Origin: Rhodobacteraceae bacterium HLUCCO07
Lineage (GTDB): Bacteria > Pseudomonadota > Alphaproteobacteria > Rhodobacterales > Rhodobacteraceae
DNA: 64,000 nucleotides
Reading direction: 5' to 3'
Assembly (NCBI GenBank): GCA_001314705.1
Contig: LJSU01000025.1
Coordinates: 1-64,000 of the forward strand
Shown one piece after another: positions 1 through 64,000 of the stretch; positions within the stretch are counted from its first letter, which is position 1, and each line of letters starts with the position of its first letter. The notes under the pieces are model-generated. The model was not told where the DNA came from, did not search any database, and saw only the letters and a list, made by a program, of their open reading frames with translations. The position numbers were made by a program, and so were the translations under genes.

Positions 1-46
1 GCGCTATTTGGTGGCCGCTCGCCTGTGGGCTTTGCCACCTCGGGGG

Positions 47-97
47 TGGGTCATTTTTGGATGATCACACTGGGCCACTTTTGAATGCACATTGACA
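47..97. mobile_element. IS21-like element end (tandem terminal repeats)
   Basis: Two head-to-tail imperfect 24-base units lie at 47-70 and 71-94 (16 of 24 positions equal; cores GGGTCATTTTTGGATG and GGGCCACTTTTGAATG), followed by TTGACACC. IS21-family elements carry such multiple short repeats at their ends as transposase-binding sites, and this wording resembles IS21 ends I know from proteobacteria. No istA or istB reading frame is inside the window, so the body would lie to the left. The element end abuts a truncated integrase. The family call is by recognition, not search. Confidence 0.5.
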
Positions 98-617
98 CCA
101 CCTGGGCGCGCTTTGTCTGTTCATGTTCGGCACGGCGGCGCGCGTCGGGGAATCGTGTCGCCTGACATGGCGTCATGTTGATCTCGCCAGTGCCAAGGCA
201 ACCCTGCACCTGTTCAAGCCAACCCCATGGAGCCGCGATGCGCATCTACCGCCTGACGTGGTGGCCGCACTGGCGAACATTCCCTCGAACAGGAACCCCG
301 ATGATCTGGTGTTCGGATATGCAGGCCGGTGCAGCGTGAGAGGGCCATGGAACAACGTGTGCAAGCGGGCTGGCATCGAACGGTTGACCCCGCACTGTTG
401 CCGCCATGGTTTTGCAACGTCGATGCTGCACCTTGGCATTGACCCCAAGACCGTGGCCGAGCGCGGCGGCTGGAAAGACGCAACGACCGTGCTGCGCACC
501 TATGCCCACGCCATGAAAGACCCCACCGTGACCAATGCCCTGTTTGACACAGAATTGACACAGGGCGATGTGAGGAAATCCGCAACTATCGGAAAGAAAA
601 GGGAAAATCAGGCATGA
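96..617 (+). pseudogene. 5'-truncated tyrosine recombinase/integrase
   Basis: The frame is open from 96 (a stop, TGA, is at 93-95) and has its first ATG at 123. It encodes most of the catalytic domain of a phage/transposon-type tyrosine recombinase: the first catalytic Arg in ARVGE, the H-x-x-R box in HCCRHGFAT, the Gly-Gly-Trp and the nucleophile Tyr in TYAHA. Family members are usually 300-400 residues with an N-terminal SAM-like DNA-binding domain; here that domain and the start of the catalytic domain are missing, replaced by the IS-like repeats at 47-94. The remaining 164-residue product is probably inactive. It suggests an old integration event whose left part was cut by an insertion sequence. 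Confidence 0.7.
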
Positions 618-624
618 CTACATC

Positions 625-641
625 CCCCTCGTTGGGAGGGG
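625..641. other. hairpin downstream of integrase remnant
   Basis: CCCCTC at 625-630 pairs with GAGGGG at 636-641 over a 5-base loop. No U tract follows, so it is at best a weak terminator. The rest of 618-756 shows no gene. Confidence 0.3.
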
Positions 642-756
642 TGTCCCAAGGACGGGATACGGGCGATCCGGGGCTTTCGCAAGCCTTGATTTGTCGCTAA
701 GAGCCGCCAAAGTGCCGCAGCGCGGCGCAAACTGGCCCAGATCGGAAATGTCGCCC

Positions 757-1632
757 ATGCATGCCGTCACGCTTCTGACCTCGCCCGAGGCCCCGACACT
801 CGACACGGGTCTGGTCGAGTCGCTGCGCAATGCCTGGGGCGGGGGGGCGGCGCGGTGGCTGGCCCCGGACGAAGCGGCGGAATTCGCGGTGCCCGAGCGG
901 CCCGGGAACCTGTGGGAGGTCTGGGCCGATCTTCAGGGGATGGGCGTTGACCTCGTGGTGCAACCCGAGGAAGGGCGTCGCAAGCGGATGCTTCTGGCCG
1001 ACATGGACAGCACGATGATCCGGCAGGAATGCATCGACGAACTGGCCGACGCAGCGGGGGTGGGCGACTACGTGAAGGAGATCACCGCGCGGGCGATGAA
1101 TGGCGAGCTGGATTTCGAGGGCGCGCTGACCGAGCGGGTGTCGCTGTTGAAGGGGCTGGATGCGGGTGTGATCGACACGGTGCTGCGCGAGCGGATCGAG
1201 CTGATGCCGGGGGGTCGGGCCCTGGTTGCCACGATGCGCGCAAATGGCGCCTACGCGGCGCTGGTTTCGGGTGGGTTCACGGCGTTCACCGCCCGAGTGG
1301 CGTCCGAGCTGGGCTTTGACGAGAACCGGGCCAACACGCTCCTGATCGAGGATGGTCGCCTGACCGGGGTGGTGGCACCGCCGATCCTGGGGCGCGAGGC
1401 CAAGGTGCGGGCGCTGGAGGAAATCAGCGCACGGCTGGGGATTTCCGAGGCGGACGTGATGGCGGTGGGCGACGGCGCCAACGATCTCGGGATGCTGGGC
1501 CGGGCCGGGGCGGGGGTGGCGCTGCACGCAAAACCCTCGGTGGCGGCGCAATGCGACATCCGGGTCAATTTCGGCGATCTGACCGCGCTGCTTTACGTGC
1601 AGGGATATGCCAAGGCCGATTTCCTGCACTGA
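757..1632 (+). CDS. serB: phosphoserine phosphatase
   Basis: SerB removes phosphate from O-phospho-L-serine, the last step of serine synthesis, in the cytoplasm. The 291-residue product has the HAD-family nucleophile motif DMDST (Asp82 and Asp84) and the C-terminal motif GDGANDLG near residue 238; the VSGGF stretch between them fits motif II. The N-terminal third (ALVESLRNAWGGG type) is the short regulatory-like region of alphaproteobacterial SerB. The frame is open from 691, but family alignment starts at MHAVTLLT (757); ATG 748 is the alternative, and neither has a strong ribosome site. It stands alone between the integrase remnant and a Hint protein. Confidence 0.9.
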   Translation: MHAVTLLTSPEAPTLDTGLVESLRNAWGGGAARWLAPDEAAEFAVPERPGNLWEVWADLQGMGVDLVVQPEEGRRKRMLLADMDSTMIRQECIDELADAAGVGDYVKEITARAMNGELDFEGALTERVSLLKGLDAGVIDTVLRERIELMPGGRALVATMRANGAYAALVSGGFTAFTARVASELGFDENRANTLLIEDGRLTGVVAPPILGREAKVRALEEISARLGISEADVMAVGDGANDLGMLGRAGAGVALHAKPSVAAQCDIRVNFGDLTALLYVQGYAKADFLH

Positions 1633-1786
1633 GTTGCAGGATTCCAGACGGCGATCCCGACGTGTCGTCACCTCTGGGTCTTTCGATGCATTCTGCGAAA
1701 GCCGTTGTATGTAAAAGAAATCTCAGGCAAACTTGCCGCGCCTGAACCGGCTGCAAATCCTGGGGGGATTTTGCAGGGGGCCTTTG

Positions 1787-2788
1787 GTGGCTGAGGTCGA
1801 GATTTTCGTCACGGGTGACCAGATCGGAACGTTTTCCGGCGTTTCGACCAGTGGCAACAACAACGGCACGAAGGTCACGCTTTCGGGCGTGCAGTCGCTT
1901 GGTAGCGAAACGGACGTGTTCCGCATCGTCGTACGACAGGTCAACGAGGGCGACACGCTGTTCTCGAACGGGCAGATTGTGGACATCCATGACGGTCCGA
2001 CGAGCGATCCGTCCGATCCGCCGATCTATTCCAACCTCAACCCGCAGCACGATCAGTTCCAGGGGCGGGCGTCGTCGGCGGATCACCAGATCTTCACCAG
2101 CCCGGAAAACATCGTCTTTGATGTGAATGGCGTGTCCGAGGGCACCATGCAATACGGGCCGGGAGCCGACCCACCCCGGACCGAGCAGCTTTCCTTTGAG
2201 ACATTGGAGCCTGATACAACGGAATTTCCCTGCTTCGTGGCCGGAACCTTGGTCGAAACTGTCCGCGGGCCGCGTCCCGTCGAGAGGATCTGCGTGGGGG
2301 GCCTGGTAAAGACACTGGATCACGGATTGCAGCCGGTCCGTTGGGTGGGCCGCAAGGAGGTTCCAGGCGCCGGGGCGATGGCGCCGATCCTGATTCGCGC
2401 CGGGGCGCTGGGCAACAGTCGGGATCTGTGGGTGTCGCCGCAGCACCGGATGCTGCTGGGTGACTGGCGAACCGAGCTTTTCTTCGGACAAGGTCAGGTT
2501 CTGGTGGCGGCGGCTCACCTGGTCAATGGTGGCGCGATCCGACAGGTTGACCGACCGTGGGTGTGCTATGTGCATCTGGCCTTTGACCGGCACGAGGTGA
2601 TCTGGGCCGAGGGTATTGCGAGCGAGAGCCTCTATCTGGGTGCAGAAGCGATTGCGGCGCTGGGAAAGGCGGCACAGGCCGAGATCAGGGCTTTGTTTGG
2701 CGATGAGCCGATGCAGACCCGGCGCGAGCCCTTGACCGCACGACATTGCCTTCGCCGATGGGAAGGCGCGCTGGTGGCCTGCGCCTGA
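1787..2788 (+). CDS. Hint-domain protein
   Basis: The product is 333 residues if GTG 1787 is used; AGGGGG at 1775-1780 sits 6 bases before it, which is better than the upstream TTG at 1733. The first half is an acidic, Ser/Thr/Asn-rich region without a recognised fold. The second half is a Hedgehog/intein-like Hint domain starting at the Cys of CFVAGTLVET, followed by PVRWVGRKEV, SPQHRMLLGD and DRHEVIWAEG. This Hint_2 group is common in roseobacters as the C-terminal part of secreted or surface proteins, often next to calcium-binding repeats. No signal peptide is evident, which is usual for type I secretion substrates. Function unknown. A second Hint protein is at 14965-16533. Confidence 0.75.
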   Translation: MAEVEIFVTGDQIGTFSGVSTSGNNNGTKVTLSGVQSLGSETDVFRIVVRQVNEGDTLFSNGQIVDIHDGPTSDPSDPPIYSNLNPQHDQFQGRASSADHQIFTSPENIVFDVNGVSEGTMQYGPGADPPRTEQLSFETLEPDTTEFPCFVAGTLVETVRGPRPVERICVGGLVKTLDHGLQPVRWVGRKEVPGAGAMAPILIRAGALGNSRDLWVSPQHRMLLGDWRTELFFGQGQVLVAAAHLVNGGAIRQVDRPWVCYVHLAFDRHEVIWAEGIASESLYLGAEAIAALGKAAQAEIRALFGDEPMQTRREPLTARHCLRRWEGALVACA

Positions 2789-2791
2789 ACG

Positions 2792-3697
2792 TCAGGTTGC
2801 AAGCGCCCGGGACACGGCGCGACGGAACATGTCTTCGACCGGTGCCTGGCTGGCGCCGGCGCGGGTCATCAGGCCGACGGGACCCTGGGTGATCGCGGTA
2901 TCGAAGGGCAGGCGGATGAGATGGCCGTCGGCGATCTCATTGGTGACGACCCCGGCAGAGATGATCCAGACGCAATCGCTCTGTCGCGTGTGAACGCGGC
3001 CAAAGGCACCGGAAACGGTTTCGATCCGGCGTGGCAGGTCGCCGACCCCGTTCTCGGCGAGGTAGCGGTCCACGAGCGGCCGGATGGCCGATCCGGCGGA
3101 GGGATAGATCACCGGGTAATCGGCAATGCAGTGCAGGTCGGGCCTGTCGGAAAGCGGGTGGTTCGCGCGCACGACAAAGGCCACCTCTTCTGCGTAGAGC
3201 TGGGTAAAGGACAGGCCCTGCATCATCTCGGGTGGACCAAGGCGGCCGATGACGAGATCGAGCTCACCAAGGCGCAACCGGTCGGTCAGGTATCCATGCG
3301 GGCCGTCGATGATTTCGAGCACCGCCTGAGGGGCGAGATTGGCAAAGGCGCGGGCCACCGGTGGCATGAGCCATGCGGCGATGGAAGGCAGCGCGCCGAC
3401 GCGCAGGCGCGTGCGGGCGGATTGGCCGATATCGTCCACCTCGTTGAGGCCCTGTTGTAACGCGGCAAGCGAAGCCCGGGCAAAATGCAGGAAAACCTCG
3501 CCCTGCGGGGTCAACGCCACGCCCGCACGCGAGCGGGTGAGAAGCGGCGCGGCAAGGATGTCCTCGAGTTCCTTCAATGTCCTGGAAATCGCCGGCTGGG
3601 TGAGGTGCAAGGTTTCGGCTGCGCGTTTCAGGCTGCCTTGGCGGGCGATTTCTGTGAAGCACTGGACATGGCGGAACTTGATGCGGCGGTCGATCAT
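2792..3697 (-). CDS. pcaQ: LysR-family regulator PcaQ
   Basis: A 301-residue LysR-type regulator with an N-terminal helix-turn-helix (residues about 5-65, RQGSLKRAAETLHLTQPAISRTL segment in two parts) and a substrate-binding effector domain. It matches PcaQ, which in alphaproteobacteria activates the protocatechuate genes in response to beta-carboxy-cis,cis-muconate. It is divergent from pobA-pcaCHG, the arrangement expected for PcaQ, and the intervening 92 bases hold a dyad that could be its operator. It ends 4 bases from the Hint gene on the other strand. Confidence is high because family sequence and neighbourhood agree. Confidence 0.88.
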   Translation of the reverse strand: MIDRRIKFRHVQCFTEIARQGSLKRAAETLHLTQPAISRTLKELEDILAAPLLTRSRAGVALTPQGEVFLHFARASLAALQQGLNEVDDIGQSARTRLRVGALPSIAAWLMPPVARAFANLAPQAVLEIIDGPHGYLTDRLRLGELDLVIGRLGPPEMMQGLSFTQLYAEEVAFVVRANHPLSDRPDLHCIADYPVIYPSAGSAIRPLVDRYLAENGVGDLPRRIETVSGAFGRVHTRQSDCVWIISAGVVTNEIADGHLIRLPFDTAITQGPVGLMTRAGASQAPVEDMFRRAVSRALAT

Positions 3698-3716
3698 TTA
3701 CTTTCCAGTTTTGGCA

Positions 3717-4959
<1,243 letters not shown>

Positions 4960-4976
4960 GCCGCGGGAGAGAGTGC

Positions 4977-5363
4977 ATGTTGGAGCGATATGAAAAGGGA
5001 ATGAAGGTGCGCAGGCGAATCCTGGGGGATGCGCATGTGGACAGGGCCGAGGCGAGAAAGAGCGATTTCGAGGCACCGTTCCAGGAGATGATCACCGAAA
5101 CGGCCTGGGGTCATGTCTGGGCCAGCGACGGGATTTCCGAGCGGGAGCGCTCGATGATCACGCTGGCGCTTTTGGCGGCGCTGGGGAATTTCGACGAGAT
5201 CCCGATGCATATTCGCGCCACCGCGCGCACCGGGGCGAGCAAGCGCGACGTGCTGGAGGCGTTCCAGCATGTGGCGGTCTATGCCGGGGTGCCGCGCGCC
5301 AATCATGCGCTCAAGCTGGCGCGCGAGACCTATGACGAGATGGAACGCGAGAGCGGGGCGTGA
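4977..5363 (+). CDS. pcaC: 4-carboxymuconolactone decarboxylase
   Basis: A 128-residue all-helical protein of the carboxymuconolactone decarboxylase family, the usual length for stand-alone PcaC. It decarboxylates gamma-carboxymuconolactone to beta-ketoadipate enol-lactone. Family signatures seen: SDGISERERSMITLALLAAL in pieces around residues 43-62, and the HIRATARTGASKRDVLEAFQH region. It starts 17 bases after pobA. Note the cluster lacks pcaB, which would make its substrate, and pcaD, which would use its product; both must be elsewhere if the route is complete. Confidence 0.92.
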   Translation: MLERYEKGMKVRRRILGDAHVDRAEARKSDFEAPFQEMITETAWGHVWASDGISERERSMITLALLAALGNFDEIPMHIRATARTGASKRDVLEAFQHVAVYAGVPRANHALKLARETYDEMERESGA

Positions 5364-6109
<746 letters not shown>

Positions 6110-6110
<1 letters not shown>

Positions 6111-6727
6111 TGCAGAAGCTTGATTACCTCAAGGAAACGCCCAGCCAGACGGCGGGGCCTTACGTGCATATCGGCCTGGCGCCGGGGGCGGCGGGGTTCG
6201 ACATCTACGAGCGCGAGCTGGGCTGGGACATTGCCGGGCCGAATGCGCGAGGCGAGCGTATCCGGGTCGAGGGCGTCGTGATCGACGGCACCGGCAGCCC
6301 GATCAAGGATGTGATGCTTGAGGCGTGGCAGGCCAATGCCGACGGAGTTTATGCCCATCCCGAGCATCCGGGCGAGGTGGAAGAGGGGTTTCGCGGCTGG
6401 GGCCGGGTGATCACCGATTTCGATACTGGCGAATGGGGCTTCGATACCGTGAAACCCGGGCCGGTGCCGGGGCGAAATGGCACGATGATGGCGCCGCATA
6501 TCAACCTGTGGATCGTGGCACGGGGGATCAACCTTGGCCTCAACACGCGGGTCTATTTCAGCGACGAGACAGAGGCCAACACGAATGACCCGGTGCTGAA
6601 CCTGATCGAGTGGGAGCGGCGGCGACTAACCCTGATCGCGCATCGGACCGAGCAGGATGGACAGGCGGTCTATCGCTTCGATATCAAGGTGCAGGGCGAA
6701 GACGAGACTGTCTTTTTCGACATCTGA
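6110..6727 (+). CDS. pcaG: protocatechuate 3,4-dioxygenase alpha subunit
   Basis: The 205-residue partner of PcaH. It has the intradiol fold (ETPSQTAGPYVHIGL at the N-terminus, MLEAWQANADGVY, VKPGPVPGRNGTMMAPHINL) but as in other alpha subunits lacks the complete iron-ligand set. ATG 6110 overlaps the pcaH stop. With PcaH it forms the heteromeric dioxygenase in the cytoplasm. Confidence 0.94.
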
Positions 6728-6744
6728 GGCACAAGGAGCGATCC

Positions 6745-7575
6745 ATGACCAAACCCTGCATCATCTGCGTGGCGATCACCGGCAGCGTGCCGCAAAAGGC
6801 TGACAACCCGGCGGTGCCGATCACGATAGACGAGCAGGTCGAAAGCACCCATGCGGCGTTCGAGGCGGGGGCGAGTATAGCGCATTGTCATGTGCGGATG
6901 GAGGATGGCACGCCGACCTCAGATCCGGAGCGCTTTGCGAGGCTCAAGGAAGGGCTGGAGAAACATTGCCCTGGCATGATCATCCAGTTCTCGACCGGTG
7001 GGCGGTCCGGCGCGGGCGCCGAACGGGGCGGAATGCTGCCGCTGCGCCCGGACATGGCGAGCCTCACCGTGGGGTCGAACAATTTCCCGACGCGGGTTTA
7101 CGAGAATCCGCCGGACCTTGTGGCGTGGCTGGCCAGCGAGATGACGAAATACGACATAACCCCCGAGATCGAGGCGTTCGACCTGAGCCATATCCATCAA
7201 GCGGTGATGATGAAGCAGGCGGGGCTGCTGCCCGGCAAGCTTTACGTGCAGTTCGTGATGGGCGTCAAGAACGCGATGCCCGCCGACAAGGACGTGTTCG
7301 ATTACTACGTCAAGACGATGGAGCGGCTGGCACCCGAGGCGGAATGGTGCGCCGCCGGAATCGGGCGGCACCAGATCGAGGTGAACGAATGGTGCATCGC
7401 CGCGGGCGGACACACGCGCACCGGGCTTGAAGACAACGTGCGGCTGGATCGCGAGCGACTGGCGCCGTCGAATGCGGCACTGGTCGAACAGGCCGTCGCT
7501 CTGTGCGAAAGATACGAACGCCCGGTCGCCAGCGTGGCACAGGCGCGCGAGATGCTGGGCCTGCGCGCGGCCTGA
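6745..7575 (+). CDS. BKACE-family beta-keto acid cleavage enzyme (DUF849)
   Basis: A 276-residue TIM-barrel enzyme of the beta-keto acid cleavage (BKACE, former DUF849) family. Established chemistry of the family: a beta-keto acid plus acetyl-CoA gives acetoacetate and a CoA ester. Seen: the Zn-ligand pair in AHCHVR (His47, His49), the GGRSG loop near residue 90, and FDLSHIHQ. AAGGAGCG precedes ATG 6745, 17 bases after pcaG, so it belongs to the pca operon. Inference: the substrate is beta-ketoadipate, which would yield succinyl-CoA plus acetoacetate and replace PcaIJ and PcaF, none of which are present. Substrate specificity cannot be read from sequence alone. Confidence 0.85.
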   Translation: MTKPCIICVAITGSVPQKADNPAVPITIDEQVESTHAAFEAGASIAHCHVRMEDGTPTSDPERFARLKEGLEKHCPGMIIQFSTGGRSGAGAERGGMLPLRPDMASLTVGSNNFPTRVYENPPDLVAWLASEMTKYDITPEIEAFDLSHIHQAVMMKQAGLLPGKLYVQFVMGVKNAMPADKDVFDYYVKTMERLAPEAEWCAAGIGRHQIEVNEWCIAAGGHTRTGLEDNVRLDRERLAPSNAALVEQAVALCERYERPVASVAQAREMLGLRAA

Positions 7576-7592
7576 GAGCGGCGCTGCGCGCC

Positions 7593-7826
7593 TTATGCGG
7601 CGTAATGTGCGGCGCTTTCCTCGGACTGCGCCTCGGGCAGTGTGCAAAGATCGCTACCGTTGATCAGTGACATTACCACCCGGCCCGCATCGGTCTCGCG
7701 GATGTCGTAGCCATAGCCGCGCAGCCGGAATTTCCATTCCCGGTCGGAGAGCGACATGTCGCGCTCGCGCAGAACGATATCACAGATTTTCGCGGTCAAT
7801 TCGGTGTCGATGTGATCGTGTTTCAT
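7593..7826 (-). CDS. small uncharacterised protein
   Basis: A 77-residue acidic protein starting MKHDHIDTEL; an in-frame ATG 15 bases upstream (7841) is the alternative. I do not recognise a named family. No signal peptide or membrane segment is visible; it contains a compact predicted helix-strand mix (LTAKICDIVLRERDMSLSD). It is convergent with the BKACE gene and 104 bases downstream of chrA on the same strand. Confidence 0.6.
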   Translation of the reverse strand: MKHDHIDTELTAKICDIVLRERDMSLSDREWKFRLRGYGYDIRETDAGRVVMSLINGSDLCTLPEAQSEESAAHYAA

Positions 7827-7930
7827 GCCCTGTTGCCTCATTCAAATGCAATTGTTGATGAAATGAGAATGATCATCGTTTGTGGCGCGGTTTTGTCCCG
7901 AATTGGGAAATTCATGGGGCAACACGGGCG

Positions 7931-9115
7931 TCAGCGTGACAGATTCAAGGCAATTCCACCGGCCCCCGCCACGATGACCACCGCCCAGGGCGGCACCTTC
8001 CACATGGTCAAGAGCACGAACGAGGCCAATGCCAGCGTGAACTCGCGCAGATCGCCGATGGCGCTGGTGAAGAGCGGCGAATAGAGGGCGGCCCCGAGGA
8101 TGCCGACTACCGCGGCGTTCGCGCCCTGCATCAGCGATTGTGCGAAGGCGAGGGTGCGGAACCTGTCCCAGAAGGGCAGAACCCCCACGAGGATCAGGAA
8201 GCCGGGCAGAAAGAGCGCCATCAACGCAAGCGCGGCCCCCGCAACGCCGTTCGGGGCCGGTTCCAGAACCGCGCCGAGATAGGCGGCAAACGTGAAAAGC
8301 GGCCCCGGCACCGCCTGCGCCGCGCCATATCCGGCAAGGAAATCGTCAGCATTGACCCAGCCAGTTCGCACGGTTTCACTCTCAAGAAGCGGCAGCACGA
8401 CATGCCCGCCACCAAAGACCAGCGCACCCGAGCGATAGAAAGCGTCGATCACGGCAACGGGCTGGGCCGCGCCCGCCAACAGGGGCAGCACGATGAGAAG
8501 GCCCGCAAAGGCGAGCAGAGCGGCAGTCGCCTGCCCGCGCGTCACGGGTGTCGCGACATGGCTGCTCCCCGAGTCACCCGTGCCACGCCCGAGGATGAGC
8601 CCGGCAACCGCGCCGAGCACGATTGCGCCGACCATGCCGATGGCCCCGGGCAGAAAGGCAAGGACGGCCACGGCCGCCACCGCGATGGTGGCGCGTTCGC
8701 GGTCGGGGCAGAGCGATTTCGCCATGCCCCAGACCGCCTGTGCCACGATGGCCACGGCGACGATCTTGAGCCCGTTGAGCACGCCCGTCCCGGCAGGGCC
8801 TTCGATCGCGCCCGCGCTAAGGGCAAAGGCCAGCAGGATCAGCGCCGAGGGCAGGGTAAAGGCGATAAAGGCGGCCAGCGCGCCCATCCACCCGGCGCGC
8901 ATCATGCCAAGTGCGAAACCCACCTGGCTCGATGCCGGGCCGGGCAGGAACTGGCAGAGCGCCACGAGATCGGCATAGGCGCTGTCAGAGAGCCAGCGCC
9001 GCCGCGTGACCAACTCATCCCGGAAATAGCCCAGATGCGCGATCGGCCCGCCAAAGGACGTGAGGCCCAGTTTGAGAAATGCAACGAAGACCTCACCGGC
9101 GGTGCCTTCGCGCAT
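7931..9115 (-). CDS. chrA: chromate efflux transporter, CHR family
   Basis: A 394-residue inner-membrane protein with about ten hydrophobic segments arranged as two homologous halves, as in long-chain ChrA. The N-terminal half has the family signature TSFGGPIAHLGYFRDE, the second half the weaker counterpart LVFGGGHVVLPLLE, each followed by a PGP or PGPL motif. Characterised members export chromate; some family members may move other oxyanions, so the substrate is inferred. The gene starts 4 bases after the rlmN stop and has only a weak ribosome site, suggesting coupling to rlmN. Confidence 0.88.
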   Translation of the reverse strand: MREGTAGEVFVAFLKLGLTSFGGPIAHLGYFRDELVTRRRWLSDSAYADLVALCQFLPGPASSQVGFALGMMRAGWMGALAAFIAFTLPSALILLAFALSAGAIEGPAGTGVLNGLKIVAVAIVAQAVWGMAKSLCPDRERATIAVAAVAVLAFLPGAIGMVGAIVLGAVAGLILGRGTGDSGSSHVATPVTRGQATAALLAFAGLLIVLPLLAGAAQPVAVIDAFYRSGALVFGGGHVVLPLLESETVRTGWVNADDFLAGYGAAQAVPGPLFTFAAYLGAVLEPAPNGVAGAALALMALFLPGFLILVGVLPFWDRFRTLAFAQSLMQGANAAVVGILGAALYSPLFTSAIGDLREFTLALASFVLLTMWKVPPWAVVIVAGAGGIALNLSR

Positions 9116-9119
9116 GAGT

Positions 9120-10301
9120 TCAGATCCCGGCCTCGGCGGCGATTTCGGCGCGGGATTTTCGGGCGCGTTCGGTGGCGGATTTCAATTGACCGCAAGCGGC
9201 CATGATGTCCTCGCCCCGGGGGGTGCGGATGGGCGAGGCGTAACCGGCCTTGTAGATGATGTCGGCAAAGCTCTCGATCCGTTCCCAGTCAGAGCGCTCA
9301 TGCGGCGCGCCGGGCCATTCATTGAAGGGGATGAGGTTGATCTTGGCCGGGATGCCGCGAATCAATTGCACCAGGCGCCGCGCATCCGCGTCGCTGTCGT
9401 TCACGCCCTTGAGCATCACGTATTCAAAGGTGATCCGCTCGGAATTGGATGCCTTGGGATAGGCGCGCAGCGCGTCGAGCAGGGTGGCGATCGGCCACTT
9501 GCGGTTGATCGGCACCAGCTTGTCGCGCACCTCGTCGGTGGTGGCGTGGAACGAGACCGCCAGTTGGCAGCCGATTTCCTGCGCCGTTCGCGCAATCTCC
9601 GGCACCACGCCCGAGGTCGAAAGCGTTATGCGACGCCGCGACAGCGAAATGCCTTCGGGGTCCATCGCGATCTTCATCGCGTCACGGACATTCTCGAAAT
9701 TGTAGAGCGGTTCACCCATCCCCATCAGCACGATGTTCGAAAGAAGGCGCGGGCGTGCGTCCGAGCCTTCGCCGGGTTTTGGCCATTCATCCAGATCGTC
9801 GCGGGCGATCATGATCTGACCGACGATCTCGCCCGCCGTCAGGTTACGCACCAGTTTCTGCGTGCCGGTATGGCAGAACGAGCAGGTGAGAGTGCACCCG
9901 ACCTGGGAAGAGATGCAGAGTGTGCCGCGATCTTCCTCGGGAATATAGACCACCTCGACCTCGTGGCCACCAGAGATACGGACGAGGTATTTGCGGGTGC
10001 CATCGGCCGAGACCAGTTTCGAAACCACCTCGGGGCGCTCGATCACGAAATTCTCGGCGAGACTGGCTCGATAAGCCTTGGCGAGGTTGGTCATCGCGGC
10101 GAAATCGGACTCGCCGCGTTGGTAGATCCACTGCCAGAGCTGATCGGCGCGCATCTTTGCCTGCTTCTCGGGCGTTCCGGCGGCGATCAGGGCCTCCTGC
10201 AGTCGGGGGCGGGTGAGCCCGATGAGGTTTACCTTGCCATCCGCACGCCTGGGCATGCGGGGAAGGGCGGTGACCTCCGGGGTTATGGGTATATCGGTCA
10301 T
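9120..10301 (-). CDS. rlmN: 23S rRNA (adenine2503-C2)-methyltransferase
   Basis: A 393-residue radical SAM enzyme that methylates C2 of A2503 in 23S rRNA and A37 of some tRNAs. The [4Fe-4S]/SAM motif CTLTCSFC uses Cys136, Cys140 and Cys143; the catalytic C-terminal Cys lies in DIMAACGQL, and [10 protein letters not shown] and TLSTSGVVP are family blocks. It has its own promoter-like sequence 29 bases upstream. It is followed immediately by chrA. Confidence 0.95.
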
Positions 10302-10329
10302 GATGCGCGTGTCCTGTAAAGGCTGCGCT

Positions 10330-10357
10330 TATATAGGGGATTCGGGGGTGATTGCAA
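10330..10357 (-). promoter_or_regulatory. candidate sigma70-type promoter of rlmN
   Basis: Read on the minus strand: TTGCAA (10357-10352), 16-base spacer, TATATA (10335-10330). The start of rlmN is 29 bases further on, so the transcript leader would be short. Confidence 0.55.
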
Positions 10358-10448
10358 AACGAATGCCCGCGACCCGCGTCCCGCGCGGCAGGGCAGCCGT
10401 AACCAGGTTGCGCCGATCAGCTGCGACAGGCCCTGCCTGTGTCTTGGA

Positions 10449-10976
10449 TCACTTGCAACGCTCCTCGGCATCTTCGACGGCAGCCGTGAACCCAGAAAGC
10501 GAAAACGTATCCTTTGTGGTGGTGCCGCGCGACGAGCGGGCAGTCAGGATTGCCGACTTTCCACGCTTCATCGCCTTGAGGATCTCTTCATCGTCGGAAG
10601 GCGAGGCGGGCCAGGCCCATTCACCCTCGGTGAAGAGTTCGTATTCATCGCCGTCAATATCAAGATTGACCGTCGATCCGGAGGCAAACGGATAGCCACC
10701 GGTAAACGTGATCTGTCCGGCCACATCCGCATCGGGGCGGTAGAACGCCATCAGCAGGATCGAGCCCCGCCGGACCGCGACCACGCGGCCATCCTTGGTG
10801 TTGACGGTCTCCTTGGGCGAGGTGACCGCCCAGCATTCGCGCGGGTTGTCCTCTTCGAAAACCGACCAGTCGGTCTCTGCAGCGACCTGGTTCGTGCTTG
10901 TTTCCTGCGCGGCAACGTCAGAAACCGTCAGTGCCATGATGGCCCCGGCAACGCCTAGCGCAAAACGTGATACCAT
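10449..10976 (-). CDS. IalB-like periplasmic protein
   Basis: A 175-residue protein with a cleavable signal peptide (MVSRFALG, then a hydrophobic stretch ending VAAQ near residue 24). The mature part resembles the invasion-associated locus B (IalB) family of alphaproteobacteria: WAVTSPKETVNTKDGRV, then RRGSILLMAFYRP and a C-terminal region with a final Cys pair partner. IalB was named in Bartonella, but the family is widespread in free-living Rhodobacteraceae and the molecular role is not known. The longer frame upstream (to 11549) is antisense to the asparaginase gene; GGAGG about 10 bases before 10976 and the signal peptide decide this start. Confidence 0.75.
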   Translation of the reverse strand: MVSRFALGVAGAIMALTVSDVAAQETSTNQVAAETDWSVFEEDNPRECWAVTSPKETVNTKDGRVVAVRRGSILLMAFYRPDADVAGQITFTGGYPFASGSTVNLDIDGDEYELFTEGEWAWPASPSDDEEILKAMKRGKSAILTARSSRGTTTKDTFSLSGFTAAVEDAEERCK

Positions 10977-11178
10977 GTGTCCAGCCTCCAGCTGTCCTTT
11001 TGCCTCAATTCCAGCCACTGTCGCCGGCCCTTTGCGGGTCATTGTCGCAAACAGGGGCATTTTCCTACTCGACATTCGTACATTAGCCTGAAACCTGCCA
11101 TGTGCGAAAGGGAAATTGGCGAAAAATTGCCATAGCGAAGACCGCGTTACGCGGCACGTCACGCAAAGGAAAAAACAG

Positions 11179-12174
11179 ATGACCGCAGCGGTGGAAATGG
11201 CGCAGCTCTGGCGCGGGCCGGTCCGCGAATCCGTGCATCTGGGGCACGCGGTTGTGTGCGGCCCGGATGGTGACATCGTCGAAAGCTGGGGCGATCCCCG
11301 GTTGGTCGTCCTGCCAAGATCGTCCGCCAAGATGATCCAGGCCCTGCCCATGGTGGAGAGCGGCGCGGCCGCGGCGGCCGGGCTTGGCCACGAGCAACTG
11401 GCGCTGGCCTGTGCGTCGCATGACGGGGCGGCGATCCACGTCGATCGGGTGCGCGCGTGGCTGGCTGATCTGGGGCTTGGCGACGACGATCTGCGCTGTG
11501 GCTGGCACATGCCGCGCGACGAGGACGAGGCACGGCGCCTCACCTGCACCGATTGCGCCCATGAGCAGGTCTATAACAACTGTTCCGGCAAACACGCCGG
11601 GTTCCTGACCCTGGCGCGGCACATGGGGGCGGGGCCGGACTATGTTGCGGTCGATCACCCGGTTCAACAGGCCGTGAAAACGGCATGGGAAGAGGTCACG
11701 GGGGAGGCCACGCAAGGCCACGGCATCGACGGCTGTTCCGCTCCGAATTTCGCGGGCACCCTGCATGGCATGGCGCGCGCCATGGCGTTCTTTGCCGCCG
11801 CCTCGGAGGATGGCAATGCCCGGTCGCGCGCGGCCGTGGCGCTCAGGCAGGCAATGGTGACATGGCCCGAACTGGTCGCGGGCGAGGGGCGCGCCTGCAC
11901 CGAGTTGATGCGCGCGATGGATGGGCGCGTGGCGCTCAAGACCGGGGCAGAAGCATTTTTCATCGCCATCATCCCCGAGCGCAAGCTGGGCGTGGCGCTC
12001 AAGATCATCGACGGCGGCACGCGCGGTGCGGAAAGTGCCATTGCATCGATCCTCGTGCGGCTTGGCGTGCTCGACCCCGAGCATTTTGCCGCCCGGCAGT
12101 TCCGCACCCCCGTCCTTCGCAACTGCCGCGGTATCGAGGCGGCACATATCCGCCCCGGCACCGCGTTTTCCTGA
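11179..12174 (+). CDS. asparaginase (Rhizobium etli AnsA-type, Asparaginase_II)
   Basis: A 331-residue protein of the thermolabile/inducible Rhizobium-type asparaginase family, unrelated to E. coli AnsA/AnsB. Expected reaction: L-asparagine to L-aspartate and ammonia. Recognised segments are RSSAKMIQALPM, CASHDG, NNCSGKHAGFL (carrying the catalytic Ser-Lys pair of the family) and HGIDGCSAPNF. The frame is open from 11116, but AAAGGA lies before ATG 11179 and the family starts here. No signal peptide, so probably cytoplasmic. Divergent from the IalB-like gene; the 202 bases between hold no other gene. Confidence 0.85.
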   Translation: MTAAVEMAQLWRGPVRESVHLGHAVVCGPDGDIVESWGDPRLVVLPRSSAKMIQALPMVESGAAAAAGLGHEQLALACASHDGAAIHVDRVRAWLADLGLGDDDLRCGWHMPRDEDEARRLTCTDCAHEQVYNNCSGKHAGFLTLARHMGAGPDYVAVDHPVQQAVKTAWEEVTGEATQGHGIDGCSAPNFAGTLHGMARAMAFFAAASEDGNARSRAAVALRQAMVTWPELVAGEGRACTELMRAMDGRVALKTGAEAFFIAIIPERKLGVALKIIDGGTRGAESAIASILVRLGVLDPEHFAARQFRTPVLRNCRGIEAAHIRPGTAFS

Positions 12175-12201
12175 GCTTCTTCGGCCTGCCGTGGTGCCGG
12201 C

Positions 12202-13044
12202 TTATCGCCCCGGCAGGTCGTCGCGGCACGGGTCGGGATCCCAGTTCTCGATGACGTGAACCGCCTCTTCGGCGGTTTCGACATAGCGAAAGAGCTCGAG
12301 ATCCTCTTCCGAGATCGTGCCGGCGTCGGCCAGCGCCTCCCAGTTTATGATCCTTTCCCAGAACGCCTGGCCAAACAGCAGGAAGGGCACACGCTCCATG
12401 CGCCCGGTCTGGATCAGGGTGAGGCTTTCGAACATCTCGTCCATCGTGCCGAAGCCACCGGGAAAGATGCAGATCGCGCGTGCCCGCATCAGGAAATGCA
12501 TCTTGCGGATCGCGAAATAGTGGAAGTTGAAGCACAGGTCGGGCGTTACGTACTCGTTCGGCGCCTGCTCATGCGGCAACACGATATTGAGTCCCATGGA
12601 CGCCCCGCCGACATCGGCCGCGCCGCGGTTGCCCGCCTCCATCACGCCCGGCCCCCCGCCGGTGCAGATCACGAACTCGCGCCCATAGGTTTCAAGCGAT
12701 TTCACGGTCATCAATCGGGAGAATTCGCGCGCCACGTCATAGAAGTGCGACAGCTCGGCCAGCGTCCTTGTGCGCGCCTTGTCCTTCTTCTCGGGCTGGG
12801 GAATACGGGCGCCGCCGAACAGGACGATGGTCGAGGTAATGCCGCGCTCTTCGAGGATCAGTTGCGGTTTGAGCAGTTCGAGTTGAAGCCGAACCGGGCG
12901 CAACTCGTCGCGCAGCAGGAAATCCTCGTCGTCAAAGGCCAGCCGATAGGCCGGCGCGCGCGTCTGGGGCGTGTCGGGAACGTGCTCGGCGGTGGATCGG
13001 TCGGTGCCGGCATCACGAAAGGGGCTGCGACGATCGTCTTTCAT
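12202..13044 (-). CDS. LOG-family protein (TIGR00730-like)
   Basis: A 280-residue Rossmann-fold protein with the LOG-family motif PGGFGTMDE and the upstream nucleotide-binding block CTGGGPGVMEAGNRGA. LOG proteins include cytokinin riboside 5'-monophosphate phosphoribohydrolases, which release a base from a nucleotide; many bacterial homologues act as nucleotide 5'-monophosphate nucleosidases. This one is longer than plant LOG because of about 60 extra N-terminal residues, a pattern seen in the longer bacterial group. ATG 13044 has AAGGAAA before it; the frame is open to 13074. It ends convergent to asparaginase, 27 bases away. Confidence 0.8.
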   Translation of the reverse strand: MKDDRRSPFRDAGTDRSTAEHVPDTPQTRAPAYRLAFDDEDFLLRDELRPVRLQLELLKPQLILEERGITSTIVLFGGARIPQPEKKDKARTRTLAELSHFYDVAREFSRLMTVKSLETYGREFVICTGGGPGVMEAGNRGAADVGGASMGLNIVLPHEQAPNEYVTPDLCFNFHYFAIRKMHFLMRARAICIFPGGFGTMDEMFESLTLIQTGRMERVPFLLFGQAFWERIINWEALADAGTISEEDLELFRYVETAEEAVHVIENWDPDPCRDDLPGR

Positions 13045-13119
13045 GGCGTTTTCCTTGGTTGCGCGTTCATGCAAGCTCTATAAGGTTCGCCGGATCAAGG
13101 CCAGCCGGGGAGAGATGGG

Positions 13120-14040
13120 ATGAACTGGAAACGCGAAATCAAGGCGGCGCGGGCGCGGATCGAAGGCCATGTGCGACAAACGCCGGTGCTGACATGCGAT
13201 GGCCTCGGCCTCGGCTATCCGGTCGAGTTGAAGCTGGAACAGATGCAGCATACCGGCAGTTTCAAGGCGCGCGGCGCATTCAACACGCTGCTGTCGGGGC
13301 CGGTGCCACAGGCCGGTCTGGTCGCGGCCAGCGGGGGCAATCACGGTGCGGCGGTGGCCTTTGCCGCGCGGGCACTGGGCCATGCCGCGCACATCTTCGT
13401 GCCGGAAATGGCCGGGCCTTCGAAAATCGCGCTGATCCGCGAGACCGGGGCGCAGTTGAGCGTGGTGAGCGGCGAATATGCCAACGCGCTGGCCGCGGCG
13501 CGTGAATTTGAGGATGCCTCGGGCGCGATGCAGATCCATGCCTATGATGCCCCAGCGACCGTGGCCGGGCAAGGCACCTGCATGGCCGAATGGGAAGAGC
13601 AGGGATTGCAGGCCGACACGGTGCTGATCGCGGTGGGCGGTGGCGGGCTGATCGCCGGTGCGCTGGGCTGGCTTCAGGGTGCGCGCAAGGTCGTCGCGGT
13701 CGAGCCTCAAACGTCCTGCGCGCTCAACGCCGCGCTGGCGGCGGGACACCCGGTCGATGTGGAGGTGTCGGGCGTGGCCGCCAATGCGCTGGGCGCGCGG
13801 CGAATCGGGGAAATTTGCCATGACCTGGCAGTCGAACATGGCGCGCAAAGCGTGCTGGTCAGCGATGACGCGATCCTTGCTGCGCAAAAGGCGCTTTGGC
13901 GCGGGCTGCGGCAACTGGTGGAGCCCGCGGGCGCGACCGCGCTGGCCGCGCTTCTGGGTGGGGCCTATACCCCCGAACCTGATGAGCGTGTCGCAGTGCT
14001 GGTCTGCGGGGCAAACGTGGCGCCTGACCCGCTTGGCTGA
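13120..14040 (+). CDS. threonine/serine dehydratase-like PLP enzyme
   Basis: A 306-residue fold-type II PLP enzyme. The Schiff-base lysine is Lys49 in GSFKARGA; the substrate loop is SGGNHG and the phosphate-binding loop is VGGGGLIAG. This matches the short catabolic threonine dehydratase/serine racemase group without a C-terminal regulatory ACT domain. Likely reaction: L-threonine to 2-oxobutyrate and ammonia, or L-serine to pyruvate; the exact substrate cannot be fixed. GGGGAGAG precedes the ATG. It lies 86 bases before dapD, possibly separately transcribed. Confidence 0.82.
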
Positions 14041-14126
14041 GCCGTTCATCGCTGCGCTGCATTGATTGGCGCTTTCCTTGCCGCTATAGCCGCATGAACG
14101 CCAGAATCCGACAGGGGAGACACGAC

Positions 14127-14954
14127 ATGTCGAACGCGCAACTCGAAGCGGCCATCGAGGCTGCATGGGACAACCGCGACCAGATCACACCGGCCACCAA
14201 GGGTGAGACCCGCGAGGCCATCGAGGCGACGCTCGATGCGCTCGACAGTGGCAAGTTGCGCGTGGCCGAACGCGGCGATGACCGCACATGGCATGTGAAC
14301 CAATGGGCCAAGAAGGCGGTCCTCCTGGGCTTCCGTCTCAAGGACATGGAACAGCAATCGGGCGGGCCGCAGGGTGGCGGCTGGTGGGACAAGGTGGACA
14401 GCAAGTTCGCGGGTTGGACCGATGCCGACTGGAAGGCCGGCGGCTTTCGCGCGGTGCCCAACTGCATCGTGCGGCGCTCGGCCTATATCGCGCCGGGCGT
14501 GGTGCTGATGCCCTCCTTCGTCAACCTCGGGGCCCATGTCGACGAGGGCACGATGGTCGACACGTGGGCCACGGTCGGCTCTTGCGCGCAGATCGGCAAG
14601 GGGGTGCACCTGTCGGGTGGCGTCGGCATCGGCGGCGTTCTGGAGCCGATGCAGGCGGGCCCCACGATCATCGAGGACAATTGCTTCATCGGTGCGCGCT
14701 CCGAGGTGGTCGAAGGCGTGATCGTGCGCGAGGGCTCGGTCCTCGGGATGGGTGTCTATATCGGCCAATCGACCAAGATCGTCGACCGCGAAACCGGCGA
14801 GGTCATGTATGGCGAAGTGCCGACGGGATCGGTCGTGGTATCAGGCTCGATGCCGTCGAAGAACGGGGTCAACCTCTATTGCGCCGTGATCGTGAAACGC
14901 GTCGACGAGAGAACCCGCGCAAAGACCTCGATCAACGAACTCCTGCGGGACTGA
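14127..14954 (+). CDS. dapD: tetrahydrodipicolinate N-succinyltransferase
   Basis: DapD makes N-succinyl-2-amino-6-oxopimelate from tetrahydrodipicolinate and succinyl-CoA in lysine and meso-diaminopimelate synthesis. The 275-residue product has an alpha-helical N-terminal domain and a left-handed beta-helix of hexapeptide repeats (from about residue 105: [18 protein letters not shown] and following), with the [12 protein letters not shown] active-site region. AGGGGAG precedes ATG 14127; the frame is open from 14094. dapF, a later step of the same pathway, is at 51396. The gene is tail-to-tail with a Hint protein, 10 bases apart. Confidence 0.95.
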
Positions 14955-14964
14955 CTGCCCCCTC

Positions 14965-16533
14965 TCAGGCCAGCATCAGCCTTGCCTCAAAGCTCTTCAG
15001 CGTCATCCGCGCGGTCGGGCCATACCCGATCGCCGGGGGCCTGCAAAGCTCGGGGAACAACCGGCGTATTTCTTCGCCGGTTTCCGCGTCGAAACTGTGC
15101 GCAGTCTCGCGTCCGGGATGATAGCTTTCACTCCAGAGCCCGTTGCCGCAGATCAGTTCATGACGGTCGAACAGCAGGTGAATGTATGTAACGGGTTGCC
15201 CGTCCCGGCGCCGCCGGATCGTCTCGTCATTGACGAGTTCCCTGGCCTTGACCAGAATCTCATGCGCCCCGAACAGCAACTCCGCCAAGGCCGAGCGTAT
15301 CAGGATCCGGTGATTGGGCGAAAGTTCCAATGCCGCGTGCGTCCCCAGGGCGCCCGCCTCGAAGGTGACTGGCGCGTCGCGATCCTCAGCGCGCCGCCTT
15401 GTCTGTCCGATCCACCGCACCGGCTGTGACCCGTGATCCAGCGTGAGCACCAGGTCGCCCGGTTCAAGCGTCTCGATCCTCACCGGCCCGACCGGCGTCT
15501 CGATGAGCGTTCCTGCCGTGAAACAGGGGACAGTGGTCAGGTTGACGAAGGCGACATCCGAATTTCCGGCCTCATCCTCGACCGTGTAGGAAAAGGTACT
15601 TTCCTCCATGTCATTGTCCGCCGTTGCCAGGTTCAAACCGCCTGATGTCAGAGTGATCGCTTCGCCCGTGGTCAACACCACCGTATCGCCCACCGAGACC
15701 GGCTGGCCGTTGATCTCGGTGATCGTCAGGGTGCTGCCGGTGCTGCTCGTGTCATTGGCCAGAACGTCGAACTCGTCGCTATCGCCCGTGCGCAGTTCGA
15801 CGTTGTCATCCCGGGCCACGAGGGCGGTCTGGATCGAATCTCCGGCAATCAGGAGATTGCTGTCGAAGGCCCCGTCACCGCCATCGGCAATCCCGATCTT
15901 GATCGCGTTCACTTCATTCGGATTCACGGGTGCCTTGAGGGTCAATGTTACCGTGAACCCGTCCATCTCAGTGTTGTAGGTCTCGCCGCTGGCGGGGTTG
16001 TCGATGTAGAGGTTCTCATTGCTCTGGTTGTTGATGTTGTTGATCGTGATATCGCCCGACCCGACGGTGAGAACGGCCTGTTCTCCATTGACCCACACAC
16101 CCACCGCATCATTGAAACCGGAGTTGACGTATTCGAGGTATTCTTCCGACGAGAACACGACCTGCATGGTCAGTTCGCTGCCCTGTGGGATGAAATCGGC
16201 TTCGAAAATGGCGGCGTCATATGTTGTCTGTCCTGAAACGCTGCTCAGATCGCTGTCACCGGCCTGCATATGATCGGTGCTGGTGCCGCTGCTGGTATTC
16301 GCATCACCGTCGCTGTTGGTGATGTCCGCTGCCTTGCCGGTCGACAGGATCACACCCGTGTCCGACGGTGTCACGCCGGGCGCAACGCTGTCGCCGGCGG
16401 TATAGACTCCCGAGGCCGACGCGGCCCCCGTGTAGGTGGCCGAAACCACATTGATGCCATTGCCGAACATCTCGTCGGCCATGTCCAGGGCGGTCACCGA
16501 TGTGTCAACCGGAAGTTCCGATGCCAATGCCAT
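14965..16533 (-). CDS. choice-of-anchor L / cadherin-like / Hint-domain protein
   Basis: A 522-residue acidic protein with three parts. Residues about 20-245 resemble the choice-of-anchor L domain (QVVFSSEEYLEYVNSGFND, AVGVWVNG, KIGIADGGDGAFDSNLLI). Residues about 250-345 are a cadherin/Ig-like segment with FDVLANDTSS and TFSYTVEDEAGN. The C-terminal part is a Hint domain beginning CFTAGTLIET and including PVRWIGQTRR, SPNHRILI and DRHELICGNG, the same blocks as in the protein at 1787-2788. No N-terminal signal peptide; probably a surface or type I-secreted protein. Start at 16533 has GGAGAA before it; the frame runs open to 16725. Confidence 0.8.
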   Translation of the reverse strand: MALASELPVDTSVTALDMADEMFGNGINVVSATYTGAASASGVYTAGDSVAPGVTPSDTGVILSTGKAADITNSDGDANTSSGTSTDHMQAGDSDLSSVSGQTTYDAAIFEADFIPQGSELTMQVVFSSEEYLEYVNSGFNDAVGVWVNGEQAVLTVGSGDITINNINNQSNENLYIDNPASGETYNTEMDGFTVTLTLKAPVNPNEVNAIKIGIADGGDGAFDSNLLIAGDSIQTALVARDDNVELRTGDSDEFDVLANDTSSTGSTLTITEINGQPVSVGDTVVLTTGEAITLTSGGLNLATADNDMEESTFSYTVEDEAGNSDVAFVNLTTVPCFTAGTLIETPVGPVRIETLEPGDLVLTLDHGSQPVRWIGQTRRRAEDRDAPVTFEAGALGTHAALELSPNHRILIRSALAELLFGAHEILVKARELVNDETIRRRRDGQPVTYIHLLFDRHELICGNGLWSESYHPGRETAHSFDAETGEEIRRLFPELCRPPAIGYGPTARMTLKSFEARLMLA

Positions 16534-16703
16534 GCAAGTTCTCCGACCGTTGCTTTGGTCAGTGAGTGTCGGGGAAACGCCTTGAGATCCGGTTGATCGC
16601 CACGCTTGCAAGCGGTCGAAAAACCGAGATCTTGAGACAAATCCATGCCATCCTGTCCGGCCTGGATTGACGCTCGGGTTGCGAGCGGATAGGGCGATGC
16701 GCC

Positions 16704-17051
16704 ATGGCAGCGCGCGAAAATCCATCCCGTCAACAGGTCTATACGCTCGTGGTCGAGATCGGCCGCAAGCTCGGAGACGGCTTGCCCGATGGCGCCACCG
16801 GCGCGGCGCTCATGGTCTTTGCGAGCGGCGTGGACGAGGCCGAGGCGGTGCGCGAAACGGTGGCGATACTCAAGCAGGCCGATACCGCGCCGCTCGATGT
16901 CACCGGTTATGGCACGCTCGATGAACGGCGGGCCGAAGGGCATGAGATTTCAAAGGAAGAGCACGCGCTGATGCAGCGGGCGCTGGACGAGAACGCGGTG
17001 ATTGTGGCACAGGTTACGCCGTTCTTCGAAGATGAAGGAGGGGTGGCGTGA
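16704..17051 (+). CDS. uncharacterised 115-residue protein
   Basis: I do not recognise a named family. The product is a small soluble acidic protein with no signal peptide or membrane segment; helix-rich stretches (RQQVYTLVVEIGRKL, EAEAVRETVAILKQ, EEHALMQRALDENAV) alternate with short strands. It ends 16 bases before gap and reads in the same direction, so the two are probably co-transcribed. It is divergent from the Hint gene at 16533. Base composition matches the surroundings. Confidence 0.7.
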   Translation: MAARENPSRQQVYTLVVEIGRKLGDGLPDGATGAALMVFASGVDEAEAVRETVAILKQADTAPLDVTGYGTLDERRAEGHEISKEEHALMQRALDENAVIVAQVTPFFEDEGGVA

Positions 17052-17067
17052 TGCCATCCGGCACGTG

Positions 17068-18057
17068 ATGACGAAGATCGCGATCAATGGTTTCGGGCGG
17101 ATCGGTCGGTCGATCCTGCGGATGTTGCTGACCAGCCGGGCGGACGAGGGGTTCGAACTGATCGCGATCAACGATATCGCACCGCTCGAGAGCTGTGCCT
17201 ATCTGTTCGCCTATGACAGCGTGTTCGGACCCTACCCGGGCGATGTGCACCACGAAGACGGGGCGATCATCGTGGATGGGCGGCGCATCCCGTTCCATTC
17301 GGTCGCGGATATTCGCGAGATTGACCTCGCCGGCGTCGATGTTCTTCTGGAATGCACCGGCGCCGAGGGCGGCCGGGCCGAGGTGGAACGCGGTCTTGAG
17401 GCCGGGGCAGGATCGGTGCTGATCTCGGGGCCGTCGGACGTTGCCGACGCAACCGTGGTGCTGGGCGCGAACGAGGGCGACCTGGGCGCGCATCGGATCG
17501 TGTCGAACGCCAGTTGCACGACCAACGCGCTGGCCCCGCTGCTCGCGCTACTGGAGGCGCATTGGGGCGTGGAAAGCGGGCATATGACCACGGTGCATTG
17601 TTACACCGGCAGCCAGCCAACCGTCGACAAGCCCAAGGCCAACCTTGTGCGATCACGTGCGGCGGCCCTGTCGATGGTGCCCACGACGACCAGTGCGGCG
17701 CGCCTCATAGGGGCGGTTCTGCCGGGGCTGGACGGGCGGATAGAAGCGCGGGCAGTGCGTGTTCCCACGGCGAGCGTCTCCTGCATCGACCTGACGGTTC
17801 AGACCCGCAAGCCGGTAAGCGTGGACGCGGTCAACACGGTTCTGGAACAGGCAGCGACCGACAATCCGGTGTTCGGCTGGATCACGCTGCCGCTGGTTTC
17901 GACCGACCTGCGCATGCGTCCCGAATCCATCGTGATGAGCGGGCGCGAGACAAGCGTGTCGGTGGGCGGCTTGCTGCGGGTCTTTGGCTGGTATGACAAT
18001 GAATGGGGCTTTTCGAACCGGATGCTCGATGTGGCGGGCTTGATGGTTGCGCGCTGA
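17068..18057 (+). CDS. gap: glyceraldehyde-3-phosphate dehydrogenase
   Basis: A 329-residue GAPDH-fold enzyme with the NAD-binding INGFGRIGR start, catalytic Cys150 in SNASCTTNALAP, and the C-terminal WYDNEWGFSNRM. Expected reaction: glyceraldehyde 3-phosphate, phosphate and NAD(P) to 1,3-bisphosphoglycerate. The catalytic-His loop reads TTVHCYTGSQ, where classical glycolytic enzymes have H-S/A-Y-T-N/G-D-Q; this and the divergence suggest a secondary paralogue (GapB- or Epd-like) rather than certain glycolytic Gap. The ATG at 17068 follows the small upstream gene; the frame opens at 17002. Confidence 0.85.
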   Translation: MTKIAINGFGRIGRSILRMLLTSRADEGFELIAINDIAPLESCAYLFAYDSVFGPYPGDVHHEDGAIIVDGRRIPFHSVADIREIDLAGVDVLLECTGAEGGRAEVERGLEAGAGSVLISGPSDVADATVVLGANEGDLGAHRIVSNASCTTNALAPLLALLEAHWGVESGHMTTVHCYTGSQPTVDKPKANLVRSRAAALSMVPTTTSAARLIGAVLPGLDGRIEARAVRVPTASVSCIDLTVQTRKPVSVDAVNTVLEQAATDNPVFGWITLPLVSTDLRMRPESIVMSGRETSVSVGGLLRVFGWYDNEWGFSNRMLDVAGLMVAR

Positions 18058-18085
18058 ATTTGCACGGCCGCGCGCGTGGCGACCT

Positions 18086-18114
18086 GGGATTTGAGTATTT
18101 TCACCAAGAAAGAA
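18086..18114 (+). repeat. intergenic AGTATTTT...CAAGAAAGAA motif
   Basis: The stretch AGTATTTTCACCAAGAAAGA between gap and uraH resembles, on the opposite strand, 44051-44080 upstream of dgcA (14 of 21 core positions equal, ungapped). I recall similar short intergenic sequences in other Rhodobacteraceae; function unknown. Confidence 0.35.
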
Positions 18115-18131
18115 CCCGATTTTCGAATCTG

Positions 18132-18142
18132 TTTTGAAAGTG
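18132..18142 (+). promoter_or_regulatory. TTTTGAAAGTG element upstream of uraH
   Basis: One of three promoter regions of the purine island sharing TTGAAAGTG preceded by a T run (others at 19484-19494 and 21771-21784). Candidate operator of the two LysR regulators; TTGAAA could instead be a -35 element. Confidence 0.4.
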
Positions 18143-18210
18143 ATCCTTGGCAACACGCGCTTGGATTTGAACGCGCATGTCGGCATTCTGTGACAGAATC
18201 GGAGGAATGA

Positions 18211-18564
18211 ATGGACGGGTTTCTGACAACGCATGTCCTTGATACCGCGCGGGGCTGTCCGGCGGCGGGGTTGAAGATCGCGCTTTACCGGATCGAGGGC
18301 GATGCGCGCGCGCAGGTGCGCACGCTGATCACGAACGAGGACGGGCGCACCGATGCGCCCATCCTGCCTTCCGAGGAATTCGAGCCCGGAGTTTACGAGC
18401 TTGTTTTTCATGCAGGGGATTACCTGCGCGCGAATGGACAGGCGGGCGATGAGCCGCTGTTTCTCGATCTGGTGCCGATCCGGTTCGGCATGAACGAGGC
18501 AACGCATTACCACGTGCCGCTCTTGCTGTCGCCTTTCGGATATTCGACCTATCGTGGCAGTTGA
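18211..18564 (+). CDS. uraH: 5-hydroxyisourate hydrolase
   Basis: UraH is the transthyretin-like enzyme that hydrolyses 5-hydroxyisourate, the product of urate oxidation, to OHCU. The 117-residue product has the N-terminal [11 protein letters not shown], the central [12 protein letters not shown] and the diagnostic C-terminal tetrapeptide YRGS, with the active-site His and Arg residues in these blocks. GGAGG precedes the ATG. Its last 16 bases overlap the end of the convergent LysR gene. It sits upstream of puuD, which makes its substrate. UraD (OHCU decarboxylase) is not in the window. Confidence 0.94.
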
Positions 18565-19460
18565 AGCGCGGCGGCCATCCGCGTGGCCATGAAATCGAGA
18601 AACAGCCGCATCTTGGGGTCCTGCCGGCGGCGGTGGGGGTAGAGTGCACCCAGCGTAACCGGCAGCGGCGGCGTCTGTTCGAGCACGGGGCAGAGCGCGC
18701 CGCTGGCGAGATGCTCTGCGACCTCGAACAGCGGCTTGAGGATGATCCCCTGCCCTTCGAGCGCCCAGTTGGTCAACACGTCGCCGTCATCGGATTCGAA
18801 CGGGCCGGTGACGGCAAAGCGTTTGACCCCGTCGGGTGTTTCCAGCGGCCATTGAAATTCGGGCGCACCGGGATAGCGCAGGTTCAGGCAGTCATGCGCA
18901 CCGGTAACAAGATCCTGCGGGTTCAGGGGCGTGCCGCGCCGGTCGAGATAGGCGGGCGCGGCGCAGAGCAGGCGCGGGCAATCGGCGATCTTGCGAATCC
19001 TGAGGCTGCTGTCTTCGGGCTGGCCCAGGAAGAACACGATGTCGAGCCCTTCGGCGGTGAGGTCGAGCTTACGATCCGACAGGCGCAGGCGGATGTTGAT
19101 GAGCGGGTAGTCGCGCTTGAACGCGGGCACGAGCGGGGCGATCAGGCGGCGCCCGATCCCGAGCGGCGCGGCAACATGGATGGTGCCGCGCGGGTCGGCG
19201 GTGATCGAGGTGACGGCGGCTTCGGCCTCGGAGACGGCATCGAGAATCCGATGCGCGCCATCATAGAAGATTCGGCCCTGCTCGGTCGGGTTGAGCATGC
19301 GTGTCGTGCGCTGGAAAAGCCGCACGTTCAGATGTTCTTCGAGCGAGGAGATGCGCGCGGAGGCGACGGCAGGGGAAATGCGCTGATCCCGCGCCGCGGC
19401 GGACATCGAGCCAAGTTCATAGACCCGCACGAAGGTTCGGATATTGTCGAGATAGGACAT
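18549..19460 (-). CDS. LysR-family regulator, purine island (copy 1)
   Basis: A 303-residue LysR-type regulator with an N-terminal winged helix ([20 protein letters not shown] region) and effector domain. It belongs to the CrgA/DsdC-like subgroup typified by RNRTTR-like [13 protein letters not shown]. It is plainly paralogous to the regulator at 20814-21716 (shared [25 protein letters not shown], DDGDVLTxWAL, LYPHR blocks). It is divergent from puuD and overlaps the 3' end of uraH by 16 bases. Likely controls urate oxidation genes; ligand unknown. No clear ribosome site before 19460. Confidence 0.85.
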
Positions 19461-19483
19461 GTGTCACAAGTCTTTTCCGGTTT

Positions 19484-19494
19484 TTTTGAAAGTG
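19484..19494 (+). promoter_or_regulatory. TTTTGAAAGTG element in lysR/puuD intergenic region
   Basis: Lies 24-34 bases before the lysR start and 78-88 before puuD. Same core TTGAAAGTG as upstream of uraH and xdhA. Candidate LysR operator by shared sequence and position. Confidence 0.42.
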
Positions 19495-19571
19495 CTGGGA
19501 TTATTTGAGTTGTTCAAGGGAAAAGCGGCATCCGCTAGGCTGCGCCGTGCAACGAGACAGGAGGACAGGCG

Positions 19572-20828
19572 ATGTTCGAGATGGCGATCCTTTGGGATTG
19601 GGCGGGGTTTGCCGTTCGCTGGCTGCATGTGATCACGGCGATCGCATGGATCGGGTCATCCTTTTACTTCATCGCGCTCGATCTGGGATTGCGGCGCGAG
19701 GGGGATTTGCACGGCGCGGATGGCGAGGAATGGCAGGTGCATGGCGGCGGGTTCTATCACATCCGCAAATACCTCGTCGCGCCCGAGGCGATGCCCGAGC
19801 ACCTGACATGGTTCAAATGGGAGAGCTATTCGACCTGGCTTTCGGGGGCGGCACTTCTGATGATCGTCTATTGGGCAGGGGGCGAGCTTTACCTCATAGA
19901 CCAGCACAAGGCGGACCTTGCGCTCTGGCAGGGGATCGCGATCTCGGCGGCGTCGCTGGGTGTCGGCTGGCTGATCTATGACCTGCTGTGCAAGAGCGGG
20001 CTGGGCGAGCGGCCGACGCTTCTGATGCTGCTGTTGTTCGCGCTGCTGGTGGCGATGGGCTGGGGGTTGAACCAGGTGTTCACCGGGCGCGCGATGATGC
20101 TGCATCTGGGGGCCTTTACCGCCACGATCATGACCGCCAACGTGTTCCTGATCATCATTCCCAACCAGCGGGTCGTGGTGGCCGATCTCAAGGCCGGGCG
20201 CAAGCCGGACCCGAAATACGGCAAGATCGCCAAGCTGCGGTCGACCCACAACAACTACCTGACCCTGCCGGTCATCTTCCTGATGCTGAGCAACCACTAT
20301 CCGCTGGCCTTCGCCAGTGAATACAACTGGGTGATCGCGGCGCTGGTCTTCCTGATGGGGGTGACGATCCGGCATTTCTTCAACTCGATGCATGCGCGCA
20401 AGGGGCTTCCGTGGTGGACATGGGCGGCGACCGTGGCGCTTTTCCTCGCGATTGTCTGGCTCTCGACGCTGGGCCAGGACGAGTTTGGCGCGCTGGAGGA
20501 GGCCGAAGCGCGCGAGATGACGGCAACGGACGAACGCTTTGCCAGTGCCGAGGGGTTCGAGGATGTCACCTATATCGTGATGGGGCGCTGTTCGATGTGC
20601 CATGCGCGCGAAACGGCCTATGACGGGGTGCCACACGCGCCAAAGGGCGTTTTGCTGGAAACCCCGCAGGAGATCGCGGCGCAGGCGCGCGAGATTTACC
20701 TTCACTCCGGGCGGAGCACGGCGATGCCGCCGGCGAATGTCACCTGGATGGAAGACGAGGAGCGGGCGGCGATCGTGCGGTGGTATCGCGCCGCCGTCGG
20801 GGACCGGATTGCCCTAGCCGGGGAATAG
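19572..20828 (+). CDS. puuD: urate hydroxylase PuuD (membrane urate oxidase)
   Basis: PuuD oxidises urate to 5-hydroxyisourate and passes electrons to a C-terminal cytochrome c domain, unlike soluble uricases. The 418-residue product has about eight hydrophobic segments in the first 310 residues (starting LHVITAIAWIGSSFYFIAL) and a periplasmic C-terminal domain with the haem c motif CSMCH (Cys340, Cys343, His344) and a later Met (GRSTAMPPANVTW) that could be the second axial ligand. AGGAGG precedes the ATG. The last 15 bases overlap the convergent second LysR gene. Urate comes from XdhAB encoded downstream, and the product goes to UraH. Confidence 0.92.
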   Translation: MFEMAILWDWAGFAVRWLHVITAIAWIGSSFYFIALDLGLRREGDLHGADGEEWQVHGGGFYHIRKYLVAPEAMPEHLTWFKWESYSTWLSGAALLMIVYWAGGELYLIDQHKADLALWQGIAISAASLGVGWLIYDLLCKSGLGERPTLLMLLLFALLVAMGWGLNQVFTGRAMMLHLGAFTATIMTANVFLIIIPNQRVVVADLKAGRKPDPKYGKIAKLRSTHNNYLTLPVIFLMLSNHYPLAFASEYNWVIAALVFLMGVTIRHFFNSMHARKGLPWWTWAATVALFLAIVWLSTLGQDEFGALEEAEAREMTATDERFASAEGFEDVTYIVMGRCSMCHARETAYDGVPHAPKGVLLETPQEIAAQAREIYLHSGRSTAMPPANVTWMEDEERAAIVRWYRAAVGDRIALAGE

Positions 20829-21716
20829 CACACGTGCCCGTTCGACGACGAAGTCGATGAATAGCCTGACCTTGGGATCCTGCAACTTGCGGTGGGGATA
20901 GAGGCAGGCAAATGTCGAGGGCATGGGCGGGGTATCTGGCAGAACCTCGCAGAGCGCGCCGGTCGCGAGATGGGTTTCGACATCGAAACGCGGCTTGTTG
21001 GCAATGCCGTGACCGGCCAGCGCCCAATCCGTCAGCACGTCGCCGTCATCGGCATCAAAACGCCCGGAGACGTCGAGTTTCAATGGCCCTTGTGGCGTTT
21101 GCAGGGTCCAGAAATATTCCGGGCTGCGCGGAAAGCGCAGCAACAGGCAATGGTGGTTGTCCAGCAGATCCTGCGGATCCCGTGGTGTGCCGCGCCTGTC
21201 GAGATAGCCGGGCGAGGCGACGAGCGCACGCGGGCATGATGCGATCTTGCGCAGTTTCAGGGTGCTGTCCTGCAATTCGCCAAGGAAAAACGCAAGGTCG
21301 AGCCGGTCTTCGAGCATGTCGATCTTGCGATCCGACAGGCGCAGCTGCACCTGAACGTCGGGAAAGGTCGCATTGAACTCGGGCACCATCGGCGCGATGA
21401 CGCGCCGCCCGATACCCAGAGGGGCCGAGACCCGTACCGCGCCGCGGGGTGTTCCGGCAAAGCCCGCGACAACGGCCTCGGCCTCGTCGAGCGCCTCGAT
21501 CACCCGGCGGGCATGGTCGTAAAACAGCCGCCCGGCTTCGGTCGGGCCGAGCTTGCGGGTCGTGCGATTGAAAAGCCGCACGCCAAGCCGTTTCTCCAAC
21601 TCCTTGATGCGGTTCGAGGCCACCGCCGGGGTGAGGCGGAGGTCGCGCCCGCCTGCCGTGATCGACCCGAGTTCAACCACGCGCACGAAAACCTTGATAC
21701 TCTCGACATAAGGCAT
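20814..21716 (-). CDS. LysR-family regulator, purine island (copy 2)
   Basis: A 300-residue LysR-type regulator; true start is ATG 21716 with AGGAGG before it, although the frame stays open to 23312 as an antisense artefact of xdhA. HTH region: SITAGGRDLRLTPAVASNRI, in residues about 17-36. It is paralogous along its whole length to copy 1 at 18549-19460. It is divergent from xdhABC-guaD-ade and overlaps puuD tail-to-tail by 15 bases. Likely regulator of the xanthine dehydrogenase operon; ligand unknown. Confidence 0.86.
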   Translation of the reverse strand: MPYVESIKVFVRVVELGSITAGGRDLRLTPAVASNRIKELEKRLGVRLFNRTTRKLGPTEAGRLFYDHARRVIEALDEAEAVVAGFAGTPRGAVRVSAPLGIGRRVIAPMVPEFNATFPDVQVQLRLSDRKIDMLEDRLDLAFFLGELQDSTLKLRKIASCPRALVASPGYLDRRGTPRDPQDLLDNHHCLLLRFPRSPEYFWTLQTPQGPLKLDVSGRFDADDGDVLTDWALAGHGIANKPRFDVETHLATGALCEVLPDTPPMPSTFACLYPHRKLQDPKVRLFIDFVVERARVLFPG

Positions 21717-21770
21717 GGCGCGCCCTCCTGACAGGATGGTAGCATCGACTGACCCTTTCGATTTTATACG

Positions 21771-21784
21771 TTTTCTTGAAAGTG
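21771..21784 (+). promoter_or_regulatory. TTTTCTTGAAAGTG element in lysR/xdhA intergenic region
   Basis: Third occurrence of TTGAAAGTG. Here it is part of an inverted repeat, CTTG (21775-21778), 8 bases, CAAG (21787-21790), as expected for a LysR-type half-site pair. Confidence 0.45.
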
Positions 21785-21872
21785 TCCAAGGAAAGGCGTG
21801 GTTTAGAAGCGCAAGGCGGCGGCGTAGAGTCCGGGGCGGTTTGCACGCAAAACGCTGGATGAAGGATTGGAC

Positions 21873-23339
21873 ATGGCAATGGTGCGGCAAGAGATCCGGT
21901 TTCTTCTGAACGATGACGAGATGCACCTGTGCGAAGTGGGCGCGGGCGATACGCTTCTGGATTTCCTCAGGATCGGGCAAAGGCTGACGGGAACCAAGGA
22001 AGGTTGTGCCGAGGGCGATTGCGGCGCCTGCACGGTGCTGGTGGGCCGGCTGACCGGCGGCGGCTTGCGCTATGAGCCGGTGAATGCCTGTATCCGGTTT
22101 CTGGCCAGCCTGGACGGTTGTCACGTCGTGACGGTCGAGCATCTGCGCGGCGCGGATGGGGGCCTGCATCCGGTGCAACGCGCGATGGTGGAGCATCACG
22201 GCAGCCAATGCGGATTCTGCACGCCGGGCATCGTGATGGCACTCTATGCGCTGTGGATGGAGACGCCGCGACCGAGCGAGACCGAAGTGGAAATCGCCCT
22301 TCAGGGCAACCTGTGCCGCTGTACCGGCTATGCGCCCATAGTCCGCGCGGCGCTGGCGGCGGCGGATCATGGCGGGCCGGATGGCGATATCCTCGTGACC
22401 GAGCGTGAGCGGGTCACGGCGGCTTTGACGGGCCTGCGCGATGGCGCACGGGTCGAGGTCGCGCGCGACGGGCAACGCGCGATCCTGCCCGCGGATGTCG
22501 ATGATTTCGCCGCGGTCTACGCGTCCGAGCCCGAGGCGACGGTGGTGGCGGGGGCCACGGATGTGGGGCTTTGGGTCACGAAATTCCTGCGCGACATCGG
22601 GCCGGCGATCCTGATCGGGCATCTGGACGGGCTGCAGCAGATCGAAGAATGCGAGGATGCGCTGACCATCGGCGCCGGGGTGAGCTACTCGCAAGCCGAG
22701 AAAGTGCTGCTCGACACCTTCCCGCATCTGCGCGAATACTGGCACCGGATCGCGGGCTGGCAGGTGCGCAACATGGGCACGATCGGCGGCAATATCGCCA
22801 ACGGATCGCCCATAGGCGACCTGCCCCCCGTGCTGATCGCGCTGGGCGCACGGGTGGTGCTGCGGCATGGCGCGGCACGGCGCGACTTGCCGCTCGAGGC
22901 GTTCTTTCTCGACTATGGCAAGCAGGACCGCGCACCGGGCGAGTTCGTCGAAAGCGTGGTGGTGCCGCGCCCGCAGCCTGGCGTGTTGCATGGGGCATGG
23001 AAAATCTCGAAACGTCGGGACGAGGATATTTCCTCGGTCGCGGCGGGCTTTGCCGTGACAGTGGCGCAGGGCGCGATCACCGATGCGCGCATCGCCTTTG
23101 GAGGGATGGCGGGCGTTCCGAAACGCGCCAAGGCGGCCGAGGCGATGCTGATCGGCGCGCCGTTCGCAGGCGAGAGTTTCGTTCGGGCGGCGCAGACCCT
23201 GCCACAGGATTTCGCGCCGCTGAGCGACTGGCGGGCCAGCGCGGATTACCGGATGCGCGTGGCGCAGAACCTGTTCCAACGGTTCTGGGCGGTGCATGGC
23301 GACACGGGGCAAGCCGAATTGCAGAGGGTCGAAGCATGA
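21873..23339 (+). CDS. xdhA: xanthine dehydrogenase small subunit
   Basis: XdhA carries the [2Fe-2S] and FAD domains of xanthine dehydrogenase, which oxidises hypoxanthine and xanthine to urate. The 488-residue product has the plant-type ferredoxin motif CAEGDCGACTVLVG, the second cluster domain with CGFCTPGIVM and CRCTGY, and then an FAD-binding domain with VVAGATDVG and MGTIGGNIANGSPIGD. GAAGGA sits 6 bases before ATG 21873; TTG 21867 is less likely. ATGA overlap with xdhB shows translational coupling. Confidence 0.93.
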   Translation: MAMVRQEIRFLLNDDEMHLCEVGAGDTLLDFLRIGQRLTGTKEGCAEGDCGACTVLVGRLTGGGLRYEPVNACIRFLASLDGCHVVTVEHLRGADGGLHPVQRAMVEHHGSQCGFCTPGIVMALYALWMETPRPSETEVEIALQGNLCRCTGYAPIVRAALAAADHGGPDGDILVTERERVTAALTGLRDGARVEVARDGQRAILPADVDDFAAVYASEPEATVVAGATDVGLWVTKFLRDIGPAILIGHLDGLQQIEECEDALTIGAGVSYSQAEKVLLDTFPHLREYWHRIAGWQVRNMGTIGGNIANGSPIGDLPPVLIALGARVVLRHGAARRDLPLEAFFLDYGKQDRAPGEFVESVVVPRPQPGVLHGAWKISKRRDEDISSVAAGFAVTVAQGAITDARIAFGGMAGVPKRAKAAEAMLIGAPFAGESFVRAAQTLPQDFAPLSDWRASADYRMRVAQNLFQRFWAVHGDTGQAELQRVEA

Positions 23340-25639
23340 GTATCAAGGGCGCAACCCATCAGGACCTGGCCCATGACAGTGCGGCCAAGCATGTCACCGG
23401 GCGGGCGGAATATACAGACGACATTCCCGAACCCGGTGGCACGCTCCATGCCTATCTGGGCCTGTCCGAGGTGGCGCATGGGCGGATCGTGGAAATGGAC
23501 CTCTCCGAGGTTCTGGCCGCGCCGGGCGTGGTAGGGGTTCTGACCGCGGACGACATTCCCGGCGCCAATGACATCAGCCCGACTGGATTGGGCGACGACC
23601 CGGTTTTCCCGGAAGACTCGGTCGAGTTCCACGGCCAGCCGCTTTTCGCCGTGGTGGCCGAGAGCCGGGAGGCGGCACGCCGCGCGGCGACGCTGGCGCA
23701 GGTCGAGATCGCGCCGCTGGCCCACGTTCTCGACCCGGTTGGCGCCATCGAAGCGGGATACCCGGACGTCACCGCCCCGCTCAAGTTGGAGCGGGGGGAT
23801 GTGGCGGGCGGGCTGGCGGACTCGGCGCACCGGATCAAGGGGCGCATGGCGATCGGCGGGCAGGATCACATGTATCTTGAAGGACATATCGCCTTTGCCA
23901 TGCCCGGCGAGGACGACGACGTGGTGGTCTATTCCTCGACCCAGCACCCGAGCGAGGCGCAGCACATGGTGGCGCATGTCCTGGGCGTGCCGTCGCATTC
24001 GGTGGTGGTCAACGTGCGGCGCATGGGCGGAGGTTTCGGCGGCAAGGAAACCCAGATGAACCTCTTTGCCGCGGTTGCGGCGCTTGCTGCGAAGAAGTGG
24101 AACCGACCGGTCAAGATCCGCCCCGACCGTGATCAGGACATGATCGCCACCGGCAAGCGGCACGATTTCGTGGCCGACTACGAGGTCGGGTTCGACGGCG
24201 AGGGGCGGATCGAGGCGGTCGAGGGGTTTTTCGCCGCGCGCTGCGGGTTTTCCGCCGACCTGTCGGGGCCGGTCACCGACCGGGCACTGTTTCATGCCGA
24301 TAATGCCTATTTCTATCCGCATGTGCGACTCAGGTCGCGGCCGATGAAGACCAATACCGTCTCGAACACCGCCTTTCGCGGCTTTGGCGGACCCCAAGGC
24401 GTGATCGTGGCCGAGCGGATGATCGAGGAAATCGCCTATGCGCTGGGGCGCGACCCGCTCGAGATTCGCAAGGCGAATTTCTATCGCCCGGGCGGCGACG
24501 TTACGCCCTATCACCAGCAGGTCGAAGACAACATTCTTGAGCGTATCGTCGGTGAGCTGGAGGAGTCATCGCAGTATCAGGCACGGCGGCAGGCGATACG
24601 CGACGACAACGTCCGCAATGGCATCATTCGGCGGGGCATCGCCCTGACCCCGGTGAAGTTCGGCATCTCCTTTACCGCGACATGGTACAATCAGGCCGGG
24701 GCGCTGGTGCATGTCTACAGTGACGGGTCAATCATGCTCAACCACGGCGGCACCGAGATGGGGCAGGGCCTGAACATCAAGGTGGCGCAGGTGGTGGCCG
24801 AGGCGTTTCAGGTCGATATCGAGCGGGTCAAGATTACCCGCACCACGACCGAGAAAGTGCCCAACACGTCCGCCACCGCGGCCTCGTCGGGGTCCGACCT
24901 CAACGGCATGGCGGCGCTGGATGCATGCGAACAGATCAAGGCACGGCTGGTGGATTTCGCCTGTGAGAACCGGGGTATCGCGGCGGATGAGGTGGCATTC
25001 CTGCCCGGGCGCGTGAAACTCGGGGCCGATGAAATCGGCTTCGACGATTTCATCCGGCAGGCTTACATGGCGCGGGTGCAGCTTTCGGCGGCGGGGTTCT
25101 ACAAGACGCCGAAAATTCACTGGGACCGCGCCAAGGGGCAGGGGCGTCCGTTCTATTACTTCGCCTATGGCGCGGCCTGTTCGGAGGTGTCGGTGGATAC
25201 GCTCACCGGGGAATACCGGGTCGATCGGGTGGAGATCCTGCATGATGTCGGGCGCTCGCTCAATCCGGCGGTCGACCGGGGGCAGGTCGAGGGTGGGTTC
25301 ATCCAGGGGATGGGCTGGCTCACCAGCGAGGAACTGTGGTGGGACGACGATGGCCGCCTGCGCACCCATGCGCCCTCAACCTACAAGATCCCGCTCGCCT
25401 CGGACCGACCGCGCATCTTCAACGTGGCGCTGGCCGAATGGTCGCAGAATGCCGAGCGCACGATCAAGCGCTCCAAGGCCGTGGGCGAGCCGCCCTTCAT
25501 GCTGGGCATTTCGGTGTTCGAGGCGATCTCGATGGCGGTGGCCAGCGTCGCGGGGTATCGCGAATGTCCCAGGCTCGACGCGCCGGCAACGCCGGAGCGG
25601 GTGTTGATGGCAATCGAGAGGCTGAAACGGGAAAGATGA
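23336..25639 (+). CDS. xdhB: xanthine dehydrogenase large (molybdopterin) subunit
   Basis: A 767-residue subunit binding the molybdenum cofactor. Seen: GQDHMYLEGHIAF and RRMGGGFGGKE in the middle, FRGFGGPQG for cofactor contact, HGGTEMGQGLNIKVAQVVAE and the C-terminal GEPPFMLGISVFEA with the glutamate that acts as general base in the family. It begins in the xdhA stop codon and ends in the xdhC start (ATGA at both joints). With XdhA it forms the alpha2-beta2 type enzyme of Rhodobacter. Confidence 0.93.
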   Translation: MSIKGATHQDLAHDSAAKHVTGRAEYTDDIPEPGGTLHAYLGLSEVAHGRIVEMDLSEVLAAPGVVGVLTADDIPGANDISPTGLGDDPVFPEDSVEFHGQPLFAVVAESREAARRAATLAQVEIAPLAHVLDPVGAIEAGYPDVTAPLKLERGDVAGGLADSAHRIKGRMAIGGQDHMYLEGHIAFAMPGEDDDVVVYSSTQHPSEAQHMVAHVLGVPSHSVVVNVRRMGGGFGGKETQMNLFAAVAALAAKKWNRPVKIRPDRDQDMIATGKRHDFVADYEVGFDGEGRIEAVEGFFAARCGFSADLSGPVTDRALFHADNAYFYPHVRLRSRPMKTNTVSNTAFRGFGGPQGVIVAERMIEEIAYALGRDPLEIRKANFYRPGGDVTPYHQQVEDNILERIVGELEESSQYQARRQAIRDDNVRNGIIRRGIALTPVKFGISFTATWYNQAGALVHVYSDGSIMLNHGGTEMGQGLNIKVAQVVAEAFQVDIERVKITRTTTEKVPNTSATAASSGSDLNGMAALDACEQIKARLVDFACENRGIAADEVAFLPGRVKLGADEIGFDDFIRQAYMARVQLSAAGFYKTPKIHWDRAKGQGRPFYYFAYGAACSEVSVDTLTGEYRVDRVEILHDVGRSLNPAVDRGQVEGGFIQGMGWLTSEELWWDDDGRLRTHAPSTYKIPLASDRPRIFNVALAEWSQNAERTIKRSKAVGEPPFMLGISVFEAISMAVASVAGYRECPRLDAPATPERVLMAIERLKRER

Positions 25640-26460
25640 GCGGTCTGGCAAGATTTCTGGATGATCCGGGCGGCGTCGTGCATGTCAAGGTGGCCCGGCT
25701 CGAAGGGTCCGGTCCGCGCGAGGCGGGGACAGGCATGTTCGTGTCACGCAAGGCGCAGCACGGCACGATTGGTGGCGGTCAACTGGAATACATGGCCATC
25801 GACCATGCCCGCCGGATGCTGGCCGACGGACAGGACAAAACCGAGATGCAGGTGACCCTTGGCCCCGAGAGCGGGCAATGCTGCGGCGGGCGGGTTTGGC
25901 TGGAACTGGCGCGGCTCGACCGGACAAGCCGGGTGCGCGTCATCGAAGCCGAGGCGAGAGACCGGGAGGCCGACCCGCAAGTGATGATCTTTGGTGCCGG
26001 GCATGTCGGGCGCGCGCTGGCGCGGGTGCTCGCAGACCTGCCGGTGCAAACCGTGCTGGTGGACACGCGCGCAGACGAGCTTTCGCGGGTCGATACCGCC
26101 TGTGACAAGCGGTTGGTGGCCTTGCCCGAAGCCGAGATCGACGGCTTGCGCCCCGGGGCGGCGGCAGTGATCGTCACGCATGATCATGCGTTGGATTTCC
26201 TGATCGCGGCCGAGGCACTGAAAAGGCCCGGTTTGGCCTATGTCGGCATGATCGGCTCCAAAACGAAACGCGCGTCCTTTTCCGGCTGGGTGCGACGCAA
26301 CGGGGTCAGGGTAGATGGGCAGCGGTTGACCTGCCCGATGGCGGCGGAGCAGAAGGGCGACAAGCGCCCCGAGGTGATCGCGGTGCAGATCGCGGCAGAG
26401 GTCATGTCGAGATTGGGTCAATACCAAAGCATACGCGAAAGCATGGAGAGGCAAGAGTGA
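25636..26460 (+). CDS. xdhC: xanthine dehydrogenase accessory protein XdhC
   Basis: XdhC binds and sulphurates or delivers the molybdenum cofactor to XdhB. The 274-residue product has the N-terminal XdhC/CoxI block (VKVARLEGSGPREAGTGMFV) and a C-terminal Rossmann-like domain (VMIFGAGHVGRALARVL, YVGMIGSKTKRASF). The start overlaps the xdhB stop, and its own stop overlaps the GTG of guaD, so all four genes form a tight operon. Confidence 0.92.
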   Translation: MSGLARFLDDPGGVVHVKVARLEGSGPREAGTGMFVSRKAQHGTIGGGQLEYMAIDHARRMLADGQDKTEMQVTLGPESGQCCGGRVWLELARLDRTSRVRVIEAEARDREADPQVMIFGAGHVGRALARVLADLPVQTVLVDTRADELSRVDTACDKRLVALPEAEIDGLRPGAAAVIVTHDHALDFLIAAEALKRPGLAYVGMIGSKTKRASFSGWVRRNGVRVDGQRLTCPMAAEQKGDKRPEVIAVQIAAEVMSRLGQYQSIRESMERQE

Positions 26461-27755
26461 GCGAGCGGATCCTGCGCGGGCGCATCCTGAGTTTTCACCG
26501 CGAACCGGTGGGAGCCGGGGATGAGGATGCATTCACCTATCACGAGGATGGCGGGCTGTGGCTCCGCGACGGCATGATCGTCGGCTGCGGCACCTTCGAC
26601 GCCGTATCAAAACGCGCCGGAACGCTCGACGTGATCGACCATCGGCCAAACCTGATCCTGCCGGGCTTTATCGACCCGCATATCCATTTCCCGCAGGTGC
26701 AGGTGGTGGCAAGCTGGGGCGAACAGCTTCTCGAGTGGCTGCGCGATTACACCTTTCCCGAAGAGATGCGCTTTGCCGATGCGGGTCACGCGGCACGGAT
26801 GGCCGGGGCGTTCTTCGACCTGCTCACCGCGCATGGCACCACGACCGCCGTCGCCTATTGCGCGGCGCATCCGAATTCGGCCGAAGCATTCCTTGCCGAG
26901 GCGCATCGGCGCAACATGCGCATGGCGGGTGGCAAGGTCATGATGGACCGCAACGCGCCTGATGGCCTGATCGACACGGCGCAATCGGGCTATGACGACA
27001 GCAAGGCACTGATCGAGAAATGGCATGGGCGGGGGCGTCTGCACTATGCGATCACGCCGCGTTTCGCGATCACCTCGACACCCTCGCAACTGGCCGCCGC
27101 CGGGGCATTGCTGGCCGAACACCCCGATTGCTACATGCAGACCCACCTGTCGGAAAACCACGACGAGATCGCCGAAACCCTGCGCCTTTATCCCGATGCG
27201 CGCGATTACCTTGATGTATACGATAGGCATGGCCTGCTGGGCGAGAACGCCCTCCTTGGCCATTGCATCCACCTTGAAGAGCGCGAGATCGCGCGGCTGG
27301 CCGAGACCGGATCACGCCCGGTGTTCTGCCCGACCTCGAACCTGTTCCTGGGCAGCGGCCTCTTTGACGACGCGGGGCTGCGCGCACGCGGCATCGTGAA
27401 CGCGATCGCAACCGACATTGGCGGCGGAACCAGTTTCTCGATGCTCCAGACCCTGAACGAAGGCTACAAGGTGCTGCAATTGCAGCGTCAACAGACTCAT
27501 CCCTACCGCGCCTTTCACTGGATCACGCGCGGCAACGCCGCCGCTCTTGGGCTCGACGACCGGATCGGTACGCTGGACGAGGGCACCGAGGCGGATATGG
27601 TGGTGCTCGACGCCCGGGCGACACTGGAAATGAAACTGCGACACGAGACGGTCGAAACGCTGGCCGAGGAGCTTTTCCTGTTGATGATCCTTGGCGATGA
27701 CCGGGCGGTGGCGCAGACCTATGTGGCGGGCGAGCCGATGAAAGTGCCCGCCTGA
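26457..27755 (+). CDS. guaD: guanine deaminase
   Basis: GuaD hydrolyses guanine to xanthine and ammonia, feeding XdhAB. The 432-residue amidohydrolase has the metal-binding [12 protein letters not shown] near residue 67, HLSENHDE, the GHCIHLE block and [12 protein letters not shown] for the metal-ligand Asp. It starts at GTG 26457 within the xdhC stop codon (GTGA). In Rhodobacteraceae this gene is commonly next to xdhC. Confidence 0.92.
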
Positions 27756-27775
27756 CGCCAGGCAAGGAGGACGGG

Positions 27776-29476
27776 ATGGACAAGCCGGATCTTGAAACGC
27801 TAATCGCCACGGCGCGGGGCGAGTTGCCCGCCGACATGGTGTTGCGGGGCGGTCGGGTGCTTGACGTCGTCACCGGCGAGATGATCGAGGGGGACGTGGC
27901 GATTGCCGGGTCGGTGATCGTCGGCGTGGGCGAGAGTTACGAGGCGCAGGAGGTCGTTGACGTGGCAGGGCTGACGCTGGTGCCAGGATTCATCGACACG
28001 CACCTGCACATCGAAAGCTCGCTGGTTACACCTTACGAGTTCGACCGCTGCGTCGGCCCGCGTGGCGTGACCACTGCGATCTGCGACCCGCACGAGATTG
28101 CCAATGTGATCGGAATGCCGGGGATCGAGTATTTCCTCGAAGCGTCGCGCCACACCCTGATGGATATTCGCGTCAACCTGAGTTCCTGCGTGCCCTCGAC
28201 CGAGATGGAGACGGCAGGGGCGCGGATCGGGGCCGGGGAATTGGCTGCGTTCAAGGATCATCCGCGGGTGATCGGACTGGCCGAGTTCATGAATTACCCG
28301 GGCGTGATCCACCGCGACGCGCAAGCGATGGCCAAGCTGCACGCCTTCGAGGGGCGGCATATCGACGGGCATGCGCCGCTCCTGTCGGGGCGTGACCTCA
28401 GTGCCTATGCCGCCGCGGGTATCCGCACTGAGCACGAGGCGACCAGCGCCGAGGAAGCCCGCGAGAAACTGCGCAAGGGCTTGCGCGTCCTGATCCGCGA
28501 GGGATCGGTCAGCAAGGACATGCACGCGTTGGCGCCGATCCTCAATGACCTGACATCGGCCTATTGCTGCCTGTGCACCGATGATCGCAACCCGCTCGAC
28601 ATCGCCGAGCATGGGCATCTCGACTACATGATCCGAAGCCTGATCGGCTTGGGCATCTCGCCGCAGGCCGTCTATCGCGCGGCAAGCCTTTCGGCGGCCG
28701 AGGCGTTCGGCCTCAAGGATCGCGGCCAGATTGCGCCCGGCAAGCGCGCCGATATCGTGGCCGTCGAAAGCCTTGAGGATTGCCGGGCCGCGCTTGTCGT
28801 GTCCGGCGGGGTGATCCTCAGTGACGCGGCCTATTCCGCCCGCGAGGTGATCGCCCCCGTCGGGCGGCGCTCGGTTCAGGCCCCGAAGGTCGGCGCCGTC
28901 GATTTCCGCACCACCGGCAACCGCGAAGAAACCGACGTGATCGGTATTCTCGAGGGCAAGATCATCACCGAACACCTGCACGAGAACATTGCAATCGTCG
29001 ATGGTGACAAGCGCCCTGATCCCGTGCGCGATCTTGTCAAGATCGCCGTGATCGAACGCCACGGTCGAAATGGCAACATCGCCACGGGCTTCGTGAAGGG
29101 CTTTGGTCTCAAGGCCGGGGCAATTGCCTCGACCGTCTGCCACGATCACCACAATATCGCGGTGGTGGGCGCCGATTACGATGACATGGCGCTGGCCGCG
29201 AACCGCCTGGGCGAGATCGAGGGCGGGTTCGTCGTGGTGCGTGACGGGGCGATACTGGCCGAACTGGCCCTGCCGGTGGCCGGGTTGATGAGCCTTGAGC
29301 CCTTCGAGGTGGTGCGCGATACCCTGATCCCGCTGCGCGCGGCGGCGGCGGGCCTCGGCGTGGAATTGCAGGAACCCTTCCTGCAACTGGCTTTCCTTGC
29401 CCTGCCGGTGATCCCCGCCCTCAAGATCACGGACCGCGGCCTTGTCGATGTCGAACGGTTCGAGATCATTTCCTGA
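27776..29476 (+). CDS. ade: adenine deaminase
   Basis: A 566-residue metal-dependent adenine deaminase (amidohydrolase superfamily, bacterial Ade type, distinct from adenosine deaminases) that converts adenine to hypoxanthine, a substrate of XdhAB. Motifs: [12 protein letters not shown] (metal ligands), [19 protein letters not shown], and the C-terminal half with [19 protein letters not shown] specific to the family. CAAGGAGG precedes the ATG, 20 bases after guaD. It is the last gene of the purine operon before the convergent pnp terminator. Confidence 0.92.
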
Positions 29477-29492
29477 CCTCTGGCCTCTCCGT

Positions 29493-29525
29493 AAAAAGAA
29501 ACGCCCCGGACATGATCCGGGGCGT
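29493..29525 (-). terminator. intrinsic terminator of pnp
   Basis: On the minus strand ACGCCCCGG (29525-29517) pairs with CCGGGGCGT (29509-29501) over a 7-base loop, followed by TTCTTTTT. It lies 33 bases after the pnp stop; the plus strand lacks a U tract, so it serves pnp rather than ade. Confidence 0.85.
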
Positions 29526-29557
29526 CGCTCGCTGTCATCGGAATGGCGCGGGACCTA

Positions 29558-31690
29558 TCAGTCCGCGGCTTCCTCTTTCGTGATTTCTTCGCCGGTCTCC
29601 TGGTCGACGACTTTCATCGACAGGCGCACCTTGCCGCGATCATCAAAGCCCAGCAGCTTGACCCAGACTTCCTGACCTTCCTTGAGAACATCCGACGGAT
29701 GGTTCAGGCGGCGGTTCTCGATCTGGCTGACATGGACCAGCCCGTCACGCTTACCAAAGAAGTTCACGAATGCGCCGAAATCGACGATCTTGACCACCGT
29801 GCCCTTGTAGATGCCGCCCTCTTCGGGCTCGGCCACGATCGAATGGATCATGTCATAGGCTTTCTTGATGGCGTCCCCGTTGGGTGACGCGATCTTGATG
29901 ATGCCTTCGTCATTGATATCGACCTTGGCACCCGAGACCTCGACGATCTCGCGGATCACCTTGCCGCCCGAACCGATCACTTCGCGGATCTTGTCGGTCG
30001 GAATCTGCATGGTTTCGATGCGTGGTGCGTGGATGCTGAACTCGCCGACATCCGAAAGCGCCTTGTTCATCTCGCCCAGGATGTGCAACCGCCCATCCTT
30101 GGCCTGTGCCAGCGCCTTCTCCATGATCTCGGGCGTGATGCCTGCGACCTTGATGTCCATCTGGAGGCTGGTGATGCCGTCTTCGGTCCCGGCCACCTTG
30201 AAATCCATGTCGCCGAGATGATCCTCGTCGCCAAGAATGTCGGTCAGGATGGCATAGGAGCCGTCCTCTTCCAGAACCAGACCCATCGCCACACCGGCCA
30301 CCGGCGCCTTGAGCGGCACACCGGCATCCATCATCGACAGCGACCCGCCACAGACGGTGGCCATCGAGCTTGAGCCGTTCGACTCGGTGATCTCTGACAC
30401 GAGGCGCAGGGTATAGGGAAAGTCCGTCGGCGCCGGCAGAACAGCCTGAAGCGCACGCCATGCCAGTTTTCCGTGACCGATCTCGCGGCGGCCCGGAGGG
30501 CCAACGCGCCCCGCTTCACCCACCGAATAGGGCGGGAAGTTGTAATGCAGCAGGAAATTCGAGCGGAAATTCCCGGTCAGCGCGTCAATGAACTGCTCGT
30601 CATCGCCGGTGCCCAGCGTGGTGACGACCAGGCCTTGGGTTTCACCCCGGGTAAAGAGCGCCGAGCCGTGCGTCCGCGGCAGGAAGCCGGTTTCACAGAC
30701 GATCGGGCGCACCTGGTCCAGCGGGCGACCGTCGATCCGCTTGCCGTCTTTCACGACATTGCCGCGCAGGACAACGGATTCTAGCTTCTTGAGCGCCGCG
30801 CCAAGGTTCGGATCTTCAAGCTGCTCTTCGCTCAGCCCCGCCTTGATCGCTTCCTTGGCGGCCGAAACGGCGGCGGTGCGCTCCTGCTTGTCGAGGATCG
30901 CATAGGCGTCGCGCATCTGCGTCTCGCCCGCGGCCTTCACCACCTCGTAAAGCTCCGAGTAATCCGGCGGCTGGAAGTCGAACGGTTCCTTCGCGGCATC
31001 TTCGGCCAGGTCGATGATCAGGTCGATCACCGGCTGGATCTGCTCGTGCGCGAAACTCACCGCGCCCAGCATTTCGCTCTCGGACAGCTCGTAGGCTTCC
31101 GACTCGACCATCATGACCGCGTCCTTGGTGCCAGCGACCACGAGGTCAAGCCGTTGGTCGGGCTTGTTGCGCAGATCGTGCATGTCCTCGACATCGGGGT
31201 TGAGGATGTAGTCGCCATCGACATACCCGACACGGCAGGCCGCGATCGGCCCCATGAAGGGCACGCCCGAAATCGTCAGCGCAGCACTTGTCGCGATCAT
31301 CGCCACCATGTCCGGGTCGTTGACCAGATCATGGCTCAGCACCGTGCACATGACCAGGGTCTCATGCTTGAAACCCGGCACAAAGAGCGGCCGGATCGGC
31401 CGGTCGATCAGCCGCGCGGTCAGGGTCTCTTTCTCGCTGGGGCGTGCCTCACGCTTGAAGAACCCGCCCGGCACCTTGCCCGCGGCATAGTATTTTTCCT
31501 GGTAGTGAACCGTCAGCGGAAAGAAATCCAATCCGGGTTTGGGCTCCTTGGCAAAGGTCACGTTGGCCATGACGCTGGTTTCGCCCAGCGTTGCAATCAC
31601 CGAACCATCTGCCTGACGGGCAACCTTGCCCGTTTCCAGTGTGAGCGTCTCATCGCCCCACTGCATGCTTTTCGTCGTAATATTGAACAT
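29558..31690 (-). CDS. pnp: polynucleotide phosphorylase
   Basis: PNPase degrades RNA 3' to 5' by phosphorolysis and is part of the RNA degradosome. The 710-residue product has two RNase PH domains (first beginning [19 protein letters not shown]; second with [17 protein letters not shown]), then a KH domain with [12 protein letters not shown] and an S1 domain ([26 protein letters not shown], in parts) near the C-terminus. Two adjacent ATG codons at 31693 and 31690; AGGA spacing favours 31690. In many bacteria rpsO precedes pnp; here the upstream neighbour is pheT. Confidence 0.96.
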
Positions 31691-32093
31691 CATCGTTTCC
31701 TGTCTGGAGGCACTCCCGGGCGTATCCCGGGTCCTCCGTTTCCAATGGCGGCCCCATTGCCGCCGACCTCTTCATCATCCCATGCGCCGAGGCCAGAGCG
31801 TCACGTCTCAGATGGGGCGCATTTACAGGATCATGGTCGATTTGAAAAGGCGGATGTTGGCGCGTTCCCAACTTGCCGCCACAGGCGCGAACGCCGGTAC
31901 CTGTCACATTCGGCTTCCGGATGGCGCAATGGCCAAAGGTTAACCTGCATGAAAGCCGTCATCGCAAACGCCCCGTTAACCCGTCGAATTCCCGAGATCC
32001 CGGCAGCCGGATGTCAGCCGGGAGTCATACGCGGATCACCCCCCCGATTCGGGCCGCGTTAACCATCGGCGGAATGCCGCGCGTGGTGGCGTC
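31691..32093. other. 403-base intergenic region between pheT and pnp
   Basis: No rpsO or other gene is found here. It contains one copy of the GTTAAC-bounded repeat (31975-32063) close to the pheT end. The other 290 bases up to pnp should hold the pnp promoter and leader; I see no clear -35/-10 pair. CACTCCCGGGCGTATCCCGGG-type short hairpins lie close to the pnp start around 31710-31730. Confidence 0.6.
31975..32063 (-). repeat. GTTAAC-bounded intergenic repeat, copy 1
   Basis: Read on the minus strand: GTTAAC (32063-32058), G7 tract followed by TGA (32045-32037), CCGGCTGACAT (32021-32011) continuing into CCGGCTGCCGGG, then GTTAAC (31980-31975). The same order of elements occurs at 46409-46502 and 53566-53675. 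It begins about 30 bases after the pheT stop and runs in the same direction as pheT. Confidence 0.75.
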
Positions 32094-34490
32094 TCAACCG
32101 CGCAAGACGCCGCCTGTGGCCTTGGAAACCTTTTCGATGATTTTCGCGCCGACCGCCTCGATTTCCTTCTCGGTCAGGGTCTTGGCCTGCGGTTGAATCC
32201 GCACGGTGATGGCCAGGGACTTCTTGCCCTCGCCAAGGCTCCCACCGATGAACTCGTCAAAGACGCGCACGTTCTCGATCAGAGCCTTGTCGGCCCCCAT
32301 CGCCGCGTTGACCAGCGCCTGCGCCTCGACTTCGGTGCCGACGACAAAGGCAAAATCACGCTCGACCGCTTGCAGATCGCTGGCCTCCAATGCAGGGCGC
32401 GTGGCATTCCGTTTGCGTGGTGCGGGCACCTCGTCGGGCCAGATGGTAAAGCCCACGGCCGGGCCTCTGACATCCAGTTCTTTCAGCACTTTGGGATGAA
32501 TTTCACCAAATATTCCAAGCACTTTCTTGGGGCCGAGGCAGATTTTCCCGTGCCGCCCGGGGTGCCACCATGCCGGGCCGTCGCGCAGGATCTGCACCTT
32601 TGCGGGCGCGCCGATCGCGGCCAGCACCGCCTCGGCATCGGCCTTGGCGTCGTAGAGATCGACCATCCGCGACGCGCCATGCACGTCCTTGGGGCCGGTC
32701 CGTCCGACCAACAGGCCAGACACCTGCAAACGTTGCTCTTCCGGCTCGCCGCCGTGGAAGGCCGGGCCGACCTCGAAGAGGGCCAGATCATGAAACCCCC
32801 GCGCCTGGTTGCGGGCCGCGGCCTGCAACAGGTCGGGCAGCAGGTCGGGCCGCATATGGCTCATTTCCGACGAGATCGGGTTGTCGAGCATGGTTGCATC
32901 CGTGCCCCCGCCGAACAGCGCCGCAGACGCCCGGTCGATGAAGGAATAGGTCACGCATTCGTTGTAGCCTAGCGATGCACAAACCCGCCGCGCCGCCTGT
33001 TCGCGCCGCTGATGCAGCGACAAAACCGGTTTCGGCACACCGACCTGCGTTCGGCGCATTGGGATTCCCTTAAGCTTCGTTAACGAAGCAATGCGTGCGA
33101 CCTCCTCCACGAGGTCCGGCTCGCCCATCACATCGGGCCGCCAACTCGGCACATGCGCCATGTTGCCCTCGAGCCGGAAGCCCAGCTTGGTCAGGGTCTG
33201 GCGCTGCTCGCTCTCGGGAATGTCCATGCCCACAAGGCTGATCACCCGCGCCGGGTCAAGCCTGTAGGCCCGGCTCACATCCGGCACCTCGCCCGCGACG
33301 ACCACCTCCGACGGCGTGCCGCCGCACAGCTCGATGATCATCTGCGTGGCCAACTCGATCGCGGGCATGTTGAACGCCGGGTCGATGCCGCGCTCGTTGC
33401 GATAGCGCGCATCGGAGTTGATCTTGAGCGCACGGCCCGCATAGGCCACCTGCACATGATCCCACACCGCTGCTTCAAGGAAAACATCGGTGGTTTCCAT
33501 GGTGCAACCGGTTTCCAGCCCGCCCATGATTCCGGCAATGGATTCAACGCCTTGATCGTCGGCGATCACGATCTGCCCGTCGGAAAGCGTGTATTCCTTC
33601 TCGTCCAGCGCCACCAGCTTCTCGCCATCCTTCGCCCGCCGGATGCGCAAATCGCCCTGCACCTTGGCGGCGTCGAACACGTGCAACGGGCGGTTCTGGT
33701 CGAAGGTGAAGAAGTTGGTCACGTCCACCAGCTTCGAAATCGGGCGTAGCCCGATCGCGCGCAGCCGGTCCTGCAACCATTGCGGGCTCGGCCCATTCTC
33801 GACCCCCCGGATCAGGCGCCCGGCAAACACGTGACAGCCATCGCGCGTGTCCTCGTCGATGGTCACGTTGATCGGGCTGGGGAATTCCCCCGCGATTTCA
33901 ACGTGCTGCTCAGGCTTCAGCGTGCCCAGCCCCCGCGCCGCGAGGTCGCGCGCGATCCCCCGCACGCCCAGCGCATCGGGCCGGTTCGGCGTGATCGCGA
34001 TCTCGATCACCGGGTCGACCTTGGCCGGGTCATTCGCCGCCAGCCAGTCGATGAAGCGCTCGCCCACCTCGCCGCTGGGCAGTTCGATGATGCCGTCATG
34101 CTCTTCGGAAAGCTCCATCTCGCGCTCGGAGCACATCATCCCGTGGCTTTCCACGCCCCGGATCTTGCCCACGCTCAGCGTGGTGTCGATGCCGGGCACG
34201 TAATCACCCGGCTTGGCAATGACCGCGATGATCCCTTCGCGCGCATTGGGCGCACCGCAAACGATCTGCTTCACGCCCTCGTCGGTTTCCACCTGGCACA
34301 GGCGCAGCCGGTCCGCATCGGGGTGCTGCTCGGCCGATATGACCTTGCCCAGCGTGAAATTCTTCAGCTTGTCCAGCGGGTTGCTGATCTCTTCGACCTC
34401 AAGCCCGAGATCGGTCAGCGCCTCGGCGATCTCGTCGACCGACGCGGTGGTGTCGAGATGGTCCTTGAGCCAGGAGAGGGTGAATTTCAT
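32094..34490 (-). CDS. pheT: phenylalanine--tRNA ligase beta subunit
   Basis: PheT pairs with PheS to charge tRNA-Phe. The 798-residue product has the N-terminal tRNA-binding (EMAP-like) domain with SAEQHPDADRLRLCQV, the B3/B4 editing domain, the B5 domain and the C-terminal ferredoxin-like anticodon-binding domain (DFAFVVGTEVEAQALV and following), in the usual order and near the usual length of about 800. The start codon overlaps the stop of the AT-rich gene upstream by 4 bases. CAGGAGAGG in the opposite reading is not relevant; the ribosome site GAGAGAAAAC on the minus strand is weak. Confidence 0.95.
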   Translation of the reverse strand: MKFTLSWLKDHLDTTASVDEIAEALTDLGLEVEEISNPLDKLKNFTLGKVISAEQHPDADRLRLCQVETDEGVKQIVCGAPNAREGIIAVIAKPGDYVPGIDTTLSVGKIRGVESHGMMCSEREMELSEEHDGIIELPSGEVGERFIDWLAANDPAKVDPVIEIAITPNRPDALGVRGIARDLAARGLGTLKPEQHVEIAGEFPSPINVTIDEDTRDGCHVFAGRLIRGVENGPSPQWLQDRLRAIGLRPISKLVDVTNFFTFDQNRPLHVFDAAKVQGDLRIRRAKDGEKLVALDEKEYTLSDGQIVIADDQGVESIAGIMGGLETGCTMETTDVFLEAAVWDHVQVAYAGRALKINSDARYRNERGIDPAFNMPAIELATQMIIELCGGTPSEVVVAGEVPDVSRAYRLDPARVISLVGMDIPESEQRQTLTKLGFRLEGNMAHVPSWRPDVMGEPDLVEEVARIASLTKLKGIPMRRTQVGVPKPVLSLHQRREQAARRVCASLGYNECVTYSFIDRASAALFGGGTDATMLDNPISSEMSHMRPDLLPDLLQAAARNQARGFHDLALFEVGPAFHGGEPEEQRLQVSGLLVGRTGPKDVHGASRMVDLYDAKADAEAVLAAIGAPAKVQILRDGPAWWHPGRHGKICLGPKKVLGIFGEIHPKVLKELDVRGPAVGFTIWPDEVPAPRKRNATRPALEASDLQAVERDFAFVVGTEVEAQALVNAAMGADKALIENVRVFDEFIGGSLGEGKKSLAITVRIQPQAKTLTEKEIEAVGAKIIEKVSKATGGVLRG

Positions 34491-35023
34491 TTGTTTTCTC
34501 TCTGCGCGGTTGCATTTTTCGAGCGAGAATTGGTGACCATTGACAACAAATCGTTGGTCGCGGCGAACCGAAAACGCTTCCTCTTCAAAAACTTGAAAGA
34601 CCGAACAGTATCAGTGAGTTCCAACCTCATCTCCTCTGCTAATGCGTCTTCGAGCTCCAAAATATCCGCTATTTGTTCTCTCGGAGAAAGCCCGGGCTTA
34701 ACTCCTTCGCTACCTTTTTCTTTCAATCTATTCATTAAGGCTCGAAAGGCAGCATATACTCCAGGGGCTTCATAGAGTTTAAGAAGCTCAAGAAGACCTT
34801 CTGCTTCTACCCAATTCTCGCCCCAGACAAATGAAATATCATCCATCTTACCATCAATTAGGTCTCTGAAAAGCAACCTCGACCGGCGCAGGACTTTGCC
34901 AAATAGCTCTCTCTTCTCTTTCTGCAAGTGAAACTTGTATTCTAATGACCTCTGCCAACCGTAGATAACAGTTGATACAATTAGACCAACAATAGCCGCA
35001 GAAGAAATCCATGTCCAACTCAC
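34487..35023 (-). CDS. AT-rich single-TM protein inserted between pheS and pheT
   Basis: A 178-residue protein I do not recognise. One membrane segment at residues about 3-24 ([20 protein letters not shown]) is followed by a basic, helix-rich cytoplasmic-type region ([20 protein letters not shown]). Sampled 60-base lines are 38-47 percent GC against about 63 percent around it, with AT-ending codons (AGA, AAA, TTA, GAA). GTG 35023 overlaps the pheS stop (GTGA), and its TGA overlaps the pheT ATG (ATGA), so it is fitted exactly into the operon. The composition points to transfer from an AT-richer source. Function unknown. Confidence 0.75.
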
Positions 35024-36093
35024 CGACTCAACCCCCCGTGCAGCGTCGGCACATCGAGGCTTGCGAACCCATAGTGGCGCAGCCAGCGCAGGTCGGAATC
35101 AAAGAACGCCCGCAGGTCGGGGATGCCGTATTTCAGCATTGCGATCCGGTCGATCCCCATACCGAAGGCAAAGCCCTGGTACACCTCGGGATTGATCCCC
35201 CCGGCCCTGAGCACGTTGGGATGCACCATACCGCTGCCGAGGATTTCGAGCCAGTCATCGCCCTCGCCCACCTTCAATTGCCCGCCTTCCCAACTGCACC
35301 GGATATCAACCTCGGCGCTCGGCTCGGTGAAGGGGAAATGCGAGGCGCGAAAGCGCAGTTCCACGTCATCGACCTCGAAAAAGGCTTTCACGAATTCTTC
35401 CAGTGTCCACTTGAGGTTGGCCATGGAAATATCGGTGTCCAGCGCCAACCCCTCGACCTGGTGGAACATCGGCGTGTGGGTCTGGTCATAGTCGGCGCGA
35501 TAGACGCGCCCCGGGCAGATCACCCGGATTGGCGCGCCCTGCAATTCCATCGAGCGGATCTGCACCGGGCTGGTATGGGTGCGCAGCACATGCGGCGGGC
35601 GTTCGTCGCCTTCTGCACGGTGCATGTAGAACGTGTCCATCTCGGCCCGTGCCGGGTGGTGGCCGGGAATGTTGAGCGCGTCGAAATTGTGCCAATCGCT
35701 TTCCACCTGCGGCCCCTCGGCCACGGCGAAACCCATGTCGGCAAAGATCGCCGTGACCTCTTCGGTCACTTGGCTGATCGGGTGGATCGTGCCCGCCCGG
35801 CGGGTGCGCCCGGGTAGCGTCACGTCAAGCCACTCACCGCGCAGACGCTCATCCAGTGCAGCATCTGCCAGCGCCTCGCGCTTGGCGGAAAGCGCCGAAT
35901 TTATCTCGTCTTTCAGGGCGTTGAGCTTTGGCCCCATCACCTGCCGCTCGTCCGGGGTCATCTTGCCCAACTCGCGCATTTTCAGGCTGATTTCGCCCTT
36001 CTTGCCCACCGCCTGCACCCGCAGATCCTCAAGCGTGGACTCGTCGTCCGCTTCGGTGATCAGCTTGATATACTTGTCTCTCAGATCGTCCAT
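35020..36093 (-). CDS. pheS: phenylalanine--tRNA ligase alpha subunit
   Basis: The 357-residue class II synthetase subunit. It has an N-terminal coiled coil (residues about 1-85, [17 protein letters not shown] start) and the catalytic domain with motif 2 ([34 protein letters not shown] in parts) and motif 3 ([16 protein letters not shown]). GGAGGG precedes ATG 36093; the frame is open to 36195. A promoter-like pair lies just upstream. PheS is separated from PheT by an AT-rich gene, unlike the usual pheST order. Confidence 0.95.
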
Positions 36094-36119
36094 CCGACCC
36101 TCCGAATTCCGGTTGGCCC

Positions 36120-36148
36120 CTGCTAGCGAGTGCGCCCCCCGAATGCAA
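36120..36148 (-). promoter_or_regulatory. candidate promoter of pheS
   Basis: On the minus strand TTGCAT (36148-36143), 17-base spacer, TAGCAG (36125-36120), 26 bases before the pheS start. Good spacing, moderate -10 match. Confidence 0.45.
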
Positions 36149-36230
36149 GCGCGCGCCCCTTGCATGCAAAGCGATTGATGCGCATCAGAGACCATGAGAC
36201 AACGACGATGTATTGAAGAGGACGGGCCAA

Positions 36231-37430
36231 GTGCACAGGACAGCCCCCGCGATGACGGATGATCCCGCGAAGCCTTGGCTGGTTCTGGCGGGTCTCGCCC
36301 TTGGTGTCACTGTAACGAACGGGTTCGCGCGCTTTGCCTATGGCCTTCTTTTGCCTGCGATGAAATCCGAGCTTGACTGGAGCTACGCGCAGGCAGGCTG
36401 GCTCAACACTGCGAATGCGCTGGGTTACGTGGTGGGGGCGATCCTGACCATGATCCTGATCCGGCAGGTGCGGCCCACGCATCTCTTTGCCTTCGGTCTT
36501 GTCACGACCACGTTGGCGCTTCTGGTGACCGGGCTTGTCACAGCACTCTGGTGGCAGACACTGTGGCGCGTGCTGGCCGGTGTCTTTGGTGCGATGTCCT
36601 TCTCGACCGCGGGTACACTTGCTGCACAGCTTTTTCAGCGTGACCCAAGGCGTAACGCGCTGGCGATCGCGATCCTCTTCGGGTCGGGCGGCGGGCTCGG
36701 TATCGTTCTGTCAGGGGCGGCCCTGCCGATCCTTCTGGGCCAGCAGGGCTATGGCGCGTGGCCATGGGGTTGGGTGCTGATCGGCGGGACAAGCCTTCTT
36801 TTCCTGCCGCTGGGCCTTTGGTCGGCCACGCGCCTTCATGCACCGCGCAAGAGCGAGATCATAGCGATCCCCTTGCCTTTCCGGCGCATGCTCGGGGAGC
36901 TGGTCGGCTATGCCGCCTTTGGCATGGGCTATATCGTCTATCTCACCTTCCTGTCGGCCTGGCTGACCGAGCAGGATGCGACGCCGCTGTTAATCGCAAC
37001 GATCTGGGTCATACTGGGCGGCTGCATCTTCGTTTCACCCATCCTCTGGCGGCCGGTTCTCGCGCGCTATGCCTCGGGGCGCCCTCTCGCCATGATCCTG
37101 GCCGGCATCGCGCTTGGCTCGGCCCTGCCGGTGATAATGCCCGGGCCCGCGGCGCCGGTGATCTCGGCCATCATTTTCGGGCTGTGCGTTTTCATGCCGC
37201 CAGGTGCGGTGACGAGTTTCGCGCGCCAGAACCTGCCGCCCGAAAGCTGGGGCGCGGCGATCGGTTTCTTCACAGTGGTCTTTGCCATCGCACAGACCAT
37301 CGGCCCCTATGCGGCGGGGGTGATCGGCGATCTTGCGGGTGATATCGGGTTCAGCCTATTGGTTGCTGCGGGCATTCTCATGTCGGGCGCGCTGCTGGCG
37401 CTCACGCAACGCTCGTTGGGTCACGACTGA
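36231..37430 (+). CDS. MFS transporter, YbfB/YjiJ-like
   Basis: A membrane protein of about 400 residues with twelve hydrophobic segments in two bundles of six, of the YbfB/YjiJ (MFS_4) family. The first segment reads [22 protein letters not shown], in parts, with the family-typical GFARFAYG. Substrate unknown. GTG 36231 has GAGGA 8 bases before it; ATG 36252 is the alternative and has only a distant site. The gene is divergent from pheS and overlaps the convergent dehydrogenase gene by 10 bases. Confidence 0.82.
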
Positions 37431-38368
37431 CCATCGCCACTGTCAATCCGCCGCTTGAGTTCCAGCAGCCCGATCAACCCCGCATCACGCCGCGCCACCG
37501 GATCGACATCGCCCAACCCGGCAACAAGATCATTCACCCCCTCGATCAGCGTGTTGATCGTTTCGGGGTCGAGTTCCGGCTCACCCAAATCGGCCCAGCG
37601 CGCGGCCTGGGTCGGACCCAGATGCTCCATGTAGTGCCGGAAGCCGCCTGCGCCGCCGCCAAGGTGGTAGGTCAAATAGGGGCCCATCAAGGCCCAGCGC
37701 AGCCCCGGCCCGTTCATCACTGCGCGGTCCACATCCTCGGCACTGGCAATGCCTTCAGCGACGATATGAACCGCCTCGCGGAAGAGAGCAGAGGACAGCC
37801 GGTTCGCCACATGCCCCACCACGTCGCGCTTCAATTCAACCACTTCGCGCCCGATGCTTTCATAGAACGCCCGCGCCGCACCCATTGCCTCCGCCTCGGT
37901 CTGCCGCCCCGGCACCAGTTCGACCAGCGGCACCAGATGCGGCGGGTTGAAGGGATGCGCCACCACGATCCGTTCGGGGTTGTGCGCGCCTTGCTGAATA
38001 TCGCTGGCCAGAAGCGACGAAGTGGACGAGGCGATCACCGTATCCGCCCGCGCGCCAGCCTCGATGCGCGATATGATCTCGCGTTTGACCTCAAGCCGGT
38101 CCGGTCCGCATTCCTGAATGAAATCCGCGTCTTCGCAGGCCCGGGCCGTATCGGAGGCAAAGCACAACCGGTCAAGCGGCAGATCGCCACGCGCCGTGCC
38201 CAGCGCCACGAGATCGGGCCAGGCCCGCCTGACCTCATCCGTTACCCGCGCCTCGAAACCTTCGGCCACGTCCTGCACCGTCACCTGAACGCCATGGGCC
38301 AGGAACAGCGCAGCCCAGCTTGCCCCGATCAGCCCACCACCGACAATCGTGATCGCCTCGATTTGCAT
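37421..38368 (-). CDS. 3-hydroxyacyl-CoA dehydrogenase-family (L-gulonate/carnitine dehydrogenase-like)
   Basis: A 315-residue NAD-dependent dehydrogenase of the 3-hydroxyacyl-CoA dehydrogenase superfamily, stand-alone form. The Rossmann start IVGGGLIGASWAALF (residues 8-22), the QECGPDRLEVK segment, SSTSSLLASDI and HPFNPPHLVPLVELVPG identify the lambda-crystallin/L-gulonate 3-dehydrogenase or carnitine 3-dehydrogenase branch rather than fatty-acid FadB. The substrate cannot be settled. It lies between the MFS gene and the rplT terminator and has its own start after that terminator region on the minus strand. Confidence 0.82.
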   Translation of the reverse strand: MQIEAITIVGGGLIGASWAALFLAHGVQVTVQDVAEGFEARVTDEVRRAWPDLVALGTARGDLPLDRLCFASDTARACEDADFIQECGPDRLEVKREIISRIEAGARADTVIASSTSSLLASDIQQGAHNPERIVVAHPFNPPHLVPLVELVPGRQTEAEAMGAARAFYESIGREVVELKRDVVGHVANRLSSALFREAVHIVAEGIASAEDVDRAVMNGPGLRWALMGPYLTYHLGGGAGGFRHYMEHLGPTQAARWADLGEPELDPETINTLIEGVNDLVAGLGDVDPVARRDAGLIGLLELKRRIDSGDGQS

Positions 38369-38384
38369 GGCATCCTCCTGACAT

Positions 38385-38421
38385 GAAAAAACCCCGCGCT
38401 CGGAGACCGAACCGGGGTTTT
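38385..38421 (-). terminator. intrinsic terminator of rpmI-rplT
   Basis: On the minus strand AAAACCCCGG pairs with the later CGGGGTTTT over a loop of about 15-17 bases, with six Ts following (38390-38385). It is 22 bases after the rplT stop. Confidence 0.8.
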
Positions 38422-38442
38422 CCTGAACTCTTGCGACCAGCC

Positions 38443-38805
38443 TTACGCCAGTGCAGCCTTCGCCTGATTGACGATGGCACCAAATGCGTCGGGCTCATGC
38501 ACGGCAAGATCGGCCAGAACCTTGCGGTCGACCTCGATACCCGACTTGGTCAGGCCGTTGATGAAGCGCGAATAGGTGAGGCTTTCGTCATGCAGGCGCA
38601 CCGCGGCATTGATCCGCTGAATCCAGAGCGCGCGGAAATTGCGCTTGCGGTTCTTGCGGTCGCGGGTCGCATACTGGTTGGCCTTGTCTACAGCCTGACG
38701 CGCCACCTTGAAGGTGTTCTTGCGGCGACCATAGTAACCCTTGGCCGCCTTGACGACCTTCTTGTGACGGGCGTGGGTGGTGGTTCCGCCCTTGACTCTC
38801 GACAT
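38443..38805 (-). CDS. rplT: 50S ribosomal protein L20
   Basis: The 120-residue product matches L20 throughout ([50 protein letters not shown]), a basic protein needed early in large-subunit assembly and a translational repressor of its own operon in several bacteria. It follows rpmI by 14 bases. Confidence 0.97.
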
Positions 38806-38819
38806 CTCTCAAACCCTCC

Positions 38820-39020
38820 TTAACGATCGTACGGCATCATGCCCTTGACGATCTTTTCGTCGGGGGCGCTGAGCGTAGTTGTGCCGCGGGCGTTGCGGAT
38901 GAATTTGTTGGTGCGCTTGATCATGCCGTGGCGTTTGCCAGCCTGGGCTGTCAGAACTCTGCCGGTGGCAGTGACCTTGAACCGCTTCTTGCAGCTCGAC
39001 TTGGTCTTCATCTTGGGCAT
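38820..39020 (-). CDS. rpmI: 50S ribosomal protein L35
   Basis: The 66-residue product [20 protein letters not shown] and following is L35 at its normal length. GGAGA precedes ATG 39020; the longer frame to 39125 covers the leader and promoter. rpmI-rplT is the conserved pair; infC, often the first gene, is not adjacent. Confidence 0.96.
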
Positions 39021-39096
39021 TTCCGTCTCCTTTTCGATCCGGTATTCACGCGACTCGGCATGCCACTCGGGCCGGCCACGCAGGTTGGAGAGGCGC

Positions 39097-39125
39097 CGTA
39101 TACGTTGGCACACCCCATTTGGCAA
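39097..39125 (-). promoter_or_regulatory. candidate sigma70-type promoter of rpmI-rplT
   Basis: On the minus strand TTGCCA (39125-39120), 17-base spacer, TATACG (39102-39097). Predicted leader of about 70 bases before rpmI, long enough for an L20-binding site, which I cannot confirm. Confidence 0.6.
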
Positions 39126-39143
39126 GGGGGGTATCGTCCGGAT

Positions 39144-39368
39144 TCAACCTAGAAGACGTGCGATGACCTTGACAATGACATCGGGAATCTCGTCAACCCG
39201 GTAGCCCCCGGGTTTCTGCGTCATCGCATAGGCAACAAGCCCGCCCGCCACGACCATGACGATGGCGGCAATCCTGGGGGCTCTGCGGTCGGACAGTGCG
39301 GACACCATGGCCGGAACGGAAAACACCCCGATAATCAGACCGATGGTCAATGCCAGATCGTAATCCAT
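39144..39368 (-). CDS. small two-TM membrane protein
   Basis: A 74-residue protein with two hydrophobic segments (residues about 5-24, LALTIGLIIGVFSVPAMVSA, and 33-50, IAAIVMVVAGGLVAYAM) separated by a basic turn (SDRRAPR), and a soluble tail. Family not recognised; such short proteins are often annotated as uncharacterised in Rhodobacteraceae next to pyk. It follows pyk by 39 bases on the same strand. Confidence 0.7.
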   Translation of the reverse strand: MDYDLALTIGLIIGVFSVPAMVSALSDRRAPRIAAIVMVVAGGLVAYAMTQKPGGYRVDEIPDVIVKVIARLLG

Positions 39369-39407
39369 GCCGAGAATCCTTGTGATGATCTGCCCGGTCG
39401 GATGAGC

Positions 39408-40853
39408 CTATTCCGGATCGGAGGCAAAAATCAAACTTTCATCGCATGGGGCAACGCGAAGGATATTCGTCGTTCCGGGAACATTGAAGGGCACCCCCGC
39501 GGTCACAACGATCTGGTCCTCGGTTCCGGCATAGCCATTTATCCGCGCTGCCCGCGCGGCATTTACCACCGCCTGTTTGAAGCGATGAAGTTCGCCCGTC
39601 ATGATGCAGTTCGTGCCCCATGTCAGCGCCAGCCGCCGCGCTGTGCCGCGCAGGCTCGTCATTGCAATGATCGGGACACGCGGACGTTCCCGCGCGGTCA
39701 ATAGCGCGGTCGTGCCCGACTCCGTGTAGCAGCAGATCACCTTGATATCCGTGGTTTCGGCAATCTCGCGCGCGGCAGCGACGATACCATCGGCTATGGT
39801 GTGACGTTCGGCTCGACGCGATGCTTCGATGACTTCGCGATAGGTGGGGTCGCTCTCGACCTCGACGGCGACGTTATTCATCGTCGTAACCGCCTCTACC
39901 GGATAGTGCCCGGCCGCCGATTCTGCCGACAGCATGATCGCATCCGCGCCCTCGTAAATCGCGGTGGCCACGTCCGACACCTCGGCTCGGGTCGGCATCG
40001 GGCTCTCTATCATCGATTCGAGCATCTGCGTGGCGACGATCACCGGCTTGGCCACTGCCCGGCAGCGGCGCACAAGGCGCTTTTGAATTGGTGGAACGTT
40101 CTGCACCGGCAATTCAACCCCGAGATCGCCGCGCGCGACCATGATCCCGTCGGATACCGCGAGGATCTCATCGAAACATTTCACCGCCGAGGGCTTTTCG
40201 ATCTTCGACAATACCGCTGCGCGCCCATCGACCAACTTGCGTGCCTCGATTACGTCCTCTGGACGCTGCACGAAACTCAGCGCCAGCCAGTCGACCCCCA
40301 GATCGCAGACAAACTCCAGATCGTCACGATCCTTGTCGGACAGGGCGGCCAGTGGCAGCACCACGTCTGGCACGTTCACCCCCTTGCGGTTTGAAATCGT
40401 GCCACCCGTGATCACACTGCAGGCAGCGAAATCAGAACCACAATCCTCAACCCGCAACCGGATCTTGCCGTCGTTGATCAAAAGATCGGACCCTGGTTCC
40501 AGGGCGGCGAAAATCTCGGGATGGGGCAGGCAAACGCGGGCCGAATCTCCCTCGCTCTCATCCAGATCAAGGCGAAACGCGGCCCCCTCCTCCAGCTCTT
40601 CTGACTCACGCAGGAAAGTGCCGACCCGCAGCTTGGGCCCCTGAAGATCGGCAAGGATGCCGATCGTGCTGTCGAGATCGCGCTCGATCTCGCGAATGAT
40701 GCGGTATCTCTCGCGGATTTCGTCATGTGTGCCGTGACTCATGTTGAGACGGAATACATCCGCTCCAGCCTCATGAAGCGCTCGGATCATGTCATAGTCG
40801 TTCGATACCGGACCGAGTGTCGCCACGATCTTCACGTTTCTCAATCGTCTCAT
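39408..40853 (-). CDS. pyk: pyruvate kinase
   Basis: Pyruvate kinase converts phosphoenolpyruvate and ADP to pyruvate and ATP. The 481-residue product shows KIVATLGP at the N-terminus, RLNMSHG, ADLQGPKLRVG, the active-site lysine region SKIEKPSAV, the metal-binding MVARGDLGVELP and ATQMLESMI, and a C-terminal allosteric domain. Start ATG 40853 is chosen by family alignment; the frame is open to 40928 and the ribosome site (AGGCAGG) is modest. It is followed by the small membrane protein gene. Confidence 0.95.
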   Translation of the reverse strand: MRRLRNVKIVATLGPVSNDYDMIRALHEAGADVFRLNMSHGTHDEIRERYRIIREIERDLDSTIGILADLQGPKLRVGTFLRESEELEEGAAFRLDLDESEGDSARVCLPHPEIFAALEPGSDLLINDGKIRLRVEDCGSDFAACSVITGGTISNRKGVNVPDVVLPLAALSDKDRDDLEFVCDLGVDWLALSFVQRPEDVIEARKLVDGRAAVLSKIEKPSAVKCFDEILAVSDGIMVARGDLGVELPVQNVPPIQKRLVRRCRAVAKPVIVATQMLESMIESPMPTRAEVSDVATAIYEGADAIMLSAESAAGHYPVEAVTTMNNVAVEVESDPTYREVIEASRRAERHTIADGIVAAAREIAETTDIKVICCYTESGTTALLTARERPRVPIIAMTSLRGTARRLALTWGTNCIMTGELHRFKQAVVNAARAARINGYAGTEDQIVVTAGVPFNVPGTTNILRVAPCDESLIFASDPE

Positions 40854-40978
40854 GCCTGCCTGCCCTTGAACCCTTCGCTCATGACCATAGCGGTTATCCC
40901 CGACCGCCGTCACCCGATCAAATTGCACTCTTCGCCATGCTGCCGTATCTGCCTTAAATCATGCGACAAGGAAAAGAC

Positions 40979-41737
40979 ATGGCGATGACATATCACCCGT
41001 TCGAAATCATTGGCGCGGACCGCCCCTCCCGATGGCTTGTGACCTGCGATCACGCCTCGAACTGCGTGCCGCCCTTCGTCAACGGTGGATCGCTGGGCCT
41101 GGCGCAGGGCGACATGGAACGCCACATCGCTTATGACGTCGGGGCTGCTGGTGTGGCCCGGGCTCTGGCCAAACAACTGGATGCGCCGGCGATCCTGTCC
41201 AATTTCTCGCGCCTCGTGATCGACCCAAACCGGGGCGAGGATGACCCCACGCTGCTGATGCGACTTTATGACGGCACGGTCATTCCGGGCAATCGCAACA
41301 CCGATGCCGCCGAGCGTGAAAAGCGCCTCGATGCCTGTTATCGGCCCTATCACGACGCGATTGACCGGCTGGCCTCGCGGCGTGACGACACCGTGATCCT
41401 GTCGATCCATTCCTATACACCGCAACTGGCCGGGCGTCCGCCCCGCCCATGGCATATCGGTATCCTGCACGCCACCGATGATCGTCTGGCCCGTCCGCTC
41501 ATGCGGCGCTTGCGCAACGAACCCGACCTGTGCATCGGTGAGAACCAACCTTATGGCGGCCACCTGCCCGGTGATGCGATCGACACGCATGCCATTGCGC
41601 ATGGGCGGCTCAATGTGCTGGTCGAGTTCCGCAACGACCTTATTGATGACGAGGCCCATCAACACCTCTGGGCCAACCGGATTGCGCCTATCCTTCAAGC
41701 GGCGCTGTCAGATGCGGATCAACCGGTGCTGACCTGA
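40979..41737 (+). CDS. N-formylglutamate amidohydrolase-family protein
   Basis: A 252-residue zinc hydrolase-like protein of the N-formylglutamate amidohydrolase family. Seen: VTCDHASNCVPP with the metal-ligand His, FSRLVIDPNR, SIHSYTP and NQPYGGHLPGDAIDTHA. Characterised members cleave N-formyl-L-glutamate in histidine breakdown, but no hut genes are here, so another N-acyl or N-formyl substrate is possible. AAGGAAAAG precedes ATG 40979. It is divergent from pyk and upstream of a DUF1244 gene and the D-glutamate cluster. Confidence 0.78.
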   Translation: MAMTYHPFEIIGADRPSRWLVTCDHASNCVPPFVNGGSLGLAQGDMERHIAYDVGAAGVARALAKQLDAPAILSNFSRLVIDPNRGEDDPTLLMRLYDGTVIPGNRNTDAAEREKRLDACYRPYHDAIDRLASRRDDTVILSIHSYTPQLAGRPPRPWHIGILHATDDRLARPLMRRLRNEPDLCIGENQPYGGHLPGDAIDTHAIAHGRLNVLVEFRNDLIDDEAHQHLWANRIAPILQAALSDADQPVLT

Positions 41738-41837
41738 GCGTCGTCACTTGGCGCTTGCCCCCAATGCGCCTGATATGATCGAATTCATCCGATAGGCCAC
41801 AGCGCACCTTCGACGAATGTGGAGGAAGGAGACATAC

Positions 41838-42155
41838 ATGGACGACCAGACCCGCACCGAGATAGAGGCCGCGGCGTTCCGCCGCCTGCGTCAGCACCTG
41901 ATGCAGGATCGACCCGACGTGCAGAACATCGACTTGATGAACCTTGCCGGGTTCTGCCGGAACTGCCTCAGCCGCTGGTATCAGGAGGCCGCTGCAGAAC
42001 GCGGAATCGAAATGTCGAAGGACGAGGCCCGCGAAGTGTATTACGGCATGCCCTACGATACATGGAAGGCACAGAACCAGTCCGAGGCCAGTCCCGAGAA
42101 ACAGGCCGAATTCGAGACGGCATTCAAGGAAAACGTCCTCAAAGACAAGGGCTGA
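41838..42155 (+). CDS. DUF1244-family protein
   Basis: A 105-residue protein of the DUF1244 (SMc04008-like) family: helical, with FRRLRQHLMQDRPDVQN, NLAGFCRNCLSRWYQEAA carrying a Cys pair, and the C-terminal YYGMPYDTWKAQNQ block that identifies the family. Function is unknown; it is conserved in many Proteobacteria. GGAGGAAGGAGA before ATG 41838 is a very strong ribosome site. It is convergent with the aminotransferase gene. Confidence 0.85.
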   Translation: MDDQTRTEIEAAAFRRLRQHLMQDRPDVQNIDLMNLAGFCRNCLSRWYQEAAAERGIEMSKDEAREVYYGMPYDTWKAQNQSEASPEKQAEFETAFKENVLKDKG

Positions 42156-42202
42156 CGCCGTCTTCCTATGCGCCCGCCTTGCTTCAGACCGTTATTCGAC
42201 CC

Positions 42203-43066
42203 TTAGATCGCAGATTTGAGGCTCTCGTCCAAATAGATCTCGCGCAGGCGCCGCGCCACTGGACCCGGTTTGCCGTCTCCCAGTGTTGTGCCGTCGATCT
42301 CGACTACCGGCAGCACAAACGCCGAGGCTGAGGTGACAAAACCTTCGTCGGCTTCTTTTGCTTCATCGAGGGTAAAAGACCGCTCCTCGACCTCCATCTG
42401 TGCCTCGCGGGCGAAACGCAACACGGCTGCGCGGGTGATGCCATGCAGGATGTCATTGGAAAGATGGCGCGTGATGATCTTGCCGTTCTTCACGATATAG
42501 GCATTGTTGCTGGTGCCTTCGGTCACGAACCCGTCCTTGACCATCCACGCATCGTCACATCCTGCCTTCTTGGCCATCATCTTGCCCATGGATGGATAGA
42601 GAAGCTGCACCGTCTTGATATCGCGGCGGCCCCAGCGGATATCCTCGATCGAAATAATCTTGATGCCGGTTTTTGCCGCCGGACTGTCGGCCAGCCCCGG
42701 CTTCGACTGGGTAAAGAGAACCAGTGTCGGCTTGACCTCGTCGGGATCGGGAAACACGAAATCGCGATCCCCGGCCGAACCGCGCGAAACCTGGAGATAG
42801 ATCATCCCGTCGACGAGATCGTTGCGGCGCACCAGTTCACGGTGAATGTCCAGAAGATCGTCAAAAGCTTCGGGCTTTTGCATGTCCAACTCGGCGAGGG
42901 ACCGTTCGAGCCGTGCAAGGTGGCCGTCAAAGTCGATGAGCTTGCCTTCCAGGACGCTCGTTACCTCATAGACGCCATCTGCCATCAGGAACGACCGGTC
43001 GAAGATCGACACTTTCGCCTCATCTTCCGGCAGGTAGTCTCCGTTCACATATACGGTGCGGCTCAT
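42203..43066 (-). CDS. dat: D-amino-acid aminotransferase (class IV)
   Basis: A 287-residue fold-type IV PLP aminotransferase. The PLP lysine is Lys151 in RRDIKTVQLL; RGSAGDRDF and the phosphate-binding VTEGTSNNAYIV are class IV blocks. The length and the RRDIKT context fit D-alanine/D-amino-acid aminotransferase, which moves the amino group of D-amino acids to 2-oxoglutarate giving D-glutamate; branched-chain or ADC lyase function is less likely. TGAGGAGA precedes ATG 43066. It starts 11 bases past the dgcA stop on the same strand, so dgcN, dgcA and dat read as one operon. Confidence 0.82.
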   Translation of the reverse strand: MSRTVYVNGDYLPEDEAKVSIFDRSFLMADGVYEVTSVLEGKLIDFDGHLARLERSLAELDMQKPEAFDDLLDIHRELVRRNDLVDGMIYLQVSRGSAGDRDFVFPDPDEVKPTLVLFTQSKPGLADSPAAKTGIKIISIEDIRWGRRDIKTVQLLYPSMGKMMAKKAGCDDAWMVKDGFVTEGTSNNAYIVKNGKIITRHLSNDILHGITRAAVLRFAREAQMEVEERSFTLDEAKEADEGFVTSASAFVLPVVEIDGTTLGDGKPGPVARRLREIYLDESLKSAI

Positions 43067-43077
43067 TTCACGTCTCC

Positions 43078-44043
43078 TCAGCCCCAAAGCTCGGCCATGG
43101 GCGGGTGCACCCCGGCGTCATCGAATGTCAATGCGTGGTCACGGTCTTCTGCGAGAAGCAACGGCCCGTCAAGGTCGGTCACCATTGCACCCTGTGCAAC
43201 CAGCGTCGCGGGCGCCATGGCCAGGCTCGACCCGACCATGCAGCCGACCATCACCTTGTAGCCCTCGGCAAGCGCCGCCTGTTTGAGCGCCAGCGCCTCG
43301 GTCAGCCCGCCGGTCTTGTCGAGCTTGATGTTCACCACGTCATACTTGCCCTCAAGCATGGGTAGCGATGCCCGGTCATGGGCGCTTTCATCGGCGCAGA
43401 CCGGCACCGGGCGTTCCATGCCGGCCAGCGCCTCGTCCTCGCCCGCGGGCAAGGGTTGTTCGACCAGCGCCACGCCAAGCCGTACCAGATGCGGGGCGAG
43501 ATCGGCATAAACCGCGGCTGACCAGCCTTCGTTGGCATCGACGATGATAGTCGATTTCTGCGCACCCGCCCGCACGGCCTCAAGCCGGGGCATGTCGTCG
43601 GGTGTGCCAAGCTTGATCTTCAACAGTGGGCGGAACGCGTTCTTTTCTGCCTGTTCACGCATCTTGTCGGGTGTATCAAGCGACAGGGTATAGGCCGTGA
43701 TTTCGGGCCCCGGTGTGGGGAGCCCGGCCAGTTCCCAGACCCGTTTGCCCGCCTTCTTGGCTTCAAGATCCCACAGGGCGCAATCCACTGCATTTCGCGC
43801 TGCACCTGCGGGCAGGAAATCGGCCAGAGCGTCGCGCGTCACCGGACCCGACAGGGCCTCGATCTGCGCGGTCACGCTTTCCAGCGTTTCGCCGTAGCGC
43901 GCATATGGCACACATTCCCCCCGGCCCGAGATGAAGCCGTCCGATATCCGCACGGTCAGCACATTGGCCTCGGTCCGCGATCCGCGCGAGATGGTGAATG
44001 CCTGCGCGAGCTTGAAGGTCTCCGGGGTTACGGTGATCTGCAC
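43078..44043 (-). CDS. dgcA: N-acetyl-D-glutamate racemase / dipeptide epimerase-like (enolase superfamily)
   Basis: A 321-residue enolase-superfamily enzyme with every residue of the dipeptide-epimerase active site in place: the KIK pair Lys142/Lys144, metal ligands Asp169 (VDANEGW), Glu195 (EQPLP) and Asp218 (ADES), and Lys240 (NIKLDKTGG). By fold it would be called L-Ala-D/L-Glu epimerase. Immediately next to a DUF1611/DgcN gene, however, it fits DgcA, reported in marine bacteria to convert N-acetyl-D-glutamate to N-acetyl-L-glutamate. The context is what decides between the two names. Confidence 0.82.
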   Translation of the reverse strand: MQITVTPETFKLAQAFTISRGSRTEANVLTVRISDGFISGRGECVPYARYGETLESVTAQIEALSGPVTRDALADFLPAGAARNAVDCALWDLEAKKAGKRVWELAGLPTPGPEITAYTLSLDTPDKMREQAEKNAFRPLLKIKLGTPDDMPRLEAVRAGAQKSTIIVDANEGWSAAVYADLAPHLVRLGVALVEQPLPAGEDEALAGMERPVPVCADESAHDRASLPMLEGKYDVVNIKLDKTGGLTEALALKQAALAEGYKVMVGCMVGSSLAMAPATLVAQGAMVTDLDGPLLLAEDRDHALTFDDAGVHPPMAELWG

Positions 44044-44050
44044 GGGAAAA

Positions 44051-44080
44051 CCCTTTCATCTTGCTTGATATACTCCCGCC
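44051..44080 (-). repeat. intergenic AGTAT...CAAGATGAAA motif
   Basis: On the minus strand AGTATATCAAGCAAGATGAA, between dgcN and dgcA, resembles 18086-18114 (14 of 21 core positions equal). Function unknown. Confidence 0.33.
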
Positions 44081-44115
44081 GGTGGTGTCTCTTGGCGGGT
44101 GCAAATACCGATGGT

Positions 44116-45117
44116 TCAGATCTCGGCCAACGCATCCACCAGCCGCCCGGCACCATGTCGGAAGGGATCAACTGTCGGAAGTCCCATGCGCGCCTCGACT
44201 TCGGCGAGATATGCGGTGGCTTCGTCCTCGCTCAGGTGCTGGGTGTTGACAGAAATTCCCACCACCTTGCATCCCGGGTTGGCCACCTGCGCCAGCGGCA
44301 GCGCCGTGTCGCGCAACGCTTCGAGCGTGGGCAATTGGTAATCGGGCAGGCCACGCATGTGGTCGCGGGTCGGCTCGTGGCACAGGATCAGTGCGTCAGG
44401 CTGCCCACCATGAATGAGCGCCAACGTGACGCCGGAGTAGCTCACATGGAAGAGCGAACCCTGTCCCTCGATCAGATCCCAGTGATCCGCATCATTGTCG
44501 GGTGTCAGCCATTCGATCGACCCGGCCATGAAATCCGCAATCACTGCATCGAGAGGCACGCCGTCACCGGTAATCAGGATGCCGGTCTGCCCGGTGGCGC
44601 GAAAGGTGGATTTCATCCCGCGATGCTTCATGTCGGCATCCATGGCCATCGCGGTATACATCTTGCCGACCGAGCAATCCGTGCCAACGGCAAGGCACCG
44701 TTTGCCGCTGCGTTTCACGCCACTGGCGATGGGATACTTTACTTCGGGCACCCGCACGTCATGCAGGGCACGACCACAGGCCTTGGCCACGGCGACCAGA
44801 TCGGGCTCGTCGCGCAGCAGGTTGTGCAGGCCCGAAGCGAGGTCGAACCCTTCCTCCAGCGCCATGATCAGCACTTTTTTCCACGCCTGGCTGATCACGC
44901 CACCGCGGTTGGCGACGCCGATCACCAGCGTTTCCGCACCGGCGGCTTTCGCGGCAGCAAGGTCCATGTCGGGCAGGCCCATATTGGCCTTGCATCCTTC
45001 CATCCGGTATTGGCCAACCGCATTTTCGGGGCGCCAATCCTTGATGCCCTGGGCCACTTTGGCGGCGAGTTGGTCGGGCGCGTCGCCCAGAAACAACAGA
45101 TATGGTGTCTTGATCAT
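44116..45117 (-). CDS. dgcN: DUF1611-family N-acetyltransferase DgcN
   Basis: A 333-residue DUF1611 protein with a Rossmann-like N-terminal domain (LFLGDAPDQLAAKVAQGI, TLVIGVANRGGVI) and a P-loop NTPase-like C-terminal domain (VGTDCSVGKMYTAMAM near residue 150). DgcN has been reported to N-acetylate D-glutamate as the first step of a marine D-glutamate route, with DgcA next. GGAGGG lies 8 bases before ATG 45117, better than ATG 45123. It is the first gene of dgcN-dgcA-dat and is divergent from mcl1 across 336 bases. Confidence 0.85.
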   Translation of the reverse strand: MIKTPYLLFLGDAPDQLAAKVAQGIKDWRPENAVGQYRMEGCKANMGLPDMDLAAAKAAGAETLVIGVANRGGVISQAWKKVLIMALEEGFDLASGLHNLLRDEPDLVAVAKACGRALHDVRVPEVKYPIASGVKRSGKRCLAVGTDCSVGKMYTAMAMDADMKHRGMKSTFRATGQTGILITGDGVPLDAVIADFMAGSIEWLTPDNDADHWDLIEGQGSLFHVSYSGVTLALIHGGQPDALILCHEPTRDHMRGLPDYQLPTLEALRDTALPLAQVANPGCKVVGISVNTQHLSEDEATAYLAEVEARMGLPTVDPFRHGAGRLVDALAEI

Positions 45118-45453
45118 GCCCATGGCCCTCCAGTTCGTGCCGGTATCCAATCGCAAAACAGTTGGGCAGAATCAATGAAATACATTTGCAACATGAACCT
45201 TCATCGCCCCGATATCCGAAGATTCTTGCGCAATTTAGGCGCAACGCGGTGGATTATTCGAAGTGATGCAAAAACAAGCAGGTTTGAAACCCTTCGGCAT
45301 CATGGACGGTCAAAGGATCCGGATCGAATGACATCGGGGTTGGATGTCTTGAAATTCTGCAACTGCAAAATGATCCTTGCAGCGCTGCTCGCAATTTTAT
45401 ATCGCTTTTCGCGACCATGACGCAACATCCTTACAGACCGAAAGGCGCACCCC
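45118..45453. other. 336-base divergent regulatory region, dgcN/mcl1
   Basis: No gene. AT-richer than the flanks. It contains the dyad at 45226-45244, a second dyad GGTTTGAAACC at 45281-45291, and near mcl1 the direct half-sites TGCAACTGCAAAA (45358-45370 region), which recall TTTGCAAA-type sites of short-chain acyl-CoA regulators; that last link is weak. Promoters of dgcN and mcl1 must both lie here. Confidence 0.55.
45226..45244. promoter_or_regulatory. TTGCGC-N7-GCGCAA inverted repeat
   Basis: A perfect 6-base dyad with an AT-rich 7-base centre, 109 bases before dgcN. Shape and sequence fit an operator of a dimeric Lrp- or GntR-type regulator; none is adjacent, so the regulator would act in trans. 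Confidence 0.5.
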
Positions 45454-46413
45454 ATGAGCTTTCGCATTCAGCCAGCCGCACCGGCCCGTCCCAACCGCTG
45501 TCAACTCTTTGGCCCCGGTTCAAATACCAAGCTGTTCGAGAAGATGGCAGCGTCAGAAGCCGATGTAATAAACCTCGATCTTGAAGATTCCGTTACCCCC
45601 TCGGACAAGAACGCCGCCCGGGCCAATGTGATCAGGGCGATCAACGGCGTCGATTGGGGCAAGAAGACGCTTTCGGTTCGGATCAACGGGCTCGACACGC
45701 CGTATTGGTACCGCGACGTTGTGGACCTGATGGAACAAGCCGGGCCACGGCTTGACCAGATCATGATTCCAAAGGTGGGCTGCGCCGAGGATGTCTATGC
45801 GGTCGACGCGCTCGTGACCGGGATCGAGCGCGCAATGGGCCGCGAAAAGCCGGTCAGCTTCGAGGTGATCATCGAGAGTGCCGCGGGTATCGCCCATGTC
45901 GAAGCCATCGCCGCGTCGAGCCCGCGATTGCAGGCTATGTCATTGGGAGCAGCCGATTTTGCGGCCTCGATGGGGATGCAGACGACGGGGATCGGGGGGA
46001 CGCAGGAGAATTATTACATGCTGCGCGAGGGGCAGAAACACTGGCCCGATCCGTGGCACTGGGCGCAGGCGGCGATCGTTGCGGCCTGCCGCACGCATGG
46101 CGTCTTGCCGGTCGATGGGCCGTTCGGAGATTTCAGCGATGACGAGGGCTATATCGCGCAGGCACGGCGGTCGGCGACGCTGGGCATGGTCGGGAAATGG
46201 GCCATCCATCCCAAGCAGATTGCGCTTGCAAATCAGGTCTTTACGCCCTCGGAAGAGGCCGTCGCCGAGGCTCGTGAGATCCTTGCCGCGATGGAAGAAG
46301 CCAAGCGCACCGGCGCGGGCGCGACCGTCTACAAGGGCCGCCTGGTCGATATCGCCAGCATCAAGCAGGCCGAGGTGGTCGTCAAACAGGCCGAGCTGAT
46401 CGCCAAGGGTTAA
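45454..46413 (+). CDS. mcl1: L-malyl-CoA/beta-methylmalyl-CoA lyase
   Basis: A 319-residue CitE-like lyase almost the length of Rhodobacter Mcl1. It cleaves beta-methylmalyl-CoA to glyoxylate and propionyl-CoA and malyl-CoA to acetyl-CoA and glyoxylate in the ethylmalonyl-CoA pathway. Seen: RCQLFGPGSNTKLFEKM, VINLDLEDSV with the metal-ligand region, SFEVIIESAAGI with the catalytic Glu, and MVGKWAIHPKQI. AAAGG precedes the ATG. Its stop codon TAA is part of the GTTAAC that opens repeat copy 2. Confidence 0.92.
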   Translation: MSFRIQPAAPARPNRCQLFGPGSNTKLFEKMAASEADVINLDLEDSVTPSDKNAARANVIRAINGVDWGKKTLSVRINGLDTPYWYRDVVDLMEQAGPRLDQIMIPKVGCAEDVYAVDALVTGIERAMGREKPVSFEVIIESAAGIAHVEAIAASSPRLQAMSLGAADFAASMGMQTTGIGGTQENYYMLREGQKHWPDPWHWAQAAIVAACRTHGVLPVDGPFGDFSDDEGYIAQARRSATLGMVGKWAIHPKQIALANQVFTPSEEAVAEAREILAAMEEAKRTGAGATVYKGRLVDIASIKQAEVVVKQAELIAKG

Positions 46414-46502
46414 CGCGGATTCTCGCGGTGAATCGGGGGGGTGACTCCCGGCTGCCGCCCGGCTGACATCCGGCTGCCGGGTGGTTCGCATCAAGGGTTA
46501 AC
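46409..46502 (+). repeat. GTTAAC-bounded intergenic repeat, copy 2
   Basis: GTTAAC (46409-46414), G7 tract then TGAC (46435-46445), CCCGGCTGCCG, CCGGCTGACAT (46459-46469), CCGGCTGCCGGG, then GTTAAC (46497-46502). The mcl1 stop TAA (46411-46413) lies inside the first GTTAAC. Same orientation as mcl1. Confidence 0.77.
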
Positions 46503-46563
46503 GCGCATTAAGTTAATGCAGCGTGCGTCGATCGAGAATTTCTCGGCAAGGTGAGGAGCAGGA

Positions 46564-47043
46564 TCACGCCGGGCGCAGCCCGGTTTCGACCAGAAGCCCC
46601 TTGCGCTTGGCCTCGTAGTAATAGCCGCGGGCATACCACATCACCGCCGCGTCCTGATCGCCCTCGGCCACGAGGTAGGCGCCACGCAGGTACTTGACCG
46701 CGTATTTCAGGTTCGTGTCGGGATCGAGAAGGTCCGACGGCTTGCCCCGGAAACCCATGGTGCGGGCGGTCTGGGGCAGGATCTGCATCAGGCCGTAGTA
46801 TGGTCCGTTACGCGCCCCGGGGCGGTGGGTGCTTTCGCGGATGATCTGGCGATGCACCAGTTCGCGGGGCACCTCGTAGTGATCGGCCCATTTGTTGATC
46901 AGGGCGCGCAGTTCGGGCGTCTCGTTGGGGTGAAGAGGCGGGTTGTAGCCGGCAGGGCTACGCCTGGAGGACACCGTCTCGCGCCGGCCGCATGCGACAA
47001 GTGCCAACGGGGCGACAAGGAACAATCGGCGGGAGAGGGGCAT
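46564..47043 (-). CDS. small lytic transglycosylase lipoprotein
   Basis: A 159-residue protein with a lipoprotein signal (RRLFLVAPLALVACG; lipobox LVAC, Cys near residue 18) and an SLT-type transglycosylase fold: the catalytic Glu in IIREST, then GPYYGLMQILPQTARTMGF and the LLDPDTNLKYAVKYLRG block. It should act on periplasmic peptidoglycan, attached to a membrane by lipid. ATG 47043 has GAGG before it; the frame is open to 47085. It is convergent with mcl1 across the repeat. Confidence 0.82.
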   Translation of the reverse strand: MPLSRRLFLVAPLALVACGRRETVSSRRSPAGYNPPLHPNETPELRALINKWADHYEVPRELVHRQIIRESTHRPGARNGPYYGLMQILPQTARTMGFRGKPSDLLDPDTNLKYAVKYLRGAYLVAEGDQDAAVMWYARGYYYEAKRKGLLVETGLRPA

Positions 47044-47158
47044 GTCGGCCTCATGGGTGAAAGCGTGTGCTTCATAGCGCGGCAAAGGCGCATCGGAAAC
47101 CAGCCGACCCCGTTCTGGGCGGTTTGTCGCCGCTGGTCGCGCAATCCGATCTGTCCGT

Positions 47159-47608
47159 TCAGGCCCGCTCGTCCTTGGGCGAGCCGATCACCACATAGGT
47201 GGTCAGCGACTGAACCTGCGGCAACGTGCCAAGTACCTCGGTATGGAATGCCTTGTAGGCCGCAAGGTCCGCCGCCTCGACCCTGAGCAGGTATTCCACG
47301 GCGCCGGTCACGTTGTGACATTCACGAACCTCGGGGGCCCGTTCCATGGCGCGTTCAAACGCCTCTTGCGCGGGTTTGGTGTGCTGGCTGAGGCCAACGG
47401 TGATGTATGCCACGATGCCCACGCCCATCTGTCTGGGATCGAGGATGGCGCGATACCCACGGATCACGCCCGCCTTTTCCAGCGCGACCACCCGGCGCAG
47501 GCATGCCGACGGCGAAAGGCCCACGCGTTCGGCCAGGTCAAGATTGCTGATCCGGCCGTCTTGCAACAGGATATGCAATATATGCTCGCTTATCGGGTCA
47601 ATTCGCAT
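47159..47608 (-). CDS. Lrp/AsnC-family regulator
   Basis: A 149-residue Lrp-type regulator: HTH (RISNLDLAERVGLSPSACLRRV, residues about 17-38) and RAM ligand-binding domain (ITVGLSQHTKPAQ to the C-terminus). The frame is open to 47812, but family length and MRIDPISEHIL place the start at 47608. It is divergent from a LysE-type exporter, the usual pairing in which the regulator senses an amino acid and controls its export. Confidence 0.85.
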   Translation of the reverse strand: MRIDPISEHILHILLQDGRISNLDLAERVGLSPSACLRRVVALEKAGVIRGYRAILDPRQMGVGIVAYITVGLSQHTKPAQEAFERAMERAPEVRECHNVTGAVEYLLRVEAADLAAYKAFHTEVLGTLPQVQSLTTYVVIGSPKDERA

Positions 47609-47630
47609 CAGATATTGCAAGAATGTTTCA

Positions 47631-47636
47631 TATAAT
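47631..47636 (+). promoter_or_regulatory. TATAAT in Lrp/LysE divergent region
   Basis: A perfect -10 hexamer 49-54 bases before the lysE-type ATG in AT-rich DNA. No good -35 at 17 bases, so a regulator-dependent promoter is possible. Confidence 0.33.
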
Positions 47637-47684
47637 ACGCAGTTTGCATCCCATGAGCGCTCAGGAGTCGATAATATTGTGTTC

Positions 47685-48287
47685 ATGAGCCAAACCATGC
47701 TGTCCGCCTTCATCCTTTTCGCGCTTGTCTCGTCGATCACGCCGGGGCCGAACAATCTCATGCTCATGGCGTCGGGTGCGAATTTCGGCTTTCGCCGCTC
47801 GATCCCGCACATGCTGGGAATCGGGATCGGGTTCGTCGTGATGGTTTTCCTGGTGGGGGCCGGGTTGATCCAGGTGTTCGACGCCTTTCCGATCAGCTAC
47901 ACGCTGCTCAGGATCGGCAGTGTCTGCTATCTCTTGTGGCTGGCGTGGCGGATCGCCAACGCCGCCCCGCCCGAGGACGGGGCGGACCCTGGCGCGCATC
48001 CGCTGAGCTTTCTGCAGGCGGCGTTGTTCCAATGGGTGAATCCCAAGGCCTGGACCATGGCGCTCACCGCGGTGACGCTCTATGCGCCGGACCGGTCGAT
48101 GGCCGCGATCGCGCTCGTCGCGCTGATCTTTGGTGCGGTCAACCTGCCATCGGTCAGCACATGGACGATACTGGGCCAGCAGATGCGCCGCATCCTGACC
48201 AACCCGGCGCGCCTGAGAGCGTTCAACCGGGCGATGGCTTTGTTGCTGGTGGCGACGCTTTACCCGGTGCTTCTTCCCGCCGCGTGA
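47685..48287 (+). CDS. LysE-family amino-acid exporter
   Basis: A 200-residue inner-membrane protein with six hydrophobic segments and the LysE/RhtB N-terminal signature [21 protein letters not shown], in parts, plus the [12 protein letters not shown] block. It probably exports an amino acid; the substrate is unknown. ATG 47685 is used; GTG 47679, two codons upstream, has AGGAG at better spacing and could be the real start. Divergent from an Lrp-type regulator. Confidence 0.84.
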
Positions 48288-48369
48288 CGCGCCCGGCCGC
48301 GCGCACAAGAGTTGCATCGCGGCGCAGACGGGGCCATATAGCGCGGCAGTCACGCGTGGGAGTGTCCGG

Positions 48370-49332
48370 ATGACCAATTACCTCGATTTCGAAAAACCCC
48401 TGGCCGAGATCGAAGGCAAGGCCGAAGAGCTGCGCGCCATGGCGCGGGCCAACGAGGAAATGGATGTCGAGGCAGAGGCCTCGGCGCTCGACAAGAAGGC
48501 ACGCGAGCTTCTCGAAGATCTCTACACCAAGCTGACCCCCTGGCGGAAAGCGCAGGTCGCACGCCATCCGGACCGGCCGCATTGTCGGGACTACATCAAG
48601 GCACTGTTCACGGAATACACGCCGCTGGCCGGCGACCGGAATTTTGCCGATGACCATGCGGTTCTGGGCGGGCTGGCCCGGTTCGGCGATCAGCCGGTGA
48701 TGGTGATTGGCCATGAGAAGGGCCATGACACCAGATCCCGCATCCAGCACAATTTCGGCATGGCGCGGCCCGAAGGCTATCGCAAGGCGGTACGCCTGAT
48801 GGATCTGGCGGACCGGTTCGGCCTTCCGGTGATCACGCTGGTGGATACGGCGGGTGCCTATCCCGGCAAGGGCGCGGAGGAGCGCGGCCAGTCCGAGGCG
48901 ATCGCCCGTTCGACCGAGAAATGCCTTCAGATCGGTGTGCCGCTGGTCAGTGTCATCATCGGAGAGGGCGGATCGGGCGGCGCCGTGGCCTTTGCCACCG
49001 CGGACCGGGTGGCGATGCTCGAACATTCGATCTATTCGGTGATCTCGCCCGAGGGCTGCGCCTCGATCCTGTGGAAAGATTCCGAGAAGATGCGCGAGGC
49101 GGCCGAGGCGCTGCGCCTGACCGCGCAGGATCTCGAAAAGCTGGGTGTTACCGACCGGGTGATCCGCGAGCCCCTCGGCGGTGCGCATCGCGACCGCGAT
49201 GCCACGATCACGGCCGTTGGAAAGACGATCGCCTCGATGCTGTCCGAGCTTGACGGGCGGACGGGCAAGAAGCTGGTCAAGGAGCGCCGGCGGCGCTACC
49301 TCGAACTGGGATCAAAGGGGCTTGCGGCCTGA
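48370..49332 (+). CDS. accA: acetyl-CoA carboxylase carboxyltransferase alpha subunit
   Basis: AccA with AccD transfers CO2 from biotin to acetyl-CoA, the first step of fatty acid synthesis. The 320-residue product has the N-terminal coiled helix pair, then [54 protein letters not shown] and [16 protein letters not shown], near-universal AccA blocks. GGAG precedes the ATG. It overlaps the convergent antiporter gene by 21 bases. Confidence 0.96.
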
Positions 49333-50505
49333 CGCATCCGCTGTGTTCCCTGCGCTGATGCGGCGCACTGCCAGCGTCGTCATCACCGGGCCGATCAGTT
49401 CGAACGCGACCGTGGCGCCGATGGTCAGCGTCAGGATCAGTTCGCCATGGTCGGGAAAACTTTGCGTGGCGATCAGTGCCATGCCCACCGCGACGCCCGC
49501 CTGCGGCAGGAGCGCGGCCCCCATCCAGCGGCATTCGCGCGGCGATACCCCGGCGAGCCGCCCTCCGATCCAGCCGCCCAGAACGCGGGTGAACCCGCGC
49601 AGGGCGATGAAAAGCAGGCCGATTCCGCCGATCCCGACAAACAGGGACAGATCGAGCTTGGCCCCCGCGAGGAGGAAGAACAGCATCATGAAGGGCCATT
49701 CCAGATGCTCGATCTCGTCAAAGGCACGGTCATGGTGGCGCGCGAGGTTGGAAATGAGGGCCCCGGCCACCATACCCGCGACCAGGAAGGAAATACCCAG
49801 CCAGATGGCCAGACCGGCCGTCAGGCAGACGATCCCGAAGGCTTCGCTTTCAAGGGCTTCACCCGGTTTGAGCCGTCCGGTGAGATAGGCGGCGGGCAGG
49901 CCGATGAGCGTGCCCAGCGCGATTGCGCCACCCACCTCCCATGCGGCATGCCAAAGATGGGCCGCGTCGCCCGCACCGTTGAGCGCGGCCGCCCCCGCCA
50001 TCGCGAGGGAAAACGCCAGCAGTCCCCAGGCATCGTTGATCGCGACGATCCCGAGGATCACGTCGACGAAGGGCCCATCCGCGCCGGATTGGCGGATCGC
50101 GTCATGGGTCGCCTCCGGCGCGGTGGCAGTTGCGATCGCTCCCAGCACGAGCGCGACCGGAGTCGGCAGACCGGCAAGCCATAGTCCCACGCTCACCCCG
50201 GTAAAGGTGAGCAGGACGATGACGAGCGACACCACGAGGATCTTGGCCCCGTGCCGGGCCAGGGTTTCGCGCCTGAGCGAATTGCCGAGCAGGAAGGCCA
50301 CCATGGTCAGCGCCATGACCGACAGGAAATCGTAGAAAACCTGCATTTCGGCCGGGATGAGATCGAATCCCGATCCGCCCACGGCGATCCCGCACAGCAA
50401 GAGCAGCGTCACCCGGGGCAGCCGCGTGTGCCGGCCGAGCGAATCCGCCGCCAGTCCGATCAGGAAAAGCGCCCCCAGCGTGACCAGAACCGGCCCCAGA
50501 TCCAT
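49312..50505 (-). CDS. cation:proton antiporter (CPA2-like)
   Basis: A 397-residue membrane protein with about twelve hydrophobic segments of the Na+/H+ exchanger fold. Seen: [16 protein letters not shown] start, [17 protein letters not shown] with a short acidic motif, [18 protein letters not shown] with the ND pair typical of electrogenic or modified exchangers, and [13 protein letters not shown]. No C-terminal TrkA domain. Ion and direction are not determinable. It precedes nothing on its strand before accA; the GntR gene is 5 bases upstream. Confidence 0.83.
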
Positions 50506-50509
50506 CGCT

Positions 50510-51157
50510 TTATCCCTGAAGCATCTTCAAACCTTGCGTGACGTCCGAGCGCACCGCCAGCCGCAGCCCCGGCTCGTCCCCGGCCTTGAGCGCCGAGATC
50601 ATCATACGGTGAAACTGTGGCACCTCCTTGCGCCTGAGCCGCCCGTAAAGCATCCGCATGGTCGGCCCGAGCTGGAGCCAGACGGTCTCGGCCATGGCCA
50701 GCATCGCGGGCGCCTGTGCACGCAGGTAGAGCGTGCGGTGAAACTCCAGGTTGGCGCGGATGTAACCCACCGGGTCCTGCCGCGCGATGGCCTCGGCCAG
50801 TCCGGCGTTGATGGTCTGCAACCGGTCGATCAGCGCCATATGCGCGCGCGGCAGGGCGCGGCTGGCCAGTTCGACCTCGATCAGGGCGCGCAGCGCGGCC
50901 AGTTCCTCGATCCGCTCGTTACTGAGTTCCGGGGTCGAGACCCGTCCCGAGGCCGACATGGTCAGCGCCCCCTCGGCCACCAGCCGCCTGAGCGATTCGC
51001 GCGCCGGGGTCATCGACACGCCGAATTCGCGACCGATGCCGCGCAAGGTCAGCGCCTGACCCGGTGCCATGTCGCCATGCATGATGCGCGTGCGCAGCCC
51101 GCGATAGACGCGGTCATGGGCCGAAGGTGACGGGTCTGGGCGGCTCTGGGTCAGCAT
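50510..51157 (-). CDS. GntR-family regulator (FadR subfamily)
   Basis: A 215-residue regulator: winged helix (residues about 15-80, LRTRIMHGDMAPGQALTLRG, FGVSMTPARESLRRLVAEG) and an all-helical FCD ligand domain (LAALRALIEVELASRA, NLEFHRTLYLRAQ). The frame runs open to 51640, but the start at 51157 fits family length. The antiporter starts 4 bases after its stop, so the pair is probably one transcript; FCD regulators usually sense small organic acids, so the antiporter may not be its only target. Confidence 0.84.
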   Translation of the reverse strand: MLTQSRPDPSPSAHDRVYRGLRTRIMHGDMAPGQALTLRGIGREFGVSMTPARESLRRLVAEGALTMSASGRVSTPELSNERIEELAALRALIEVELASRALPRAHMALIDRLQTINAGLAEAIARQDPVGYIRANLEFHRTLYLRAQAPAMLAMAETVWLQLGPTMRMLYGRLRRKEVPQFHRMMISALKAGDEPGLRLAVRSDVTQGLKMLQG

Positions 51158-51395
51158 GGCCTTCTTGTGATCACATTTTTCCAGAGCGTCAATCATTCTT
51201 GCATATCCGTTTGTCGCGCGTATTGCGCGAACGCTGCCTCGGGTGCCATACCGAGGCCGTTCGACCGCCCGTGCATCGCAGGGAAAATGACCCCTCCGCT
51301 CAACTGGCGCACCGGGATTCGCGATCGGGTGTTCGGGACGCATGATTTTTCGGGCGGTGCTGGATTCAAGGCCCATGCGGGCGTATATGCCGGGC

Positions 51396-52208
51396 ATGGA
51401 GATACGGTCGCAAGATATACCTTTCATGAAGATGCACGGACTCGGCAACGATTTCGTCGTCGTGGATGAGCGCGGGTGCGCGCCGATGGTCGATGCGGAT
51501 ATTGCCGTGCGGATGGGAGACAGGCACCGTGGTATCGGCTTTGACCAACTGGCGATCATGCGCCAAAGCACCACGGCCGATCTGCATCTGACGTTCTTCA
51601 ATGCCGATGGGTCACGCGCCGCGGCCTGCGGCAATGCCACGCGCTGTGTGGCGCGTTACGTGATGGATGAAACCGGGCAGGACACCATGACGGTTGCGAC
51701 CGATCATGCCGTGTTGCATGCGCGCGGCGCGGATGACGGGCAGACCTCGGTCAACATGGGGCACGCCGCCATTCGTTGGGACGAGATCCCGTTGGCGCAC
51801 GAGGTGGACACGTTGCAGCTTCCGATCGAGGGGGCGCCCGTGGCCACGTCGATGGGCAACCCGCATTGCACCTTTTTCGTCGAGGATTGCAAGGCCGTCG
51901 ATCTGGAGTCGCGTGGCCCCGTGATGGAACACCACCCGCTGTTTCCCGAGCGCACGAATGTCCAGTTCGCCCATGTCGAGGGCAGGAACCGGGTCCGGAT
52001 GCGGGTCTGGGAGCGCGGGGCCGGTGTCACGCTGGCCTCGGGATCGTCATCCTGTGCCACGGCACATGCGGCCTATCGGCGTGGGCTGGTGGAGCGAGAG
52101 GTGCGCGTGGAGCTTGATGGTGGATGTCTGGATATCCGGCTGGCCGATGACGGCATCTGGATGACCGGCCCGACGGCGCATGTCTTTGACGGGGTCTGGA
52201 GAGGCTGA
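51396..52208 (+). CDS. dapF: diaminopimelate epimerase
   Basis: DapF interconverts LL- and meso-diaminopimelate. The 270-residue product has FMKMHGLGNDFVVVD, the catalytic Cys78 in AACGNATRC and the second catalytic Cys in SGSSSCATAHA. Family alignment suggests the start at 51396; ATG 51375 and 51387 are possible and the ribosome site is unclear. It is 1 base from mtaB, with which it is surely co-transcribed. Confidence 0.93.
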   Translation: MEIRSQDIPFMKMHGLGNDFVVVDERGCAPMVDADIAVRMGDRHRGIGFDQLAIMRQSTTADLHLTFFNADGSRAAACGNATRCVARYVMDETGQDTMTVATDHAVLHARGADDGQTSVNMGHAAIRWDEIPLAHEVDTLQLPIEGAPVATSMGNPHCTFFVEDCKAVDLESRGPVMEHHPLFPERTNVQFAHVEGRNRVRMRVWERGAGVTLASGSSSCATAHAAYRRGLVEREVRVELDGGCLDIRLADDGIWMTGPTAHVFDGVWRG

Positions 52209-52209
52209 G

Positions 52210-53481
52210 ATGTCGGTATCGCCCAAGTTTCCCGTGCCGAAATTCACGACGCTCGGCTGTCGGCTCAACGCCTATGAAACCGAGGCGATGAAGGAGCTGG
52301 CCGCGCAGGCGGGGCTGGGCGATGCGGTGGTGGTCAACACCTGCGCCGTGACCGCCGAGGCCGTGCGCAAGGCACGGCAGGAGATTCGCCGCCTGCGCCG
52401 CGAGAACCCCGATGCGCGGGTGATCGTCACAGGCTGTGCCGCACAGATCGACCCCGCGAGCTTTGCCGCGATGGACGAGGTCGATGCCGTGATCGGCAAC
52501 AGCGAGAAGATGCAGCCCGAGACATGGACCCGGCTTGCGCCTGACTTCACCGGCAAAACCGAACGGGTGGTCGTCGATGACATCATGAGCGTCACAGAAA
52601 CCGCCGGTCACCTGATCGACGGGTTCGGCACCCGCTCGCGCGCCTATGTCCAGGTCCAGAACGGATGCGACCACCGCTGCACCTTCTGTATCATTCCCTA
52701 TGGCCGCGGAAATTCGCGCTCCGTCCCGGCGGGCGTGGTGGTGGACCAGATCAAGCGGCTGGTGGACCGGGGCTATAACGAGGTGGTCCTGACCGGGGTG
52801 GATCTGACGTCATGGGGGGCCGACCTGCCTGCCGCGCCGCGGCTGGGTGACCTGGTGATGCGTGTCCTCAAGCTGGTGCCGGATCTTGCGCGCCTGCGGA
52901 TCAGTTCGATCGACTCGATCGAGGTGGATGACAACCTGATGCAGGCGATCGCGACCGAGCCGCGCCTGATGCCGCATCTGCATCTTTCGCTGCAACACGG
53001 GGATGACCTGATCCTCAAGCGGATGAAACGCCGGCATTCGCGCGATGATGCGATCCGATTTGCCGAAGAGGCCCGGCGCCTGCGCCCGGATATGACTTTC
53101 GGCGCCGATATCATCGCAGGCTTTCCGACCGAGACCGAGGCGCATTTCGAGAATTCTCTGAAACTGGTCGAGGACTGCCACCTGACCTGGTTGCACGTCT
53201 TTCCCTACAGCCCCCGCCCCGGCACCCCGGCGGCGCGGATGCCGCAGGTCCATGGCACGGCGATCCGCGAACGCGCCGCCCGGCTGCGTGCCATGGGCGA
53301 GGCGGCGGTGGCCCGGCACCTCGGCGAACAACAGGGCCGAACCCATTGTATTCTGATGGAAAATCCGCATATGGGGCGGACCGAGCAGTTCGCGGAAGTG
53401 ACGTTCCATGACCCTCAACCGGAAGGCAGGATCGTGACCGCCATGATCCGGGGTCAGTCGGGGAACCGATTGATAGCCTGA
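52210..53481 (+). CDS. mtaB: tRNA t6A37 methylthiotransferase
   Basis: MtaB adds a methylthio group to N6-threonylcarbamoyladenosine 37 of tRNAs. The 423-residue radical SAM enzyme has an N-terminal UPF0004 domain with TLGCRLNAYE, VVNTCAVTAEA and VTGCAAQ (Cys ligands of one cluster), the radical SAM motif CDHRCTFC, and FPYSPRPGTPAARM. No extended C-terminal TRAM domain is clear. GGAGAGGCTGAG precedes the ATG. The 3' flank carries repeat copy 3. Confidence 0.93.
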   Translation: MSVSPKFPVPKFTTLGCRLNAYETEAMKELAAQAGLGDAVVVNTCAVTAEAVRKARQEIRRLRRENPDARVIVTGCAAQIDPASFAAMDEVDAVIGNSEKMQPETWTRLAPDFTGKTERVVVDDIMSVTETAGHLIDGFGTRSRAYVQVQNGCDHRCTFCIIPYGRGNSRSVPAGVVVDQIKRLVDRGYNEVVLTGVDLTSWGADLPAAPRLGDLVMRVLKLVPDLARLRISSIDSIEVDDNLMQAIATEPRLMPHLHLSLQHGDDLILKRMKRRHSRDDAIRFAEEARRLRPDMTFGADIIAGFPTETEAHFENSLKLVEDCHLTWLHVFPYSPRPGTPAARMPQVHGTAIRERAARLRAMGEAAVARHLGEQQGRTHCILMENPHMGRTEQFAEVTFHDPQPEGRIVTAMIRGQSGNRLIA

Positions 53482-53565
53482 CGCGCTTTGCGCTTTCTGG
53501 ATGTTGGGAATGCATGATGCGTCAGGGCATTTTCTGAACGATGGGGCTGGCCTCTGCGCAAAAGG

Positions 53566-53675
53566 GTTAACACCCCTTTTGGCCGGGATTCGGGGGGGTG
53601 ACATCCGGCTGACATCCGGCTGCTGCCCGGCTGCCGGGCAAAACTTGACGAAACCTTGCCCCACCGTGGTTAACG
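53566..53675 (+). repeat. GTTAAC-bounded intergenic repeat, copy 3
   Basis: GTTAAC (53566-53571), set in a hairpin AAAAGGG/CCCTTTT; G7 tract then TGACA (53592-53603); two CCGGCTG units with CCGGCTGACAT at 53605-53615; CCCGGCTGCCGGG (53626-53638); GTTAAC (53670-53675). Same orientation as mtaB, starting 85 bases after its stop. Confidence 0.77.
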
Positions 53676-53845
53676 CAACGGCCGATGCCCCGGGGTCTGA
53701 CCCATTTGTGCCTACGCCCCTGGAGTTCGGCACCTGGCACAAGATACCCGATGAAGGCCGGGTAACGGGCTGGATTCAGTTTTCTCTGGGCGAAACTGTG
53801 GGATAACCGCTTTGAGCCCGCTGCGGACTTTTCGACAAGAGGGCT

Positions 53846-53872
53846 GCGCCCGCCCGGGGGGCGGTCGGGCGC
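53846..53872. repeat. GC-rich hairpin
   Basis: GCGCCCG (53846-53852) pairs with CGGGCGC (53866-53872); further GC palindromes follow to about 53960. Possibly another intergenic repeat type; no second copy was seen in the window. Confidence 0.4.
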
Positions 53873-54086
53873 TGCCCGGGCGGCTACGCCGCTGTTCCGG
53901 GCAAGGGCAACTTCGTCCGCATAGCGCCCTCGAGCTTCGCCCCGCAACCCGGGGCGCTGCGAAGGCAGGCAGGGCTTCTTTTGTCGGGTGTGGAAGACAA
54001 GATATCTGTCGCACTTGATCGACTTTGGCGCTCGGCACGGGGCGGTTCCGGTTTGTTGCATCCTGATCCTGCTATGCCCGCGCGCT

Positions 54087-54689
54087 CTATTCCCAGACAA
54101 GACGGATGGCAAGCGCCCCGAACACCAGCGCGGTGATGCGGTTCAGCGTTCCCGAGGCCCGGCTGAGAACCGTGCGAAGAAACCCCGCCGTGGCGCCGTA
54201 GCCGGACGTGATGACGAACCCTGTTGCGGCGAAGATGGCGCCGAGGATCAGGATCTGGTGCCAGATCGGGCCGGCGGCGGGCGTGGTGAATTGTGGCAGA
54301 AGGGCGAGGATGAAAATCGCGACCTTCGGGTTGAGCATGTTGGTCAGAAACCCCCGTCTGAAGGCGGTGTAGAGACGGTTTTCACCGGTTTCATGCCCAT
54401 TGCCCGGCGCTGTGCGCCATGTCTTTACAGCCAGGAACACAAGGTATGCCGCCCCGAGCCAGCGGATCGCGTCATAGGCGACGGGGCTTGCAGCGATGAG
54501 CGCGGCAAGGCCGAACGCGGCCAGCACGGTATGGACAAGCCCCCCGAGCGAGATGCCTGCCGCCGCGGCGATGCCCGCGCGTGGGCCCCCGGAGAGGCCC
54601 GATGCGGAGGCGAACATCACGTCTGACCCCGGCGTGAGATTGAGCAGGACGCCCGCGCCTGCAAAAGCGGCGATCGTGGCCGGGTCCAT
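54087..54689 (-). CDS. LysE-family exporter
   Basis: A 200-residue protein with about six hydrophobic segments and a variant LysE/RhtB signature LLNLTPGSDVMFASASG (GS instead of GP/GPN). Further block: NMLNPKVAIFILALLPQF. Probable export of an amino acid or homoserine-lactone-like compound; substrate unknown. ATG 54689 is taken; TTG 54698 is possible. It follows the acetyltransferase gene by 69 bases on the same strand. Not closely similar to the exporter at 47685. Confidence 0.82.
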   Translation of the reverse strand: MDPATIAAFAGAGVLLNLTPGSDVMFASASGLSGGPRAGIAAAAGISLGGLVHTVLAAFGLAALIAASPVAYDAIRWLGAAYLVFLAVKTWRTAPGNGHETGENRLYTAFRRGFLTNMLNPKVAIFILALLPQFTTPAAGPIWHQILILGAIFAATGFVITSGYGATAGFLRTVLSRASGTLNRITALVFGALAIRLVWE

Positions 54690-54758
54690 CGCGAGCAACG
54701 TATCCAGCAGAACGTGTCCCCCTTGAATGCGCGGCTGCCCGAAATGCGGTTGTCCGGG

Positions 54759-55931
54759 TCAGATCCGCTCGATGGCAATGGCGGTGCCTTCGCCGCCACC
54801 GATGCAGATCGCCGCGACCCCGCGTTTGAGGCCGCGCTTTTCCAGTGCATTGAGAAGCGTGACCATGATGCGGGCCCCGGAGGCCCCGATCGGGTGGCCC
54901 AGCGCGCAGGCACCGCCATTGACGTTCACGATATCGCGCGGCAGACCGAGTTCACGCATGAACGCCATCGGGACGACCGCGAAGGCTTCGTTCACCTCCC
55001 ACAGGTCGACATCGTTCTTGTCCCAGCCGATACGTTCGAGAAGTTTTCTTGCCGCGGGTATCGGTGCGGTGGGAAATTGTGACGGGGCCTGTGCGTGGCT
55101 GGCATGGCCAAGGATACGGGCGCGGATGTTCATGCCCTGCGCCTCGGCATGGCCACGGTCGGCCAGCACGAGCGCCGCGGCGCCGTCCGAGATGGACGAG
55201 GAATTGGCCGCCGTTACGGTACCATCCTTGCGGAACGCGGGTTTGAGCATCGGGATCTTCTCGGGCCGCGCCTTGCCGGGCTGCTCGTCGCGGGTGATGA
55301 TTTCCTCGCCGGTGCGGGCATGGATGGTTACGGGCGTGATCTCGTCGTCGAAGGCGCCCGAGCGTTCGGCTTCGAGCGCGTTGTCGAGCGAGCCGATGGC
55401 GTATTGATCCTGCGAGTCGCGCGTGAACTGGAATGCCTCGGCGCAGTCCTCGGCGAAGGTGCCCATCAGGCGGCCCTTGTCATAGGCGTCTTCGAGACCG
55501 TCGAGGAACATGTGGTCCTTGACTTCCTGGTGGCCGATACGCGCACCGCCGCGCATCTTGGGGAGCAGGTAGGGGGCGTTCGACATCGATTCCATGCCCC
55601 CGGTGATCATCGTGGCGTTGTGACCGAGCGCGATCTGGTCAAAGCCCATCATCGCGGCCCGCATCCCCGAGCCGCACATCTTGTTGAGCGTGGTGGCGGG
55701 CACCTCTTCGCCGAGACCGGCATGGAATCCGGCCTGACGTGCCGGCGCCTGCCCCTGTCCGGCGGGCAGGACGCAGCCCATCAGCACTTCGTCGACGGAG
55801 TTCACGCCTGCGTCGGTCAACGCCGTACGAATCGCGGCACCGCCAAGATCTGCGGCGGGAACGTCGTCGAATACGCCCTGGAATCCGCCCATCGGTGTGC
55901 GGGATGCACCTGCTATAACGACCTCTTTCAT
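54759..55931 (-). CDS. phaA: acetyl-CoA C-acetyltransferase
   Basis: A 390-residue thiolase II making acetoacetyl-CoA from two acetyl-CoA (or the reverse). Catalytic Cys86 in NKMCGSGM, the GHPIGASG His and CIGGGEG Cys near the C-terminus are present. In Rhodobacteraceae such enzymes serve polyhydroxybutyrate or ketone body and acetoacetate use; the usual partner phaB is not adjacent. It could also consume acetoacetate released by the BKACE reaction at 6745. GGAGG precedes ATG 55931. Confidence 0.9.
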   Translation of the reverse strand: MKEVVIAGASRTPMGGFQGVFDDVPAADLGGAAIRTALTDAGVNSVDEVLMGCVLPAGQGQAPARQAGFHAGLGEEVPATTLNKMCGSGMRAAMMGFDQIALGHNATMITGGMESMSNAPYLLPKMRGGARIGHQEVKDHMFLDGLEDAYDKGRLMGTFAEDCAEAFQFTRDSQDQYAIGSLDNALEAERSGAFDDEITPVTIHARTGEEIITRDEQPGKARPEKIPMLKPAFRKDGTVTAANSSSISDGAAALVLADRGHAEAQGMNIRARILGHASHAQAPSQFPTAPIPAARKLLERIGWDKNDVDLWEVNEAFAVVPMAFMRELGLPRDIVNVNGGACALGHPIGASGARIMVTLLNALEKRGLKRGVAAICIGGGEGTAIAIERI

Positions 55932-56029
55932 GATCTGCCTCCGATATCTTCGTGACATGCATACCGAATGGTAAGGATTGCGGTCTAGCCTGTTCTCGAC
56001 ATTTCGTAGTTCTACGCATCGGAGAAGCC

Positions 56030-56371
56030 ATGAACATTGAGAGCAGCGGAAGCGGCGATCTTCAGATCGTGACAGTCAAAGAGGAACGGATCGACGCCGC
56101 GGTGGCCATCCGCTTCAAGGATCGCATGAGGGAATTGACGGCGAACGGGGCGCCGCATGTCGTTCTTGATCTGGGCGAGGTCGATTTCATGGATTCAAGT
56201 GGCCTCGGCGCAATCGTGGCGTCCATGAAGCAGTTGGGCGCGACGCGGCGCCTCGATCTCGCGGCGCTGCGGCCCAATGTCGAAAAGGTCTTTCGCCTGA
56301 CCCGGATGGACAGCGTGTTTACCATTCACGACGATGTCGCGCGGGCGCAGGCGATCTATGCCGCTGGATGA
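56030..56371 (+). CDS. STAS-domain anti-sigma factor antagonist
   Basis: A 113-residue SpoIIAA/RsbV-type protein. The phosphorylated Ser is in MDSSGLG (Ser56 or Ser57). In partner switching the unphosphorylated form binds the anti-sigma kinase and frees a sigma factor. GGAG precedes ATG 56030; the frame opens at 55952. The kinase-like partner follows 21 bases downstream. No sigma factor or PP2C phosphatase gene is adjacent. Confidence 0.86.
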   Translation: MNIESSGSGDLQIVTVKEERIDAAVAIRFKDRMRELTANGAPHVVLDLGEVDFMDSSGLGAIVASMKQLGATRRLDLAALRPNVEKVFRLTRMDSVFTIHDDVARAQAIYAAG

Positions 56372-56392
56372 GACCTGCCGGGCGGGACAGGT

Positions 56393-56878
56393 ATGAGCCC
56401 CAAGGATATCGGGATGCCCGAGCCGTTTTGCCTTGCTTTTGCCAGCACCGAGCTTGCCGTTCGGGCCGCTCTGAACGAGCTGACGACGGCACTGTTCGTC
56501 GAAGGACATGATGATTCCGTGCGTAGCACGGCCGAAATCGTTCTGGGCGAGGTTCTCAACAACATCGTCGAACATGCATATGGTCCGGATCGGCAGGGCG
56601 AGATCGAGCTGTGTTGCGAGAGCGGACAGAACGCGCTCTGGGTCACGGTCTGTGATCGTGGCGCGCCGATGCCGGGGCTGCGCCTGCCCTCGGGGCGGCC
56701 GGTCGAACTCGACGGGGTGCGGGAAGATCTTCCCGAAGGGGGATTCGGCTGGTTCCTGGTGCACAGTCTTGCCGAAAACCTGGACTATTGTCGCGCGGCC
56801 GGGCGGAACCGTTTGAGTTTTGCAGTGCCTTACGGGCATGGCCCCGATCCCGACAGGCGCGATCCTGTCCAAGATTAG
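56393..56878 (+). CDS. anti-sigma regulatory factor / HATPase (RsbW-like)
   Basis: A 161-residue GHKL ATPase-type protein with the N box GEVLNNIVEHAY, G1-type DRGAPMPG and G2-type GGFGWFLV. It would phosphorylate or bind the STAS protein encoded just upstream and bind a sigma factor or another client. Start ATG 56393, with GGGACAGG before it. Base composition is normal. Confidence 0.86.
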   Translation: MSPKDIGMPEPFCLAFASTELAVRAALNELTTALFVEGHDDSVRSTAEIVLGEVLNNIVEHAYGPDRQGEIELCCESGQNALWVTVCDRGAPMPGLRLPSGRPVELDGVREDLPEGGFGWFLVHSLAENLDYCRAAGRNRLSFAVPYGHGPDPDRRDPVQD

Positions 56879-57052
56879 TCTGAATCAAATCTCGAAATCG
56901 CCTCACTCGTCTCCCATTGCCGCCAGATTCCGGAGCGATAAGGAAAGGGTAGCTGCATATAGCTTCCCTCGGCGCCGGGCGTTAACAGCCCCCACCCAGT
57001 GTCCGGCGTCGAGGTTTCTCTTTCCGTCCTGCTGGATCAGCATGAACGCAAC

Positions 57053-57081
57053 GGCCCGATTGGCATTCCTGCAATCGGGCC
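57053..57081 (+). terminator. hairpin between HATPase gene and ggt
   Basis: GGCCCGATT (57053-57061) pairs perfectly with AATCGGGCC (57073-57081); loop 11 bases; then TTACTGTTG. The U tract is poor, so it may be a weak terminator of the partner-switch pair or a leader structure 37 bases before ggt. The 239-base gap holds nothing else I recognise. Confidence 0.45.
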
Positions 57082-57117
57082 TTACTGTTGTCCGAACGCA
57101 GGACGAGGAGACTAGAG

Positions 57118-58695
57118 ATGCGCGATTTTCATTTCCCGGGGCGGTCGGCGGTTCTTGCCGAGAACGGAGTTTGCGCCACATCGCATCCGCTGGCTGCAAA
57201 GGTGGCAGTGGATATCCTTGAACGGGGTGGAAATGCGATGGACGCCGCAATTGCGGGCGCGGTTCTGCTGGGAATTTGCGAGCCGCAGATGACGGGAATC
57301 GGCGGTGATTGTTTCGTTCTGTTCAAGCCCGCGGGGCGGGAAGAGGTTCACGCCATCAACGGATCGGGCCGGGCGCCCGCGGCGGCCAGCGCGGCGGCGT
57401 TGCGCGACAAGGGCCATGCGACCGTGCCACTTTATGCACCCGAGGCGGTGACGATTCCGACGGCGATAGATGCGTTTTGCCGCTTGAGCGCGGATTGGGG
57501 CAAGATCGGGCTCGATGCGATACTCGCCCCGGCGATTCACTATGCCGAGAGAGGCGTTCCGATTGCTCCGCGCGTGGCCTTTGACATGCCGACTGCGGCC
57601 AAGGTGTTGCAGGGGCATGGGAAGACACATTTCCTGATCAACGGGGAGGTTCCCAAGGCGGGGCAGATCTTTGCCTCGCCCGCGCAGGCCGAGGTTCTGC
57701 GCCGGATCGCGAAGGGCGGGCGCGATGCCTTCTACACCGGCGAGGTGGCCGAGGACATGGTTGCCGCGCTGCGCGACCTGGGAGGGGTGCACACGCTGGA
57801 GGATTTCGCGGGTGCCGAGAGCTTCTACACCGAGGCTGTGAGCGGTGATTACAAGGGGACCGATCTCGTCGAGCATCCGCCGAACGGGCAGGGGGCCACG
57901 GCGATATTGATGCTCAATATCCTGGCGCAGTTCGATCTGGCCGGCATGGCGCCGTTCGGCGCGGCGCGCGCGCATGTCGAGGCGGAGGCGGCGAAGCTCG
58001 CCTATGATGCGCGCAACCGGTTCATTGCCGACCCGGACGGGACGGGGCGGCTGGACCATATGCTGAGCATGGAAACGGCGAAGAAGCTGGCCGCGCTGAT
58101 CGACCCCGGGAAGGCGATGCAGGCCGCGGCGCCGGTGAGCGAGGCGGTTCACAGGGATACGGTCTATATCACCGTGGTCGACAAGGACCGGATGGCGGTC
58201 TCGTTCATCTATTCGATTTTCCATGGCTTCGGCTCGGGGATCGCAAGCGAGAAATTCGGCATCCTGATGCAGAACAGGGGCGCGGGCTTCACGCTGGAAG
58301 AAGGGCATCCCAACGAGATGGCGGGCGGCAAGCGACCGATGCATACGATCATCCCGGGCATGCTGCGCCGAAACGGAAAGGTGATCATGCCCTTCGGCGT
58401 GATGGGCGGCGCCTATCAGCCCAACGGACATGCCCGCGTCGTTACCAACATGGTTGATCACGGCATGGAATTGCAGGATGCGCTGGATGCGCCGCGCAGT
58501 TTTGCCGACCAGGGCGCGCTCAACGTCGAGAAGGGGTATTCGGACTCGGTGCGCGCCGAGCTGGCCGAATTGGGGCATGAGGTCGTTGTGCCCGAGGGAC
58601 CGCTGGGTGGGGCGCAAGCGATCCTGATCCGCGACGACGGGATACTGGAAGGCGCGTCCGACCCGCGCAAGGACGGCATTGCACTGGGGTATTGA
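57118..58695 (+). CDS. ggt: gamma-glutamyltransferase
   Basis: A 525-residue N-terminal-nucleophile enzyme that hydrolyses or transfers gamma-glutamyl groups of glutathione and related compounds. The nucleophile Thr is Thr348 in HRDTVYITVVD, where the precursor is cut into two chains; upstream are GGNAMDAAIAGAVLLGICEPQM and TGIGGDCF. No signal peptide, so it is of the cytoplasmic bacterial branch, whose substrates differ. GAGGAGAC precedes ATG 57118. It is coupled to the rhodanese gene (3 bases apart). Confidence 0.9.
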   Translation: MRDFHFPGRSAVLAENGVCATSHPLAAKVAVDILERGGNAMDAAIAGAVLLGICEPQMTGIGGDCFVLFKPAGREEVHAINGSGRAPAAASAAALRDKGHATVPLYAPEAVTIPTAIDAFCRLSADWGKIGLDAILAPAIHYAERGVPIAPRVAFDMPTAAKVLQGHGKTHFLINGEVPKAGQIFASPAQAEVLRRIAKGGRDAFYTGEVAEDMVAALRDLGGVHTLEDFAGAESFYTEAVSGDYKGTDLVEHPPNGQGATAILMLNILAQFDLAGMAPFGAARAHVEAEAAKLAYDARNRFIADPDGTGRLDHMLSMETAKKLAALIDPGKAMQAAAPVSEAVHRDTVYITVVDKDRMAVSFIYSIFHGFGSGIASEKFGILMQNRGAGFTLEEGHPNEMAGGKRPMHTIIPGMLRRNGKVIMPFGVMGGAYQPNGHARVVTNMVDHGMELQDALDAPRSFADQGALNVEKGYSDSVRAELAELGHEVVVPEGPLGGAQAILIRDDGILEGASDPRKDGIALGY

Positions 58696-58698
58696 GAG

Positions 58699-59082
58699 AT
58701 GGGCATCACACCGGTCAAGGACATGGTCGCCGAGGCCAAGAGAGCGATCACTTCACTCAGCACCGAGGAGGCCGCGCGGATGGTTGAGGCGGGCGAGGCG
58801 CTTTTGGTGGATATCCGAGATCCGCGAGAGTTGAGCCGTGACGGGCGTATCCCCGGCGCCTTTCATGCGCCGCGCGGGATGCTGGAGTTCTGGATCGACC
58901 CGGAAAGCCCCTATCACAAGGAGGGGCTGGCCACCGACAGGACGCTGGTCCTGTTCTGTGCCAGCGCGTGGCGGTCTGCGTTGTCTGCACAGACATTGCA
59001 GAACATGGGGGTCGAGAACGTCGCCGAGATGGAGGGTGGTTTCGCAGCCTGGAAGAAAGACGAACGCCCGATCGACCAGTAG
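58699..59082 (+). CDS. rhodanese-domain protein
   Basis: A 127-residue single-domain rhodanese with the active-site Cys87 in FCASAWRSA and the DIRDPREL and GRIPGAFHAPRG blocks. Such proteins carry or release sulfane sulfur. It starts 3 bases after ggt, so co-transcription is likely. It ends close to an inverted repeat, ACGCCCGA / TCGGGCGT, over the stop codon. Confidence 0.85.
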   Translation: MGITPVKDMVAEAKRAITSLSTEEAARMVEAGEALLVDIRDPRELSRDGRIPGAFHAPRGMLEFWIDPESPYHKEGLATDRTLVLFCASAWRSALSAQTLQNMGVENVAEMEGGFAAWKKDERPIDQ

Positions 59083-59107
59083 GTCGGGCGTCATCCCGCA
59101 CCCGTCT

Positions 59108-59437
59108 TCAGTTCAGCTGGAAATGCAGCGGGTAATGCCCGTCCTCGAACGGCCCGAACAGGTCGGGGATGTCCGGGTGATCGACCGGCTCGCCGGAGTA
59201 ATCTGCGACGAGGTTCTGTTCGCTGACATAGGCCACGTAGTAGCTCTGATCGTTTTCGGCGAGCAGGTGATAGAAGGGTTGTTCCTTGGCGGGGCGGCTG
59301 TCCTCGGGAATGGATTCATACCATTCCTCGCTGTTGTTGAACTCCGGGTCCACATCAAAGACAACCCCGCGAAACGGGTGTTTCTTGTGGCGGACAACCT
59401 GCCCGAGGTGATATTTCGCGCGTGTTCTTAACATCAT
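59108..59437 (-). CDS. hspQ: heat shock protein HspQ
   Basis: A 109-residue small protein of the HspQ/YccV family (RAKYHLGQVVRHKKHPFRGVVFDVDPEF, in parts; QPFYHLLAEN; VAYVSEQNL). In E. coli it helps degrade mutant DnaA and acts as a Lon specificity factor; here the role is inferred. AGGGG precedes the ATG pair at 59437. Convergent with the rhodanese gene. Confidence 0.9.
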   Translation of the reverse strand: MMLRTRAKYHLGQVVRHKKHPFRGVVFDVDPEFNNSEEWYESIPEDSRPAKEQPFYHLLAENDQSYYVAYVSEQNLVADYSGEPVDHPDIPDLFGPFEDGHYPLHFQLN

Positions 59438-59664
59438 GTTGCAGCCCCTACCGCCCGATCATAAGGCGTTCAAGGGGGTCTTGTCCATTTCAGGGCCGAG
59501 AAATCACCGGAAACAGTTTGTGAACCTCGATTTGACAGTGATCTCTAGCGTTTCGGCGATTCAAGACACCTGTCCCTGCGGCCCGGGGAGCGAAATCAGT
59601 TTATCCCGCACGAGAATTCCGTTAAAAGGACCGCAAAACACGATAAGAACATAGCGAGAGGCAG

Positions 59665-60252
59665 ATGAGCAGACTTCTTCGCGGCTTGGTGATTCTGATC
59701 CTGCTAGGCAGTTGTGCCCCGCGGGACCGTTCGGCGCCGACATCTCTGGATAACGCATGCAACATCCTTGAGCAAAGGCCGCATTTCGTGCGTGCCTTTC
59801 GCGCGTCCGAGCGCAAATGGGGTGTTCCGGCGCATGTCCAGATGGCGACGCTCTATCAGGAAAGCAAGTTCATCGGTGATGCGCGCACACCGTTTCGCTA
59901 TGCGCTGGGGGTCATCCCGATGGGCCGGCAATCGAGCGCTTATGGTTATGCGCAGGCGCTTGACGGGACATGGAATGAATACAAGTCAGAGACCCGGAGC
60001 GGGCGCGCGCGGCGTGACAAGATCAGGGATGCCGCCGATTTCATGGGCTGGTACATGGCCAAGACAGGCGAACGCAACGGTGTGGCCCTTTCGGATGCCC
60101 GAAACCAGTATCTGGCCTATCACGAAGGCCATACCGGTTTTGCCCGGGGCAGCTACAACCAAAAGGCCTGGCTGCTTCGGATCGCGGGTGAAGTGGATGC
60201 AAGAGCCAACATGTATCGTTCGCAGTTGGACACATGCCGGAAGTGGCGGTGA
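59665..60252 (+). CDS. putative transglycosylase-like lipoprotein
   Basis: A 195-residue protein with a lipoprotein signal (LLRGLVILILLGSC; Cys near residue 17). The mature part resembles SLT-type lytic transglycosylases: LYQESKF with a candidate catalytic Glu, SSAYGYAQALDGTW, then a long helical part AADFMGWYMAKTG. It is not the same subgroup as the protein at 46564. Probably attached to a periplasmic membrane face; activity unproved. GAGAGG precedes the ATG. The 227-base upstream gap has a TTGACA with no partner -10. Confidence 0.72.
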   Translation: MSRLLRGLVILILLGSCAPRDRSAPTSLDNACNILEQRPHFVRAFRASERKWGVPAHVQMATLYQESKFIGDARTPFRYALGVIPMGRQSSAYGYAQALDGTWNEYKSETRSGRARRDKIRDAADFMGWYMAKTGERNGVALSDARNQYLAYHEGHTGFARGSYNQKAWLLRIAGEVDARANMYRSQLDTCRKWR

Positions 60253-60290
60253 TCAAGGCGGACCGCAGCGCATCAGGACAGAGGACCGCT

Positions 60291-60893
60291 TCAGCGATCG
60301 GAGCGCCGGGTGTTCCGTTCGATGTCGAACAAGCGGAAGGGCAGGTCGCCGCCGGTCTCCAATTCGCGTAGAACGACGGTGGTGGACGAGCCGGAATCGT
60401 CATTGACGATCCATTGGCGCAGCTCGACCGGGTCACCCGTGAACCTGAGCTGAATATTGCCATACTCGGGATGCTCGGGGTCTTGTGCGGTCACGGTGGT
60501 CGCCGTGCCGTCATAGGAATGGTCAACCACCATGTCGGCGCGGTCCAGATCGACCTTCTCCGCGAGGATTATCTTGAGTGGCGTCCGGTTCAGCGGATAG
60601 CTTTCCGGCCCCTGATTCGACTTTGGGTCGAAAATCGCGACCGCGCCGGCCGAGGCGAGCACGAGGGTCTTGTCGGGCGGATCGTATTCGAAACGGATCT
60701 TGCCCGGGCGCGAGATATAGATCGTGCCGGTTGAAATCGTCTCGTCATCGTTGATCTGGGTGAACGCGCCCTGTGCGGTCTGCAATCCGTTGAGATACTC
60801 GGAGATCGCGGCCAGCGAAAGCTTCTCTGCCCAGGCCGGCGTCGCAAAGGCAATGGCCGTGGCGGAAGCGAGAACAAGCTGTTTCATGGTCAT
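60291..60893 (-). CDS. lolA: outer-membrane lipoprotein carrier protein
   Basis: LolA carries lipoproteins from the inner-membrane LolCDE complex to the outer membrane. The 200-residue product has a signal peptide ending PAWA near residue 22 and the half-barrel sequence RPGKIRFEYDPPD, GPESYPLNRTPLKIIL with a LolA-typical pattern. ATG 60893 has AAGG at good spacing; ATG 60887 is the alternative. It is downstream of ftsK on the same strand, the common order in Rhodobacteraceae. Confidence 0.9.
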   Translation of the reverse strand: MTMKQLVLASATAIAFATPAWAEKLSLAAISEYLNGLQTAQGAFTQINDDETISTGTIYISRPGKIRFEYDPPDKTLVLASAGAVAIFDPKSNQGPESYPLNRTPLKIILAEKVDLDRADMVVDHSYDGTATTVTAQDPEHPEYGNIQLRFTGDPVELRQWIVNDDSGSSTTVVLRELETGGDLPFRLFDIERNTRRSDR

Positions 60894-61009
60894 TTGCGGA
60901 TACCTTTGATGCTGTACCGATGTCGTCTCTGCCGAGATAGTCACAGACTGCCGCAAACCCAACTGTTAGGCGATAACATGCTGGCAAGAGTGGGGGGATT
61001 GCGCCCACC

Positions 61010-63910
61010 CTACTGCTCGGGGACAAGGATTTCCCGTTTGCCGACATGGTTAGCCGAGGACACGACGCCCTCTTCTTCCATCTGCTCGACAAGCCGGGCA
61101 GCCTTGTTGTAGCCGATGGCCAGCTTGCGCTGAATGTAGGAGGTCGAGCATTTGCGATCCTTGATCGCGATCGCCACCGCCTGATCATAGAGCGCGTCCT
61201 CGCCGTCGGTATTGCCGCCGAGACCCAGCACCGCGTCGATGCCGTCCACCTTCTCGTCATCCGGGCCTTGGACCACGCCACCGACATAATCGGGCGGGCC
61301 GAAACCCTTGAGGTGGTTGACAATCTCCTCGACCTCCTCGTCGCTGACGAAAGGACCGTGGCAGCGGGTGATCTTGGCCCCGCCGGCCATGTAGAGCATG
61401 TCGCCCATGCCCAGGAGCTGCTCGGCGCCCATTTCGCCAAGGATGGTGCGGCTGTCGATCTTGGACGTCACCTGAAAGCTGATGCGGGTCGGGAAGTTGG
61501 CCTTGATCGTGCCGGTGATCACATCAACCGAGGGCCGCTGCGTGGCCATGATGATGTGTATGCCGGAGGCGCGTGCCATTTGCGCCAGTCGCTGGATGCA
61601 GGCCTCGATTTCCTTGCCTGCGACCATCATGAGGTCGGCCATCTCGTCGACTATGACGACGATATAGGGCATCTTTTCGGGGGCGAATTCCTCGGTCTCG
61701 AAGACGGGTTCGCCGGTCTCGTCGTCAAAACCGGTTTGCACGGTGCGCGAAAACATCTCGCCCTTCGCGAGCGCATCGGCGACGCGGCTGTTGTAGCCGT
61801 CGATGTTGCGCACGCCCATCTTGGACATCTTGCGATAGCGTTCTTCCATCTCGCCCACGACCCATTTCAGGGCCACAACCGCCTTTTTCGGGTCGGTCAC
61901 GACCGGCGAGAGCAGATGTGGAATGCCGTCATAAACGCTGAGCTCCAGCATCTTGGGGTCGATCATGATCATCCGGCATTCTTCGGGCGTAAGCTTGTAG
62001 AGCAGCGACAGGATCATGGTGTTGATTGCCACCGACTTGCCTGACCCGGTGGTCCCCGCGATCAGCAGGTGGGGCATCTTGGCAAGGTTGGCAACGATCG
62101 GATCGCCGCCGATATCCTTGCCCAGGGCGAGCGGCAGCTTGTGGTTGCCGTCGCCATAATCGCGCGAGGACAGGATCTCGCGGAAATTGACCATTTCGCG
62201 GTTGTCGTTGGGCAGTTCGATTCCGATCACGCTGCGGCCCGGCACGGTCGAGACCCGGGCCGAGAGGGCCGACATCGAACGCGCGATGTCGTCGGCAAGA
62301 CCGATCACGCGGCTGGCCTTGAGACCGGGTGCGGGTTCGAGTTCATACATGGTGACAACGGGTCCGGGGCGGACACTCACGATCTCGCCCTTCACGCCGT
62401 AATCGTCGAGTACCGTTTCAAGCATCCGCGCGTTTTCCTCGAGCGCCTCGTCGGAAAGGTGATGGCGCTGTACCTGCTCGGGGCTTGTCAGGAGTGACAG
62501 TGGCGGAAGCTCATAGGATGGTTGCGGGTCGTCGAATTGCAAGGCGGGCTGTGCCTCGGCCCGGGCTCGCGTCGAGGGCTGGATCGGTTTGCGCTGCGGT
62601 TGCTGAACGACCTTGCGCGGCTGGGTGTTCGGAACGGACGCGCCGGCGAGGCCGGCATGATATGCGGGGGCGCTGGCCCCGGCAAGCGCCTCGTCGGCCT
62701 CGTCGAAGCGGCCGGGTTCGGGCGAGGCCGCAACCGATGGTTCGGGTCTGTGGTTCGCGGTGGACAAGGGCGGCTCGGGCGGCAGGTCCACGGCGGGGCC
62801 GGACGTGAGGATGAGTGGATCGGGGCCGCGGCCACGCCCCTTGGTCAACGGTGCATGGGTTTCGGACTGGAACGCTGGGTTCTGGCGGACCCGTGTCTTG
62901 ATCACATCGGCGATGCGGGCGCGGATGCGGTCGTCACCGGGCGCCTCGGGGGCGGTTTCGAAATGCGGTTCGGATTCGACAAGTTCAGGCTCGGGCAACG
63001 TGGTGACGTCGGGATCGGGCCGGCGAATGAGCTTTGACGCCTGCGACAGGAAGCCGGGTTTCCTGACGTCTTGCGCGGTGTTGAAGGATGGCCCGGCGTC
63101 GCGATCCATGGCCGGAAGGTTGGGCTGGTAGCTTGCCGAAGGGCGGTTTTGCGCCTCTTGCATGGCGGTCCATTCGGCGGCCTGCGCGGCTTTCTGCGCG
63201 CGGCGCTCGCGGCGCGCGCTGTTCCTGGCCTGGAGGTTTCGGGCTGTGGCGATGGCGCCGCGGGCGGTCTTGCCGAGCAGGGCCATCAGCCCTGCATAAA
63301 GCATGATCATGCCGATCAGCAGGAAGCGCAGGAAGTGACGCAATTCGGACCTGGTAAAGCCCAGCACGAAAGCTGCACCGAGCATGATCGCGAGACCCAG
63401 AACGATCGACAAGAGCTTGAGCCCGAAGGTGGCCGATATGGGCAGAAGGGTCAGCAGGCTGCCTGCTGCGGTCTTGCCGAAGAGGCCGCCAAGCCCGAAC
63501 GAATGGGTCCATTCGGGGCCGGGAACAAGCGTTGCGGCGTAGATCGACAGGGTCGCGACCCAGATCGGGGCAAAGATCAGCCGGCCCAGGGCCCGGTCGC
63601 TGCCGCGGTGAAGGGCCAGACGCAGACCCCAGGCGACCAACACGGCGGCGAGGCCCCAACTGCCGTGGCCCACGATCATGAACATCGGTGCGGCGACCGA
63701 GGCGCCAAAGCGGCCCATCCAGTTCTCGATCGGTGCGTCCGTGGCAGACATCCACCACGGGTCGGAAGGCGCATAGGACCAGAACATCGCGCACGCGGCC
63801 AACCCGATCAGAATGAGCACGATACCAAGCAATTCCTTGCCGCGCTTCTCGATCGCTTCGGCCATGTTGCTGTCCAGCAGCGGGTCGCGTCCTCGTGCCT
63901 GATATGCCAT
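61010..63910 (-). CDS. ftsK: DNA translocase FtsK
   Basis: FtsK anchors at the septum and pumps chromosome ends toward dif for resolution. The 966-residue product has four hydrophobic segments in residues about 20-190, a Pro/Ala-rich linker (about 260-490), the motor domain with Walker A GTTGSGKS at about 617-624 and Walker [11 protein letters not shown], and a C-terminal winged-helix gamma domain ([18 protein letters not shown]) that reads KOPS. GAGGGA precedes ATG 63910; the frame is open to 63973. The 90 bases to the window end hold its promoter. Confidence 0.95.
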
Positions 63911-64000
63911 ATTTCCCTCGTTCTCAGCTGTAGATGCAGTCACGCAACCGGATGAGTGCATGCTCCATTTCATCTTTTGGGGCCACCATTGCGGCCCGGA

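Follow-up and report, generated by a model that had tools for sequence, protein, structure and literature searches.

Some 110 evenly spaced, fixed-geometry intergenic elements in Rhodobacteraceae bacterium HLUCCO07: candidate protein-bound sites marking the direction of the chromosome arms

The element in the window and in its own genome

The window, that is, the whole stretch of 64,000 nucleotides of Rhodobacteraceae bacterium HLUCCO07 analysed here, carries three copies (A, B and C) of an intergenic element bounded by GTTAAC, each of them 3' of a gene for which the names pheT, mcl1 and mtaB were taken over from the original prediction without annotation of our own. The three copies were confirmed where they had been predicted and with the boxes as described (Table 1), and the stop codon of mcl1, TAA at 46411-46413, indeed lies inside the first GTTAAC of copy B. 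TCGGGGGGGTGA and CCGGCTGACATCCGGCTG occur three times each in the window with no mismatch, and GTTAAC is found nine times against 2.7 expected. A full-length model, R2, matches copy B at 46400-46530. A counterpart of copy C was not found in the contig of the congeneric genome G001 that carries the upstream gene (C89 = L219). Just after copy C, at 53846-53922 (also 53718-53820), there is a second palindromic GC-rich repeat, gggctgcgcccgcccggggggcgg..., with many copies in the congeneric genomes G001 and G002 and eight matches on contig C8 of the own genome.

Table 1. Coordinates of the element copies in the window and of the pairs of elements nearest to dif in three genera (window positions except for the dif pairs)
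Feature	Position	Strand	Remarks
Copy A	31975..32063	-	GTTAAC to GTTAAC; 3' of pheT; 54 bits with profile R1; same site in G001 (L179)
Core, copy A	31999..32050	-	G6-TGA and three 11-bp units CGTATG, CGGCTG, CGGCTG, then CCGGG
mcl1 ORF	45454..46413	+	3' end overlaps copy B
Copy B	46409..46502	+	3' of mcl1; same site in G001, G002 and another genus, G096 (L327)
Core, copy B	46430..46483	+	G6-TGA and three 11-bp CGGCTG units, then CCGGG
Outer right arm, copy B	46510..46527	+	aagttaatgcagcgtgcg; equivalent of the usual GGTTAACGCGGCGTGCG end
Copy C	53566..53675	+	3' of mtaB; 61.1 bits; same site in G002 (L187)
Core, copy C	53587..53639	+	G6-TGA and three 11-bp CGGCTG units, then CCGGG
dif pair, G000	235638 and 241800	- and +	outward
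dif pair, G096	1344732 and 1350564	- and +	outward
dif pair, G375	2020908 and 2026751	- and +	outward

The pattern GGGGGGTGA..CGGCTGACAT gave 18 matches in the own genome (G000; 3,426,878 bases, 3.43 Mb) and none in the reversed control; one of these, L014, looks coding and was left out, the other 17 having the appearance of family members. R1, a sequence-only profile of the 17 copies, was used to score 150 of 2588 first-look candidates in G000 and gave 111 matches at E<=1e-4, to which one was added at E=0.005, so that 112 copies were found in the own genome. An exhaustive search of contig C8 and the window recovered the same 15 and 3 copies, respectively. The search of the whole genome and of relatives with a profile thus bears out the ordered boxes as a genuine family. 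As had been supposed, the copies are not the product of simple recent duplication: the most similar pair among the 112 is 82% identical over 115 bp, ungapped, and 106 different 46-bp cores are found among them. On the other hand, the run of exactly seven G that had been described proved to be usually six, GGGGGGTGA being exact in 87 of the 112 copies, and the seventh G is the variable preceding base. GTTAAC as an independent signal was rejected, since 23 of the 31 occurrences on C8 sit within 130 bp of the 15 elements there.

From left to right, the site consists of a GTTAAC arm, a spacer of about 27 bp, GGGGGGTGA, three 11-bp units and, about 76 bp downstream, a second arm, GTTAAC..GCGCG, which makes a composite of about 140 bp whose internal spacing is fixed. 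The 17 pattern matches, in which GGGGGGTGA is invariant by choice of the search pattern, align gap-free over 56 columns, with CG at columns 20, 31 and 42 in 17/17 and an end near CCGGG; in the family at large the array ends in CCGGG or CACCGCC. The outer left arm is GGTTAACG, with about 27 bp between its TTAA and the G run; a left TTAA was found in 104 of the 112 copies, and in 87 of these its distance to G6 is 26-28 bp. The right arm is GGTTAACGCGGCGCGCG; its TTAA was found in 93 copies, in 75 of them at a distance of 75-77 bp downstream of G6. The termini are imperfect inverted repeats, CGCACG..GGGTTAAC on the left and GTTAACGCGGCGCGCG on the right. The three 11-bp steps carry almost only three words: CGGCTG at steps 1, 2 and 3 in 73, 105 and 74 of the 112 copies, CGTATG in 20, 4 and 6, and CGTGCA in 13, 1 and 28. 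CGGCTG fills all three steps in 34 copies; 70 depart from this at a single step, one has two variant words and seven have an unclassed word. The 11-bp units may resemble the 11-bp TGTCA repeats of the OmpR/PhoB-like kind. A possible palindrome in the left spacer (GATTTTTCGGCGAAAAATC in a number of copies) has a mean score of 1.97 against 1.46 in shuffled sequence and 1.67 upstream. In addition, the final TTAA of a number of right arms is closely preceded by further TTAA words (gttaacgcgcattaagttaatgc), for example at 46497-46527 of the window, and this is common in the form found in another genus, G011 (see below).

Distribution, variant forms and conservation at shared sites

With R1, the element was found in three of 61 genomes, all of the own genus (G000, G001 and G002), and under stricter filters at E<=1e-4 there was no match in the 58 relatives outside the genus. 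Across 374 genomes of the family, with 15 candidates scored per genome, R1 gave three carriers, namely the own genome and two from other genera, G096 and G375, in which 96 and 64 matches were then counted; the positions of copies in the latter two come from the matches listed, which leave out one of G096 and some of G375 from these 160, so that counts based on positions are lower bounds. R2, which was made from 49 copies of three genera, adds G011 with 26 matches among 36 genomes searched; its weak matches elsewhere (one each in G007, G009, G012, G020 and G021, two in G026; best E 6e-4) were treated as chance, the alignments of two being viewed. R3, made from seven copies of the G011 form, gave 54 matches in G011, 49 in G000 and 41 in G375, and none in the 33 other genomes searched with it. 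G011 represents a fourth genus, with a form of its own: it has the same arms, and YGNNTG words still recur every 11 bp, but G6-TGA is absent; the words are TGTCTG, CGGCTG, TGGCTG or TGTCTG, and CGTATG. At shared sites, the core is rebuilt in G011.

Further forms came to light in 80 named loci that contain a gene closely related to mcl1. L221 (G001) is a strong carrier, which a strict scan for three words missed because one word is changed. R2 also matched L276 and L277 weakly (E=0.002). These are one contig, filed under two MAG records labelled Roseobacter sp. AQU-03 and Flavobacteriia AQU-04, and on reading it proved to hold a full element 3' of mcl1, composed of GTTAAC, GGGGGGGGTGA, three CGTGCA at 11-bp steps and GTTAAG..GCGCGCG. 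No other locus among the 80 has three of the listed words at 11-bp steps, nor has any of the 10 shuffled versions made of each locus. Moreover, L285 (an uncultured Lentibacter MAG) has after mcl1, at 3455-3590, a looser look-alike with two CGTGCA at 11 bp and GTTAACacaaCGCGCG, and this array may possibly be a further lineage of the element. Since the models are tied to their words, the distribution of the element is understated. On a tree of FtsK, G000, G096, G375 and G011 lie near each other, and the carriers G000, G001, G002, G096 and G375 need two changes, not one; the tree is a hint only, because the row of G012 is probably in a wrong reading frame (branch length 5.2).

Relatives largely share the chromosomal sites of the copies sampled. 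Among 39 congeneric loci picked by R1 score (19 from G001 and 20 from G002), 35 are, by their flanking DNA, the same site as a copy in G000, and the other four had no matching stretch among those fetched from G000. Across genera, where the copies examined were likewise mostly the best-scoring ones, 14/15 copies of G096, 12/15 of G375 and 8/10 of G011 (34/40 in total) sit at the place of a G000 copy and point the same way. In 33 orthologous pairs (L173 and L177 are left out, and L180 was no element), G6TGA is 99% identical, the second and third CGGCT 96 and 98%, and GTTAACGC 93% on the left and 85% on the right, these copies of relatives being mostly the best-scoring ones, a choice that favours conserved cores. 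The spacers of the same pairs are 67-69% identical with 2% gaps, as against 6.5% outside on the right. Orthologous copies also swap words in place. The boxes are thus kept while the spacers drift between species.

Position relative to genes, replication and dif

Gene contexts were taken from a simple codon-usage gene finder written for this analysis. Of the 112 copies, 46 lie between convergent genes, 24 have both neighbours antisense, 22 have both sense, 14 are between divergent genes, four fall inside a called ORF and two are at a contig edge. The 127 background intergenic regions of at least 130 bp on C8 and the window comprise 19 convergent, 41 divergent and 67 tandem ones, so convergent contexts are enriched among the copies (46/106 vs 19/127, P=2e-6) and divergent ones depleted (14/106 vs 41/127, P=6e-4). 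The rule that the element is always 3' of a gene and in the same orientation as it therefore holds for the three window copies and fails over the genome, where sense and antisense copies are about equally frequent (22 vs 24), whereas the bias to gene 3' ends is genome-wide. In short, the elements avoid promoters, favour 3' ends and do not follow the direction of transcription.

The elements are over-dispersed along the chromosome. In G000, the 86 within-contig gaps have a mean of 25 kb, a minimum of 6162 bp and a coefficient of variation (CV) of 0.63, against 0.93 at random, and none is shorter than 5 kb where 14.5 are expected. G096 is very similar (89 gaps, smallest 5832; CV 0.63 vs 0.97; none below 5 kb vs 9.9 expected, the extent of one contig being assumed). 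In G011 the effect is modest, with a CV of 0.78 against 0.98 (P=0.04) and one gap below 5 kb, of 4.3 kb, against 3.8 expected.

Orientation follows replication. The local GC skew read in the orientation of the element is positive, that is, of leading-strand bias, at 103 of the 112 copies, skew being a proxy and partly transcriptional (mean 0.100 in genes co-directional with the element, 0.052 in opposite genes). The agreement is found in every gene context (divergent 13/14, sense 20/22, convergent 43/46), also where the genes on both sides are directed against the element (antisense, 22/24). On C8 the skew is negative for about 250 kb, where 11/12 copies are on the minus strand, and then weakly positive, with 3/3 on the plus strand. 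On C10, the contig with a parS pair, the elements switch between 48 and 66 kb and the skew near 62 kb, about 75 kb from parS. In other genera, replichore agreement is found for 26/33 listed copies on C1 of G375 and 50/60 on C1 and C7 of G096, in counts confined to contigs that have dif or an origin-side switch and made without the two elements next to dif; the arms were bounded by dif and the origin-side switch, the latter read from the elements themselves. On the complete 3.56-Mb chromosome of G011, whose arms were defined from the element strands alone, the best two-arc fit accommodates 45/54 copies, the best of 2000 strand shuffles reaching 43; there the GC skew has the sign of the element in 9/10 loci examined. 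At large scale about one fifth of the copies disagree with their replichore.

Two local features of the skew may be recorded here. Near 253 kb on C8 (L213) there is a second origin-like switch of both skew and elements, adjoined by ORFs that by eye look like PriA, transaldolase and XerC; it may be either a rearrangement or a true boundary. In the window, 28000-45000 is a 17-kb stretch of negative skew with positive skew on both flanks, most of the genes called in it belong to the minus strand, and the orientation of copy A changes along with the skew, which weighs against the replication polarity.

A dif-like sequence was sought by a dif consensus with at most three mismatches, and one was found in G000, one in G096 and three in G375 (C1:2023301 was used). 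In all three genera the two elements nearest to dif lie 2.3-3.5 kb on either side of it, about 6 kb apart, and point outward (Table 1). This is the closest within-contig pair found in G000 and G096. The dif region is syntenic across the three genera. At the G000 pair the local skew, read along each element, hardly departs from zero (+0.003 and -0.015). Around dif (L331, L332 and L333), the three genera display a weak turn of the skew from minus to plus, the opposite of what is expected at a terminus. GGGCAGGG (KOPS) converges on dif, with counts of 16/1 on the left and 1/12 on the right in G000, 10/0 and 0/4 in G096, and 8/0 and 0/9 in G375. It is separate from the element, being found 46 times on the leading and five times on the lagging strand of C8 1-250 kb with the elements masked, and the core consensus does not contain it. 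Near the elements, KOPS agrees with them more weakly (66 vs 35 sites in favour of the element strand; 35/57 informative stretches). The gamma domain of FtsK is present in 14/14 genomes tested, element carriers and non-carriers alike. The window itself encodes FtsK at 61010-63910 on the minus strand, with the gamma domain at C19:61022-61204.

Possible explanations and their meaning

Three readings of the element had been put forward: an mRNA 3'-end element, a protein-binding site array and a non-autonomous mobile repeat. The 11-bp phase, the fixed geometry, the kept boxes and the drifting spacers make a protein-binding array appear the best fit of the three. The boxes at fixed distance, word positions about one helical turn apart and the lack of an RNA fold signal in the four copies folded argue for a protein complex on DNA, and the transcription-independent polarity, even spacing, shared sites and dif pair argue for an action on the chromosome as a whole. 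It is rather probable that the some 110 elements are fixed-geometry, protein-bound sites which mark the direction of the chromosome arms and serve chromosome organisation or segregation.

The elements might instead be remnants of an old non-autonomous transposon whose insertion favoured one replication strand (by single-strand transposition of the IS200/IS605 or REP/RAYT type, or by a TnsE-like process of Tn7 with target immunity) and which gene conversion has kept alike. Single-strand or TnsE-like transposition could account for a strand bias, and target immunity for even spacing; the imperfect terminal inverted repeats and the intergenic placement would fit, and a Y1 transposase match (PF01797) was found once each in G001, G002 and G375. 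However, no Y1_Tnp (PF01797) was found in G000 or G096, the sites are common to species and genera, the boxes are kept while the spacers drift, the copies are at most 82% alike, and plasmid, phage and viral collections, queried with one copy or one pattern, held no match. No empty site was met in passing among the sites compared. A mobile repeat thus has little in its favour, and this origin is regarded as unlikely.

A second alternative is that the elements are sites for supercoiling or nucleoid proteins between convergent genes (gyrase or a NAP; like BIMEs in E. coli) and that their polarity is secondary. BIME/REP and BOX are mosaic, modular intergenic repeats of about 100 copies that avoid promoters, and the element is likewise mosaic, intergenic, promoter-avoiding and present in about 100 copies; the convergent enrichment and divergent depletion given above are what such sites would show. 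To our knowledge, however, BIME/REP and BOX are not evenly spaced, replichore-polar or paired around dif, and no RAYT-type transposase was found in the element's own genome. Transcription-independent replichore polarity, even spacing and the outward dif pair are not predicted by this explanation, and it too is improbable.

Still less can be said for an mRNA 3'-end or termination element that acts in the direction of the upstream gene. The three window copies agree with it, and several relatives' mcl1 genes have, by eye, an ordinary hairpin and T-run where the own genus has the element. This reading of the original prediction is nevertheless unsupported: tandem contexts are 22 sense vs 24 antisense, RNA folds of four copies (z-scores +0.6, +0.6, -0.95 and +1.1) are no better than shuffles, the window has no Rfam match at gathering score, and by eye no T-run follows the CCCGGCTGCCGGG palindrome. 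It is therefore held to be very improbable.

KOPS (FtsK orienting polar sequences) are 8-bp GGGNAGGG motifs that are bound by FtsK gamma and converge at dif. The element is like them polar on the leading strand and oriented from origin to dif. It differs in being a composite of about 140 bp with copies tens of kb from one another, and in that the two copies nearest to dif face outward. AIMS (architecture imparting sequences; PMC5993296) are octamers with a leading-strand bias; both their number and this bias increase toward the terminus, they are common to related taxa and they have been proposed to organise chromosomes. The element shares the leading-strand bias (103/112 by local skew; 45/54 in G011), and unlike AIMS it is no octamer, nor does its bias rise toward the terminus in G011, where 21 of 23 copies are polar in the origin half and 24 of 31 in the terminus half, in a comparison on one chromosome with arms taken from the elements and with a nominal small rise in number. 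The general origin-to-terminus polarity would fit the idea that the element is simply KOPS or another short polar motif of AIMS type, its long conservation being incidental. This can hardly be right: GGGCAGGG is separate and in three genera reverses precisely at dif, with a direction opposite to that of the element pair, and the bias lacks the terminus-ward rise.

For the protein-bound, direction-marking sites, the following mechanism may be considered. A putative protein would bind both GTTAAC arms and the 11-bp array, in which each step comes to about one turn of the helix, and the changed core would reflect co-evolution with this protein. The resulting polar complex might be read by a mover along the chromosome arms (condensin, the replisome or a translocase), and it could hinder moving condensin in a polar manner, signal to it, or serve for loading. 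A full block to replication forks is unlikely, as it would halt both of them short of dif. Control of condensin by DNA sites near the terminus and dif is known from matS/MatP and from XerD-based unloading of condensin; matS, however, is short and confined to the terminus macrodomain, whereas the elements are polar and occur throughout both arcs of G011. In animals, CTCF sites are long, multi-word sites whose orientation matters to moving cohesin. The likeness is an analogy only and implies no relationship, an action of this kind in bacteria being hypothetical. Taken to its full length, the proposal would make the element a bacterial counterpart of orientation-dependent boundary elements, in which evenly spaced polar nucleoprotein sites would let an origin-to-terminus motor (e.g., condensin loaded at parS) pass one way and hinder it the other, the outward pair would keep about 6 kb around dif free, and other lineages would have rewritten the code of interchangeable 11-bp-step words at the sites they share, apparently keeping pace with its protein. 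So detailed a scheme is doubtful and is offered tentatively.

No description of the element was found among the works listed for its sequence, for intergenic repeats in roseobacters and for evenly spaced polar repeats, in literature largely without subscription journals, and it would be an undescribed kind of chromosome-organisation site. Short polar motifs are known, but long, evenly spaced, direction-marking sites kept across genera, together with a pair around dif, appear to be new. If the proposal is true, the chromosome arms of these bacteria hold built-in milestones, and their encounters with condensin, FtsK and replication forks are directly testable. Furthermore, the rewritten core in related lineages would be a natural experiment, in which a DNA-binding protein co-evolves with some hundred sites.
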